A DNA stretch of 64,000 nt from Mesostigma viride (lineage: Eukaryota > Streptophyta > Mesostigmatophyceae > Mesostigmatales > Mesostigmataceae), in the NCBI GenBank assembly GCA_009746045.1, contig RPFO01000072.1, positions 1,575,716 to 1,639,715 of the forward strand, read 5' to 3'. A program made the translations under genes and the position numbers. Numbering within the stretch: position 1 is the first letter of the stretch; each line of letters opens with the position of its first letter. Shown one piece after another: positions 1 through 64,000 of this stretch. The notes under the pieces are model-generated. The model was not told where the DNA came from. It worked only from the letters and a program-made list of their open reading frames with translations, and searched no databases.

Positions 1-1984
1 AAGAGAGAGAGATTTTCTCTCATAATTTATTCAAACTACTCAGTGACAAAGATTTTTGGACATATTTTTGGAGGATTTTTTTTTGGATTTGGTATGCGCG
101 CGCTAACTGTACGGGTCAAAGTAACAGGTGGTAAGGGTATTTTCCCCGTGAACGCGAAGTGTCCGGATAATGCACGACCTAGCCATGGCGGCTCGCGCAC
201 TGCATGCAGTTTACGTTTTGCTGCGACCGAGTTAGCCGTCCAAACTCAAGTAAATAATTTAACATGCCTAAACGTATTGATATAAATCAATTTTTAGCTC
301 GCGGGGATCGAATTTAACCCGGTGTCGGCACCTGTTCTTGCTGAAAAAACTCGATAAGGGCAGGTCGACGGAATTGATTACTGCGCGTTGCTTTCCGGCG
401 CAATTTTTCAATGGCTGATAGGTTCTTTCTACATGTATACACTGAGTTTGCATTAGAATAGTATTGAGTGACAGTATAGATTTGATGATCTCGACCATTC
501 TGTCACGGTCATGGTTATGTGCCGCAAAGTGCATTTTGCTGGAGACCGCTGGGCTCAAGGTAACGGCAGCGTGCCAGGTAAGCCGGATAATCGTTGCCTC
601 TTCGTTCTTGAATGTTCGTAGACATGAGTTTAAGCTTGGCGGAGGCGTTGTCAGTTCAAGTGCTTGATGCTCTTTCTTGAACCGTTGCCTGCCCTGCTCT
701 AAAACCCCCTTTTCACGAATGACTGGTTAGCAGGCATTTGCCTTCCAACCCAGTGTAGTTGTGCAGGTTTTAGGAGCTGTGCAGGTTTAACACCTTCATA
801 GATGTTAGTTATTCTTTTGCTACGTTCATTACTGCAATGATTGTGTGGCCCCGGGCTCGTCTAGGGTGCAGTTCCAATGCTTTTACGCGGTGAGTGAAAG
901 TCTGTGGTGAACAAAGCCACTTGCCATCTGTGCAGCAGCAAACTATGTGGGCCACAGATCATGGCAAGCAAAACAGTTATAGCGCCATATCTAATTGGTT
1001 GTTTGAACAATGGAAATTGCTTAACCTACCCATCTATATTGGGTGGTTGACACCTTATAACATAACCCTTTTGTTGTAGGTTATCCCAAGCCCATTCCCC
1101 ATGCTATGCATAGGCTCTCACTACATGATAAGGCATGATATACCTGAAAGTATGATGATGCAATTGTGCTTGTCCTGTAATGCTTGACAGGGAATGAGTT
1201 GATTGGGATGGTTGGTGGCCACGGTGATGTAGTATCGACCGCACTTACATGCTAGCAAAGTTAGCAAAAGCCCCATCTCCTCTCTGAGGACTGAGAGTTT
1301 TTTATTGTTTTCAGGCAGGTTGCATGGCAAATGCGAGCCAGTTTTTTGCCACGCTTCAAGACTATGTTGTTTACATGCCTTATTTTTTCTTCATGCACAG
1401 GATCTTGATTGAATTTTTCCACTTTCCGTTCTTATCGAAAAATGCAAATTCGCGAGGGGCTGCCCAACGTCGTGTAATTGTTCCAGGTGTTCGGGTCAAG
1501 TTTCACATATGCATATTTTTGCCAAACAAAATGAATATCTGTACACCCCAGATCCACATCAAAACATTTGGGATGGACCCCCCACCTAGTCGCTAACACA
1601 GCGGTTGAAAATTGTCAAGTCAGTCCTCCCTGTGAGGAACTGAGTTTGGGACGACGACTGAGTTTTATAACACAGCTCTAGCGAGCTAGCTAGCTATATA
1701 GTGCCACGACTGCCAACAGCCCCCCCCTGGGGGCACGTTCTCACCGGCCCTGTGCAATGCCTTTTCCTTTTCTTCTTCTCTGCATCTGACAGGGCCTGCC
1801 CCCCATCTTCTCAATCCCCAGCCTGTTCGGAGCACCCTGACGTTGGTGAGCTTGGCGTCACTACCCTACCCCCATTGGTGGCACGCTTGGCCTTTAACCT
1901 GTGGTGAAGGTGGAGGGGACCGTGGGTGCGACAGTTGTCTGGGTTTTCATCACCCTTCCTCCAGTGCATGCGTGTGCTCCAACC
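1..1984. other. Intergenic, no gene recognised
   Basis: Mixed-composition sequence with only short open frames and no recognisable domain. A pyrimidine-rich segment with many CCC runs begins near 1690 and leads into the CACG-rich tract. Nothing here is homologous to the macrosatellite that starts at 2435. Confidence 0.5.
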
Positions 1985-2345
1985 CTAAGCAGAGAAGCAC
2001 ACACACACACATACCACACACCACACGTCGATCCTTACCCACTCACCCACACACCCCACGTAGCAGCATGTACACCCACATTGCATACACGTAGGCGACG
2101 CAACGGCACGCACGCCAACGCACGCAGCACGCACGCCAGCGCACGCACGCCGCAACGCCAGCACACGCACGCACACGCACGCACGCACGCACGGCACGCA
2201 CGCACGCGACGCACTGCACGCAACGCACGCACCGAACCGCACGCAAACGCACGCATCCGACGCACGCACGCAAACGCACGCACGCACGCCGCAGCACACG
2301 CACGACGCCGCACGCTACGCACGCAACGCACCGCACCCCAACGCA
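1985..2345. repeat. CACG-rich degenerate simple repeat
   Basis: About 360 bp dominated by irregular CACG and ACGC units with ACACAC stretches at the left end. The overlapping open frames on both strands (Ala/His/Arg/Thr on one strand, Cys/Val/Arg on the other) are composition artefacts. It directly precedes the first macrosatellite copy. Confidence 0.8.
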
Positions 2346-3483
2346 ACAGCACGCACTTGCGCTACGCACCATCGCACCACGCAGCGGTCATACCCTCACC
2401 TCCGCTCCCCCCGTCCTCCCTACTCCCTTCCGTTGGTATTATGCTATCGTGCTTCTTTGCTTGACGTATTGGGTGCCTAGTGAAATCAGTTTGCTGTTCG
2501 TGGAAGGCGTGGGTGCGGCCGACGAGTTTCTGTTGTCGTCACACAATATTGGAATGAACGCTGGATTTGTTGCCACGGGACGTACGCTGGCGATGCCGAT
2601 GGTGAGTCGTTTGTTTCGATGACCGGCCTAGTGCCTGCTCTCTTTCTGATGCGTTTCCTCGGTTGCGTTGTTTCCATTGGGCCGAATTCACGTAGTCGCA
2701 GCGAAGACATAGCGTAGCAAGGGTCTGCGTTTCATTTTCTTAGCCGTGCAGGACGCCATCTTCATGGTCCTTCGGGTTTCCCGTGTCAACGTCCGTTGCC
2801 AGAGGATCTGTGATGATTTTTTCTGGAATATACTGGGCGGTGAAAGCCCCTGTGGATGCTTGCCTGCTCATGAGTTTAGGGCGTCATTTACTGCTGTACT
2901 CGCTGACATTCATGGTGCTTTCTGCGTTAGATAATCTGCCTTGCTTCGCACGTGGATTTTCACTGGGCTGAAGAGCGCGTCTGGTAACATGTTTACGTGG
3001 TGTATAAGGTGATCAATCAACCATTTGTTCATAGAAGGTGTGACAGTAGAAGGTGTTTTATATTTCTTCATCAAGCAAGTCAAAAGTAATCTCCACTGGC
3101 TTACAACCTGAATCTTGCTTTGCTGGGTCTGCTGTGTTCCTGTCTCATTGTGCAGGCTATCCCCTTGGTTGACCAACCAGGTGATTTGTGGTGCCAGCGG
3201 GGCCATATTCGTTTCTTCTCATTTTCCATCCGTGGCAACGGACCGCATGGGCGGGCGGGAGGGCAGAGAGGGCAGGGCAGGCCAGGCCAGGCGAGGCAGG
3301 AAAGGATGCAAGGGTATGCAGCACAGGTAGGCTGGCAGGCAAGGGCCATGGGGCATGAGCCATGGGGCTTGAGCTACGAGCGTTGCGGCATGGGGTTTGG
3401 GGATGAGGCAAACAGGAGGGCAGGCAGCCAGCCACATCCACATGATTAGGGGCCAGACAGCAATCAGGGGCACCGCGGGCGTA

Positions 3484-4857
3484 CATATGCATGCCAGGCA
3501 CCCCACCAACCCACGCACGCATGCCAGCCACCCCCATGCCCACGCACGCATGCCAGCCACCCCCCACACACACACAAACCCACTTATGCATGCCAGCCAC
3601 CCCCCACACCCACGTACACATGCCAGCCACCCCACACACCCACGCACGCATGGCAGCCACCCCACGAACCCACGCACGCGTGCCAGCCCCCCCCTAAACC
3701 CACGCATGCATGGCAGCCCCCACCACACCCACGCATGCATGCCAGCCCCCTCACAAACCCCACGCAGGCATGCCAGCCACCCCCCAGACCCACGTACGCC
3801 CCCCCCACACCCACGCACGCATGCCAGCTCCCCCCCTCATGCACGCATGCATGCCAGCCACCCCACAAACCCACGCATGGATGCCAGCCCCCCCCACATG
3901 CATGCATGCATGCCAGCCCCCCACACACCCACGCACGCATGGCAGCCGCCCCCCCAACCCACGCACGCATGCCAGCCAACCCCCACATGCACGCATGCTT
4001 GCCAGCCACCCCACATGCAAACAAGCCCCCCCCCCACATGCATGCTTGCATTCCAGCCACCCCCACACCCATGCACGCATGCCAGCCACCCCCACACCCA
4101 CGCACGCATGCCAGCCACCCCACAAACCCACGCATACATGCCAGCCACCCCCCACATGCACGTGCATGCCAGCCACCCCCACACCCACGTACGCATGCCA
4201 GCCACCCCCCACACCCACGCACACATGGCAGCCCACCCCACGAACCCAGGCACGCATGCCAGCCCCCCCTAAACCCACGCACGCACGGCAGCCCACCCCC
4301 AAACTTAGGCACGCATGCCAGCCCCCCCCACCCACGCACGCATGTCAGCCCCCCCCACACCCACGCATGCATGCCAGCCCCCCGCCAAACCCACACACGC
4401 GTGCCAGCCCCCCCCACATGCACGCATGCATGGCAGCCCCCCACAAACCCACTTATGCATGCCAGCCACCCCCGTCACCAACGTACGCATGCCGTCCCCC
4501 CACACACCCATGCACGCATGCCAACCCGCCCCGCCCCACATGTATGTGTGCATGGCAGCTACCCCCACACCCACGCATGCATGGCAGCCCCCCACACCCA
4601 CGCACGCATGCCAGCCCCCCACAAACCCACGTATGCATGCCAGCCACCCCCCACATGCATGTGCATGCCAGCCACCCCCCACACCCACGTACGGATGCCA
4701 GCCGTCCCCCACACCCACGCATGCATGGTAGCTGCCCACCACACCCACGCAGGTATGGCATCCCGCCCCGCCCCACATGCATGCATGGCAGCTCCCCTCC
4801 ACACCCACGCTCGAATCCCAGCCCCCCCCACGCATGCATGGTAGCTCCCCACCACAC
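3484..4857 (+). repeat. C-rich ~30-bp minisatellite, array 1
   Basis: About 45 copies of a 29-31 bp unit combining CCAGCCACCCCCCACACC and CACGCACGCATG, with variants (CACATGCACGCATGCATG; CACAAACCCAC). The 30-bp period is a multiple of three, so long His/Pro/Thr/Ala-rich frames stay open on the plus strand and Gly/Trp/Cys-rich ones on the minus strand. They shift between reading frames along the array and are not judged coding. Confidence 0.95.
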
Positions 4858-5428
4858 CCACAAATGGACAGGGCTGGCCTGCGACGCCCCACGGTCGCGC
4901 AAGGGCACCGTCGAGTCATGTACAAAACATTGTCTACATGAAGTCATGGTGGGCATTAACGACGGTGCATGTGTTTACAAAGGATTGCCACTCAATGAAT
5001 ATTAATGAATGATGAACATGGGAGTTTGCATGGAAGTGTTTGGTCGTTATGGCTGCCGCTTGCAAAAAGCGGTACCCACATTGTGTCTTGCATGGCATAG
5101 CTGCATTGTCAGTTTCAGTTGTTAGGAAGTAATGAGTAAGGAAATACTTGCATGCAATGAACGGCGACGTCACACAATATACGGTACTATTCGGACTGGG
5201 TTGATGTACTAGTAGTAGGACGCGTGCTGGACGTGCCCGTGAGGGACGGAGCGTGGGATCGACGGTGCGGCAGGCCGGCGCGAGCGCGCGGGATGGGAAG
5301 CCCCCAAAGGAAGGCCGCCGAGCGTTCGCCCCCCGGCGTAGGGCCGGGCCGGTCGGCGGGCTCAACCCGGCGGGTCGAAGCTTTCGGCGGGGGCCTCAGG
5401 GCCCCTGGTGGCGTAGTGCGTCCGAATA

Positions 5429-5456
5429 AGTGGGGGGCCTTGGCCCCCCCACTAGT
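5429..5456. repeat. GC hairpin in macrosatellite tail (also ~9498 and ~13579)
   Basis: GGGGGGCC-TT-GGCCCCCC inverted repeat flanked by AGT/ACT, forming a ~11-bp stem with one bulge. It closes a ~210-bp very GC-rich block (from GACGTGCCCGTGAGGGACGG) in copies 1, 2 and 3. A similar architecture (GC-rich block ending in a G/C hairpin) stands outside the array at 17500-17735. Confidence 0.8.
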
Positions 5457-6512
5457 CCCCTTCTAGTGACTACGATTTAGCCCATCGCAAAAGTTTGGCG
5501 AACCGTGAGGCCCGAAAAGTGGCCCGTACGAAAACCGCGAGCGCAGGGCGGCCGATAGTCAGGGCGATCCGGGGATCCGCGGTGGCGCCCAATCGGAGTA
5601 GTTGCCCGAAAAGTGGCAAACTAGGCAGATCGAGTGTTAAGGTTTCCTGAACGGGCCTGAAATGGCAGTTTTGTCCAGATCCGGTTCAGGCACTTTTGCG
5701 GGCAGGTGGGGTGGCCAGCCAATGGCCGCGGCCAGATAAAAATACGGAACCCGGCACGATGTCGGCTTGTTGTGAGCGCCGTCAAACAATGTCGCGAATC
5801 AAACATCCCATGCCTTGCGGCGATCAACTTCGGCTACTGGGACCATCGCTAGGCCGAGAGCGCGCCGTCCTAAACTTTCGTAGCGTTCAGTGCGGTAGCT
5901 CGACGGAACGTCCAGAAAATGTGAAGAAACCGTAACAATTTGGCCGTTACGGCCGTTTTCCTGTCCGCATTTCGTTCAGAAACCGTTACACTGAGTGTTT
6001 TCGCATCACTTTTCGATTCAGACTGAAGTTAGAGTCTGAACGTGATCTGAATGATATTTATTATACGCAAATTTTTAGTTGGAGGAGTGGAGAGTAGTAT
6101 GATGCTTGCTGGACGAATTTCTGCCACATTCCGTACTTACCAAGCAGGGAAAAAATGACTTGGGAGGATTTTCAAGTGGGTAGTACGCGGTGCTGGACCG
6201 CCTGGACGCGCCCAAGCAATCGAACGTGCAAACCAGGACTGCGAGGGGGTGAGGGGGCGACATGCTGCGACAGCACTTAATTGAATTTCCTGCTGGCTGG
6301 GGATGGCGGTCAACGCTGCCTGGAAAATTGGGGATGGACAATGCGTGGGCATTGCTTTTATAGCGTTCAATGTTCCATTTCGATGCGTACCTTTGAATTG
6401 TTTCTGATCTGGCTGGACGTCGGTGGGCAGTCTCGTGCGTGGGAGAGGTTCGGGGCGCTATGGCCTGCTGCGATAGCTAGCGACCTGGAAATGGAATGTC
6501 GTTTTAGATTTA

Positions 6513-9500
6513 GGTATTATGCTATCGTGCTTCTTTGCTTGACGTATTGGGTGCCTAGTGAAATCAGTTTGCTGTTCGTGGAAGGCGTGGGTGCGGCCGA
6601 CGAGTTTCTGTTGTCGTCACACAATATTGGAATGAACGCTGGATTTGTTGCCACGGGACGTACGCTGGCGATGCCGATGGTGAGTCGTTTGTTTCGATGA
6701 CCGGGCTAGTGCCTGCTCTCTTTCTGATGCGTTTCCTCGGTTGTGTTGTTTCCATTGGGCCGAATTCACGTAGTCGCAGCGAAGACATAGCGTAGCAAGG
6801 GTCTGCGTTTCATTTTCTTAGCCGTGCAGGACGCCATCTTCATGGTCCTTCGGGTTTCCCGTGTCAACGTCCGTTGCCAGAGGATCTGTGATGATTTTTT
6901 CTGGAATATACTGGGCGGTGAAAGCCCCTGTGGATCCTTGCCTGGTCATGAGTTTAGGGCGTCATTTACTGCTGTACTCGCTGACATTCATGGTGCTTAC
7001 TGCGTAAGATAATCTGCCTTGCTTCGCGCGTGGATTTTCACTGGGCTGAAGAGCGCGTCTGGTAACATGTTTTCGTGGTGTATAAGGTGATAAATCAACC
7101 ATTTGTTCATAGAACTGGTTGTCTCCTTGATAGAAGGTGTTTTATATTTCTTCATCAAGCAAGTCAAAAGTAATCTCCACTGGCTTACAACCTGAATCTT
7201 GCTTTGCTGGGTCTGCTGTGTTTGTGCCTCATTGTGCAGGCTATCCCCTTGGTTGACCAACCAGGTGATTTGTGGTGCCAGCGGGGCCATATTATTTTCT
7301 TCTCATTTTCCATCCGTGGCAACGGACCGCATGGGCGGGCGGGAGGGCAGAGAGGGCAGGGCAGGCCAGGCCAGGCGAGGCAGGAAAGGCTGCAAGGGTA
7401 TGCAGCACAGGTAGGCTGGCAGGCAAGGGCCATGGGGCATGAGCCATGGGGCTTGAGCTACGAGCCTTGCGGCATGGGGTTTGGGGATGGGGCAAACAGG
7501 AGGGCAGGCAGCCAGCCACATCCACATGATTAGGGGCCAGACAGCAATCAGGGGCACCGCGGGCCCACTTATGCATGCCAGGCACCCCACCAACCCACGC
7601 ACGCATGCCAGCCACCCCCATGCCCACGCACGCATGCCAGCCACCCCCCCCCCTTACACAAACCCACTTATGCATGCCAGCCACCCCCCACACCCACGTA
7701 CGCATGCCAGCCAACCCCCACACCCACGCACGCATGGAAGCCACCCCTCGAACCCAGGCACGCATGGCAGCCCCCCCCTAAACCCACGCATGCATGGCAG
7801 CCCCCCACCACACCCACGCATGCATGCCACTCCCCCCCCACACCCACGCACGCATGCCAGCCACCCCCCATACCCACGTACGCCCCCCCCCACACCCACG
7901 CACGCATGCCAGCCCCCCCCTCATGCACGCATGCATGCCAGCCACCCCGCAAACCCACGCACGCATGCCAGCCACCCCCACATGCATGCATGCATGCCAG
8001 CCCCCCCCACACCCACGCACGCATGCCAGCCACCCCACGAGCCCACGCATGCATGCCAGCCACCCCCCACATGCACGCATGGATGCCAGCCACCCCCCAC
8101 ACCCACGTACGCATGCCAGCCACCCCCACACCCACGCACGCATGGCAGCCCACCCTACGAACCCAGGCACGCATGCCAGCCACCCCCTAAACCCACGCAC
8201 GCATGGCAGCCCACCCCCAAACCCAGGCACGCATGCCAGCCACCCCCACACCCACGCACTTATGTCAGCCCCCCCCACACACACGCATGCATGCCAGCCC
8301 CCCCCAAACCCACACACGCGTGCCAGCCCCCCCCACATGCACGCATGCATGCCAGCCACCCCACAAACCCACTTATGCATGCCAGCCACCCCCGTCACCA
8401 ACGTACGCATGCCGTCCCCCCACACACCCACGCATGCATGCCAGCCTGCCCCGCCCCACATGCGTGCATGGCAGCTCCCGCCCACACCCATGCATGCATG
8501 CCAGCCACCCCACAAACCCATGCACGCATGCCAGCCACCCCCACACCCACGCACGCATGCCACGCCCCCCACAAGCCCACGCATGCATCCCAGCCACCCC
8601 CCACATGCACGCATGCATGACAGCCACCCCCCACATGCACGTGCATGCTAGCCACCCCCCACACCCACATACGCATGCCAGCCACCCCCACACCCACGCA
8701 CGCATGGCAGCCACCCCACAAACCCACGCATGCATGCCAGCCACCCCCCACATGCACGCATGCATGCCAGCCACCCCCCGCATGCACGTGCATGCTAGCC
8801 ACCCCCCACACCCACGTACGCATGCCAGCCACCCCCCACACCCACGCACGCACGGCAGCCACCCCCACACCCACGCACGCATGCCAGCCACCCCCTAAAC
8901 CCACGCATGCATGGCAGCTCCCCACCACACCCACGAATGGAGAGGGCTAGCCTGCCACGCCCCACGGTCGCGCACAAGGGCACTTTCGAGTCATGTACAA
9001 AACATTGTCTACATGAAGTCATAGTGGGCATGACCGAATTGGTGCATGTGTTTACAAAGGATTGCCACTCAATGAATAATAATGAATGATGAACATGGGA
9101 GTTTGCATGGAAGTGTTTGGTCGTTATGGCTGCCGCTTGCCAAAAGCGTTGTGTCCTGCATGGCTTAGCTGCATTGTGAGTTCCAGTTGTTAGGAAGTAC
9201 TGATTAAGGAAATACTTGCATGCAATGAACGGCGACGTCTCACGATGTACAGTACTATTCGGACTGGGTTGATGTACTAGTAGTACGACGCGTGTTGGAC
9301 GTGCCCGTGAGGGACGGAGCGTGGGATCGACGGTGCGGCGGGCCGGCGCGAGCGCGCGCGATGGGAAGCCCGCAAAGGAAGGCCGCCGAGCGTTCGCCCC
9401 CCGGCGTAGGGGCCGGGCCGGTCGGCGGGCTCAACCCGGCGGGTCGAAGCTTTCGGCGGGGGCCTCAGGGCCCCTGGTGGCGTAGTGCGTCCGAATAAGT

Positions 9501-10613
9501 GGGGGGCCTTGGCCCCCCCACTAGTCCCCCTCTAGTGACTACGATTAACCCCAACGCAAAAGTTTGGCGAACCGTGAGGCCCGAAAAGTGGCCCGTACGA
9601 AAACCGCGAGCGCAGGGCGGCCGATAGTCAGGGCGATCCGGGGATCCGCGGTGGCGCCCAATCGGAGCAGTTGCCCGAAAAGTGGCAAACTAGGCAGATC
9701 GAGTGTCCACCTTTCCTGAACGGGCCTGAAATGGCGGTTTTGTCCAGATCCGGTTCAGCACTTTTGCGGGCAGGTGGGAGGCCAGCCAATGGCCGCGGCC
9801 AGATAAAAATACGGAACCCGGCACGATGTCGGATTGTTGCGCGGCCGTTATACTTTTGGCGCGAACCTGAACATCTTCAAACATCCCATGCCTTGCGGCG
9901 ATCAACTTCGGCTACTGGGCCCATCGCTTGGCCGAGAGGGCGCCGTCCAAAAAATTCGTAGCGTTCAGTGCGTCAGTTCGACGGAGCGTTCAGAAACTGT
10001 TTCGAAACCGTTCAAAAAATGTTTAGAAACCGTGAAATTTTGGGCGTTACGGCCGTTTTGTTGTCGGCATTTCGTTCAGAAACCGTTTCACTGAGTGTTT
10101 TCGCATCACTTTTCGGTTCAGACCGAAGCTACAGTCTGAACGTGGTCTGACTGATATTTACTCTAAAATTATACGCAAATTTTGAGTTGGAGGAGTGGAG
10201 AGTAGTATGATGCTTGCTGGACGAATTAGTGCCAGATCCCGTACTTAGCAAGCAGGGAAAAAATGACTTGGGAGGATTTTCAAGTGGGTAGTACGCGGTG
10301 CTGGACCGCCTGGACGCGCCCAAGCAATCGAACGTGCATAAACCAGGTCTTGGAGGGGGAAAGGGGGCATGCTGCGAGAGCACTTAATTCCTGCTGGCTG
10401 GGGATGGCGGTCAACGCTGCCTGGAAAATTGGGGATGGACAATGCGTGGGCATTGCTTTTATAGCGTTCAATGTTCCATTTCGATGCGTACCTTTGAATT
10501 GTTTCTGATCTGGCTGGCCGTCGGTGGGCAGTCACGTGTGTGGGAGAGGTTCGGGGCGCTATGGCCTGCTGCGATAGCTAGCGACCTGGAAATGGAATGT
10601 CGTTGTAGATTTA
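6513..10613 (+). repeat. Macrosatellite copy 2 (~4,101 bp)
   Basis: Direct tandem copy, very similar to copy 1 over its whole length. Landmarks recur at the same offsets: GGTATTATGC start, minisatellite from about 7566, GTCATGTACAAAAC near 8990, GC-rich hairpin near 9500. The minisatellite differs from copy 1 in the number and order of its subunits, so the inner array evolves faster than the frame around it. Confidence 0.9.
7566..8937 (+). repeat. C-rich ~30-bp minisatellite, array 2
   Basis: Same unit as array 1 at the same place inside macrosatellite copy 2. Runs of 6-8 C recur about every 30 bp, so the minus strand carries regularly spaced G runs. The subunit order differs from array 1 in the second half. 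Confidence 0.95.
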
Positions 10614-13600
10614 GGTATTATGCTATCGTGCTTCTTTGCTTGACGTATTGGGTGCCTAGTGAAATCAGTTTGCTAGCCGTTGAAGGCGTGGGTGTGGCCG
10701 ACGAGTGTCTGTTGTCGTTACACAATATTGGAATGAACGCTGGATTTGTTGCCACGGGACGTACGCTGGCGATGCCGATGGTGAGTCGTTTGTTTCGATG
10801 ACCGGGCTAGTGCCTGCTCTCTTTCTGATGCGTTTCCTCGGTTGCGTTGTTTCCATTGGGCCGAATTCACCTAGTCGCAGCGAAGACATAGCGTAGCAAG
10901 GGTCTGCGTTTCATTTTCTTAGCCGTGCAGGACGCCATCTTCATGGTCCTTCGGGTTTCCCGTGTCAACGTCCGTTGCCAGAGGATCTGTGATGCTTTTT
11001 TCTGGAATATACTGGGCGGTGAAAGCCCCTGTGGATGCTTGCCTGGTCATGAGTTTAGGGCGTCATTTACTGCTGTAGTGGATGCCATTCATGGTGCTTA
11101 CTGCGTAAGATAATCTGCCTTGCTTCGCGCGTGGATTTTCACTGGGCTGAAGAGCGCGTCTGGTAACATGTTTACGTGGTGTATAAGGTGATCAATCAAC
11201 CATTTGTTCATAGAACTGGTTGTCTCCTTGATAGAAGGTGTGACAGTAGAAGGTGTTTTATATTTCTTCATCAAGCATGTCAAAAGTAATCTCCACTGGC
11301 TTACAACCTGAATCTTGCTTTGCTGGGTCTGCTGTGTTCCTGTCTCATTGTGCAGGCTATCCCCTTGGTTGACCAACCAGGTGATTTGTGGTGCCAGTGG
11401 GGCCATATTGGTTTTATTCTCATTTTCCATCCGTGGCAACGGACCGCATGGGCGGGCGGGAGGGCAGAGAGGTCAGGGCAGGCCAGGCCAGGCGAGGCAG
11501 GAAAGGCTGCAAGGGTATGCAGCACAGGTAGGCTGGCAGGCAAGGGCCATGGGGCATGAGCCATGGGGCTTGAGCTACGAGCCTTGCGGCATGGGGTTTG
11601 GGGATGGGGAAAACAGGAGGGCAGGCAGTCAGCCACATCCACATGATTAGGGGCCAGACAGCAATCAGGGGCACCGCGGGCCCACTTATGCATGCCAGGC
11701 ACCCCACCAACCCACGTAGCATGCAAGCCACCCCCATGCCCACGCACGCATGCCACCCCCCCCCCCCCCACAAACCCATGCACGCATGCCAGCCACCCCC
11801 CACACCCACGTACGCATGCCAGCCACCCCCCACACCCACGCACGCATGGCAGCCACCCCACGAACCCAGGCACGCATGCCAGCCCCCCCCTCAAGCCACG
11901 CATGCATGGCAGCCCCCCACCACACCCACGCATGCATGCCACTCCCCCCACACCCACGCACGCATGCCAGCCACCCCCATACCCACCTACGCCCCCCCCA
12001 CACCCACGCACGCATGCCAGCCCCCCCCTCATGTACGCATGCATGCCAGCCACCCCACAAACCCACGCTTGGATGCCAGCCCCCCCACATGCATGCATGC
12101 ATGCCAGCCCCTCCCCACACCCACGCACGCATGGCAGCCGCCCCCCAAACCCACGCACGCATGCCAGCCAACCCCCACATGCACGCATGCTTGCCAGCCA
12201 CCCCACATGCAAACAAGCCCCCCCCACATGCATGCTTGCATTCCAGCCACCCCACAAACCCATGCACGCATGCCAGCCACCCCCACACCCACGCACGCAT
12301 GCCAGCCACCCCACGAGCCCACGCATGCATGCCAGCCACCCCCCACATGCACGTGCATGCAAGCCACCCCCACACCCACGTACGCATGCCAGCCACCCCC
12401 CACACCCACGCACGCATGGCAGCCCACCCCACGAACCCAGGCACGCATGCCAGCCCCCCCTAAACCCACGCACGCATGGCAGCCCACCCCCAAACCCAGG
12501 CACGCATGCCAGCCACCCCCACACCCACGCACTTATGTCACCCCCCACACACACACACGCATGCATGCCAGCCCCCCCCCAAACCCATACACGCGTGCCA
12601 GACCCCCCCACATGCACGCATGCATGCCAGCCACCCCACAAACCCACTTATGCATGCCAGCCACCCCCGTCACCAACGTACGCACACCGCCCCCCCCCAC
12701 ACCCACGCATGCATGCCAGCCTGCCCCGCCCGGGCGGCCCACATGTGTCCATGGCAGCTCCCCCCCACACCCACGCATGCATGCTAGCCACTCCACAAAC
12801 CCATGCACGCATGCCAGCCACCCCCACACCCACGCACGCATGCCACCCCCCCACAAACCCACGCATGCATGCCAGCCACCCCCCACATGCACGCATGCAT
12901 GACAGCCACCCCCCACATGCACGTGCATGCCAGCCACCCCCCACACCCACATACGCATGCCAGCCCCCCCCCTAAACCCACGCATGCATGGTAGCTGCCC
13001 ACCACACCCACGAACGGACAGGGCTGGCCTGCCGCACCCCACGGTCGCGCTCAAGGGCACTGTCGAGTCATGTACAAAACTTTGTCTACATGAAGTCATT
13101 GTGGGCATGACCGATGGTGCATGTGTTTACAAAGGATTGCCACTCAATGAATATTAATGAATGATCAACATGGGAGTTTGCATGGGAGTGTTTGGTCGTT
13201 ATGGCTGCCGCTTGCAAAAAGCGGTACCCACATTGTGTCCTGCATGGCATAGCTTCATTGTGAGTTCCAGTTGTTAGGAAGTAATGAGTAAGGAAATACT
13301 TGCATGCAATGAAAGGCGACGTCTCACGATGTACAGTACTATTCGGATTGGGTTGATGTACTAGTAGTACGACGCGTGCTGGACGTGCCCGTGAGGGACG
13401 GAGCGTGGGATCGACGGTGCGGCAGGCCGGCGCGAGCGCGCGCGATGGGAAGCCCCCAAAGGAAGGCCGCCGAGCGTTCGCCCCCCGGCGTAGGGGCCGG
13501 GCCGGTCGGCGGGCTCAACCCGGCGGGTCGAAGCTTTCGGCGGGGGCCTCAGGGCCCCTGGTGGCGTAGTGCGTCCGAAAAAGTGGGGGGCCTTGGCCCC

Positions 13601-14538
13601 CCCACTAGTCCCCTACTAGTAACTACGATTTATGACGCCCGAAAACTTTGGCCGCGGCCGTAGGCCGAAGGTGGGGCCGTCCCCCGCGCCCCCTAGCGCG
13701 GGAGCGGACGACGTCCAGGACCGTTGCGAGATGGCCAATCGGCGTAGTACAAAGAAAATCCCCAAACCTTGGAGATCGAGTCTCAGGAAGTCTGAACGGG
13801 TGCTGAAACGCTGAACATGTTCAGACTTTTGCGGGCAGGTGGGGCGTCTCGCCAATCCGCGCGGCCTCAGGAATTACGGCGCGTTGACTCTTTTAAACGT
13901 CAAACAAGCTACTGGCGAATGGATCTCTCCTCAAACTTTTCAGTGTTTCCCGTTGCACCACTTTGGACAAGGGGACCAACCGGTGCACGCCGTTTCGAAT
14001 TACGCGCTCGAGGTTAGGGCCACAACGTGAATGGAATGCGATTTTCTGAACGGATGGATCAAATTTGCAGGACGGGTGGAAGGTTCAGAGCCGAACTGGC
14101 GTTCAGTCAGGGTGGGGTGAAATAGTTCAGGCCGAAATTTGGCACATTTTCAATGGAAATACGAACGTAACGAAATTTCCAAGTATCTTCCACCGAAATA
14201 TCTCTAAAGTATATCGCATGGTATAATCGCATGGAAAAAAGTCTTGCTGGGCAGTGGGAACTGGGAATTATTGGCAAAGCGTGCGGCATGCTCGGGGCGA
14301 AAAACAAAGTGACGTGCTGCGCGAGCAATTTTCCTTGTGCTGGCTGGCGATGGCAGGCAACGTAGGCTAGAAAATTGGGATGGGGAATGCGCAGCCATGG
14401 TTTTATACGTCAAAATTTTATGTTTGAAGAGCAAGTGCGAAATTTTATGAGCTGGAGGTGCGTCAACGGAGTGATACCTGCGTGGGAGAGGTCCGTGTCG
14501 CTATGGCGACCTGGAAATGGAATGTCGTTGTAGATTTA
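10614..14538 (+). repeat. Macrosatellite copy 3 (~3,925 bp)
   Basis: Tandem copy close to copies 1 and 2 up to the GC hairpin near 13580. After about 13630 it diverges (a GGCCGCGGCCGTAGGCC block replaces the usual tail) and rejoins the consensus near 14510. The replaced segment contains the dispersed motif ACGAACGTAACGAAATTTCC, also found near 17300, suggesting that other repeats converted or replaced the tail. Confidence 0.85.
11684..13012 (+). repeat. C-rich ~30-bp minisatellite, array 3
   Basis: Same unit inside macrosatellite copy 3. It shares rare variants with array 1 (CACATGCAAACAAGCCCCC at about 12200 and 4010), so long blocks of subunit order are inherited together. Confidence 0.95.
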
Positions 14539-16865
14539 GGTATTGTAGTATCATGCTTAACTGCTTTACGTATTGGGTGCCTAGTGAAATCAGTTTGCTG
14601 TTCGTGGAAGGCTTGGGGTGTGGCCAACGAGCTTCTGCTGTCGCCACATCATATTGGAAAGAACGCTGGATTTTTTGCCACGGGACGTAACCGGCGATGC
14701 CGATGGTGAGGCGTTTGTTTCGATGACCGGGGTAGTACCTGCTCTCTTTCTGATGCATTTTCATGGTTGCGTTCTTTCCATTTCGCCGAATCCACCTAGT
14801 CGCAGCAAAGACATAGCGTAGCAAGGGTCTGCGTTTTATTTTCTTAGCCGTGCAGGACGCCATCTTCATGGTCCTTCGCATGTCCTGTGTGAACGTCCGT
14901 TGCCCAAGGATCTGTGATGCTTTTTTCTGGAATATACTGGGCGGTGAAAGCCCCTCTGGATGCTTGCCTGGTCACGGGTTTGGGGCGTCATTTACTGCTG
15001 TACTGGCTGACATTCATGGTGCTTTCTGCGTAAGCTGACTTGCTTCGCACGTGGATTTTGACTGGACTGAAGAGCGCGTCTGGTAGCATGTTTACGTGGT
15101 GTATAAGGTGATCAATCAACCATTTGTTTATAGAAGGTGTGACAATAGAAGGTGTGTTATATATTTCTTCATCAAGCATGTCAAAAGTAATCTCCACTCG
15201 CTTACAACCTGAATTTTGCTTTGCTGGGTCTGCTGTGTTTGTGTCTCACTGTGCAGGCTATCCCCTTGGTTGATCAACCAGGTGATTTTTGGTGGCAGCG
15301 GGGCCATATACTCTTCTTGGCGTTTTTCATCCATGGCATGTCAACCAACGCATGCATGCCAGCCCCTCCCACACCCACGCACACATGTTAGCTATACCCC
15401 ACAAACCCACGCATGGATTCCAGCCACCCCCCACATGCCCGCATGCATGCCAGCCACCCCACCAATCCACGCACGCATGCCAGCCACCCCCACACCCACG
15501 CACGCATGCCAGCCACCCCACAACCCACTTATGCATTCCAGCAACCCCCACAGCCACTTACGCATGCCAGCCACCCCCCACCCCCACGCACGCATGGCAG
15601 CCACCCCACGAACCCACGCACGCGTGCCAGCCCCCCCTTAAAACCACGCATGCATGGCAGCTCCCCACCACACCCACGCATGCATGCCACTCCCCCGCCA
15701 ACCACCCACGCATGCCAGCCCCCCGACACACGCATGGCAGCCCCCCCCACACCCACGCACGCATGCCAGCCCTACCCCACATGCAGGCATGCATGCCAGC
15801 CACCCCCCACACCCACGCATGCATGCCAGCCCCTCCCACACCCACGCCCGCATGCCAGCTACCCCACAAACCCACGCATGCATGCCAGCGACCCCCCACA
15901 TGCACGCATGCATGCAAGCCACCCCACCAACCCACGCACGCATGCCAGCCCATCACAAACCCACTTATGCATGCCAGCCACCCCCCACACCCACGTACGC
16001 ATGCCGGCCACCCCACACACCCACGCACGCATGGCAGCCACCCCACGAACCCACACACGCGTGCCAGCCCCCCCTAACCCCACGCATGCATGGCAGCCCC
16101 CCACCACACCCACGCATGCATGCCACTCCCCCCCACACCCACGCACGCATGCGAGCCCCCCCACACACCCACGCACGCATGCGAGCCCCCCCACACACCC
16201 ACGCACGCATGCCAGCCCCACCCCACATGCAGGCATGCATGCCAGCCATCCCCCACACCCACGCATGCATGCCAGCCCCTCCCACACCCACGCCTGCATG
16301 CCAGCTACCCCACAAACCCACGCATGCATGCCAGCGACCCCCCACATGCACGCATGCATGCCAGCCACCCCACCAACCCACGCACACATGCCAGCCCATC
16401 ACAAACCCACTTATGCATGCCAGCCACCCCCCACACCCACGTACACATGCCAGCCACCCCACACACCCACGCACGCATGGCAGCCACCCCACGAACCCAC
16501 ACACGCGTGCCAGCCACCCCCTAACCCCACGCATGCATGGCAGCCCCCCACCACACCCACGCATGCATGCCACTCCCCCCCACACCCACGCACGCATGCG
16601 AGCCCCCCCCACACCCACGCACGCATGCGAGGCCCCCCCACACCCACACAAGCATGCCAGCCCCCCCCATGAAGTCATAGTGGGCACCACGGAGTCATGC
16701 TATGATTTAATTTTTTCAATTTAATAATGGGAATGACGGATGGTGCATGTGTGAACAAAGGAATGAAAGGATTGCCACTCAATGAATATTAATTAATGAT
16801 GAAAATGGGAGTTTGCATGGGAGTGTTTGGTCCTTATGGCTGGCTTGCAAAAAGCAGTACCCAAA
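14539..16865 (+). repeat. Macrosatellite copy 4 (truncated, ~2.3 kb)
   Basis: Last and most diverged copy. It keeps the 5' part and a minisatellite (15345-16668). It then passes through CATGAAGTCATAGTGGGCA, a ~35-bp AT-rich LINE-tail-like insertion at about 16690-16728, and the TTGCCACTCAATGAATATTAAT block, and ends around 16865, before the GC-rich hairpin block. The array therefore stops inside a unit. Confidence 0.85.
15345..16668 (+). repeat. C-rich ~30-bp minisatellite, array 4, with higher-order duplication
   Basis: Same family in the truncated copy. It carries an internal duplication of about 446 bp: the block beginning CCCCACATGCAGGCATGC near 15776 recurs near 16222, followed by the same order of variant subunits. 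This higher-order structure is not obvious in arrays 1-3. Confidence 0.9.
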
Positions 16866-17185
16866 TTTCGAAGTATTTGACAGCGAAATATCTGTAAAGT
16901 ATATCGCATGGTATAATTAATTAATGAATGGTACGCTGAAATTCATTGTGCGGGCTCTCTCTGCATGTGATAAACAATTTTAGCTTTGAGGGCATGCAAC
17001 AAGACATGCTAGCATTAAAATGAAATTAAATTATAACATGACTAGTTGGGAGATCATGTACGACATGTAGCATAATTACGTACATGGCCACAATTGTGCC
17101 AATCAGGGCCCTCCTCTAGGTAGACTGTGCTAGGCAATTACAATTAGACAAATAAGGTCATTCAAAAAGGTTTAAGTCTTCACCT

Positions 17186-17262
17186 ACCTCCATCCATCCA
17201 GCAAGGGAATATGTTAGCCAGTGCTACATGATGATCTCCCAACGGAGTCATGTTATGATGCG
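17186..17262 (+). mobile_element. LINE 3'-end fragment
   Basis: Matches the 3' terminus of the reverse-transcriptase LINE at 26135-26286: CCATCCA, then AATATGT, GTGCTACATGATGATCTCCCAACGGAGTCATGTTAT. The CTCC-CAAC-GGAG hairpin core is intact. Severely 5'-truncated. Confidence 0.65.
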
Positions 17263-17703
17263 AAATAGTTCAGGATAAAATTTGTCAGAATTTCACTGGC
17301 GATACGAACGTAACGAAATTTCCAAGTATGCGACGCCGAAATATCATTGTTGTATCGAATGGTATGCTGAAATTCATTGTGGTTGTTTGGAATAAACGTA
17401 CACCTATTTACCTGGAAATTCATTGTGGTTCTGTCCGAGCTGACAAATTTGTCAGAAATTTCATTTTCGATACGAACGTGACGAAATTTCCAAGTATCTC
17501 ACGCTCGGAGAGCTTCCACGGTGTTCACGGGGAAGGGTCCGTTGCGCGTGGCGCACGGCGGCGGTTCGTCCCGGTCGGAATCGTCCGCTCGCGCGTCCTC
17601 CGGGGAAGGGTCTTGGCGCGTCGCGCGGGCCGGTGCGGTTGGCGCCCAGAAGGTCGACTATCGGCCTCTGGGCCGCTAGCGGCGAGTCACGTCCTCTCAA
17701 GTC

Positions 17704-17742
17704 GGGGAGGGGGGGCGATAGCCCCCCCTCCCCCACTTTTTT
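17704..17742 (+). repeat. Perfect 13-bp GC hairpin followed by T run
   Basis: Stem arms GGGGAGGGGGGGC (17704-17716) and GCCCCCCCTCCCC (17721-17733) with a GATA loop, then CACTTTTTT. It looks like a factor-independent terminator, but in this eukaryotic context it is better read as a repeat-family end. Similar GC-rich blocks with end hairpins occur in the macrosatellite. Confidence 0.7.
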
Positions 17743-18041
17743 CTTGTCTAGGGTACCTACTATACATAAGCAGATTGTGCTGACGAACTTCAAAATTTTT
17801 CATGGCGCGCCAGCTCGCCTGCTCCATTCCCCGCAAGCCACGGGCGATGGTAGTCACTAGCCAGCATGATGCCCGTCGTGAACACAAATTATTCATGGCG
17901 GACAATAATGATAAAGTTGGTTGAAATGGCGATCCTGCATTGTAAGAATTTTGGCGTGAGCCCTGTATTCTTTCCGGCAAGAAACTGTTGAGTCAAGGGA
18001 GGTCGGCCGCGCTAGGCGCGCGGCCGGCGCCCGAAAATCTT

Positions 18042-21000
18042 ATGCTCCTAGGGACGAGGTAAGTGGTCACGTGCGCTGACAAAATATTTTTTGTCACTTC
18101 CAGCGTTGGTGCTCATATCTTTTTACCGAGTTTGTATCCTATTGATTACATATGGAATTCATTGACAGTTTGCGCGTTTTTAAATCTCTCTTGTCCTTGT
18201 CTTCTTTCTCCCGTGCGCGCAGGCCTAAGCGCAGGCGCGTGTCCAGCTCTGTGGGGCCTGGTGGGGACGATGGAGCAAATGGTACAATCTCAAAGCAGCG
18301 ATGGCAACAGTTCCCCCTCTATTGTTGCAATGGTTTCTCAGCTTGTCGGATCATTTTGTAATGGGGCGTTTGCTAGGGCACATAGTGGTAGCATTTTTTT
18401 CTCATATGCCAGCATTTCCTGGCATTCTCTGGGGAAAAAGGACATAAATCTTTCTTCCCCCAATTTCCCACAACTTTTCCATGGAAAGGAATTTATAAGA
18501 TATTCAGTCCAAACTTTGACAATGTAGAGAAATTTAGATCACTGCTTTTCCTTTGCATTGTGACTTTGAGAGGGGGCAAAGGTGTTACTTGGCGTGTTAT
18601 TTGTTGTTTTTATCTGTTCCGTAAAGGGAGTCTAAGTTTCTTCTCCCTAATGGCGTTGCTGTCATCTGTGAAAGGTCCACATTCTACCTCTATTTTACCA
18701 ACAATTGTAGGGTAGTTGCCATTTGAATATTAGCCTTTGTTCTACGGCGCACTTATTCTGGGGGCCAGTTGTGTGCAATTATACCAGAATGAATGCTTGT
18801 GAGCGTTGTTATTATACGTTTGTGCGCGGAACAAGGCTGTTTACTACTCCCAAACCTATTTGTGGATTTACCTTATTTGAAAATCTTGATGAACACATGA
18901 AATCTTTTCATCCCATGAAGCAGCATAAGGGAAACCATGGACAAATTTCATGGGTGATTTGCCACGCTGCTTTTGGAGTGTACTCTATGTCGATTCTTTA
19001 GATGTACTCCATGCATTCGCATACAACCTAAGTTGCTCAAATTTACATTCTATGCTGCCATTGAAATTTCATGTCAATAAACAAGGCAATTTTGTTAGAC
19101 ATGCTTTGGTGAGTGGGTCACCAAAAGTCATTATAGATTGTAAAATTTGTAGTTGCTGTAAATAGAATGTGTTTAGTTTCCTAGTCCCCTAGCTACATTT
19201 TGGCTGTAATAGCCATCCTTATTCCAACCCGGTGCATCAAATTGTAGCTGTAAGCGTTTCACCTGATAAAATATCAGAGTACTCCACACTGATGCCTCCC
19301 TCCCTCCCTCCTCCCTCCCTCCCTCCCTCCCTCCCTCCCTCCCTCCCTCCTCCCTCCCTCCTCCCTCCTCCTCCTCCCTCCCTCCTCCCTCCCTCCCTCC
19401 CTCCCTCCCTCCCTCCCTCCCTCCCTCCCTCCCTCCCTCCCTCCCTCCCTCCCTCCCTCCCTCCCCCCCCCCCCTCCTTACCCGTTCTATATTTCAACAC
19501 TTCCCCCTTAGCCAACGCCAGGCTCACTCTTGTCCACTGCAACTACTGATGCACACACACATACATACATACACACACACATGCGCGTGTGCGCGCACAC
19601 ATGTCCAACCTCTTCCCCCCCTGCCACCACCAGCCGATGCCAAGCACGCGCTCTTCCACTGCAACTACTGCCAGCGCGACATCTCGTCAGTCGTGCGCGT
19701 CAAGTGCGCCGCGTGCGCCGACTTTGACCTCTGCGTCGACTGCTTCTCCATCGGCGTTGAGCTTGGGCCCCACAAGAACGACCACCCCTACCACGTGGTG
19801 GTGAGTCTTGAAGGCAGGGGGCGTACCCACTTCAATCCGCCCGCGGGCAATGTGCCTGTAACATGCAACGGGGCAGGGCATCTTGTCCAGCCGCATGGCT
19901 TCATTGGCTTGTGGTCTATGCTGGGGTTAGGGGCCGGAGACTGCCTTGCTAGTTTCATTTCAATGGATGATGTGTTCCCCTTAGGCAAGAGGGATTTGTC
20001 CATTCTGGACCTCCCCGATAGATGTGCCCCGGGTCTCCCTGCTGCCTGCCTGGCCAGCAGTATGTGGTGGCGGCGTGGCGCGCTCTGGGGATCATCGGAA
20101 GCTGTAATATCCAGCCTTCGATGGGAAGGGATGCTTGGAAGGAATGTTGAATCGCTTTCTTTTCATCCTCTTACTTATGCGCACCTTTTCCTTTTGCTGT
20201 GTATCTACTGCATTTTAAAATTTTCCACTTTCTGTTCTATCCTATCTACCCATCTTTACCCTCTCTGAGTGTGTTTTGCGCATGAGGACGCCATTTTCTG
20301 CGCATTTTTTCGGGAGGGCTCTGTCTGCCTGTCTACACTCCATCATTTTTGTTTTTGCCGGTGCAGGAGAACCTCCCCGTGCCATGTTTCACCATTCATT
20401 GATGATCATGTTCCACTTCCTGTTTGTATTCGTGCCTGCGCAGGAGAACCTCCACATGCCATGTTTCCTCGTATTGATTGATTATCGTGCTCCACGTTTC
20501 TATTTGTATTCGTGCCTGCGCAGGAGAACCTCCACATGCCGCTGTTCGACATTGAGTGGGGCCTGGATGAAGAGCTGCTGCTGCTGGAGGGCGTGGAGGC
20601 GTACGGTCTCGCTAACTGGACCGATGTGGCGCACCACGTGGGGCTCAAGAGCGGACGCCAGTGCTGTGAACACTACTACGCCACGTACATGGACGTGCCC
20701 ACAGTTCCGCTGCCGGTAATTTTGCCATGCGGTTCAACGTATTGGGCAGCCAGCCAGTGCGGGCAGCTGGCTGGAGCTGCATGGTTGATGCCTTTTATGT
20801 CCCGCTTGCCTTCATGGTTTTGAGGGGGAGAGTTCCTAATTACTGATATCAATCAGTCATTTAGTCATTACGGATACTAATAAATTAGTTTCTAATAACT
20901 GTGGTTAGCTATCTAACTTATGTCTTTATTGTTTCCATCATAATTATGATTGCCATGAACACATGGTCACTCATATCCATCCTGTTGTGCGCATGTCATG

Positions 21001-23229
21001 CATCCATGGTCCTCCCACCCGGCCCCCTCGTCCCTCCCCCACTCACCTCCCCCCCTTCCCCCCCCCCACATCCAACCTCCCCCCCCCCCTGCAGGACATG
21101 TCGCGTGTGATCCCCCCCTCCCTGGCCAAGGACCGCAAGACCCTGCAGCAGATGTTGAGCAGACAAGGGGGGACCGGCTCCACCAGCGTGCGCCCAGGGA
21201 TGGCCACCACCGCTGCGGGCGCCAGCGCAAGAGCCGGACTTGCTGCCGCCGACACCGCCGGCGCCGCAGGGTCATCCGCCCCTCCACCCGGTTCCCTCCC
21301 CCCCAGTGTCCGGCCGGACGTGTTCGAGGACAACCGGACGGGGTCTGCTGCGTCCCCAGGGACCTACGTCAAGCTGGAGGAGACGGCCAGCGTGGCGGCG
21401 GGGTCGTCGATGAGCAAGGCGTCCGGGGTGGGTGTGGGTCGGCCCGTTGGGCCAGGCGACTCTGCGATGAGTCTGGGTGATGACCCACAAGGGGGCCTCG
21501 AATCGGAGACGGATGGTGGCGGTAATAATGGTGGCAAGGGGGTGGCGGGCAAGGGCGTCGCGGCCCCCGGGGTGGTCAAGATGGAGACCGGCTCAGCCAC
21601 CGGCGCAAAGGCAAAGGCGGGGGGGAAAATGGTGGGGGCAGCGGACGCCGCGGCAGGGCCCGGGGGTGGCGCGAGCGAGCGAACCGTGGGGGCGCAGAAT
21701 CGGGCAGGAGGGGGTGGCGTTGGTGCCCCCGGGGTGGGGGCGGTCCCTGGGGGTGCCCCCGGCACGGGTGGCGCGTTGGACCCCCCGTCAGTCATGCGGC
21801 TCGCGGGTCATAGTGCAGATCTAACGGGGTACAACGCCAAGCGCAACGAGTTTGACCCGGAGTACGACAACGAGGCCGAGGTGCCCTTGGCGGAGATGGA
21901 GTTCAAGGACAGCGACACCCCAGGGGAGCGCGCGCTCAAGGTGCGGATGCTGGAAGTATACAACTTGAGACTGGACGAGCGCCAGCGGCGCAAGCGGTTC
22001 ATCCTCGAGCGAGGGTTGTTGAACGTCAAGCGGCAGCAAGCGCTCGACCGCCGGCGCACCAAGGAGGAGCGGGAGCTGTATGCGCGGCTCCGGGTGTTCC
22101 TCCGGTTCCAAGGGACAGCGGAGCACGAGGCGCTGGCGGCGGGGCTGGTGGCGGAGCGCAGGCTACGGGCGCGGATCGACCAACTCAAGGAGTACCGGAG
22201 GAGGGGCGTGCGGAGTCTCGCGGAAGCAGAATTATACGATGCGGAAAAGAGGAAACGCGACGCGGATGCAAGCATGAGGAGGATGAGGGACGGGTTTTTG
22301 TTCCCTGGTGGGCCAGGGGTGGGGGGGTCCCTGGGGCAGGGGCGGGCGCGGGGGGTGGCAAGGGCGGCGCGGTCGGCGGCAGCAACCGTGCGAATCGGTA
22401 CCTGAACCGGGACAAGCCGGAGGAGGCTGCGCAAGCATTAGCACGCACGCCAGGGGGCGCGCCCGCGGTCCCACCGGGGGGAGTTACGAGGGAAGTCCAG
22501 AAGTTGAAGGGGGCGGCCACGCCGGGGGCGAGCGTGGGGGGGCTGGCAGGGACGCCGGTCGCTGGGGGGGGAGCAGCGGGGGGTGTCCCCGCAGGGGGGG
22601 GGGTCAAGGCCCCTCGGGGTGGCAAGGGGGTTCCCGGCGAAGGAGGGGGCACCTCGCTTGCTCCCCCCTCGTCATCCTCCGCTCCCTTGTTCGACGCCTC
22701 ATATCTCCCCGGCGTGGACTTTCTTTCGGCCAAGGAGCGCGCGCTGTGCACGGGGCAGCGCATCACGCCGGTGCAGCTGCTCACGATCAAGGACCGGCTG
22801 CTTCACGCGCATCTGGCCAAGGGGGGGGTCATGACCCTGGACGAGGCCATGCAGTTGATGCTGGCATCAGGCACGCAGGCAGGGGGAAGCGCTGAGGGCT
22901 GCGCTGGGGCAGCACCTTCCGTCGGGCAGCTATCGCCCACGGAGCAAGCACGGATCGCCACCGTGTTTGAGTTCATGGTGGAAAGTGGCTGGATCGTGGG
23001 CACATTGGGGGCGGGGGGGGGGACCTGGGGGGAGGTCTCGGCGGGGGGGGATGGGGGAAAGGATGGGAATCCGGTGGATAGTGGGAACAGCGACAGGGAC
23101 GGCAGCGCCGCACAGGACGGGGATGGCGCTGCGGGCGTTGGGGGTGCGATGGAGGGGGAGCCGGAGCGGGCATTGTCACAGGGTGATTGGCCGGAGAAGG
23201 GGGCTAGGACAAAGAAGCCACGCCAGTAG
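18042..23229 (+). CDS. ADA2: Transcriptional adaptor ADA2 (SAGA/GCN5 acetyltransferase complex subunit), five exons
   Basis: ADA2 links the GCN5 histone acetyltransferase to its nuclear coactivator complex (SAGA type). My model: exons 18042-18058, 18223-18281, 19634-19800, 20524-20715 and 21095-23229. Every junction is GT-AG and the phases agree (2, 1, 0, 0). Exon 3 encodes the ZZ zinc finger (CNYCQRD...CAAC...CVDC...HPYHVV). Exon 4 encodes the SANT domain (DIEWGLDEELLLLEGVEAYG, ending near CCEHYY). Exon 5 begins DMSRVIPPSLAKDRKT, continues with a Gly/Ala-rich insert, then the charged ADA2 middle region (ALKVRMLEVYNLRLDERQRR, LYDAEKRKRDAD), and ends with a SWIRM-like part (LPGVDFLSAKERALC...LLTIKDRLL). 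The product is about 855 aa against ~430-550 for yeast and plant ADA2; the excess is low complexity. The frame moves by -1 near 22310-22340 in G runs, probably a missing G, although a 32-nt GT-AG intron (22308-22339) would also restore it. TGTAA at 23243 could be a polyadenylation signal. Confidence 0.9.
19291..19475 (+). repeat. CCT/CCCT microsatellite in ADA2 intron 2
   Basis: About 185 bp of CCTC and CCT units, ending in a C run. It lies in the 1,352-bp second intron, upstream of the exon 3 acceptor at 19634. A CA/TG stretch follows at 19551-19603. The Pro/Leu/Ser and Gly/Glu/Arg open frames here are artefacts. Confidence 0.95.
20361..20540 (+). repeat. Triplicated 3' splice-site region before the ADA2 SANT exon
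   Basis: The acceptor plus exon start, CAGGAGAACCTCC, occurs three times, with CAG ending at 20366, 20443 and 20523 (spacing 77 and 80 bp). The second and third copies share TTTGTATTCGTGCCTGCGCAGGAGAACCTCCACATGCC. Only the third leads directly into the SANT domain (ENLHMPLFDIEWG). The upstream copies are potential decoy acceptors; after them the reading frame runs into non-conserved sequence. Confidence 0.85.
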
Positions 23230-24154
23230 CTGAGACGATTTATGTAAAAATAGGAACGAGATGGCGACAAGGACAGTTTTCAATGCCTTTGAGGAGGGCG
23301 TTCCTTTTGGGGCTCACGGATACACAAGAGGAAAGGTGTTGCGAGCAATGTCTCTGTGATATGTCTCAGGAATGCAGCGGCCTCATCTACGGTTCAATAG
23401 GAAACTTGCCATCATTTGCAAGATGTGGCATGTTCATATAAAGCAGTTCACAGCGACGAAGAAGCATTTCTTTGTACAGTCATGACCGCGTTAAGTTGCG
23501 TTTTTAAGGTTGCGTTACCGCGTTAAGTTGCAATGGCGAAGTTTGGGCGGCAACCGCAAGTTAAGCATCGGTGCCATCACAACTTAACGCGGTAATGACT
23601 CGAAAATTGTTGGTGTCAGGCCATTTTGGGCCGCGCAGGAGGCCACTTTTTGCGAAGTCCGGGCCCGCTATGTGGCTTTAATAGGCGGCAAAATTAATAC
23701 GCAAGCTTCAATGGCGCGCAGATCGACGCCCCCGCCTCCTGGCAGTCAATTAGTGAAAAGCACAAACGCAACCTTGGAATTCCAATTAATTTGCAGCCTG
23801 CGGACTGCGGTACATAGCATGCAGGGCGCACATGACGGCACATTCATTCAGTTGTGGTGTCGATCGGTAAACACGCTAGGCACTCACGCACTGTGTGCCT
23901 GGCCGGCTGCCGCACCCGGCGAGCGCCTGTATTGCGGCCTGGGCAGCCTGCCTTTCTCACATGCAAAATCATGAGAAGATACCTGACGTATGGAAAAAAC
24001 AGCGCTAGGAAAATATCAAGGAGACAACCAGCGCAGGCCAAAAATCGGAAGAATCCGGACCATGGTACGTAGCTCGAGCCTGCCGTTATCTTGTCCGCGT
24101 GTTCGAGTCGTTCAGGATGATGAATATGAATGGTGATGGAAATGTGTAAAGGTT
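23230..24154. other. Intergenic downstream of ADA2
   Basis: Holds the ADA2 3' flank, with TGTAA 14 nt after the stop codon, and a small inverted-repeat element at 23476-23600. No gene is recognised in the remainder. Confidence 0.5.
23476..23600. mobile_element. Small inverted-repeat element (MITE-like, ~123 bp)
   Basis: The left end AGTCATGACCGCGTTAAGTT (from 23478) is matched at the right end by CAACTTAACGCGGTAATGACT, its reverse complement with one change. TA precedes CAGTCAT at the left. A related right end, AACGCGGTAATGACTGTAC minus an inserted GCATGAGA, occurs at 26351-26392. CAGT...ACTG ends flanked by TA would fit Tc1/mariner or pogo-type MITEs; that assignment is inference. Confidence 0.65.
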
Positions 24155-24317
24155 GATAGATCATGAGGGTGCAGGTGCCCTGGTGCACCTAGAGCAAGGG
24201 TAGCTTACATTCCCACCCTTGCAGGAAGTAGCCCAGAATGTATTAAAAGCCATATGCCCCTTCTCATGGATATGTGCTACATGTACTCCCAACGGAGTTC
24301 CTAATTAATTAATTAAT
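24155..24317 (+). mobile_element. ORF1-only LINE 3' end, plus strand
   Basis: Reads CATGAGGGTGCAGGTGCCCT, TGGTGCACCTAGAGCAAGGG, AATGTATTAAAAGCCATATG, CATGTACTCCCAACGGAGTT and then an (AATT)n tail. The same series ends the full-length element at 28214-30240. 5'-truncated. Confidence 0.8.
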
Positions 24318-24560
24318 GGAAATGTGTAGCCTTGTGCATTGAAATTATGGCTGGCTTACGTGTAGAGCGACTATAGATGACCTAGACGGTGGGGCCGGAA
24401 ACAGCTTGCTTGATCAGGGCGTGTGTTTCGAGCCTAACTGGCCGGGAGTGTCTAGGAAAATATGGACTTCGGGCGCTTTTTGATCATGCTGCAGCTGATC
24501 GGGCTTGGCGAGAGCTGTCGAATGCCATATATAGAAGTCCGTGAGAGGAGGGGGTGGGAT

Positions 24561-24660
24561 TAATTAGGAATATCACTCCGTTGGGAGTAAATGTAGCACA
24601 TATCCCTGAGAAGGGGCATTTAATACATTCTAGGCTACTTCATGCAAGGGTGGGAATGTA
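24561..24660 (-). mobile_element. 5'-truncated LINE 3' end with 12-bp target-site duplication
   Basis: 100-bp insertion in minus orientation (TAATTAGGAATATCACTCCGTTGGGAG...). It is flanked by AGGGGGTGGGAT at 24549-24560 and 24661-24672, a perfect 12-bp duplication. The duplication plus 5' truncation is the hallmark of target-primed reverse transcription. It interrupts sequence just upstream of the LINE reverse-transcriptase relic. Confidence 0.85.
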
Positions 24661-24686
24661 AGGGGGTGGGATGCTAGCCTGCCGGT

Positions 24687-26135
24687 AACTACCGGGGTGT
24701 CTGCCTCCAGAGCGCCGCGCTTCAGGTCTTCATGCGCATGATGCTGCACAGGCTCCGCGCCGCGCTGGACCCACACCTGGGTGAGTCTCAGATGGGTTTC
24801 CGTCGTGGTCGTAACACTGTCATGGCTGTGTTTGTCGCGCGCCGACCGTTGATGGAGGAGGTGCGTCGCCTTCCCCCTGACAGTTTGCCGCTGGTCTTCA
24901 TTTTTGTTGACTATATCAAGGCCTTTGACACGGTCCTCTGGGAGGCTCTTTGGGCCATCCTAGCTCTGGATCGAGTGCCACCTGCGTTTATTGCTGCCAT
25001 TCGCCGACTGTATGAGGGCTCACAGGCAGTAGTGCGGACTGCGGAAGGCACCACCCCACCATTCCCCCTTCACCACGTACGGGGTGTGGCAAGATTGTGT
25101 CCTGTCCCCATACTTGTTCATTATTGTCGTGGATCACGTCATGCGTCGAGCACGTGCGCGCTTTACTGCTCTTAAGGGGTACGAGCCAGGCTTGGACATC
25201 CTTAACGAGAAAGAGCACGGCGGGGTTGAATCTGGCTACCGGTCTGGCTGACCTGATTTATGCGGATGACACCACCCTCATCGCGCGCCCCAAGCACATT
25301 CAGACCTGGCTGGACTGTCTGGGCCTGGAGGCGAGGGCGGTGGGGTTGGAGATTAGTGTCAAAACTGAGGCGATGGTGATTGGGGCCTCCAGTACACCGC
25401 CGCTGCCGCGCCTGCTCGACGGGACGACGGTCCCGTTCCGCGACCGCTTCAAACTGTTGGGGAGCTGGCTCCCTGACACGTCCGCCGACGATGTGGACAC
25501 CCGCATCGGCCTGGCCTGGGCTAGGCTCCATTCGCTCAACACCTACTGGCGCTTCAAGGGCCTGGGCGAGCACCGCAAGCGCATGCTCTTCAAGGTCCTC
25601 AGTTGTCCTCACGGTGCTCACGTATATGGCGCCGAGGCGTGGACACTCACCCCCACACTGGCATCTAGGCTAGACGGCACAGTTTACAGGATGCTCCGAC
25701 AGGTCCTGAACGTTGGGTTTTCCAAGCGCCCGTCATCAGAGTCTTTGTATCAGGGCATGCCTCGTATTTCGGACGAGATTAGACAGCGTATAGGATAGAA
25801 TTTGTAGGACGTACATCTTGCTCGCACCAGCCAGGTCGACACCGCCCTTGGTCTGGCAGGCCCCCAGCGGCTTGGCCAGCCAGGGCGGCACATTCTGACC
25901 TGGCCTGGCCCCAAGGGCATTGCCAAAAGGGTAGGGAAACATGCCACGAACTACGTACAGATGCTGCTGGATGACCTACTGGTCCCAGCCCAGTTTGAAT
26001 ACCGCATTCACTCTCTATCCCTTCTTTGGACTGCCATGCAGAACAACACGCGGTGGAAGAGGATTGTCAAGGCTCACACGCCCGACCCTGTGGGCAAACC
26101 ACCTCCCCCCAAGCGGAGGAGGCGTTTTGATGAGT
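24687..26135 (+). pseudogene. LINE-type reverse transcriptase, frameshifted
   Basis: Non-LTR reverse transcriptase relic. Readable in order: NYRGVCLQSAALQVFMRMML (motif 1 region), MGFRRGRNT, VDYIKAFDTVLWEAL (first catalytic Asp), then after frame changes QDCVLSPYLFIIVVDHVMRR, GLADLIYADDTTLIARP (YADD catalytic motif), KTEAMVIG, RFKLLGSWL and a C-terminal tail ending PVGKPPPPKRRRRFDE at the stop at 26135. At least three frames are needed (breaks near 25070-25150 and 25795). A second copy of the C-terminal tail lies at 50725-50960 on the minus strand. The upstream endonuclease is missing, so the copy is 5'-truncated. Confidence 0.85.
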
Positions 26136-26286
26136 AGGGTAGTTAGGATTTTTCTAGACTAGCTAGATTAGCGTTAGGTTAGTCCGATTCCGCGGCTCTC
26201 GCCACTCCACCACCCATCAAGGAATATGTGCTACATGATCTCCCAACGGAGGCCTGTTATAATTTAATTTAATTTTTTAATTTAAT
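26136..26286 (+). mobile_element. 3'UTR and AT-rich tail of the RT LINE
   Basis: After the stop, TAGATTAGCGTTAGGTTAGT and CCACCCATCAAGGAATATGT lead to GTGCTACATGATCTCCCAACGGAG and the tail TTATAATTTAATTTAATTTT. The last ~40 nt closely match the 3' terminus of the ORF1-only elements, while the upstream 3'UTR does not. This is the basis for inferring shared 3'-end recognition. Confidence 0.75.
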
Positions 26287-26446
26287 GCTAGCCTAATTCT
26301 ACCGCTCAGTTGCATTGCCGTTCAGTTGCGACGCCGAATTTTAGGAGTTGATCCCAACTTAACGCATGAGACGCGGTAATGACTGTACGTGGTTCCTGTC
26401 AATCCTAGGGAATTTATATTGGGACGTTTGGGACGCATGGAGTGTT

Positions 26447-27691
26447 AATTAATTAATTAATTAGAAGCATAACTCCGTTGGGAGTACATGTAGCACATAT
26501 CCCTGAGAAGGGGCATATGGCTTTTAATACATTCTGGGCGCTAGGGTGGGAATGTAAGCGACCCTTGCTCTAGGTGCACCAGGGCACCTGCACCCTCATA
26601 ATCTTCACACTATGCCCAGCTAAGGGGGAGTATGTTATGTGGGGAAAGATCATCATGGCTATACAAGAGCTAGGACATGGCCTCTCGACAGAGAGCATCT
26701 CTCTGCATGGCATAGCATGGCTAAATTCTTAATGCGACATCCATGGGGGTACCATTATAGGCAGGGCGTGGCTGAATGCTGAAGGCAACATCCATGGGGG
26801 CCATTATGGGCGCACATGCGCGTGGGCCACATGCTAGGCTAAGCCTGACTAATCTATGTACACTACTGGTATGGATTCCCTAGTCTGAGGTGGCAGGAGC
26901 GGGGGGCTGCCAGGGCTTGTGCAGTCAACGTGGATGACCGCCCCCCTCCAGTATATACCGGCTTCCCCCGGCCTTGCGCTCTGCCGGAGCTGAAGGTAGG
27001 TCGGCCATAGCTCGCGTCGCCGCTGTTGCTGGGCCAGGGTCAAGTCGTCGTCCAGCGTGAAGCGAGTCTCCGAGAGCTTCTTGCGGCATTTAAGGAACGC
27101 CAGCTTGTCCGCCATGTACTTAAAGGTGAGGAGCACGGGTGCCGGGCCAGCCTTCCCCCGCGCGCGGGGGAGGCGGACAGCCGACATGTCCAGCTCACCA
27201 GTGAGTAGCATGGGGGCCAAAATGTCGCGCTTAAATGCCTCAAGAAGGCTCGTGGAGGTCTCACCTGCCGGCTGGGTGAAGTGCTTGACGATGACATTGT
27301 GGCTGCGCCGGGCGATGTCGGCTTCCTCGCGAAGGTTGAGGGCTTGTTGCTTGAGTTGTGCCGAGATGGTGGAGGTGGTGCCGGAGGTGGTGTGCTGCTT
27401 AAGCAAGTCCGCCCAGGTGGAGGGGGCATCGCCGGCCGGGCCAGCAGGCGCCGGCTGGGCGGCGATGTCCTTCACCGCCTGGGCGGTGAGGCCGGCGGTG
27501 TCATGCAAGCTCTCAAGGGCGGTGGCGGTGGCTTGAAGGCGACGGTCGAGGTCGAGGAGCTGGGCTTGGATGTCGGCAGTGGAGGCGTAAATGGCATGCA
27601 GTGGAGGTGGCGTTGAGGTGAGGAAGTTCAGCAGCCAGCGGGCCACCCATTGCTGCGACGTCAGCAGCAAGGGGGTGTTGGTTGGTTAAAT
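26447..27691 (-). mobile_element. ORF1-only LINE-like element, 5'-truncated, minus strand
   Basis: Bounded by a perfect 12-bp duplication, GCATGGAGTGTT (26435-26446 and 27692-27703). In minus orientation it carries the ORF1-like frame, then a ~390-bp 3'UTR, the CTCC-CAAC-GGAG hairpin and an (AATT)n tail at 26447-26463. There is no reverse transcriptase. Compared with the copy at 28214-30240 it lacks the first ~760 bp. Confidence 0.85.
26849..27670 (-). CDS. ORF1-like nucleic-acid-binding protein of a LINE-like element (5'-truncated, single frame)
   Basis: About 273 codons, uninterrupted. The N-terminal half has a probable coiled coil (STADIQAQLLDLDRRLQATA) and the conserved block AGLTAQAVKDIAAQPAPAG. 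The C-terminal half contains LREEADIARRSHNVIVKHF, RLPRARGKAGPAPVLLTFK, FTLDDDLTLAQQQRRRELWP and a final YWRGAVIHV strand. Coiled coil, then a basic fold, then a small C-terminal domain ending in a Y-x-G-x-x-I/L-x-V strand resembles the L1 ORF1p plan; the family assignment is inference. It is co-linear with the copy at 28390-29796, so these blocks are under shared constraint. The natural start codon lies in the missing 5' part. Confidence 0.7.
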   Translation of the reverse strand: MLLTSQQWVARWLLNFLTSTPPPLHAIYASTADIQAQLLDLDRRLQATATALESLHDTAGLTAQAVKDIAAQPAPAGPAGDAPSTWADLLKQHTTSGTTSTISAQLKQQALNLREEADIARRSHNVIVKHFTQPAGETSTSLLEAFKRDILAPMLLTGELDMSAVRLPRARGKAGPAPVLLTFKYMADKLAFLKCRKKLSETRFTLDDDLTLAQQQRRRELWPTYLQLRQSARPGEAGIYWRGAVIHVDCTSPGSPPLLPPQTRESIPVVYID

Positions 27692-27836
27692 GCATGGAGT
27701 GTTGGTTAAAGAAATCTTTTCTACATGGTCAATACGTGTGTGAGTATCTTAAATGATTTGACTCGGGAAATGAATAATTAATTATCAACTGTAACGACTA
27801 AAAATGATCCTCAACATCAATATCCTTAGTCCACAA

Positions 27837-27893
27837 TGCTCCGTGACTCCCCAACGGGAGCACGAGTCTAATTAATTGATTAATTAATTATAA
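27837..27893 (+). mobile_element. 57-bp LINE tail insertion (second hairpin family) with 11-bp TSD
   Basis: Flanked by TTAGTCCACAA at 27826-27836 and 27894-27904. The insert is only the hairpin terminus, TGCTCCGTGACTCCCCAACG followed by GGAGCACGAG, and a (TTAAT)n tail. Related ends occur at 50375-50434 and about 45662-45700. Confidence 0.8.
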
Positions 27894-28213
27894 TTAGTCC
27901 ACAAATACGAAAAATCTATACTTGGGTTGCTTTCTTGAGATATGAAGACTTCACGTATACCAGATAAATGTTGAAATGCCAATTCCACAGCTCGTGGACT
28001 GGGTATACCACGCCCCTTTGCAGACACAACTAGACAAGTAATATCTTTGACACCATCTGTGGAACTGAATGATGTCAATGAGCAAGTTTTTTGGGGGGGG
28101 GAATGGATGAATAAAGGTCAACTTCATGGTAGTATTGGTGACTTCTTTTTCATTAGCATTAAATCTATGACATAGCGCAACATTTCTGTTTTATACAGCT
28201 TCATTATACCATG

Positions 28214-30240
28214 CAAGCCACCTTCTACTAAGTTAATACGAGCCACGAGCCACGAGGTAGCCATGGCTGACGGCGGCGCTCATAACTTTCACGTTTGAGC
28301 ACCGAATTTAGTCGTGAATATCACAATCGCTTCGTCTTTCTAAGACGCACATGCTGATATAATTTTCCGACGCTATTACGCAATATACGATGAGCAAACG
28401 CCCATCGACGCAACGCAGCCTGACGGCTGCGCTCGGCACTGAAAATACGTCTGCAGCTACGGCTGCAGCTTCGCCATCAGGGCCGGAAGGCGGTGGTGAC
28501 ACTAGTCGCGCACTGGTGGTCGCCCAGAACCCTCCCGGGCTCTCCTCGCCCTCTGCATCGCCTGACCCAAAGCGCAGTCGCCCAGGCGAACCTGGCTGGT
28601 CTGAGCGTGATTTTGACGTCGACAGGCTCTTTACCACCTTCGACGTCAACAGGCCTGCCTTTTTCGACATGCCACCCATCAAGATACTGGAGCTCGTGTT
28701 TTACGCGGGTCACACGCCTCACTGCTGGCCCTGTGCCAGCAACTCCATTCCAACACCCACTTTTTTCGCAACGGAGTTGACGGCCGGTTTTCCCACCGCG
28801 TCTCAGACCGCGTCGACACCAACCTGGCCGGCTGGTCTCGCCCCCGCCTTCAGCTCGCAGCTCTCTTTACCCTCACTAAGCGCTCGGCCGAGGACCAAGT
28901 TCTGCACCCCGCCCCCATTACCGAATCCACCTTCGTCCACCACCTCCACGCCGCCCTCTCACAGCACGTGACGCCCATTGCTGCAGATGTGGCGGCACTT
29001 GGCGGCACGCTGGCTGCTGAGCTCCCCACCATCCCCACCGCCACCGCCGCCCTCCTTGCCTCCACCCCCCCCCTCCCTCCGCCTCCACCGACTCCATCAC
29101 CGCCCAGCTCCGCGACATCGACCAGCGTCGACAACGCCATTGCTATCGAGGTTCTGCAGAACACCGCAGGCCTCACCGCCCAGGCGGTGAAGGACATTGC
29201 CGCCAAGCCAGCCCCGGCTGGCCTGGCCGGCGATGCTCCTCCCATCACCACCTGGGCGGACATGCTTAAGCAACACACCACCTCCACCACCTCCGCCGTC
29301 GCAGCCCATGCAGCTTCAACGGCAGACGCTTGACCTCCGCGAGGAGGCCGAGCTCGCCAAGCGCAGCCTCAACGTCATTGTCAAGAATCTCAAGATGGAG
29401 GAAGGTGAGAATTCCGAGAAGCTTGCGCGTGCTTTTGAGAGAGAAATCCTTGATCGCATGGGCCTTACTGGTGAGATCGAGCTGGCCGCCCACCGCCTTC
29501 CCCGCGCGCGGGGTAAGGCAGGGCCGCCCCCGCTCCTTCTCACCTTTAAGACCCCGGCGGACAAGATTTCTTTTCTCAGACGCCGCAAGCGGCTCGAGAA
29601 GACTCTCTTCACCCTTGATGACGACTTGACCCTGGCGCAGCAACAACGGCGACGGGAGCTATGGCCGACCTACCTCCAGCTCCGGCAGACCAAGGCGGGG
29701 CAGCCGGTGTACTGGAAGGGGGCGGCCATCTACGTCGGCCACAAGCCCTGGCAGGCGACCCCCGCGGCCCCAGCGACTCCAGACGCCCCAGCTTAGGGGA
29801 ATACAGCAGTAGTAGTGTAGAATAGATAGACCGTGGCCATGTACATGTACGCCTCCTAGAGGCCCTATTCCAGCTAAGCCACGCGCTTTATGTAATCATG
29901 TACATGTGTGCCTATGATGAGCCACACTCCAGACGATGCCTAGTTTTATTTAGTAATGCTGTGCCCATGCAGAGAGCTGCTCTCTGCTGAGATGCCACGC
30001 TCTAGTTTTTGTATAGCCATGATGATCTTCCCCCTCACAGGCATGCTCCCCCCTTACCCGGGCATAGCGTGATAGACCATGAGGGTGCGGGTGCCCTGGT
30101 GCACCTAGAGCAGGGGTAGCTTACATTCCCACCCTTGCATGAAGTAGCCTAGAATGTATTAAAAGTCATATGCCCCTTCTCAGGGCTATGTGCTACATCT
30201 ACTCCCAACGGAGTGATGTTGATAATTAATTAATTAATTA
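28214..30240 (+). mobile_element. ORF1-only LINE-like element, longest copy (2,027 bp)
   Basis: Bounded by ATTATACCATG at 28203-28213 and 30241-30251 (11 bp). Structure: ~176-bp 5' leader, ORF1 28390-29796, ~430-bp 3'UTR with the CATGAGGGTGCGGGTGCCCT block, hairpin CTCCCAACGGAG near 30203-30214 and an (AATT)n tail. It contains no reverse transcriptase, endonuclease or second ORF, so it must move in trans, like the mammalian half-L1 elements. The region 27905-28202 before it holds no recognised gene. Confidence 0.8.
28390..29796 (+). pseudogene. ORF1-like protein of the half-LINE, two frame breaks
   Basis: ATG at 28390 (MSKRPSTQRSLTAALG). Conserved continuation: GWSERDFDVDRLF, then after a break near 28700-28740 NGVDGRFSHRVSDRVDTNLA, AADVAALGGTLAAELP, AGLTAQAVKDIAAKPAPAG, and after a second break near 29290 LREEAELAKRSLNVIVKNLK, HRLPRARGKAGPPPLLLTFK, FTLDDDLTLAQQQRRRELWP and a final YWKGAAIYV. 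About 470 residues if the breaks are bridged. The C-terminal two-thirds match 26849-27670. Both breaks lie in C-rich tracts, so mutation and assembly indels are both possible. Confidence 0.75.
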
Positions 30241-30741
30241 ATTATACCATGACAAAATTTAACTTTATTATACCATGACAAAATTGTTCTCAACAAACGT
30301 TCCAACAATGGCGACCCAGCCATTCTGATATCAACGTGCACGTCGAGCATGCTCCAACGTTAGCCTGAAACAGGACCAGGTCACAGGATCTCAAGGTAAG
30401 ATTCCTTCACCACTCTAACTTAACACACTTAACACAACAACGCACAGGCCAGACTGGCAGAATCCAGATGAAGAGTCACAGAATCTTGGTAAGCACTGCA
30501 GTCCTGAAGGACCATTTAAGACTTGACAGAACCGACCAACCAAACAACCCCACGTGGATCAGGCCACGACCAATGAGGGTTCTAACAATGCGTCTGACAA
30601 AACTTAGGTCCCGGTACACTTCCTACGCGGGGAACCTTATAACTTTCTCAATTCTTATCCAAAAGACCTCGAATAAAACCCAAACTCTCACGAAACTTAG
30701 GATGTAACAACAAATCACTTTTGGTTGTTACATCAACTTAC
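30241..30741. other. Intergenic between half-LINE and Ty3 LTR
   Basis: No gene recognised. ATTATACCATGACAAAATT is repeated at about 30241 and 30270. An inverted repeat TGTAACAAC...GTTGTTACA (30705-30734) lies just before the LTR start. Confidence 0.45.
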
Positions 30742-31326
30742 TGTTACGTCCCAGCCCAGACACTCCTAGCCTGGGCTACGTAGCGAAAGACCCTCCTTGC
30801 CGGAATTAGGAATAATCCAAGATGGCCTAATGTAAGTTGCGCTTCACGACGAGAGTCGTGAGATATCTGGCATCACGGCTTAATGCCAAGCTAATTGTAC
30901 ACACTTATAATGGCTAGCAATACCAATTACAAATGGATAATTGCCCCGGGCTCAATGTGTAGGCGTATTCGCACTTATCATTCATTAAACCAAGAGGACG
31001 AGACTCTCGTCCTCGGACCAATTTAACCTAGGTCGATTGCGGCGCAGATACACGCCAATTTCCCTAGAACAATCCAAGTCACTCATTCCACGTAGGATCC
31101 GGGCCGACATCGACCCTCAACTATAGGATCCACGCTTAGATCTACGGACGGACTCAGAACTTGGCGCGGCGCCACGGCACCGGCCCCTAAAAGGACAACC
31201 TAGGACCAAAATAACTAGTCCAATTCACACAATGGCCAAGGTCCATAAAACCCAAATACAATAGACCAAACAGCCTTAGTAATTTATTCCATTGTTACGT
31301 CCGACCAAAAGGGCTGGGACGTAACA
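30742..31326 (-). repeat. 3' LTR of the Ty3 element (585 bp)
   Basis: Starts TGTTACGTCCCAGCCC and ends GGGCTGGGACGTAACA, a perfect 16-bp terminal inverted repeat with canonical TG...CA ends. It is directly followed by a purine tract (on the minus strand) at 31327-31345. No second LTR lies in the window. Confidence 0.85.
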
Positions 31327-31347
31327 CTCCTCCCCCCCACGGGGGTC
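31327..31347 (-). promoter_or_regulatory. Polypurine tract of the Ty3 element
   Basis: On the minus strand, CCCCCGTGGGGGGGAGGAG abuts the LTR terminus TGTTACG. This is the expected position of the plus-strand primer for reverse transcription. Confidence 0.75.
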
Positions 31348-31545
31348 GGTAGTCCCTACCGTACAAGTTAGAATGGGAAAACAACGCTACTATAAGAGTA
31401 CTATGTCCCAACCTCGGTTCACCCGCAGGTCAGTAATACCAGTTCCTCTAGAAGTTGATACACAGGACCAACCCTGACGTAGTAGCACGACTCTGATGGT
31501 GACTGGATCAATCCGCTATCCGTCACAAAAACTTTCCTAACCACT

Positions 31546-34089
31546 CTAGCGTCCGCCGCTAGTGGCACGTCGCTGCGACAGGGCTTCAGTGAGAGCCCTA
31601 CGCCCCGCGTGGGTCATTTGCGAAGTCATCATCCCGGGGTGCGAACACAGGTCACACTCAAAGGCCACTTGGTAGGGGGACACCTTCTGCCGGCCCATCC
31701 TGGACAGCTCCACCCACGAACCCCTGGGCCACATGGACAGGAACCCAGCGAGGTACTGGGGATGGGTGAATAGAAGTGTCAGCGCCGACCGATCCACCAC
31801 CCCACAACGGTGCTCGCGAACAAAGTGCACCCCCATCATAAAAACCTCCGTACGCACGTGATCATCGTTGATCGACGCCGTCCGTGCCCCTGCAATATCG
31901 GGCACCACCAGATTAAGAAAGGCACGTCCCTCCGATGGAGCCACCTTGGGAGGCGTCACCACGTGCCCCACCCCATCGACCTGATATCGCCAATCCCACC
32001 AGTCTTCGGACCCGAACCGCACAGTATGCCCCACCGCAAGGGGAAAACGAGGGTCGTCGGGTTGCGGCAGGGGCAGGGGAACCTGGGGAAGAAAGGTGAT
32101 CTCTACCTGTTCCCAGTAAGCCCCGCGATCCACAGCGAACCAGGGACCCGCTTGAAACACCAGAGGAGCGGGTAGGTGCGTACCAGGGGGACCTGGAAAG
32201 ACGGAGGTCCCTCGAACGTCACACACAGCTTCTCCGTGCGAGGTCCTGGCCCACCATACCTCACCGCTCTGCCCGGTGCCGGCCGTATGAAGTCCCCCAA
32301 TGACCACTCCTCGTGAGATGACCCAGGAGCTCTGGAAGCCGCATCATAGCCCACTGAGGTGGCGGCAGAATGATCGCCTTGACGACCGTGCTGGACCAAC
32401 AAGCGCTGTATCAGGTCCTGTCCTGATTGTACCGCAGCCACGAGCTCTTCCAAGCGCATCACGGGCTCCGCTGGTACCAGAATGCCCGTCCGCTGGGGCC
32501 TCCGCGACCCGAGGTCGCGTCTCTGCCATGGTGTGTAGGCACGGTTCCTCCGCGGAACGGTGCGAGGGTCGACCCGACGAAGTGGGCCTGATGTGTCCCT
32601 CCGCAGGACGTGACATTGATGAACCGGCTGGTGCAGGTCGGGGACGTGGTTCCAGGGAGACTAGGAAGGTAGGCTCCGGTGGATCCAAGGAGACAAGGAA
32701 GGTAGGCTCCTCTTGGCCCGCATCCGTCGGAGGACCTGAGGGGGCCACAACCGGGGGCTCGCCCCCGGCCGGCTGTTCTGTCCTAGCCGGAGCAGCTCCC
32801 GTCGTATCCGGCCGCGGTCGCCGAGACTCTCGCTCCAATTCCAGCGCCGACCCCCACGTGCGCTCCCAGTGACGATCAGCCGGGCGACGAGGTGGTGGAG
32901 ACGCTCGGCGAGCAGTTCGTAACTCCGTTCCCGAGTCCGAACGGGAACGCGAACGCAAGGGCGGTGATGGCGAGCGACGACGTGCAGGTCGTTCCGGAGC
33001 ACGCCGAGAAGCTGGTTGACTGCCCCCGCCCCATCCCGTGGACCGCGGGCGAGGCTCGCGCCCCGGGGTCGCCCCCAGCCCGTCGCCGGCGGTGGCGCCT
33101 CGAAACGCGTCACAGGACGGTGTCCTGCGCCGCCCTCAAGGAGCCCCGAGGAGGTGGATCCCTCGGAGAGAATGAGGGAGAGGGCGTGGAGGGTAGTCAT
33201 CAGAATCGGAGTCGTCACCCTCGCTCCCATCATCCTGGTCTTCGTCATCCATAGTCACAATGCGATCCAGGGCCTGCCGTAACGAATACTGCCCCGCGCG
33301 CATACACTTCTCGCCCCGCAACGCCCCTTCCAACGGAAGGTATCGAGGAAAGTAGTGCTCCAGCTGTTTCCGCACCTCGGGTGGAATTAGGAGGAGCAAC
33401 AGCCGTGGAAATGCCAGACCCGCATCCAGCGTGTTCAAGCACGCGTGACAAGGCACTCCCGCTCATGGGTTTCCCAGTCTGTACCGACCACCACGCCGTC
33501 GCTCTCGGCGGTGCGGGTCTCGATCTTGAACCCCACATTTCTTCGCACGAACCGTCGAAAATCCTCCAGCTTAGCTGGGCTGGCCCGCGCCAGGATGGAA
33601 TCAGCGCGGAGTTCCGACGGCATCTGGTTACGGCGCCGACGACGTCGCTCCACCAAGTCACCCTCCCGGCCATAGTTGCGCAAGAACATTCGGGGGTTAA
33701 ATGTCTCCTCATTCAGCTCCTTTACTAGCTGCACGTGCGCGCGTCCGGTGCTCCGGGTCTGGACGACGTCTCGTGCCGGCCACCACTCCCGAGCCTCCGG
33801 CCCCTAAAGCACCCCCTCGGACTGCAGGCTCTCCGCGAGCTGTCTGCGTCCTCGCATCCTGTTCTGGTGGAGGGACCTCAGGGTAATCTGATGTGTCCAT
33901 GTCCACCAGATCTTCCTCACTCGACTCCCCGTCTGCTTCCCGGATTCCTGCCTCTGCAGCCTCCGCGGCGCTGATGGAAGTCTGGCCCCTGGGAAGCGCC
34001 TCCGCGGCGTCCCCCTGCACGGCCCACACACAAGAGGCCAAGGCATTAGTCGGCGTGTACCTAGTACCCGGCTCACACACCACTCTCAC
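31546..34089 (-). other. Unassigned open frames between integrase and 3' LTR
   Basis: Several minus-strand frames: 33709-34089 (acidic, DLVDMDTSDYPEVPPPEQD), 33435-33734 (SELRADSILARASPAKLEDF), 33136-33456 (PPEVRKQLEHYFPRYLPLEG then MDDEDQDDGSEGDDSDSDD), 32344-32958 (Pro/Ser/Arg-rich) and 31546-32307 (Trp-rich; VGHTVRFGSEDWWDWRYQVD). They overlap or abut in different frames, suggesting one or two proteins broken by indels. I recognise no family. Candidates are an extra 3' ORF or a displaced gag-like protein; the helical middle part would suit the latter, but this is speculation. Confidence 0.5.
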
Positions 34090-34117
34090 CCTACACCGCT
34101 GTACCGCATGTGGCCTG

Positions 34118-35623
34118 TTAATGCAACTGGTGCGTCTTCTTGTACGCTTCCAGTAAGCGGGCGCACCCAGCTAACTCAGTAGAAGTGCGCCAGGAGTCCT
34201 CAGACTCATGCTGCGCGAATCGCCATCGCACCCGGTACTGTCGCTGAGTCCCCCGACCCCGTTTGACATCCCGGTGTCCCACGATCGCTGCCACCTCATC
34301 CTCCTGTTCCCCCGTGTCCGGATTGAACTCCAACGGGGCCGGGGGATTGACCCGACCCTGAATGGTGTTCTGGTGGTACAACTTGAGCTGGTCACGATGG
34401 AAACGGTTGGACGTGAGGTTCCATGACACTGGGACGTCCACCTGGAACATGACATCGTCGAACTTGGTGAGAACCTTGTAGGGGCCCAGGAACATGGGAC
34501 GAAGCTTAGTCTTCAGCTCCTTCTCCACCTTGTGTGAAAATCGTCCGATCTGTGGGCCCTCCACCAGGACCCAATCGCCCACCTCAATGGACGGCGCCCG
34601 GTTATCCCGCTTGCCGGCTGTCCTCTCCAGATACCGCTCGGTCGCTGCGCGGTAGCCCTGGACTGCACTGTTATGAGCCTGGTGCATCCGCTGCAGCAAG
34701 CGATCAACCCCCTGGCGTGTGTCCAGCTTGACCTGATCCTCTCCCAGTCCGGGGCTCATAAGCAAGTCGGGAGGCGTGAGAGGGTGCCTGCCAGAGTTGA
34801 GGAAAAAGGGGGTAAATCCATGGGCGGCCTGGGGGGCATTGTTCAGGGAGAACTCCACCAAGCCCAGAAGCTCCTCCCAATTGCTGCCCACCGCGTCGGT
34901 GTAGTGTCGCATGGTCTCCTGCACTGTGCGGTTCAACCGCTCCACCAGATGTGACGACGAGCTGTGGTAGGCCGTGCCCAGCGACACCTTGGTGCCCAGC
35001 CGTTCGAAAAACTCCTGCCAGAATTTGGCCGTGAAGAGCTTGTCGCGGTCGGAGATGAACTGTCGGCTGAGCCCGTGGAACCGGAACACGTGCGTCAGGT
35101 ATATCTTGGCGCACTCCTCCGCAGTGAGGTCGGCCGGACACGGGGCCAAGTGACACATGCGCGTCAGGCGGTCCACGAACACCAAGACCATGCTGTTGCC
35201 GCTCTTCGTCTTCTTGAACGGGCCGATGAAGTCCATCATGATAGAATCCCAAGGACCCATCGGATCAGGTAACGTCTTGGGGACGGCTTGAGAGCCCGTG
35301 TTCCTGGACTTCATGATCTGGCACGAGGGGCACTGGCGCACATATGTCTCAATATACTCCTTCATCCCTGGCCAGTAGAAATGTTTGCGGGCCCGAGGAA
35401 AGAGACGGTGGCTTCCTTGATGTCCGCCTAGAAGCGAATCGTGGAGCTCGTGAAGCAAGGCGGCCCTACAAAGCTCCGGGACATACAGCCGCCATTCCTC
35501 CGGCTGGACACTCACGAACAGGCGTCCATCCTGGAACTTGCAAGGGTAGGCACCCATCTGCTGGGGATGCGCCCGGATGGCTTCAAGCGCCGCTTCCTCC
35601 GTGACCGTGAAACGACTGATCAT
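34118..35623 (-). CDS. Ty3-type integrase with C-terminal chromodomain
   Basis: About 500 codons. Residues ~50-110 form the H2C2 zinc finger (LHELHDSLLGGHQGSHRLF ... CPSCQIMKSRN). The core carries the first Asp in MMDFIGPF, the second in ISDRDKLF and Glu in HLVERLNRTVQE. KVLTKFDDVMFQVDV and WNLTSNRFHRDQLKLY mark the C-terminal GPY/F-like region. A chromodomain-like segment follows (EVAAIVGHRDVKRGRGTQRQ, YRVRWRFAQHESEDSWRTST). Integrase inserts the element, and the chromodomain is thought to target it to heterochromatin. The frame is intact; the junction with RNase H at 35620-35623 is a frame break. Confidence 0.9.
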   Translation of the reverse strand: MISRFTVTEEAALEAIRAHPQQMGAYPCKFQDGRLFVSVQPEEWRLYVPELCRAALLHELHDSLLGGHQGSHRLFPRARKHFYWPGMKEYIETYVRQCPSCQIMKSRNTGSQAVPKTLPDPMGPWDSIMMDFIGPFKKTKSGNSMVLVFVDRLTRMCHLAPCPADLTAEECAKIYLTHVFRFHGLSRQFISDRDKLFTAKFWQEFFERLGTKVSLGTAYHSSSSHLVERLNRTVQETMRHYTDAVGSNWEELLGLVEFSLNNAPQAAHGFTPFFLNSGRHPLTPPDLLMSPGLGEDQVKLDTRQGVDRLLQRMHQAHNSAVQGYRAATERYLERTAGKRDNRAPSIEVGDWVLVEGPQIGRFSHKVEKELKTKLRPMFLGPYKVLTKFDDVMFQVDVPVSWNLTSNRFHRDQLKLYHQNTIQGRVNPPAPLEFNPDTGEQEDEVAAIVGHRDVKRGRGTQRQYRVRWRFAQHESEDSWRTSTELAGCARLLEAYKKTHQLH

Positions 35624-36144
35624 CGTCTCCAGGTCCGACGTGACTGTGAACGCGTCCCGGCCGGGTCTGTCTCCGCGCTCGCCTGGTTGACGAATTCGGA
35701 GAAGACTGTGGGCGGGCCGATCGGCTGAAGCTGAAAAATTCCCTGGGGCGGCACCACATGACTAAGGGGCATGCGCGTATGCGATCCCTCCCCCTCCCCG
35801 GGGGCGTCCACGTCCTCGTGGGCACTCGTCTCCTCCAAGAGAGGTGACAAGTCATCACTGGTGGTGTGTCCCAGATGAAACAGGTGGCGGGCCCGGGGAG
35901 ACCGTGGCTCCACGCCGTAGGCGGTCCCCGGGGCGGCCACGGGTACGCAGGTGGTATGAAGCACATCCATGTCCTCGTAGAACCAATAGTCCGCCCGTCG
36001 CGAGAGGGCGTCTGGCACCACGTTGTCCGCGCCCTTGACATATTGGATCTTGAACGGCGCAAACTGTGACAAGTACTCCATCCACCGCGCTTGGCGGGGC
36101 GTCAGGTTGGGCTGCACCAGGAGGTGGGTGAGCGGCCGGTGCAC
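35620..36144 (-). pseudogene. C-terminal part of Ty3 RNase H
   Basis: Starts at RPLTHLLVQPNLTPRQARWM and continues EYLSQFAPFKIQYVKGADNV, VPDALSRR, the typical end of Ty3 RNase H. The following linker to integrase ends in another frame. No reverse transcriptase lies upstream. Confidence 0.8.
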
Positions 36145-36146
36145 TA

Positions 36147-36480
36147 GGAGTTAATTTGAAGCCCCCGTAACCTGTCCGGTAACTTCGACGCCCCCGTAAC
36201 CTGCCCGGTAACTTCGACGGGGCAGGTTACGGGTCCGTATTCGTTGGCGGTTTAGGTTACCGGACCGGTTACGGTACCATTCGGAATATTGGCCCCGAGA
36301 TTCGGTACGGCCCAATAACTGGGCCGGTTATGTTTACGGGGGCGTGAACGGCTTCGGTTCAGGTTACGTTGGGGTATACGGGACGGGTCAGGTAGTGGGT
36401 ACGGCGCCATAGCTGCCCCAATATTAGGTACTGGGCTGGTTACGGGGCCGTTATCGTTAACTGGATCGTAAACCGCGACA
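36147..36480. repeat. Degenerate GGTTAC-rich palindromic repeat
   Basis: About 330 bp of variations on CCCGTAACC / GGTTACGGG. GCCCCCGTAACCTGCCCGGT is followed by its near-inverse around 36180-36230, and later there are GGTTACCGGACCGGTTACGG and similar. It abuts the truncation point of the Ty3 element. Confidence 0.6.
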
Positions 36481-36581
36481 TAGCTGGCTAGCTACGCATG
36501 CACACTGTGGAAGACGTAGAAGACGACGAAGACATTGGTAATTAAGTCTTTCGCAGTCAGGACAGCCTCTGTTGTGTATCG

Positions 36582-39500
36582 ATGGAGGACGCGCGGGCCT
36601 GGGAAGCACGCTGGGTGGCAAAGCGCACAGCGGCAACCGCATTCGCAGAAGAATCTCTGGCAGCAAAGGTACGTCGGACCCCTCACAAGACGGCTGCCAT
36701 GGGAATTAATGAATATAGTAGCTGAGAACGCATATGCGTATATGTCGTCGCCAGGGGACGCTGTCGCAGACTATAGCTTCTCGCAAAGGTTTGAGGGGAT
36801 TCATAAAACGTATTGTGGCAAGGATGATGTGGGTATGGTTGTGTTCACCCTATCGTCGCAGTTGACCACCCTATCGGCGCAGCGGCATCACAGCGCTCAA
36901 AAGCTGAGGGGCCGCCATGCAATGTCCCTGTACTTTTTATTGCGCAGATAAGGAAGCGTTGTAGTGAGCACCATGTTGCATGGGTTGCATTCGTTATACT
37001 GCCTGTAGATAGTGGCCACGACTAGTTTATTTGAGCTTACCCTTGTTGTAATGATGTGACAATACTTCAATGTGGTGAGCCAACCATGCTTGATATGATC
37101 TGCTGCGTGCAAGCTGCCATAATACCGTGATCCTGTTGAATGATCCTACTTGGTTCCCTGTCCTCCATTGGCCATGTTTTTTGCCCATGTCAGTTAGCGC
37201 AGTTTATGATGTGTTGTTTTGTTGTTGAGCTGGGTTGGCATAGGCCTTACACTCTAACCCGGGGGAAACAGAGAAAATGCTGGTTAGGCACGTGAGTGCT
37301 ACCGTCAGTGTTCACATAGTTGCCATGCACCCAGTGCATTGTCGTGTCTGCCTCATCATCTGCCGGCTCACCGTGGCAGCGTTGATTTCTGACTTTCCCT
37401 TGTTGTAATGATGTGACAATACTTCAATGTGGTGAGCCAACCATTGAATTGTAACATAACTCCGTTGGGAGTATATGTTAAAAATATAATTACTTACAGC
37501 AGAGTGAAATCACTCAAACCAAAGCAAACGCCCAGCTATAAACCTATATACAGAGCCATGTCAAAGCTGACTATACTACGATAAGACCAATGGAAACGCC
37601 TAACGGGAGGAACCTAATAGCCCTGCTGCACCGCAAAATCAGCCCGCGTACGGCGGAGCATGATGTCAGCCATGGCCCGAGTCAGCGCCACCGACAAGCG
37701 CTGACGCCAATATGACGTCCAGGTCCGCGCCGACCATGGGGCCCGCTGGCCCTCCAGGTCCAGCCGGTCCTCCCGGAGCCGGCAACACTCCTTGAAGAAG
37801 GCGGAGGTCAGGGGCCCCATGGCCCCAAACTCCTCCAGGACAAAGGGCACCACACGATGGTGCCCGACGTCGCCGTAGGCCAGGAGCTTGGCCCGCTCCG
37901 CCCGGTCCGCCGTGTAACCTGCCGTGAGGGAGGCCCCAGCCACGTGGCTAAGAGCCAAGGGCCGCGCCACCGAAACGTCAATAAGCAGATGCCGGCCACC
38001 CCCCTCAAAGTCCAGCACCACGATGTCAGGCCGGTGGTTGGGGGAATAGAAGGCAGCGCCATCCGCATCCTCGGACCGGATGTTCGCGTGGGGGAAAACC
38101 GACCGAATCATGGCGAGCACCACCGTCAGGAGGACAGTGTGCAAATACAAATACCAATGGGAGTATATGTAGCACATAGCCCTTGAGAGGGGGGCATATG
38201 GCCTATCATACATCCTAAGCTACTTCCTCCCAACCATGCTTGATATAATTTACTGCACGCAAGCTGCCATAATACCGTGATCCAGTTGGATGATCCTACT
38301 TGGTTCCTTGTCCTCCATTGGCCATGTTTGTTGCCCATGTCAGTTAGGGCAGTTTAGGATGTGTTGTTTTGTTGTTTACCTTGGTTGGCATAGGCCTTAC
38401 ACTCTAACCCGGGGGAAACAGAGAAAATGCTGGTTAGGCACGTGAGTGCTACCGTCAGTGTTCACATAGTTGCCATGCACCCAGTGCATTGTCGTGTCTG
38501 CCCCATCATCTGCCGGCTCACCGTGGCAGCGTTGATTTCTGACTTTCCCTTGTTGTAATGATGTGACAATACTTCAATGTGGTGAGCCAACCATGCTTGA
38601 TATAATTTACGGCACGCAAGCTGCCATAATACCGTGATCCAGTTGGATGATCCTACTTGGTTCCTTGTCCTCCATTGGCCATGTTTGTTGCCCATGTCAG
38701 TTAGGGCAGTTTAGGATGTTTTGTTTTGTTGTTTACCTTGGTTGGCATAGGCCTTACACTCTAACCCGGGGGAAACAGAGAAAATGCTGGTTAGGCATGT
38801 GATTGCTACCGTCAGTGTTCACATAGTTGCCATGCACCCAGTGCATTGTCGTGTCTGCCTCATCATATATATCTGCCGTCTCACCGTGGCAGCGTTGATT
38901 TCTGACTTGTTCCCCCGCTCCGCATGCGTTGGGATTCCGTTTTGGCGTTGCCGTTGAATACAGGTGAGGGAATGCAAAGAACCGCTTGACTTCTCTGAAG
39001 CATCAGCAAAGTTTGACGTACATGGCGACCCATGGAAGCGTGAGGCGGGGGCAAAATATATGCTACAGGAATTGAAAAAATGGCATCAACAAAATCCCAA
39101 GCTGTGGAGCAGCCTGAAATTTGTAAAGAATGGAGTTGTGACCAGTACACTTCAGGGAAGTGTAGCAGTGAGTCACTCTCTTATTTTAGTTGGCGGCAAT
39201 TTATTGCTGTGATGCAGGCTGCCATGCCAGCAGTCTTCCCTAATGTGTGTGGTAGGAGTACAAGACAAAGGCAGTTATGGTGCTGGCCTCTGCACTGACC
39301 CTGCCGCTACATGGTTGGTAATGTTGCTGCTTGGTTGGCTTTCCTTTGACGTGCATATCGTCCAATTTCGGTAATGCAGAAAGAACGCCTGAGGAAGCAC
39401 ATCATTACCTGGAGCAGGGCACGAGAGGCAGCAGAAAAGAGAGAGGAAGAGAGTGAAAGAGAGGCGGCGAAGAAGCTCGAGGAACAGGATCGGAAAGGCA

Positions 39501-42485
39501 AGAGGCAGCGGGTGGAGGAACATGGCAACGAAGCCAGCGGCAGAGAGGAGCTGCGAGCAAGCATGTCAACTGCGGTGGATGCAGACGTGGGGGAGGCACA
39601 TGCGGGGCAAGCATGTGTAGGCCTGGAAATCGTGCCAGGGCCCACCGTGATTGCAATTGCCGAGTTCCTGCTGAAGCGAGCACTGGCCTCATTGCCGCAG
39701 TTGGCAGCCAAGGACGCGACAATCACGGAAGTGGATGCTTTGTGCAAGGAAGAAAACTCGGGATCGGGGAGTCCAGCGGTGGACCTGATGAACAACACAG
39801 CCTGTGCCCTTGCAAATGCCGCGCTGCAGTTGGTCTCCAACTCCGTCCATGTTGATGGCAAGGTCAGTGGTGGCACAGTTTCTTCCTGTTTTGGGTATGA
39901 CGCATAAATAATTGCCCCTTGTATGTACGGGTGCGGTCGATTGACCTCCCTCCAGCAACATTGCAACATCCGTTACTGACGTCCACTGCATGTGGCGGAT
40001 GCGTTCCTTTGGGGTTTGCCTTGTGTGCCGTTATTGTGCAGGGTGTCGTCAGTACATCGGATGCACTGGGGCCCCAGGCCGGTCAGGGGGGCATTCCAGC
40101 GGAGCAGCAAGCGAGTACATTGACACAGGAGGGGACAAGGCAGGCCGAGGTGGGGGGCAACACCGGGGGGCGGCAGCAAAGGTGGAGCGGGGGAAGCAGG
40201 AGGAGGCGGGGGAAGCCAAGCCTGATCGAGGGGGTTGCGCCGGGGGGAGGCAGCGAAGGTGGAGCGGGGGAAGCAGGAGGAGGCGGGGGAAGCCAAGGAC
40301 GAGGAGGGGAGCAGCGCCTGGGGGGAGGCAGCGAAGGTGGAGCGGGGGAAGCAGGAGGAGGCGGGGGAAGCCAAGGACGAGGAGGGGAGCAGCGACGGGG
40401 GGGAGGCAGCGAACTTAGGTGGAGCGGGGGAAGCAGGAGGAGGAGGGGAAAGCCAAGGCCGAGGAGGGGAGCAGCGCCGGGGGGAGGCAGCGAAGGTGGA
40501 GCGGGGGAAGCAGGAGGAGGCGGGGGAAGCCAAGGACGAGGAGGGGAGCAGCGACGGGGGGAGGCAGCGAAGGTGGAGCGGGGGAAGCAGGAGGAGGCGG
40601 GGAAAGCCATTGAAGGACGAGGAGGGGAGCAGCGCCGGGGGGGAGGCAGCGAAGGTGGAGCAGGTGAAGCAGGAGGCGGGGAAGCCAAGGACGAGGAGGG
40701 GAGCAGCGCCGGGGGGGAGGCAGCGAAGGTGGAGCAGGTGAAGCAGGAGGAGGGGAAAGCCAAGGCGGAGGAGGGGAGCAGCGCCGGGGGGAGGCAGCGA
40801 AGGTGGAGCAGGGGAAACAGGGTCAGGCGGGGAAGGGCAAGGCCGAGGAGGGGAGCAGCGCCGGGGGGGCGGAAGCAAAGGTGGAGCAGGGGAAACAGGG
40901 TCAGGCGGGGAAGGGCAAGGCCGAGGAGGGGAGCAGCGCCGGGGGGGAGGCAGCGAAGGTGGAGTGGGTGAAGCAGGAGGAGGGGGGGAAGCCAAGGACG
41001 AGGAGGGGGTCAAGACCAGAGGGGCGGCAGCAAACAGGAAGCGGGTGAAGCAGGAGGAGGGGGGGAAGCCAAGCCTGAGGAGGGGGTCAAGACCAGAGGG
41101 GCGGCAGCAAAGGGGAAGCGGGTGAAGCAGGAGGAGGCGGGGAAGGGCAAGGCCGAGGAGGGGAGCAGCGCCGGGGGGCGGAAGCAAAGGTGGAGCAGGG
41201 GAAACAGGGTCAGGCGGGGAAGGGCAAGGCCAAGGAGGGGAGCAGCGCCGGGGGGGCGGAAGCAAAGGTGGAGCAGGGGAAACAGGGTCAGGCGGGGAAG
41301 GGCAAGGCCAAGAAGGGGGGGAAGACAGGAGGGAAGACAGCAAAGGGCAAGCATGGGAAGAAGGTGGAGTTAATCGTGGTGTCGAGTGAGGAGGAGGAGG
41401 ATGAGGAGGCGGAGCCGAGGAAGGTAGCGACCGATGAGGAGAAGAGCAAGGAAACACACTGTCAGTTCTGTGTCATGACCGCTAAAGTTTTTCATAAACA
41501 CAAGGACGAGCGTCTGTACCCAAACAGACTCACCTTCACCAACTTTGCATCAGGCTGCCATGTGGACGCAGGTATCATGTTTGTCTGGGCGTTGATCCTC
41601 GCGTCCTACTGGGGACGCATGTGGGGGCTGATTTTGATAGGGGGGAGAGCGCGTGGAGAGGACCACTGCAGTGAACGATGCGAGGTGGGATGGCTTCTGA
41701 TGCAGTGTGTGTGGTACCTAGCCTTTGCCACGCCGGACAATGAGGATTTCTACCAAGCCAAGCTGGATGAGGCAAGGGACAATCTACGAGATGCGCTTGC
41801 GAGGGTATCCACAGATGTGAAGCCAACGGGAGAGGGCGTCCCAGATGCAACGGTGAGACTGTTGCTTGACCATGTCAGATTGTGCAACATCAAAGAGGGC
41901 AACTGGATGTGCAAGCCCCCCCGCGTCACCGAGGAGCCTTCTTTTTCGCTTCTCGACCTCTCGTATCGCGAAGAAGCTCACCCCACGCCGCTGTCCGTCA
42001 CCGACCGCATCAAAAAAGCGTGCCAGTCATCGCTGTGGGCACATAAAAAGCACGCCACGGAAGGTGAGCAGTATCCTGAACCACTGTGCTTCCACCCGCG
42101 CACGTTCGCTGAGATGCCCCCATTCCTGGCCTTCTGCAACCTCCACAACTGGAAAACGCTGCCATGCAGGAAGTACAAGGGAGGGGATGTGCCAGTGAAA
42201 GTGGAGGGGGTGCAGTTGATGGTGGATGGCAAGATGTGCACAGTCACATTGCGCCTATTTGCGCTCATCCGGTTTTATAGTTACAAACATTTCACGGCGC
42301 TGCTACGCGCTAGTGAATGGGGGGGGGTGGATAACTGGAATGAGCACGACGGGATAGCGGCGAAGGGCAACAACGGAGAGCCCCTGGCAAGGGTGCGGCA
42401 CGTGGGAAACGTGACCACATACCTCGAGCAATGGGGCTACCACATCGTGGCTGCGGGATACCAGGTTGTACCGCCTCAGTACTGA
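36582..42485 (+). CDS. Hypothetical four-exon protein with Lys/Glu-rich repeat and conserved-looking C-terminal domain
   Basis: My model: exons 36582-36668, 38964-39167, 39380-39862 and 40042-42485, all GT-AG with phase 0 at every junction. Exon 1 starts MEDARAWEARWVAKRTAATA. Exon 2 includes KREAGAKYMLQELKKWHQQN. Exon 3 has a charged coiled coil (REAAEKREEESEREAAKKLE). Exon 4 opens GVVSTSDALGPQAGQGG, enters a ~25-aa repeat (KVERGKQEEAGEAKDEEGSS), then VVSSEEEEDEEAEP, a Cys motif (ETHCQFC) and a ~330-aa C-terminal region ending LRLFALIRFYSYKHFTALLR ... AAGYQVVPPQY. The HFTA segment vaguely recalls cysteine-peptidase or ubiquitin-hydrolase His boxes; I do not claim that function. Frame breaks occur in the G-rich repeat (40150-41190). 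Intron 1 is 2,295 bp and full of repeats. Alternatively it may be a transposon gene, since mobile DNA flanks it. Confidence 0.6.
37479..38158 (-). mobile_element. 5'-truncated LINE of a second family, 680 bp, 12-bp TSD
   Basis: Carries only the C-terminal coding region (37614 to about 38155, minus) and a ~135-bp 3'UTR with an AT-rich end. It lacks the CTCC-CAAC-GGAG terminus, so it belongs to another family than its host element. The perfect duplication GGGAGTATATGT supports retroposition. Confidence 0.85.
37614..38155 (-). pseudogene. C-terminal restriction-like endonuclease domain of a LINE (partial)
   Basis: Reads NHRPDIVVLDFEGGGRHLLI then DVSVARPL, a PD...D-x-S/K arrangement like the PD-(D/E)XK endonuclease at the C-terminus of R2-type LINEs. 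It continues VVPFVLEEFGAMGPLTSAFF and ends ADFAVQQGY. Such domains nick the target site for target-primed reverse transcription. About 180 codons; the reverse transcriptase part is missing. Confidence 0.6.
40150..41340 (+). repeat. G-rich coding minisatellite (~75 bp, Lys/Glu-rich)
   Basis: Repeats of GGCAGCGAAGGTGGAGCGGG, GGAAGCAGGAGGAGGCGGGG and GAGGAGGGGAGCAGCGCCGG, with unit length mostly about 75 bp (also 60-100). The frame continuous with the C-terminal domain gives KVEQGKQGQAGKGKAEEGSS units. Other frames give Gly/Ser/Arg-rich peptides. Frequent 4-8 G runs explain frame changes along the array. Confidence 0.85.
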
Positions 42486-42504
42486 GGTTATCCCACGAGA
42501 CGCC

Positions 42505-42802
42505 CCACCCACTTTCCACGCAGCCTGCTCTACAGCTGTAGGTGCACCAAGGGCACCTGCACCAGCATGATCTCTCAGAGCTCAAGGGGGGCCTGGCATG
42601 GGGTGGAAAATCAGCATGGCTATACAAAGGCTAGGGCATGGCTTCTCATCAGAGAGTGACTCTCTGCATTCGCAGCGCTGGGCTAAATTCTGATAATGCA
42701 TCATCCTGATAATGCACACATGTCACCATTGTCTCAGTTAATGCAATATGCAAGACACATTAATTAATTAATAAATTAGGAACATAACTGTGGGAGTACA
42801 TG

Positions 42803-42803
<1 letters not shown>
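42505..42803 (-). mobile_element. ORF1-only LINE 3'UTR fragments, minus strand
   Basis: Contains GTAGGTGCACCAAGGGCACC, ATCAGCATGGCTATACAAAG, GAGAGTGACTCTCTGCAT and, at the left end of a second copy, AACATAACTGTGGGAGTACA. These match the minus-strand element at 26463-26720. TTAATTAATTAATAAATTAG (42760-42779) is a tail. The second copy is lost in the trinucleotide array. Confidence 0.7.
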
Positions 42804-43305
<502 letters not shown>

Positions 43306-44341
43306 AGTTATTATAAATAGTGACGGAACCTTTTTGCCACTTGGGCAATTAGGTCCGTCACTATTTATCCGGCGAAAACCACTCGCCGGTATCTATTCCG
43401 CGTTAAGTTCACGTGAACTTGGCGCGGAATTGATACCGGCGAGTGGTTTTCGCCGGATAAATAGTGACGGACCTAATTGCCCAAGTGGCAAAAAGGTTCC
43501 GTCACTATTTATAATAACTAAAACGTCGTAGTGTGGGGGCCGATATCTATCGTACCGCTGATGCCTACTGCAGTACCGAATCTCGCCTTAACGATATTCC
43601 AACCGGGCATTTTTCCCTTCTGGCACTTTCGTTTGGCCTTCTGGTATCAAATCCTTCCGGTATTCGGAAATACCCGTGTCACCACAGGGATTCGAACCCC
43701 CGACTTACGAGGTCTTAGTTATTATAAATAGTGACGGAACCTTTTTGCCACTTGGGCAATTAGGTCCGTCACTATTTATCCGGCGAAAACCACTCGCCGG
43801 TATCTATTCCGCGTTAAGTTCACGTGAACTTGGCGCGGAATTGATACCGGCGAGTGGTTTTCGCCGGATAAATAGTGACGGACCTAATTGCCCAAGTGGC
43901 AAAAAGGTTCCGTCACTATTTATAATAACTAAGACCTCGTAAGTCGGGGGTTCGAATCCCTGTGGTGACACGGGTATTTCCGAATACCGGAAGGATTTGA
44001 TACCAGAAGGCCAAACGAAAGTGCCAGAAGGGAAAAATGCCCGGTTGGAATATCGTTAAGGCGAGATTCGGTACTGCAGTAGGCATCAGCGGTACGATAG
44101 ATATCGGCCCCCACACTACGACGTTTTAGTTATTATAAATAGTGACGGAACCTTTTTGCCACTTGGGCAATTAGGTCCGTCACTATTTATCCGGCGAAAA
44201 CCACTCGCCGGTATCAATTCCGCGCCAAGTTCACGTGAACTTAACGCGGAATAGATACCGGCGAGTGGTTTTCGCCGGATAAATAGTGACGGACCTAATT
44301 GCCCAAGTGGCAAAAAGGTTCCGTCACTATTTATAATAACT
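43306..44341. mobile_element. 1,036-bp nested palindrome inserted in the GGT microsatellite
   Basis: Layout P-S-P-S'-P. P is a 214-bp near-perfect palindrome (43306-43519, 43717-43930, 44128-44341) with ends AGTTATTATAAATAGTGACG / AATAACT and a CACGTG centre. S is a 197-bp spacer (43520-43716) and S' is its exact reverse complement (43931-44127). The whole has a single dyad axis at 43823.5, inside the middle P. Each P end also folds into a smaller hairpin (AAATAGTGACGGA ... TCCGTCACTATTT). S' begins with a tRNA-like segment (GGGGGTTCGAATCCCTGTGG, a B-box match). No transposase is encoded. It looks like a foldback or MITE-type composite, or possibly an assembly artefact. Confidence 0.85.
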
Positions 44342-44363
44342 GTGGTGGTGGTGGTGGTGGTGG

Positions 44364-44515
44364 TGCACTTCATGCACCTGGAGCAGGTGTAGTTAACTGA
44401 CATTACATCCTACCCTCGCAAGGAAGTAGCCCAGAATGTATTAAAGGCCATATGCACAGCTTCAGGGATATGTGCCACATGTACTCACAATGGAGTCATG
44501 TAATGAATTAATTAA
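44364..44515 (+). mobile_element. LINE 3' end fragment
   Basis: CACCTGGAGCAGGTGTAG, AAGTAGCCCAGAATGTATTA, CACATGTACTCACAATGGAG and the tail GAATTAATTAATG. The hairpin loop is mutated (CTCACAATGGAG). It directly follows the resumed GGT run. Confidence 0.7.
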
Positions 44516-44529
44516 TGAGGAACATGACA

Positions 44530-45022
44530 GAGAGTGTACATGCCCGCCTACTACAGGCACTATACCAGCCTAGGCCTAGCCTTTTTAGTCATGTACATGT
44601 GTGCCTATGATGAGCCACCCTCCAGATGATGCCTAGCTTTATTTAATTATGCAGTGCCCATGCAGGGAGTAACTCTCTGCTGAGACGCCATGCCATAGCT
44701 CTTGTATAGCCATGATGATCTTCCCCCACATGCCACGCTCCTGTGGGCATAGCGCGATACATCATGAGGGTGCAGGTGCCTTGGTGCACCTCGAGCGAGA
44801 TATTTTTTCTAAAATTATTTTTTCTTTTGGTGCTATACGGCGTTGCATTCTCCGCTCAGCAGGTTAGTCATAGATAAAATGAGCATAGCTCACCAATTAC
44901 ATCCCCACCCTTGCAGGAAGTAGCTTAGGATGTATGATAGGCCATATGCCCCCTCTCAAGGGCTATGTGCTACATATACTCCCAACGGAGTTATGTTACA
45001 ATTCAATTCAATTCAATTCAAT
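44530..45022 (+). mobile_element. ORF1-only LINE 3' region with ~90-bp interruption
   Basis: Matches 29840-30240 of the full copy (CATGTACATGTGTGCCTATG, CTCCAGATGATGCCTAG, CATCATGAGGGTGCAGGTGC). At about 44805-44897 unrelated AT-rich sequence intervenes before CCCCACCCTTGCAGGAAGTA, the intact hairpin CTCCCAACGGAG and an (ATTCA)n tail. Confidence 0.75.
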
Positions 45023-45169
45023 GACAGAGAGTGACTCTCTGCATAGGAAGCGCAGGGCTACATTCTTCATGCATCATCCTTGCCAGCATGACATGTCCCA
45101 ACTGTTGTATTGTGGTCCGCACACATGTCACCATTGTCTCAGTTAATGCAATATGCAAGACAGATTAAT

Positions 45170-45500
45170 GAATGAACATTACTCTGTTGCCATGCAGGGA
45201 GTACATGTAGCACATATCCCTGACAAGGGCCATATGGCTTCCAATGCAGGTCTACCTAGAGATAGCCACGCGGCCTTCGCGTCTTTCCTCTCAGACAACT
45301 ACCCTAGTCCTTCCACGGCGTTGGATCGCCATGCGTCCAGGCATAGCTGTCTCACTTCATATGGCTTTTAATACATTATTGGCTACTTCCTGCAAGGGTA
45401 GGATGTAAACTACACCTCCTGTAGGTGCACCAAGGGCACCTGCACCAGCATGATCTCTCAGAGCTCAAGGAGGGCCTGGCATGTGCTGGAAGATCAGCAT
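45170..45500 (-). mobile_element. LINE 3' region, minus strand, with internal interruption
   Basis: GGGAGTACATGTAGCACATA near 45199 is followed by ~110 bp of unrelated sequence (from GTCTACCTAGAG). The element then resumes at CATATGGCTTTTAATACATT and runs to GTAGGTGCACCAAGGGCACC. CCATATGGCTT is present on both sides of the interruption. Confidence 0.65.
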
Positions 45501-46164
45501 GGCTATACAAAGGCTAGGGCACAGGCATGAGCATGAGACAGTGACCGTAGTTGGGGTTGTATTCATCTCACCCTCACGACCTGTGTGTAATTAAGTGATT
45601 ATTTATTCATTGATTGATGTCTTGGGAAGACGCCTGGACTATAACTTAATTGGGGAATTCAGTGCTGCGTGGTCCCCCAACCGGGACACGAGAATAATCA
45701 TCCAGATTGATTAATAAACTCAGCGATCAATTATGTGAGACTACCATTGCAAAGCAAGCCTGATATGAAACAGTTGATTATTACAAGTACTCCAGTTAAT
45801 CAACTAAAATTGCATGTGGTTGCGTTGGGGAGCCGCGGACCATGAAGCCCTCGAATTTCACGAAATTAGTTGCCCCACTTATGATGAAATGAAAATGCCA
45901 ACGGTTGCAATGGTGCTAACGGTTACTGAAAGCATGCCACAGCCTACAATTGCTGACCAGGCTCACTGATGGGTATAATTATGAGCTGATCAGTAGTAGT
46001 AAAGACTCCTGGCACAGCAGTCCTTCAGGGGATATATACATGCTGGTTCACGAGATCGTAATGTGGATGGATCTGCAAGCATACCAGGGAAACACATATC
46101 ATATAGTATCGCAGGATAAGTCTTAGGCCATCTGTATGCATACCAAACTGCTGTCTATGTCAGT
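45501..46164. other. Intergenic
   Basis: No gene recognised. A second-family LINE tail (CTGCGTGGTCCCCCAACCGG then GACACGAGAATAAT) lies near 45665-45700. Confidence 0.45.
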
Positions 46165-46166
46165 AA

Positions 46167-46456
<290 letters not shown>

Positions 46457-46469
46457 ATAAAGTGTTTAC

Positions 46470-46795
46470 CTTTTTGTCATTCCGTGCAAACAGATCTTCA
46501 CATGTACGTCAGCGTTGCAAGTAGCGCAGCAGCAATTCTTTTTGGGACAAGCTTCGTCTAAAAGTATAGTTTTGTTAGGATCGGAAGTCTGAACGTCCCG
46601 GCTGTGACCGCTGGTTGTCTCTGGCACCACAATAACGTTGGCGCCTGGCGTCATTGGGATCGATGAGTCATTGGGATCACACGACGCACTTCCCTTACTG
46701 CCAGGAGGACCACTGGGGCGCGTTTTCTTCATAGGACCCTTTCCCTTGCTGCCGCCAGCCGAAGCGGCTCCATTATGCTTGGGCTTTCGAGCCAT
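46470..46795 (-). CDS. Probable first exon of an unrecognised minus-strand gene
   Basis: ATG at 46795 opens MARKPKHNGAASAGGSKGKG, a basic, Lys/Gly/Pro-rich N-terminus. A Cys cluster follows (CPKKNCCCATCNADVHVKIC) that could bind metal. The frame meets TAA within a good donor site (AAAAG|GTAAACA, intron from 46469), so I read it as spliced with 2 nt of a split codon. I find no convincing next exon downstream, where the CAGG repeat and LINE fragments lie. Function unknown. Confidence 0.4.
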
Positions 46796-46957
46796 ACCTC
46801 GCGTCTTTCCTGTTGAAAACACCCGTGTGTCCTGCGAAATAACACAGCCGCTCAGCCGGTGATCAACGTTAAGCTACGCCGGCAGCTTCCCCCCTCCCTA
46901 TAAAGATTTATCCAACTATATTAAAAACCAACAGAGAATACCTGCTTGCATTGGAGG

Positions 46958-47796
46958 CACTATGTACTCCACACTATGTACTCTTGGAGTACATAGTGTG
47001 GATTACATAGTCACTCCTTCCTATGTAATAAGGGCGTGTCTCACCGCGTCGGCAGTCCCCTATTCGGAAATCCCGGATCATATGTACTCCGGACTATGTA
47101 CTCTTGGAGTACATAGTCACTCTGGACTATGTACTCTTGGAGTACATAGTCCGGAGTACATAGTCACTCCTTCCTATGTAAAACGGGCGTGTCTCACCGC
47201 GTCGGCAGTCCCCTTTTCGGAAATCTCGGATCATATGTACTCCGGACTATGTACTCTTGGAGTACATAGTCACTCCGGACTATGTACTCTTGGAGTACAT
47301 AGTCCGGAGTACATAGTCACTCCTTCCTATGTAAAACGGGCGTGTCTCACCGCGTCGGCAGTCCCCTATTCGGAAATCTCGGATCATATGTACTCCGGAC
47401 TATGTACTCTTGGAGTACATAGTCACTCCGGACTATGTACTCTTGGAGTACATAGTCCGGAGTACATAGTCACTCCTTCCTATGTAATACGGGCGTGTCT
47501 CACCGCGTCGGCAGTCCCCTATTCGGAAATCCCGGATCATATGTACTCCGGACTATGTACTCTTGGAGTACATAGTCACTCCGGACTATGTACTCTTGGA
47601 GTACATAGTCCGGAGTACATAGTCACTCCTTCCTATGTAATACGGGCGTGTCTCACCGCGTCGGCAGTCCCCTATTCGGAAATCCCGGATCATACGTACT
47701 CTGGACTATGTACTCTTGGAGTACATAGTGTGCCACCCTATGTACTCTTGGAGTACATAGGGTGGAGTACATAGTCACTCCTTCCTATGTAATACC
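46958..47796 (+). repeat. 153-bp satellite built from hairpins
   Basis: TCACCGCGTCGGCAGTCCCC recurs at 47041, 47194, 47347, 47500 and 47653, exactly every 153 bp. Each unit contains the hairpin ACTATGTACTC-TTG-GAGTACATAGT twice, one copy extended to a 16-bp stem by TCCGG/CCGGA. The period is 51 codons, so a 270-aa frame stays open, but the sequence is explained by the palindromes. End units differ (stems with GTGG or GGTGG). Confidence 0.95.
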
Positions 47797-47800
47797 GGAG

Positions 47801-47916
47801 TAATCATGCGTAATCATGCGTAATCATGCGTTATCATGCGTAATCATGCGTAATCATGCGTAATCATGCGTAATCATCAGAGTAATCATCAGAGTAATCA
47901 TCAGAGTAATCATCGT
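47801..47916 (+). repeat. 10-bp and 12-bp tandem repeats
   Basis: TAATCATGCG occurs seven times (one variant TTATCATGCG) from 47801, then TAATCATCAGAG about four times up to 47916. They follow the 153-bp satellite directly and lie ~130 bp upstream of the kinase-like start codon. Confidence 0.95.
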
Positions 47917-48045
47917 CCAGACAAGCTGCACTGCCCCTAAGACCCTAAGTTACACAAGATGATGGAGTAGTTTGGTGTTGAAAGGGAAGGTCGAAAGCCT
48001 GCGCTTAATGCACCACCCGTAATTACGAGCGAAAGTACAGCCACC

Positions 48046-49452
48046 ATGGAAAATCCCGTTGACATCGCGCAAAAACAGGCCAAGAGAAAGCGGCAAGTGG
48101 CCGAAGCGGCCCGCCGGTGGAGGTTGAAAAGGAAGTTGACGACTCAATGCATACGTACTCAGGCAATGGAGGGTGGCAACGCCGCTCCCCCTATTCGTCA
48201 AGACAACGTCGGTGCAAGAAGCACCATAATGCCTGGGCATGATGGGTTGCACGCTTTCCGGCCAGTGCCCGGGGCTGCGAGTGTCGCCCGCCCCACGGCT
48301 ATCCCCGCCTGTGCTGCAGTTCGCCCCGTCAACCCCGCTGTGATGACTCGCGACGTTGCCGTGTCGCCACTTTGTTTGGCTACCATCCAAGATCCCCCGC
48401 TGGCACCCACCGGGGCATGCCATTCGGTGCACACCAAGGAAGCATTGCACAGCAAAGGACATACCGGCGTTGCACGTGCACAAGATGCTTCCAAGCGTCC
48501 GGACGCCTGCTGCGGTACACCGAATGCGTGGGAAGCAATGCAGGCCAGGCTGGCAGAGATGACCACCTGTGCAGAAACCCGGGACATTGTTGAGCGGGGC
48601 CTGATGCGGTACCCCCACGTGAGTTTGGGGAAGCGCTTAGGCGCCGGCCTCTTTGGGTCTGTGCACCTTGTCAAGTCCACTTTACCTGGCTTTGACCATC
48701 CTCTGGTCGTGAAAGTGGCAAAGATCCCGCGCGCCACAAACCTCGTGCACATACAGCAGGTAATTGTGGATCTGAGTGCTGGAGTGGCCAGGGAAGCTGC
48801 TCTCATGACCATTGCGGGGCGTCGAGAGGGCACCTGTCCACGTGTCGCAGGATTGTGGGCCCCAGTTGAGACTGTAGGTGGCATAGTCATGGAGATGGTG
48901 ACGGGTGACTTGAAGGCTGCCCGTGATGCCTCCGAATACAACCGTCCCTTTGATGTGCGCACGCCTCCCATCTTGGCGAAGTGCGCCAAAGTTTTATCCA
49001 ATTTGCACTCGGTTGGAATCATTCATAACGATCTTAAGTGTGACAACTTTTTGTACAAGGTTGAGGAGGGCACGGCGGAGCCAACCATCTACATTGGAGA
49101 CCTGGGCCAGGCAACCAGAGTGAACGAGATGGCGCCCATGCGTGTGCCGGGGCAGTCCCGGTGGCACCCGGCCACGGTCTTGCATCCAAGTGCAAAGGCC
49201 TTGAGGGGAACGATACAAGCTCGGCCAGAGCACGATGTTTATGCTTTCTTGGTCATGGTGGACGACCTGTTCAGGAGGTCGCCCAAGTGCTTTGTCCGCA
49301 AGGCAACGGACCCAGTTCTGTGGGAGCTGTGTAGGAAGATTGCTTTTCGACAACAATACAAGCACGATATTGTGTTACCTGACATGGCCGGGCTGGCGGA
49401 CATGTTCCACAAAGCCCGCATATTCGTGCCCGATGCTTACCCCAAGCAGTAA
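48046..49452 (+). CDS. Protein-kinase-like protein, intronless, 468 aa
   Basis: The ATG at 48046 sits in GCCACCATGG, a textbook strong start context. Residues 1-190 are non-conserved: a basic N-terminus (KQAKRKRQVAEAARRWRLKR), then Ala/Pro-rich. The kinase domain runs from about 195 to 440: glycine loop LGKRLGAGLFGSVHL, VAIK-like VVKVAKI with the ATP-anchoring Lys, catalytic loop IIHNDLKCDNFL (HND in place of HRD) and IYIGDLGQA (DLG in place of DFG). HNDLK..N keeps the catalytic Asp and Asn, so activity is possible. DVYAFLVMVDDLF matches the DvySfG helix. No transmembrane segment is seen. The 3' part is duplicated downstream at 49460-49640. The absence of introns next to multi-exon genes could mean retroposition or carriage by a transposon. 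Confidence 0.8.
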   Translation: MENPVDIAQKQAKRKRQVAEAARRWRLKRKLTTQCIRTQAMEGGNAAPPIRQDNVGARSTIMPGHDGLHAFRPVPGAASVARPTAIPACAAVRPVNPAVMTRDVAVSPLCLATIQDPPLAPTGACHSVHTKEALHSKGHTGVARAQDASKRPDACCGTPNAWEAMQARLAEMTTCAETRDIVERGLMRYPHVSLGKRLGAGLFGSVHLVKSTLPGFDHPLVVKVAKIPRATNLVHIQQVIVDLSAGVAREAALMTIAGRREGTCPRVAGLWAPVETVGGIVMEMVTGDLKAARDASEYNRPFDVRTPPILAKCAKVLSNLHSVGIIHNDLKCDNFLYKVEEGTAEPTIYIGDLGQATRVNEMAPMRVPGQSRWHPATVLHPSAKALRGTIQARPEHDVYAFLVMVDDLFRRSPKCFVRKATDPVLWELCRKIAFRQQYKHDIVLPDMAGLADMFHKARIFVPDAYPKQ

Positions 49453-49459
49453 CCGTGTT

Positions 49460-49640
49460 GCATCCCAAGTGCAAAGGCCTTGAGGGGAACGCTACAAGCT
49501 CAGCCAGGGCACGATGTTTATGCTTTCTTCGTCATGGTGGACGATCTGTTCAGGAGGTCGCCCAAGTGCTTTGTCCGCAAGTCAACAGACCCACTTCTCC
49601 ATGAGGTGTGTAGAAAGATTGCTTACATCTGTACAGTATG
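49460..49640 (+). pseudogene. Duplicated 3' fragment of the kinase-like gene
   Basis: GTGCAAAGGCCTTGAGGGGA to GAAAGATTGCTT closely repeats 49186-49345 with scattered substitutions (for example GTCATGGTGGACGATCTGTT against GACGACCTGTT). It begins 7 nt after the stop codon of the full gene and lacks the catalytic domain. Direct tandem duplication of about 165 bp, offset ~274 bp. Confidence 0.85.
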
Positions 49641-49704
49641 ATTACCCCATATTCATCTTAAGTGGAAGGACATATGCTACTCGTGCATGTGGTGTGTGCC
49701 CGAG

Positions 49705-49831
49705 TAGGTGGCAGTTTACATTCCCCCACCTGCAGGAAGTAGCCCAGAGTGTATTAAAAGCCATATGCCCCTTCTCAGGGCTATGGGGTACATATTCTCC
49801 CAGCGGAGTTATGTTACTAATTAATTAATCA
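49705..49831 (+). mobile_element. LINE 3' end fragment
   Basis: GGTGGCAGTTTACATTCCC, GTGTATTAAAAGCCATATGC, CTCCCAGCGGAG and the tail TTACTAATTAATTAATC. The loop carries one substitution (CAGC for CAAC), and the stem is preserved. Confidence 0.75.
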
Positions 49832-50374
49832 CACGTTCATGGCAGGGGCGAGACACATAAGTTATTTTTTTTTTATATAATTCATCCATGTACACGTACA
49901 ACGAGGGAGCTAGCACCCTACCTTGTATCACTGCCTCCCTGTTCTTACGTGCAGGGCCAAGACGTGGACCCTCACCGCCAACCTTGCCAACTTCTACCCC
50001 ATGCCATGCATTGAGCTAGCTGAATGCACTTTGGCAATGTTCACAAGTTTCTGGCGTTGTGGCAGTTGGTGATTTCCAACTGGCTGCAACATCTTAAGGC
50101 TCCATTCATTGTCAATGGTATGCTGGCCAAGCCAGAGATATTGAGTAAGTCAGGACAAGGCCAAGAGGGCCCAGGTCATCAAGGACTTACCCCCCCCTAG
50201 CTGCATTGGGGAAGGAGCGTGTTTGCAAACATGGGAGGCATGCTAGACAATTAGATCGCTAGGGTCGCCAGCACCATAGATATACCATACGACTGTTTGC
50301 GTCGGCCTGCCTGTATAGATAGCTTACACCGGTATAGGATTGCGTGCACCCATCCCTCCATCCACACCTTGGGG
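49832..50374. other. Intergenic
   Basis: No gene, domain or repeat recognised apart from a short T run near 49867. Confidence 0.45.
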
Positions 50375-50434
50375 TTAATGCTCCGTGACTCCCGGCCCAA
50401 CGGGAGCACGAGTTTAATTAATTCATTAATTAAT
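50375..50434 (+). mobile_element. Second-family LINE tail (GGGAGCACGAG hairpin)
   Basis: AATGCTCCGTGACTCCC, GGCCCAACGGGAGCACGAG and a (TTAAT)n tail. GTG/CTCCC pairs with GGGAG/CAC around a short loop. It matches the 57-bp insertion at 27837. Confidence 0.7.
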
Positions 50435-50596
50435 TGGGTCACTTTCGTAAATCAGTGCATGCATGTACGTCCTGGCTATTATCAGAACACTTGCCCACGC
50501 TCCTTAGTATCATATGCTCACATGGGTCTTATTGCACCCACACAACTTATTGGTCCGGATTATCACGAGATCTTGTGGACAGCATGTGCTGGCAGT

Positions 50597-50960
50597 AAAT
50601 TGCATTAAATTAGAATATGACTCCGTTGGGACATCATGTAGCACGTATTCGCTAGCATGCTGATGGGTGGGCGTGAGCGAAGCCACGAAACCTAACTAAG
50701 CTAACTCTAAGCTAATCTAAAAAATCAGGGCTCACTCAACATCAGCAAAGCGCCACTTCCTCCTGGGGTGGGGTGGGGGGGCTTGCCCACGGGCGCTGAC
50801 GTGTGGGCCTGGACAATGGTCTGCCACCTCATCCTGTCCTGCATGGCAGTCCAAGCAAGAGCGAGGGAGGAAATGTGTTGTTCAACCAGGGCTGGGACCA
50901 CTAGGTCGGCTGCCTGTAAGTGAAGAAACAATCCACATGACTTGTCCTCGCCTGCATGTC
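50597..50960 (-). pseudogene. C-terminal fragment and 3'UTR of an RT LINE, minus strand
   Basis: On the minus strand ISSLALAWTAMQDRMRWQTI then VQAHTSAPVGKPP matches IHSLSLLWTAMQNNTRWKRI then VKAHTPDPVGKPP of the LINE at 24687-26135. After the stop near 50725 the 3'UTR (TTAGATTAGCTTAGAGTTAG, CACCCATCAGCATG, GTGCTACATGATGTCCCAAC, GGAGTCATATTC, AT-rich tail) also matches. This second copy confirms that the shared terminus belongs to this LINE. Confidence 0.8.
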
Positions 50961-50975
50961 ATGCAAGTTCTTACA

Positions 50976-51952
50976 TCACATCTTGTAGCCACCATGACGA
51001 ACCAGCAGACCCTGTTGACGACGAGACTTGAAGAAAGGAGGCGTGTCCCGGTCACAGTCATCAAGGCCGTACACCCGGTTCCCTGCGTTATGGATCAGTT
51101 CCCTGTTTCCTTCCTTCTTGCGATCCCCCTTTCTCATGGGGATTGCAGATGTGGTGCACCTGGGGTCGTGGACAGTCCCGTTGCATTGGTGGACCATCGT
51201 CACAGCAGCCGTGACACGATAAATAGGGAAGAGTTCACCGGCTACCGGTTCGGCAGCCTTCTCGAACAAGGGCAGCTGCTGGCGTCTGCTAAACTTGCCC
51301 AGTTCTTCGTACCACGTGGGCACGATCCACAAATAGGATTTGCCATCATTCCCTTCCACTGACACTACAGCTGTGACTTCACATATCCAATGCTCTCCAG
51401 CGTCATCAGCAAGCACGTACCGACGCGGATCCTCCGCGGCACCGACTCTGTAGTCCTGCGGCCTGTAAGCATAAGTATGCCCCACCGCCACGGTCGCCTT
51501 GTATGTGACTGCCTTGCGCCATAGCCGCACACCCGGGGTCTTCAACTCATTCCACGTCTCCGCCGCCTCGGGAAAATACTCCTTGAAGCGATGCAAGACA
51601 ATAGCCGGCGTCAAACCATGCTGCACGTGCTCCCACTCGATGACCCCATCAGTACCGTTGCGTGTGCTGCGGATCAGAAGCTTGGGGATGCCGCCAAAAC
51701 ATGTCCTTACCCGTCCCCCAGCACGTCCCTCGGTGTGTTCAACTGTAGGGTACGCAGCCCCGTCCGCCAATGCCACCCCCAGTGTAGCCGTGCCGCTTTG
51801 GCCGGAGAGCCAGTCCTCATGCACACCTCCACTCTTGAACAAGTACTTGGCAGCTGGGCTTGATAGCAGTGCTTCACGCGCCTGTGGAGTCAAGAACTTC
51901 TCTGGGTCCTCGAGCCCCTTGAGTATATTATCCAACGCGTGCTGCCTCTCCC
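50976..51952 (-). pseudogene. Transposase last exon
   Basis: Acceptor GCTGTTTTCGCAG. Encodes RQHALDNILKGLEDPEKFLT, FKSGGVHEDWLSGQ, VGHTYAYRPQDYRVGAAEDP, HWICEVTAVVSVEGNDGKSY and LWIVPTWYEELG, ending at the stop at 50976. The second half again looks BAH-like or like the C-terminal beta region seen after the catalytic core in such transposases. No frame break. Confidence 0.65.
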
Positions 51953-52308
51953 CTGCGAAAACAGCGATGCATGGTGAACGGGGCGATGTATCAATCCTTG
52001 CAAACAGTACATGCAGTGAGCTAGGCTCATTGATTCCTGAACTTAGTGCACGTTGCCCCAGGACACTCACCTCGTAACCTCCTCATGGTGCCTTACAATA
52101 TGCATAACGTCTACAGGGTGGGCTGTCATGCAGTGGGCCAGGTTTGGGATCGCCACCTTGCATGTATGCCCTGGAACACACCCGATAGAGGTGGGCCACG
52201 GGGGCCATTCTGACATCCAAAATCACACATCCCAACCCCAAACCCTAACCTATTTTAAACCCTAAGCACAGCCCGGCCCTTATGCATGTACATGTCCACG
52301 GTACTAAC

Positions 52309-52714
52309 TCGGCTGGAAGCTTGCGTTGCACATGAAAATAGCAGCAGGCTGGTAATAATCCTTACATTTCAGCAGCAACCATTTGTCAGCATCTAGGATA
52401 TGGCGGGCGTTGACGCTTCTCATCAGGTCCCCAATCATGCCGTGATCCCTCTCAAACGCATGGCCGTCCATATCCCAGAGCCTGCCCACGTCCTTGGTCT
52501 GGTGCGCCACATGGAGCCCCATATGACAGTTGGCTGTGGCAGCGTTGTGGCCTCGCTCGTTTGCAGTCTTCCCCCTCTGTGCAACCACGCCAGCATTGGC
52601 GTACTTTCCACGAGGCCATAGGGCATTGAAACGTTTCAGGAACTCGCGATACACCTTGTCGGCATTGTCAGCATGCGTCGGGGAAGTGTACTCGCTCAGT
52701 ACCATCTCCGTCCA
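52309..52714 (-). pseudogene. Transposase late exon
   Basis: Acceptor TTTCATCGCAG|TGGACGG. Contains AATANCHMGLHVAHQTKDVG then RLWDMDGHAFERDHGMIGDL, corresponding to the 'NxHxxxHxxxxxxxxGPxxxxxxxxFE' block where the catalytic Glu is expected (HAFERDHG). Donor CCGA|GTTAGT. Phase 0 in, phase 1 out. Confidence 0.7.
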
Positions 52715-52917
52715 CTGCGATGAAAGCAAACATGAGCAGCATTACATTGAAAGCACGTTTCCAGCCAGTCACGTTTACAATGCGATTATCATATATATTT
52801 TTGACTCATGGGGCTTGTAGGTAAAAACCTAAAACAGCTCACACATCATGAAGTGACATGTCTATTCAAGTGCACATGATGTAGCATACGGGGAATGTTA
52901 GGTTGGCAAGGTCTTAC

Positions 52918-53344
52918 CACGCAAAGGTCCCGCACCATTTGAGCAGTGCCTCGAACGCGCTGGGGAGGCCGTGCGTTAGGTTCTTTGGCAGACTCCCGCA
53001 CTCGAAGAATCCATTCCATGGCATGTGGTACCATCGGCAGGCACTGCAGGAACTGCATGGCCTTGAAGAAAGGGTATCGGGTGAACGGGTTCTTGGGCAA
53101 TGCGGCCCTTCCGCTGGTGGTGGGCCACGCTCTTGCATATGCATCACATTCCCGGATCTCATCGGATTTCAGGAGCCGGGTGCAGATGAAAATGAAGACG
53201 GTTTTGATGATCCCCAAGCACAGCAAGTGAAAGATCTCAATGGGAAACCGTCGAAACCTGTCCCAGTGCCTGAGACCCTGCCATACGGAGGGACGGCTGT
53301 GCTTAATACCGTGCTCCGCCTCCGCCTCCTTCGCGAGCTTGGCC
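52918..53344 (-). pseudogene. Transposase middle exon
   Basis: Acceptor GCGTTTTCCAG; codons include EHGIKHSRPSVWQGLRHWDR, FPIEIFHLLCLGIIKTVFIF and TRYPFFKAMQFLQCLPMVPH. Donor GTG|GTAAGA. The IFHLLCLGIIK segment matches the D/E-x-x-H-x-x-x-L-G block of TNP2/Plavaka transposases. Phase 2 in, phase 0 out, consistent with its neighbours. Confidence 0.7.
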
Positions 53345-53693
53345 CTGGAAAACGCAATGTGTGGGATGGAAGGCACAAAGTTTCACAATCGGGATACGTC
53401 AAAGCATGCAGACCTTGTGGAATGGTCTACGAAAGCTTGGCAGATATCCGAACCACCACGGCAGACCTTATGCTACAGACCATCTGTGCACGGTCAGACC
53501 TTGTTGCTGCCACACACACAATTGATGACTGCACACAGGGCGGCGTTGCTTTCCTCCCGCTGGACCTGGGTACCATCCGCCATGCATGCATGGTGCGGTG
53601 TGAATGGGTCTACATAAGACTGGTAGATGCAACGTGGGGTGCTACCAGACCAATTGTGTTATATAGCATGGAGTTCATGTAGGGTTAACTTAC

Positions 53694-54117
53694 TTCTCAC
53701 GAGCCGTCAGTCCCTCACGCTCCATGGTTGCGCACACAGCTCGGTGGCCCTCCTCCGTCCGCAGCTCAAGCACCACTTCGGTGTGCCCCCAGAACTCGGA
53801 GTGGAGAGTACAAAAGCCGCAGCCATGATTGCTGCCAGACGCCATGAGCCCCATCTCTGCAAACCGCGCCCCGGAATCTAGCAGCCAAAAAAAGGGTACT
53901 CTGACCTCCATCCACGACACAACACCGGTCATGCAGAGGGTCTGCCATTTCCATGGCCACCCCTTGCTGCAGTGGGCGGATCTCGTTATCCAGCAGCCAC
54001 TTGTTGAAGGCATCCGCATCCACATGCTTTGGCCTCAGCGTGACCACGTGATTGCGGGCAGCCGATCGATCCAGCGTTAGGATCCTGAACTGATACGACA
54101 CCACATCGGCATCCGTA
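53694..54117 (-). pseudogene. Transposase exon part downstream of the copia-type insertion
   Basis: Continues the N-terminal exon: DADVVSYQFRILTLDRSAAR, ADAFNKWLLDNEIRPLQQG, then after a frame break FFWLLDSGARFAEMGLMASG and SNHGCGFCTLHSEFWG, the second Asp and C-x-x-C block typical of TNP2-like proteins. The break sits at seven T (53887-53893); with six T the frame would run straight through. The donor GTAAGT is at 53693-53688, after 2 nt of a split codon. Confidence 0.7.
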
Positions 54118-54574
54118 AGTTGGATGGAGACTAGGGACGACGAACAACTGCTGAAGCTGAAAGCGAATGATGATTGTATTACAATAATACAATGAGAGAG
54201 CAAAGGAAGCTGAGGGCTCAGAATGGAACGTCTGGGCAAACTCGGGTGCTGCGGCACTCCCCAGTGCTACGCCTATATGCCTATGGCGGTGCTCCCTGCA
54301 GCACACAACCAGTGGACAACTGTACACTGCAATGCCATGCGACCACGTCACTAGCATCAACTACACTCGGCCCGTCCAGAACCGGATAACCCGGGTCTGA
54401 CGGGTCGAGCTAGAGTCTAGGCACAGTCTGGCACTAACCGCACATCGGTCCACATGACACCTCAGTACCGTACACCCTGCCGTACTGTACTGAGGTGTCC
54501 CGCTCAGCCGCGGTAGGCAATACGCGGCGCGCAGGCCGGAAATCCGTGTGTCAGCCTAAGCATCTCATCTAACT
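54118..54574 (-). repeat. 3' LTR of the copia-type element (457 bp)
   Basis: On the plus strand it begins AGTTGGATGGAG and ends ATCTCATCTAACT, so the ends are AGTT...AACT with a short inverted repeat AGTT(G/A)GATG. Nearly identical to 62148-62604. It contains a second inverted repeat, GACACCTCAGTAC...GTACTGAGGTGTC. The CCGTA duplication abuts at 54113-54117. Confidence 0.9.
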
Positions 54575-54600
54575 CCCATTATGTTTTCCTTTCAGGTTGA
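54575..54600 (-). promoter_or_regulatory. Candidate polypurine tract
   Basis: Minus strand CTGAAAGGAAAACATAATGGG directly before the 3' LTR start AGTTAGATG. Purine-rich with three pyrimidines near the end; the position is right for plus-strand priming. Confidence 0.5.
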
Positions 54601-55688
54601 AGGCTAGCGACTTCAAGCCTGACCCTGCCCAGCTAGGAGACTGACTCCAAGCTGACTGAGGTGCTGAGCAACTGACACCCATACTGCAACATCTGGACTG
54701 AAAAAGATGGGCCCCAGAACTCGTGCAATACTTGTGATGGCATCACGTTTAGCTCAACATGCCCGGGGAGTTCCTCCTCCTCGCGAGCTCACAAGGGAGA
54801 TAGCTATGCCTGTCTGCCTATCCAGGGAGTGCATCACCAGCCAAGAGAGCCATTGTAAAAATGCCAAGGTAACCGTTTAAGAGGTTCCATGTTGTTCCAT
54901 CATCATCGCCCACTCAGAGAGAAAATACCCAGCCAGGCTGGGTCAACTGAGCTCAGGTTACCTGCAACCTGAGGAGTGACAGTGGACAGGTTTATTGCAC
55001 CCTGCACTGTCCATGTTGTACCTGCACAACATGTGAGGACCAGCCACCCCTGCCCTGCACAGAGGGGGCTGAAGTCCGAGTGACAGGTGACAGGACTATG
55101 ACATCCTGGACCTGGCCACGTTGCACCTGCACAACGTGTGAGACCAGCCACCCCTGCCCTGCACATGGGTGACTGAAGTCCTGGTGACAGGTGACAGGAA
55201 TATTTCATCCTGCACCTGTGCTGAGCACGTTGTACTAGACAACATGACAGCACCCATGCCTTTACTGCCACTGAACAGTAAGGCCAGGTGGCCCAGGATA
55301 TCCACAGTGAACTGGGGTCCTGGGTAACCACCTGTCAAGGGAGCTTTGACCCTCCACTTGAATGGGGGCACCTGAGCCACTGAGCTCAAGGCCAATCCAC
55401 CAAGGCATACGCCCTAGTGAAAAAGGTGTGAGATACATCCCATGCCCACCTATGAAGGTGTGCATAACGAAATTCCATGGTGTTGAAAAAATCAAAACAG
55501 ATTTTATTGGGCATAGGGCACGCAGATGTATGAAAAACAGACTCCAACCAACCCCCCTTGCTGGAAGCCACAACCTACCCCTTGGACCTGCCCAAGGGGT
55601 ACTGGGTGACCTAGGCGGCCCTGGTGAACAGGACCCTGCTAGGCGTCCCCCCTATGGGGCAGGGTTGCCTGCTTGCCATAGGGGTTCA
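54601..55688 (-). other. Non-coding 3' region of the copia-type element, with ~106-bp tandem duplication
   Basis: No coding capacity is recognised between RNase H and the polypurine tract. Two tandem ~106-bp copies (GTTGTACCTGCACAACATGT ... GTGACAGGTGACAGG; 55014-55094 and 55120-55199), each with ACCAGCCACCCCTGCCCTGC, form a candidate cis element such as an RNA-packaging or export structure. Confidence 0.6.
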
Positions 55689-57060
55689 TCAAGTGGTACA
55701 ACAGCTGGTATTGTCAGCTGCCTGCTGAGGCACTTTAGTGAGTGCATCAGCAGCGTTGTGTTTGTCCTCCACGTGACGGGTGGACTCCCAGTAGGTGGAC
55801 TCCTGTTTCAGGACCACCCAGTCAAGATCAGTGTGGACAGCATAGGGGTTAGCAAGGAAACTGAGGACTGACTGACTGTCAGTGAGCAAGTGTGCCACCA
55901 CCCCAGCATTGCTGCCTGCTTGCATCTGCAACCAAACCAGCACATGATTCAAGTACCTGGCATGAAGCACTGCTGACACCACTGCCCTGCACTCAGCAGC
56001 ATTGCTGCTGACAGCCTTGCGTCTATGCAACCGGCTGTACCATGAAATGAGAGACAAGGGTGCATCATCATTCTGCACAAAATACAAGCCTGACTCCCTT
56101 GCCTGCAACTTGGTAATCTGCCTGGACTCCATGGAACTATCCATCATAGCTTGGATGTGAATGGTTTTGTGGAGATCCAAGGAGTGCAAGATAAGGGGAG
56201 GGCCTTCCTGGAGAGTTTTGGTGATGGCTTTGTGACCTACTTGCATCAAGACATCATCATCAACTCTGCTAACCACAGCCAGGTGAGGTGCACACGTTGA
56301 GCACAACCACCCCAGCTTGCCTCTAATGGTAGGACAGGCTCCAGGTTTGATTTTTGTTTGCAAAACCTCCAAGCAGCTGTGCATGTAATCATTGGGAGAG
56401 TAGAGTGCACACACCCACTGGTTTTGATGCTGCTGGAGTTGTAACATTGTGCCACAAAATTTTATGGCAGTGGTGCCCAGCTCTACTTGCTTGCCAATCT
56501 CAAAATGCTGTGACACTTGTTGAATAAAATCATCCACAGCACGCCTTGGCCCAGCAATCAGCTGATCATCCCCATGCCACACAAAGGTGAGAATGCCATG
56601 AGGGTGTGGGACCACAAAGAAGCAAGGGTCTATGTCATCATATCTAGCCCCTAGCTTTTCAAACACAGCCTGAGCTGACATCCTGAAAATGCGAGGAGCT
56701 GATTGCAGCCCTTCAACACCTATGTTAGCTTTCAGGTACTGCTGAGGGATGTGTTTTGCCCAAACTCTGGGAGTGGAGACTACATACACCTGACCATGCC
56801 ACACTTGTTGTGCTATCTCAGGTGAGCCTTTCAGGAAAGCCCTTTTAATGTCTGTAGCCTTACATACATAGTCATCCCCATCATTGAGATGACCCACAAA
56901 GACAGACAGCAAGATTTTTAGGGATGTTTGCTGAATGCCTGGCGTGTACAACTCTGCCTCTGTCAGATCAGTGGTGCCCTTGAACTCTGTCACACAAGGT
57001 CTAGCATGAAAATGACTGACCCATCTGCTGCTGGCTTATGTTTACACACAAACTTCAGGC
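55689..57060 (-). CDS. Copia-type reverse transcriptase and RNase H
   Basis: After a second -1 frame change (56990-57060) the frame reads HARPCVTEFKGTTDLTEAEL (K-A-R-L-V equivalent), CKATDIKRAFLKG (first catalytic Asp), NIGVEGLQSAPRIFRMSAQA (the YGLKQAPR region) and FVWHGDDQLIAGP (HGDD where YVDD is usual; both Asp kept). RNase H follows: ISWYSRLHRRKAVSSNAAEC, LLTDSQSVLSF, HTDLDWVVLKQ and VEDKHNAADALTKVP, the typical copia ending. Stop at 55689. The RT-RH order and motifs put the element with Ty1/copia, not Ty3. Confidence 0.85.
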
Positions 57061-57730
57061 GCAAGTGCTTGCACCCTGCAGGCTTTTTGTCAATAGGTGT
57101 GACAGGGGGAGTATGAGAAGGACTAAGAGGATCTGGCACTACCCATTCTTCCCTGGCCTTGTTAAAGGCCTCCACCCATTTTAGGAATCCTATGTGTGTG
57201 CGACAGTCTTGCTCTATCTGTTCATAAGAAAGAGGAGACATTTTAGCCACATCATGCTTGCCCAATCCAAATGAGTTGGGATGAAGTTTTTGGTTGTGAA
57301 CCAAGTCTGCCACACAGGGTTCTTGCCCTGGGGCATACTTGGGTGTAGCAAATTTTACAGAAGCAATGTTGGTGTTAAGAAGTTTTTCAAGAGAAATTTT
57401 GAAATGATTCAGATCAACACCACCCATGTCCTGGATGGATAGTCTATCACTGGAGATGAGGACACCAGGGTAACAGAGAAAAGGATCCCCCAACAAAGCA
57501 TTCCCTTTATAACCTTCCAAGACCTGAAAAGGAGTGGGGATACCGAGTATAGTCAACATGACCTGACCTAATACCTTGAGGGATGACTGCCCTGAGAAAT
57601 CAGCCACATGGTGCCAGGGTGAAGGTTCCAAAGGCAATGGGGCACAGCCAGGGCACTGATAATGCTGACCTGGGCTTGTGTGTCCACTGCAACCATAAAT
57701 GGGCTATTGTCATTCTGCCCAACCTTCCCC
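57040..57730 (-). CDS. Retropepsin-type aspartic protease, downstream of the integrase
   Basis: The active-site block FMVAVDTQAQVSIIS is D-T-Q-A where most retropepsins have D-[ST]-G-A. It sits at the end of the integrase frame. After a -1 frame change at CCCC (57639-57642) come PLPLEPSPWHHVADFSGQSS, LKVLGQVMLTILGIPTPF and GNALLGDPFL, the flap region and the late I/L-L-G-x-x-x-L block of retropepsins. The protease cleaves the Gag-Pol polyprotein. It is followed by a linker and the start of reverse transcriptase (KHLRLKFVCKHKPAADGS). No other protease motif lies between the zinc knuckles and the integrase. Confidence 0.75.
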
Positions 57731-59380
57731 ACCTTAGCTGATCCTGCAGCAGTTTGAGCTTTGGCTCTATGAGCTGCTTGTAAAATGCGAACAGCGTCTG
57801 CTAGGCTGCGTTTGGAAGGTGCAGCTAGTGGCTGAGCTATGTTCACACTTGAAGAGGTGATAGGTTGCTGATCACCTGTTTTGCCAATGTGACCCTCTGC
57901 TGCAGGGGGCCAAGCCTGCAGTGACTGCCTGCAATCATCAAGGGTGACCTGGGTGTCACAGTGGGTGTGGCTCTCACACTCACCAGTGGGTGTTCCAAAC
58001 AACCACTCACTGGGCAACGCTGGGATGCCAGGCAACTGTACAGGGCTGTCGGCCAACAGCTCTTCCTCCTCTGCCACGTCTGACACAGTTGGAAAATACA
58101 ATTTCATCCTGTGAGGTGAACACCTGTGAATTTTTCCCGTGTCATTGTGTTTAACTAACACTGTCCTGCCAGTGGTGTTAAACTTTAGGATGGTGGCTGG
58201 CCCATGCCAGGTACCCACCTTGCCTAGTCCCGACTCCTTGTAGAATAGGACCTGATCCCCTTCTCTGAAGGTGGGACGTGGATGCTTTGCATCCTTGACA
58301 GCTAACCTGCTAGCTGTCTGTGCTCGCTGTGCGTTGTATAGGGCTAGTACCTCAGGTGGATAAATGCCTGCATGCAATCCATCTGGTGTAATGACCACCC
58401 CTTGTGGGGTTTTCATGAGTGGCCTCCTGTTGAGGACTTGGCACAACCTGGTGGACCACAGAGCTCTGTCAGCATATGACCCACTGTCAGCCAGCAGATT
58501 GCCATCTTCTTTGGCTACAAGGGTTTTAATGGACCTGATGGCCCTTTCAATAATGCCTTGCCTCTCATGATCTTCTAGCCCAGCCAGATCAATAGCCTCA
58601 CACCCTGGTTCATTGGCAAGACACGTGAACTGCTGATCCAGTAACAATGCCTCCACAGGGTAGTACCTGGCCTGAGCAATCAAGAGAGCCCTGAGCAACT
58701 GTGTCTTGTCCATTCCAGGTAATGGTTCAATGGTTGTGTACCTTGACCATGCATCTTTAAGTGCCAAGTAAGATTGTCCTTTGATATGAAAGACATCTCC
58801 TACCACCCTGCCCTTGCTCTTAGGTGGGGTAGCTACATGCCACTTAGGGGGTTTGGGTGCATTGAACTGACAATGCTGGCAGTGGGATCTGACCACCTGG
58901 CATGCACGTCTGAGTGCTGCCCCCCCTATTGCTGCTGCCACCACCTCTGCACTCACTTCATGCCCATAAAGGAAATGCAACTGCAAAGCAAGCTCCTGAA
59001 AACTGATCTGAGCATCCTCTGCTGGGGACACTCTGCACACCTTGGGAACCATAGATGTGAAGGTTGGTTTAGAGACATAATCTTCTGAAACCAGCTGTAG
59101 CACCTTTCCAGAACTGCTCACTGCTCTGACAGTGGGGCATGCAGATGAAAGAGGTGAAGCAGGCACACTCAAGCCAGCATGAGAGGGAGACTCACACTTC
59201 TTGCCGTAAGGAGGCCGCTTGCAGTCCTTGGGGTCACCGTGGGGCGGCCCGTGGCACTTGTGGCACAGGACGTCCAAATGCCCCAGCTCGTCCACGTTCT
59301 TGCGGCAGGTGGGCCGCAGGTGGTACTTCATGCCACAGCGGGTGCACCGCTGAGAAGACTTGTCCTCCTTGTCCTGCTTC

Positions 59381-59463
<83 letters not shown>

Positions 59464-60129
59464 GCTGGAGCTGCCCCCCTTGGAGGGAGACTGCCCCTTA
59501 CCCTTGCCCTTGCCCCAGCCCCTGCCCTTGCCCTTGCCCTTGCCCTTGCCCTTGCCCTTAAACATTTGTCCCAGCAGGGACTTGACTTCTGCCATAGTGA
59601 CAGGTCTCTTGCTCCTGTCTTCCCTCTCCCTATCCTCCTCCTCCCTCTCTTCCCCCCTGACCCTCTTTACAGAGGTGCCCATGGCCCCCTGGCTAAGGGG
59701 AGCCAAGGCCAGCTTGATATAATCCAATGCCTCCTTCATGTCCTCCCAGTACTTTGCCATTCCTGTTGCAAGCATAGCGTAGGTGTTTTTGTCAAGTTTG
59801 AGTTTCTCAAGGAAGGAACGCAGCAAGAACTTGTGATCTAGCTGCTGGACATCAGGACGTGCTTTGATGGCTAGCTCATATTTCTTTGTCTCAGCCACAT
59901 AGTCCACTGATGTGACCCTGTATTCCTCTACCCACCTGAATGCCCCATAGATGTCCACAGATGAGGGGGTGGAGAGGAGGTCAGTTAGCTCCTTCATGAA
60001 AGCCTCCCAAACTGCCCTAGCCTGCGTGTCCTGCCACTTGGGATACCTACGCTGGAAGACAAGAATGAGATTCTGAATCTGAGAAGAGGACTGATGGTAA
60101 AATCCCCCTGCATGAGAGATCCAAACCAA
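57568..60129 (-). CDS. Gag zinc-knuckle region and integrase (single frame, ~853 codons)
   Basis: Residues ~1-170 are Gag-like helices (FQRRYPKWQDTQARAVWEAF, ELAIKARPDVQQLDHKFLLR). Then come a basic Lys/Gly tract, ~28 Asn encoded by an AAC repeat, and zinc knuckles CTRCGMKYHLRPTC and CHKCHGPPHGDPKDC. After a ~70-aa linker with no protease motif comes the integrase: H..H plus CQHC, first Asp in RVVGDVFHIKG, second in EALLLDQQF, Glu in the HERQGIIERAIRSIK region, then a C-terminal SH3-like part (FREGDQVLFYKESGLGKVGT; HRCSPHRMKLYFP). The frame ends in the start of the protease (FMVAVDTQAQVSIIS), then stops at 57568 after a frame change at CCCC (57639-57642). Confidence 0.85.
59381..59463 (-). 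repeat. (AAC)n poly-Asn tract inside gag
   Basis: About 28 AAC codons on the minus strand (GTT on the plus strand), between the Lys/Gly tract and the zinc knuckles. The same trinucleotide forms the 380-bp array at 42820-43200. Confidence 0.95.
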
Positions 60130-62103
60130 TTCTTGACATTCAGTTCCTCCCTAGCCAGCTGCAGAGAGAGAAGTGCATGATTCCCCTGCTCCCTAGTATA
60201 CCCCTCAGGCAGCCCCCTGACATTAATCCTATCCACAGGACGGTTTTCATTGTAAGTGGGCAACCTAGAGGGGGATGCAGGGGGAGAGGGAGAAGATGGT
60301 GTTGCTGCTGCAGCATTCACAGGAGAGACCTGCTGAGAGGGAAGTGCTACTTGAGTGAGCTGAGCAGGATGGGCAAACATGGGCTGTGTAGGAGGGTTAG
60401 ACAACATAGGGGTGGGCTGGGTGGGGGTGTGAGTGTGTGTCACTTCCCGCCTCCTGCTGCGGGCCTCCTCCCAATCATGGAAGGTGGGAGAGAGGGACAC
60501 TTCATCGTCAGTAGGGTTAGTAAGATCATGATGCAGCCAGGTAGGCAGCCACCTACCCGCCCCTCTCAGGATGGCGTTGTGTAGGAGCTCCAGCGCACCA
60601 GACGCACCCTGCTGCCCTGCACCCTCCTCCCTGAGAGGAGAGCCTGCAGGGCAGGCAGCAGGTCGTCGCACACCCTGCGTGTGCCTGCTTGGAGGTTGGG
60701 CAGGCCCAGGATGTGCGTGATGATTGCACACACCAGGCTGCCCGCCTCCGCGACGTGCATCTGCTGGCTCCTGTCGGCCAGCCCACGGAAGGAGGCTGTG
60801 GCTGTCTGTATGGCACGCCACACGGCCTCATCACCCAGGGTGATGAAGTCGCGACCTTCCAGGTCGCCCTCCAGCAGTGCTGGTTGCTGCCCAGCTGCGG
60901 TGGGACCCTGAGGCCCCTCCGGCCCTGCCAGGGACTTGTCCTTGTTGCGGCTAGAGGGGGCCTGCCCCCCAGAGCCGCTGGAGGTGCCCGTGACACCCTC
61001 CATGGGGGCTGCATCCCCCGCCAGCGCCGGAGGCGCCGGCGTCGCTGCCGGGGTCCCTGCGACCCCGGGCGCTTGTGTCGCCGCCGGGGTCCCTGCGACC
61101 CCGGTGGCCTCCTCAGCCACCTGGCCCCCCACGCTGGGCGGGGGAGCCTGCGGCTGAGGTTGGACCCTCTGACCTGCCAGAGGGTCCTGGGTGGCTTCAC
61201 CACCCATGGGCGTGTTGGGGGCGTCTGCCGCCCCGCGCTCCGTCGCAGGCGGCATCGCAGCCGCCTCACGCCTATCCGGGCCCCAGCCAACTGGCGTGAC
61301 TTGGGGCCACGGCCCCAACGGAGTCAGCGCGATCTCCTGTCGGGCGACCACGCGCAGCGCCTCTCTCTGGCGCTGCCTGGACGCCCACTGATCAACAGTG
61401 CCGGGGTTGTGCCTCGGCCGATTGGCGAAACAGTACAGCCAAACTGCCACCTGAACCAGTGGGACTGCATCCTAAGACGCCCCTCGATCAGCGTGTGCAC
61501 CCGATGAACCTCTATCGCGTGGATCTGCTCATCTGGAAGCAGCTGAAAACGTTGGTGCATGATCCGGCCGTTCACCGAAATGAACGCCGGGATGTCGTCC
61601 TCCCCAAGGGGGAGAAAATGGGGGGGCGCCCGAACGCGACCGGGGGCGGAACATGTTCCCCATACCGGTCAATGTCCATGGTGGCCATCTGTCGGCCCAC
61701 GGAAAGGTTGCCAGACGTCGCAGGTGTCTGCGACGAAAGCTCGAGCGAAGGCCGAGGCCTCGCAGGCTGCACCTCGCCATCCTCCTCGAGGAATCACTCC
61801 GCTCACGACCCCCGTCACCTGCGACGGGGGAATTCGTGCCCGGGGGACCTGCCCCCCAGGTGCCATGGCGGACGAACCGCCAGTGGCAAACGGCCGACCG
61901 CTCGCCATCCCCCGGGCGCCGGGCCCCACCTGCGGGCCCCGACGCCTGGGTTGGTCAGCGACCACCGTGCGGAAGGTGACGTTGGGCGTCACCCTCGCAT
62001 CGTTGGTGGAGGGCGTGCCCTCCGGCGAAAGGCGGGGTGAGGTGCGCCTGGCAGGCGCCTTCCCCTTGTTGTTGTTGCCGTTGTTGCCGTTGTTGGAAGC
62101 CAT
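60130..62103 (-). pseudogene. Gag N-terminal region, several frame breaks
   Basis: ATG at 62103 (MASNNGNNGNNNKGKAPARR), Pro/Arg/Gly-rich N-terminus, then RYGEHVPPPVAFGRPPIFSP and NGRIMHQRFQLLPDEQIHAI in other frames, FANRPRHNPGTVDQWASRQR, a Pro/Ala-rich linker, an alpha-helical part (ALLEGDLEGRDFITLGDEAV; HVAEAGSLVCAIITHILGLP) and a final NENRPVDRINVRGLPEGYTR. At least four frames are needed. These changes could be decay or assembly indels in GC-rich homopolymers. Confidence 0.55.
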
Positions 62104-62127
62104 ATCTTTTTTTTTCTTGTAAAAAAA

Positions 62128-62147
62128 ATATCGAACTTTTCAGTCCA
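62128..62147 (-). promoter_or_regulatory. Candidate primer-binding site
   Basis: Immediately inside the 5' LTR the minus strand reads TGGACTGAAAAGTTCGA. TGG pairs with a tRNA CCA end, and the match would require a tRNA ending TCGAACTTTTCAGTCCA. The tRNA is not identified. Confidence 0.5.
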
Positions 62148-62604
62148 AGTTGGATGGAGACTAGGGACGACGAACAACTGCGAAAGCTGAGAGCGAATGA
62201 TGATTGTATTACAATAATACAATGAGAGAGCAAAGGAAGCTGAGGGCTCAGAATGGAACGTCTGGGCAAACTCGGGTGCTGCGGCACTCCCCAGTGCTAC
62301 GCCTATATGCCTATGGCGGTGCTCCCTGCAGCACACAACCAGTGGACAACTGTACACTGCAATGCCATGCGACCACGTCACTAGCATCAACTACACTCGG
62401 CCCGTCCAGAACCGGATAACCCGGGTCTGACGGGTCGAGCTAGAGTCTAGGCACAGTCTGGCACTAACCGCACATCGGTCCACATGACACCTCAGTACCG
62501 TACACCCTGCCGTACTGTACTGAGGTGTCCCGCTCAGCCGCGGTAGGCAATACGCGGCGCGCAGGCCGGAAATCCGTGTGTCAGCCTAAGCATCTCATCT
62601 AACT
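62148..62604 (-). repeat. 5' LTR of the copia-type element (457 bp)
   Basis: Same ends and length as the other LTR. The three differences lie in CTGCGAAAGCTGAGAGCG against CTGCTGAAGCTGAAAGCG. The promoter for the minus-strand transcript should lie here; no clear TATA box is assigned. Confidence 0.9.
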
Positions 62605-63952
62605 CCGTATTGTCAGTGATCTTGAAGCTATCCATCCAAAGCACGATTGGGATCACAACGACGGGCAAGCCCAGCCGCGGGCGGGCCTGACACTTGCGGA
62701 GGGGGCCCTTCTGCCAGTCCCTGAAATCACCTATGGGCTGCATCAAAGGGTGGCCATGGGGATCCCTTAGATCATTCCCATCAGCATCTGTTTCCACGAT
62801 GCCCCCGGTCGTGACTCCGTATGTCCGTGACAAGAAGTAGTCGTGTTTCCCAACTGTGCCCTCTTGCTCCATTTCCGCGAAGTCTTCTTCAGAGTGAACC
62901 CTGATATGGCGCTTGTAGGTCCCTGCCTCCACCAATTCCGTCCAGTTGCATGCAAATAGCTCCTTCTCATGAAACCCGGGGCTTCCCCTTTTCAGGTGCG
63001 TGTGTCGCCACTTGTTGGCATACAAGTACTGCACCTCGAAGAGCACCTTGACAGAATCCGAGAGCTTGTCGTCACGCTGGTACAGGACGCCGGTCAGCCT
63101 CACCGGGGCCCCATAAGGCTTGCCTTTGTTCACACCGTCCTCAGTCACCGAGACCTCGAGGAAGTCACCGACCGTGAACGTCTGGCCAGATAGCGCTATC
63201 CCACGAAGGCGGCACAGAGGATGGTCGTGGAAGAAGGTACTCATGTGGAAACCTGTGCGCCGGCCATCCGCAAGCACCTCGGGCCGCACATGCAGGTGGC
63301 GCGTGACATTGTGCTGGCGTAGCAGATGTTGAAGCCGGGTCTTGATGCTGCACGTGTGGGCGACAGAGCCGTTAGGGAGTTCAATTCGCGTGACATGGTG
63401 CGTTGGGAGCTCCTTTTCCACCTTCCTGACCACAGGGAGCGTGAGCCGGTCGGCATCTTCCGATCGGTACTTGGGGTCTTGTCTCATGGCAGTTCTGCAC
63501 AGCACGCCTTCGTCAGTCCGAGAATCGATTCGCTTATGGTATGCAAACTCCAGAAACTCCGAGTGCGACCGAAAGATCCCGTACCCAGTCTCATTTCCCT
63601 GGCCGTCTGTTGGGGCCGAAGGCACTGAGCATGGATCAGGAGCTGCCACCGTCATGCGCCCGTCTATTTTCCCCCCTGGACAATGGCTAAGTCTCCGTTG
63701 CACGGCGGGCTCCTCAACGGAGTCAGCACTATTCCCGCCGTCGCCTCAATCCCCTGATTCAGTTGCATCCACTTCATCTGACCCAGCGTCGCGCGACAGA
63801 GCCCTCCCAGCGTCAACATCATCACCAAGTGCAGCGTTATCCACCAACTCGTCCTCAACGTCCTCATCGCAGTTGTTGATGCCAATGACGGTGTGAGCCA
63901 CGGCGATGTCTTGACGCCTTTTTTTCTTGCTGAAGAGATACCGGTGCGGCAT
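62605..63952 (-). pseudogene. Transposase N-terminal exon (interrupted)
   Basis: ATG at 63952 (MPHRYLFSKKKRRQDIAVAH), acidic stretch (NNCDEDVEDELVDNAALGDD), in-frame TGA at 63746-63748, then a continuous frame. Features: LRQHNVTRHLHVRPEVLADG; a BAH-like segment (GQTFTVGDFLEVSVTEDG ... KVLFEVQYLYANKW); DWQKGPLRKCQARPRLGLPV then VVIPIVLWMDSFKITDN, where the Asp after WM is a candidate first catalytic residue. The frame is cut by the copia-type LTR at CCGTA and resumes at 54112 in phase. A BAH-like domain in such a transposase is unusual. Confidence 0.65.
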
Positions 63953-64000
63953 TTGTAATCGCTTCCTTCGACGGGAATAATTAGGCACCCTGAAAACGTC

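Follow-up and report, generated by a model that had tools for sequence, protein, structure and literature searches.

Probable IN-PR-RT-RH order of pol in an LTR-retrotransposon lineage with copia-type reverse transcriptase from Mesostigma viride

LTR retrotransposons are assigned to superfamilies partly by the order of their pol domains, and pipelines drop elements with other orders as artefacts. Gypsy elements of the Gmr1 type with a copia-like pol order were reportedly described by Goodwin and Poulter in 2002. These elements have the order protease (PR), integrase (IN), reverse transcriptase (RT), RNase H (RH) and are an earlier example of altered pol order among LTR retrotransposons; to our knowledge, no Gmr1-type element has IN before PR. 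The order in Ty3/gypsy elements (Metaviridae) is PR-RT-RH-IN (PMC6317226), and passages of a survey of fungal elements give IN an internal position in copia, flanked by the protease and RT, and the final position in gypsy (PMC3248453). Text searches of the literature for the order IN-PR-RT returned no paper, subscription papers and Repbase being outside their scope, and the passages on pol order seen in other literature describe known orders only.

The elements of the alga Mesostigma viride considered here, belonging to three families, share with Ty1/copia (Pseudoviridae) an RVT_2-type RT, the position of RT before RH, IN upstream of RT, and, in the window copy, LTRs and a 5-bp target duplication, but differ from Ty1/copia in having PR after IN, the PR motif DTQA, the RT motif HGDD, a D-29-E integrase, and, again in the window copy, LTR ends other than TG..CA. 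The order PR-IN-RT-RH that defines Ty1/copia was found at none of 30 family-1 loci and in none of the frames fetched for families 2 and 3. With Ty3/gypsy these elements share an uninterrupted run of PR, RT, and RH, a G-P C-terminal module in IN, and perhaps a gypsy-like H2C2, while the RVT_2-type RT and the position of IN upstream of PR set them apart; the gypsy combination of PR-RT-RH-IN with an RVT_1-type RT is absent from these families. Judged by RT sequence these elements belong with copia, and judged by order they lie outside the copia definition. The reading preferred here, with a probability of about 0.85, is that Mesostigma viride carries a lineage of LTR retrotransposons with a copia-type RT in which pol has the order IN-PR-RT-RH instead of PR-IN-RT-RH.

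A conventional copia family from the same genome (L041/L047, L084) serves as a control; its order, read by eye from motifs, is gag, zinc knuckle, PR (DSAA), H2C2, IN, RT. This family has in common with the present elements the host, an RVT_2-type RT, and unusual residues in RT and in the PR loop, but differs by having the usual order, PR before IN. It is abundant (L035-L064, L084), and both the HVDD in its RT and its D-S-A-A protease loop are unusual.

Architecture of the element

The window, a stretch of 64,000 nucleotides of Mesostigma viride DNA analysed as a whole, contains an LTR retrotransposon with the following features, in the order of the element:

62604..62608, minus strand: 5' target-site duplication ACGGA, with T as an ambiguous sixth base
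54117-62603, minus strand: whole LTR retrotransposon, from paired LTRs and the 5-bp target duplication
62147..62603, minus strand: 5' LTR, 457 bp, beginning GTTAGATG and finishing CATCCAACTT, not TG..CA
59302..62139, minus strand: gag region, broken into several frames, with an Asn repeat at its end
59221..59346, minus strand: two zinc-knuckle-like motifs (59221-59265 and 59305-59346), read directly
58870..58980, minus strand: H2C2 zinc-binding domain of integrase, from its motif (PF17921 E=0.43 in a family-3 copy)
58531..58809, minus strand: integrase core (PF00665 rve E=7.9e-4 for the piece 58480-58839; 3.2e-5 in a family-3 frame)
58795-58797, 58636-58638, and 58546-58548, minus strand: integrase catalytic D, D, and E, with 29 residues between the last two
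58093..58269, minus strand: integrase C-terminal domain with W-x-G-P, from alignment
57637..57702, minus strand: first part of retropepsin, PFMVAVDTQAQVSIISALAVPH (family PR profile i-E 2.7e-13; Pfam retropepsin matches in unbroken copies)
57673-57684, minus strand: DTQA of retropepsin
57422..57619, minus strand: remainder of retropepsin, in a different frame and containing ALLGDPFL and a flap-like DFSGQ (family PR profile i-E 2.1e-41)
57476-57499, minus strand: ALLGDPFL block
57008..57073, minus strand: start of RT (fingers) in the frame of the PR end, from alignment to P0002
56256..57014, minus strand: copia-type RT (PF07727 RVT_2 E=6.5e-7, 29.6 bits against a cut-off of 31.6)
56826-56852 and within 56550-56585, minus strand: RT motifs DIKRAFLKG and HGDD
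55731..56144, minus strand: RNase H motifs (D, E, D, D), with P0001 72% identical across 225 residues
54117..54573, minus strand: 3' LTR, 457 bp
54112..54116, minus strand: 3' target-site duplication ACGGA

Direct LTRs and a short target duplication, by which LTR retrotransposons are recognized, are both present in the window copy, and its LTRs are identical at 454 of 457 positions (3 differences). When both host flanks are joined to rebuild the empty site, one host frame is uninterrupted; the LTR pair, the target duplication, and this intact frame show that the element entered as a single unit. The sequence TGGACTGAAAAG follows the 5' LTR, where a tRNA primer site would be expected, and no tRNA was found in the window for comparison. 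The element sits in a long ORF on the minus strand (62537-63745 and 53690-54266), the frame of which resumes beyond the insertion and which has a weak BAH-domain match (E=7.2e-4).

Pfam gave no gag match and no protease match in the gag pieces scanned, and neither a zinc-knuckle nor an RNase H match for the window element. The window copy is frame-broken, with PR split over two frames and a further break in RT near 57.01 kb; these breaks do not create the order of IN before PR. Inside gag there is a long Asn-coding trinucleotide repeat (59380-59470). Elsewhere in the window are large repeated blocks with tandem arrays (2435-16868), where several frames are open for 250-460 codons at once, an ORF on the plus strand resembling a protein kinase by eye (47971-49452; HNDLKCDN), and, on the minus strand, an ORF for a gypsy-like integrase belonging to a different LTR element, also recognized by eye (34118-35761).

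Domain order across copies and families

A sequence-only reading of the window had proposed that zinc knuckles, integrase, protease, RT, and RNase H follow one another in that order on the minus strand. All of the motifs quoted in that reading were located on this strand, and the order of zinc knuckles, H2C2-integrase, retropepsin, RT, and RNase H was confirmed there, with IN-PR-RT repeated at 30 of 30 family-1 loci and in two divergent families. The linker between the zinc knuckles and the integrase, said to lack D-[ST]-G, does so: none is found in the 80 residues from the last knuckle to H2C2, and Pfam has no match in 58981-59346 (zinc knuckle to H2C2) at E<=10. The account of the motifs needs correction in that a D-S-G-S occurs within IN (58488) and a second D-T-Q-A within gag (60030), neither of which is a protease. 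The same reading held that a retropepsin upstream of IN, or copies with conventional order, would count against it. Pfam finds no retropepsin upstream of IN in the piece from the zinc knuckles to H2C2 or in the gag pieces scanned, and the profile made from the families' own PR, searched against frames of the element, has a single site and no second. The best score of a profile from 14 host retropepsins, 1.9 bits at the family-3 PR, is too weak to decide. No conventional-order copy was found among the 30 loci cut out or in families 2 and 3, all of which run IN-PR-RT.

Family 1, to which the window copy belongs, occupies at least 53 places in the Mesostigma viride genome (439.9 Mb) when a frame of 860 residues is used as query; this is a lower bound from 55 matches at 53 distinct places, two of them being split in two. 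Thirty loci, the window copy included, were cut out for motif order, and in 30/30 the motifs run IN, PR start, PR end, RT start, RT A, RT C. The entire PR is in the IN frame at 25 of these loci, and IN through RT is a single frame at four. The other 26 of the 30, the window copy among them, have a frame that is broken somewhere on the way from IN to the C motif of RT, and at 20 of the 30 the frame change is restricted to the PR-RT interval. This PR-RT frame change in 20/30 copies could reflect a single break passed on from copy to copy, or a feature with a role in expression. The breaks are provisionally read as decay, or as a damaged subfamily spreading, because families 2 and 3 show that PR and RT can share one frame. 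Of 435 pairs of family-1 copies, 301 are identical over 1683 bases and the minimum identity is 99.2%, so these copies form one recent family; since members of a family hardly differ, the independent support for the order comes from the three families and not from copy number. A public Mesostigma viride gene model of 343 residues, P0003, matches the window element at 168 of 170 residues and is a single protein spanning the tail of IN, DTQA and the rest of PR, and the start of RT.

The genome holds two more families, represented by the RT-RH pieces P0002 (family 2) and P0001 (family 3). In family 2, the locus L079, upstream of a P0002-type RT, is stop-free for 733 residues and contains H2C2, IN, the DTQA PR, and the start of RT; the protein of L083 is the same over the overlap, and L080, in which RT is joined to a tandem repeat, is uninformative on order. 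In family 3, the locus L081, upstream of a P0001-type RNase H, is stop-free for 916 residues from H2C2 through RT, with DTQA at residue 472, LLGEPF at 535, DIKRAFL at 751, and HGDD at 843, and L082 is as L081 but for one residue in 890. The Pfam matches of L081 are Integrase_H2C2 at 49-84 (E 0.43), rve at 100-161 (3.2e-5), Peptidase_A2_2 at 471-534 (0.042), gag-asp_proteas at 469-540 (0.12), and RVT_2 at 672-871 (6.1e-7); each is below the Pfam cut-off, and alone they yield the order H2C2, rve, retropepsin, RVT_2. Identity to family 1 is 58% (family 2) and 48% (family 3) for IN, 61% and 58% for the PR stretch, and 63-70% for the RT of both. The integrase D, D, and E are invariant in the three families and the D-29-E spacing is kept. 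DTQA and HGDD, which had been flagged as non-standard, proved to be traits of whole families, not lesions of one copy: DTQA replaces D-[ST]-G-A in all three, and HGDD replaces YxDD in all three (window, P0002, L081). Taken from these sequences, IN before PR looks like a stable design shared by three families and not damage to one copy.

P0001 and P0002 are labelled as Prorocentrum lima. Many places in the Mesostigma viride genome match them at 100%, and for the two proteins 134 and 150 of the matches listed are at 98-100%; on the basis of this identity, a horizontal transfer linking Mesostigma with Prorocentrum lima was rejected. The label is most likely contamination, and therefore gives no evidence of another host. 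A protein search with the 860-aa IN-PR sequence found no relatives among word-sharing proteins of 473-1505 residues. Scans of viral and bacterial contigs also found none; the four bacterial pattern matches (L001-L004) equal the chance expectation.

Affinities of the domains and competing explanations

The RT is of copia type, matching RVT_2 in the window element (E 6.5e-7), P0002 (6.9e-6), and L081 (6.1e-7) with scores of 26.3-29.7 bits, slightly below the cut-off of 31.6; Pfam has no RVT_1 match in the window RT, P0002, or L081. The Y-x-D-D of Ty1/copia RT is not found, its place being taken by HGDD. The RT aligns with that of the conventional copia family of this genome (blastp E 4.6e-7 in a comparison of three targets). 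One possible origin of the order is capture, in which an IN of gypsy or retrovirus type was joined before PR-RT-RH, amounting to a circular permutation of PR-RT-RH-IN, and PR did not move within a copia element. The IN contains H2C2 and the D, D, E residues, has a C-terminal module with W-x-G-P, and aligns collinearly, if weakly, only with the gypsy IN of the window (hhalign P 0.038, blastp E 0.34), with no alignment to the copia IN of the same genome; the weak Integrase_H2C2 match in family 3 (E=0.43) is also on the side of capture. All of these IN signals for gypsy versus copia are nevertheless at noise level, and the A2 profile is below zero on every target. On this sequence comparison the integrase looks, weakly, at least as gypsy-like as copia-like, and capture has a substantial chance of being correct, somewhat short of even. 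The W-x-G-P domain is probably an SH3-like barrel, as modelled from the single sequence, with beta strands at pLDDT of about 70 although the rest of the model is poor. Searches of solved structures with IN and RT gave unrelated matches only.

A second alternative accepts the order and holds that the retropepsin with DTQA is inactive or serves a structural role, with cutting done by the protease of a conventional element or of the host. Instead of the D-[ST]-G of Ty1/copia retropepsins, the three families have DTQA, in which the glycine of the catalytic loop is Gln, and both a conventional copia PR and gypsy-like retropepsins exist in the genome. Isolated PR pieces match gag-asp_proteas in 3/3 families (E 0.062, 0.11, and 0.0038) over nearly the full model, the Pfam retropepsin matches of the family-1 piece being at E 0.06-0.12 and the family-3 piece also matching Peptidase_A2_2 (E=0.0012) and Asp_protease_2 (E=0.044); all Pfam retropepsin matches of families 1-3 fall below the Pfam cut-offs. 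The sole non-retropepsin Pfam match, from a longer PR piece, is to an F-box associated family (E 0.12), and Pfam found no retropepsin when the whole 343-residue P0003 or 733-residue L079 frame was used. The profile of the three families' PR against the PDB has a single match at E<=10, the retropepsin DDI1 homolog 2 (E=1.3), and a profile-profile comparison gave P 0.11 at the correct place. Each of these matches is weak taken singly. Structure models of P0003 and IN were poor (pLDDT 33.5 and 40.3).

Between families 1 and 2, PR is among the best conserved segments, with 60/88 residues identical versus 63/97 in the IN core, while the linkers are far less conserved (42/134 for the IN-PR linker and 47/106 for the other); dN of PR is 0.30, with dS saturated. 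Conservation like that of the IN core and far above the linkers points to a working domain. In the loop, D, T, and A are invariant in the three families, as are the D-F-S-G and L-L-G-x-P-F blocks, which exceeds what a spent domain should keep. The DTQA domain may well be a working retropepsin, and a dead or structural one is improbable.

A unique recombination event, a nested insertion, or an assembly error as the source of the window copy is very nearly excluded, since its several frame changes from gag to RT are the only point in favor, while the order is common to 30/30 loci, the public gene model P0003, and two divergent families, the LTR pair and target duplication mark a single insertion, and families 2 and 3 refute this reading outright.

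Proposed polyprotein processing and the meaning of the order

If the order IN-PR-RT-RH is as read here, a Gag-IN-PR-RT-RH polyprotein would be made, with integrase directly after Gag. The retropepsin would dimerize in the particle and cut in the two variable linkers flanking PR, releasing IN upstream and RT-RH downstream, so that the junctions Gag/PR, PR/IN, and IN/RT would give way to Gag/IN, IN/PR, and PR/RT. The order of polyprotein processing would then differ from the conventional one, as the earlier reading had also anticipated, and reverse transcription and integration would proceed as in other LTR retrotransposons. More tentatively, and doubtful as a whole, the three families could be the first seen of a separate lineage in which a gypsy-like IN was joined before PR alongside a copia-type RT (or a gypsy-order pol was circularly permuted), with an active DTQA retropepsin.

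Three families at high copy number with near-identical copies show that pol is workable in a different order and that IN can adjoin Gag. These elements would also allow a direct test of whether polyprotein processing depends on where PR lies and on the D-[ST]-G loop.
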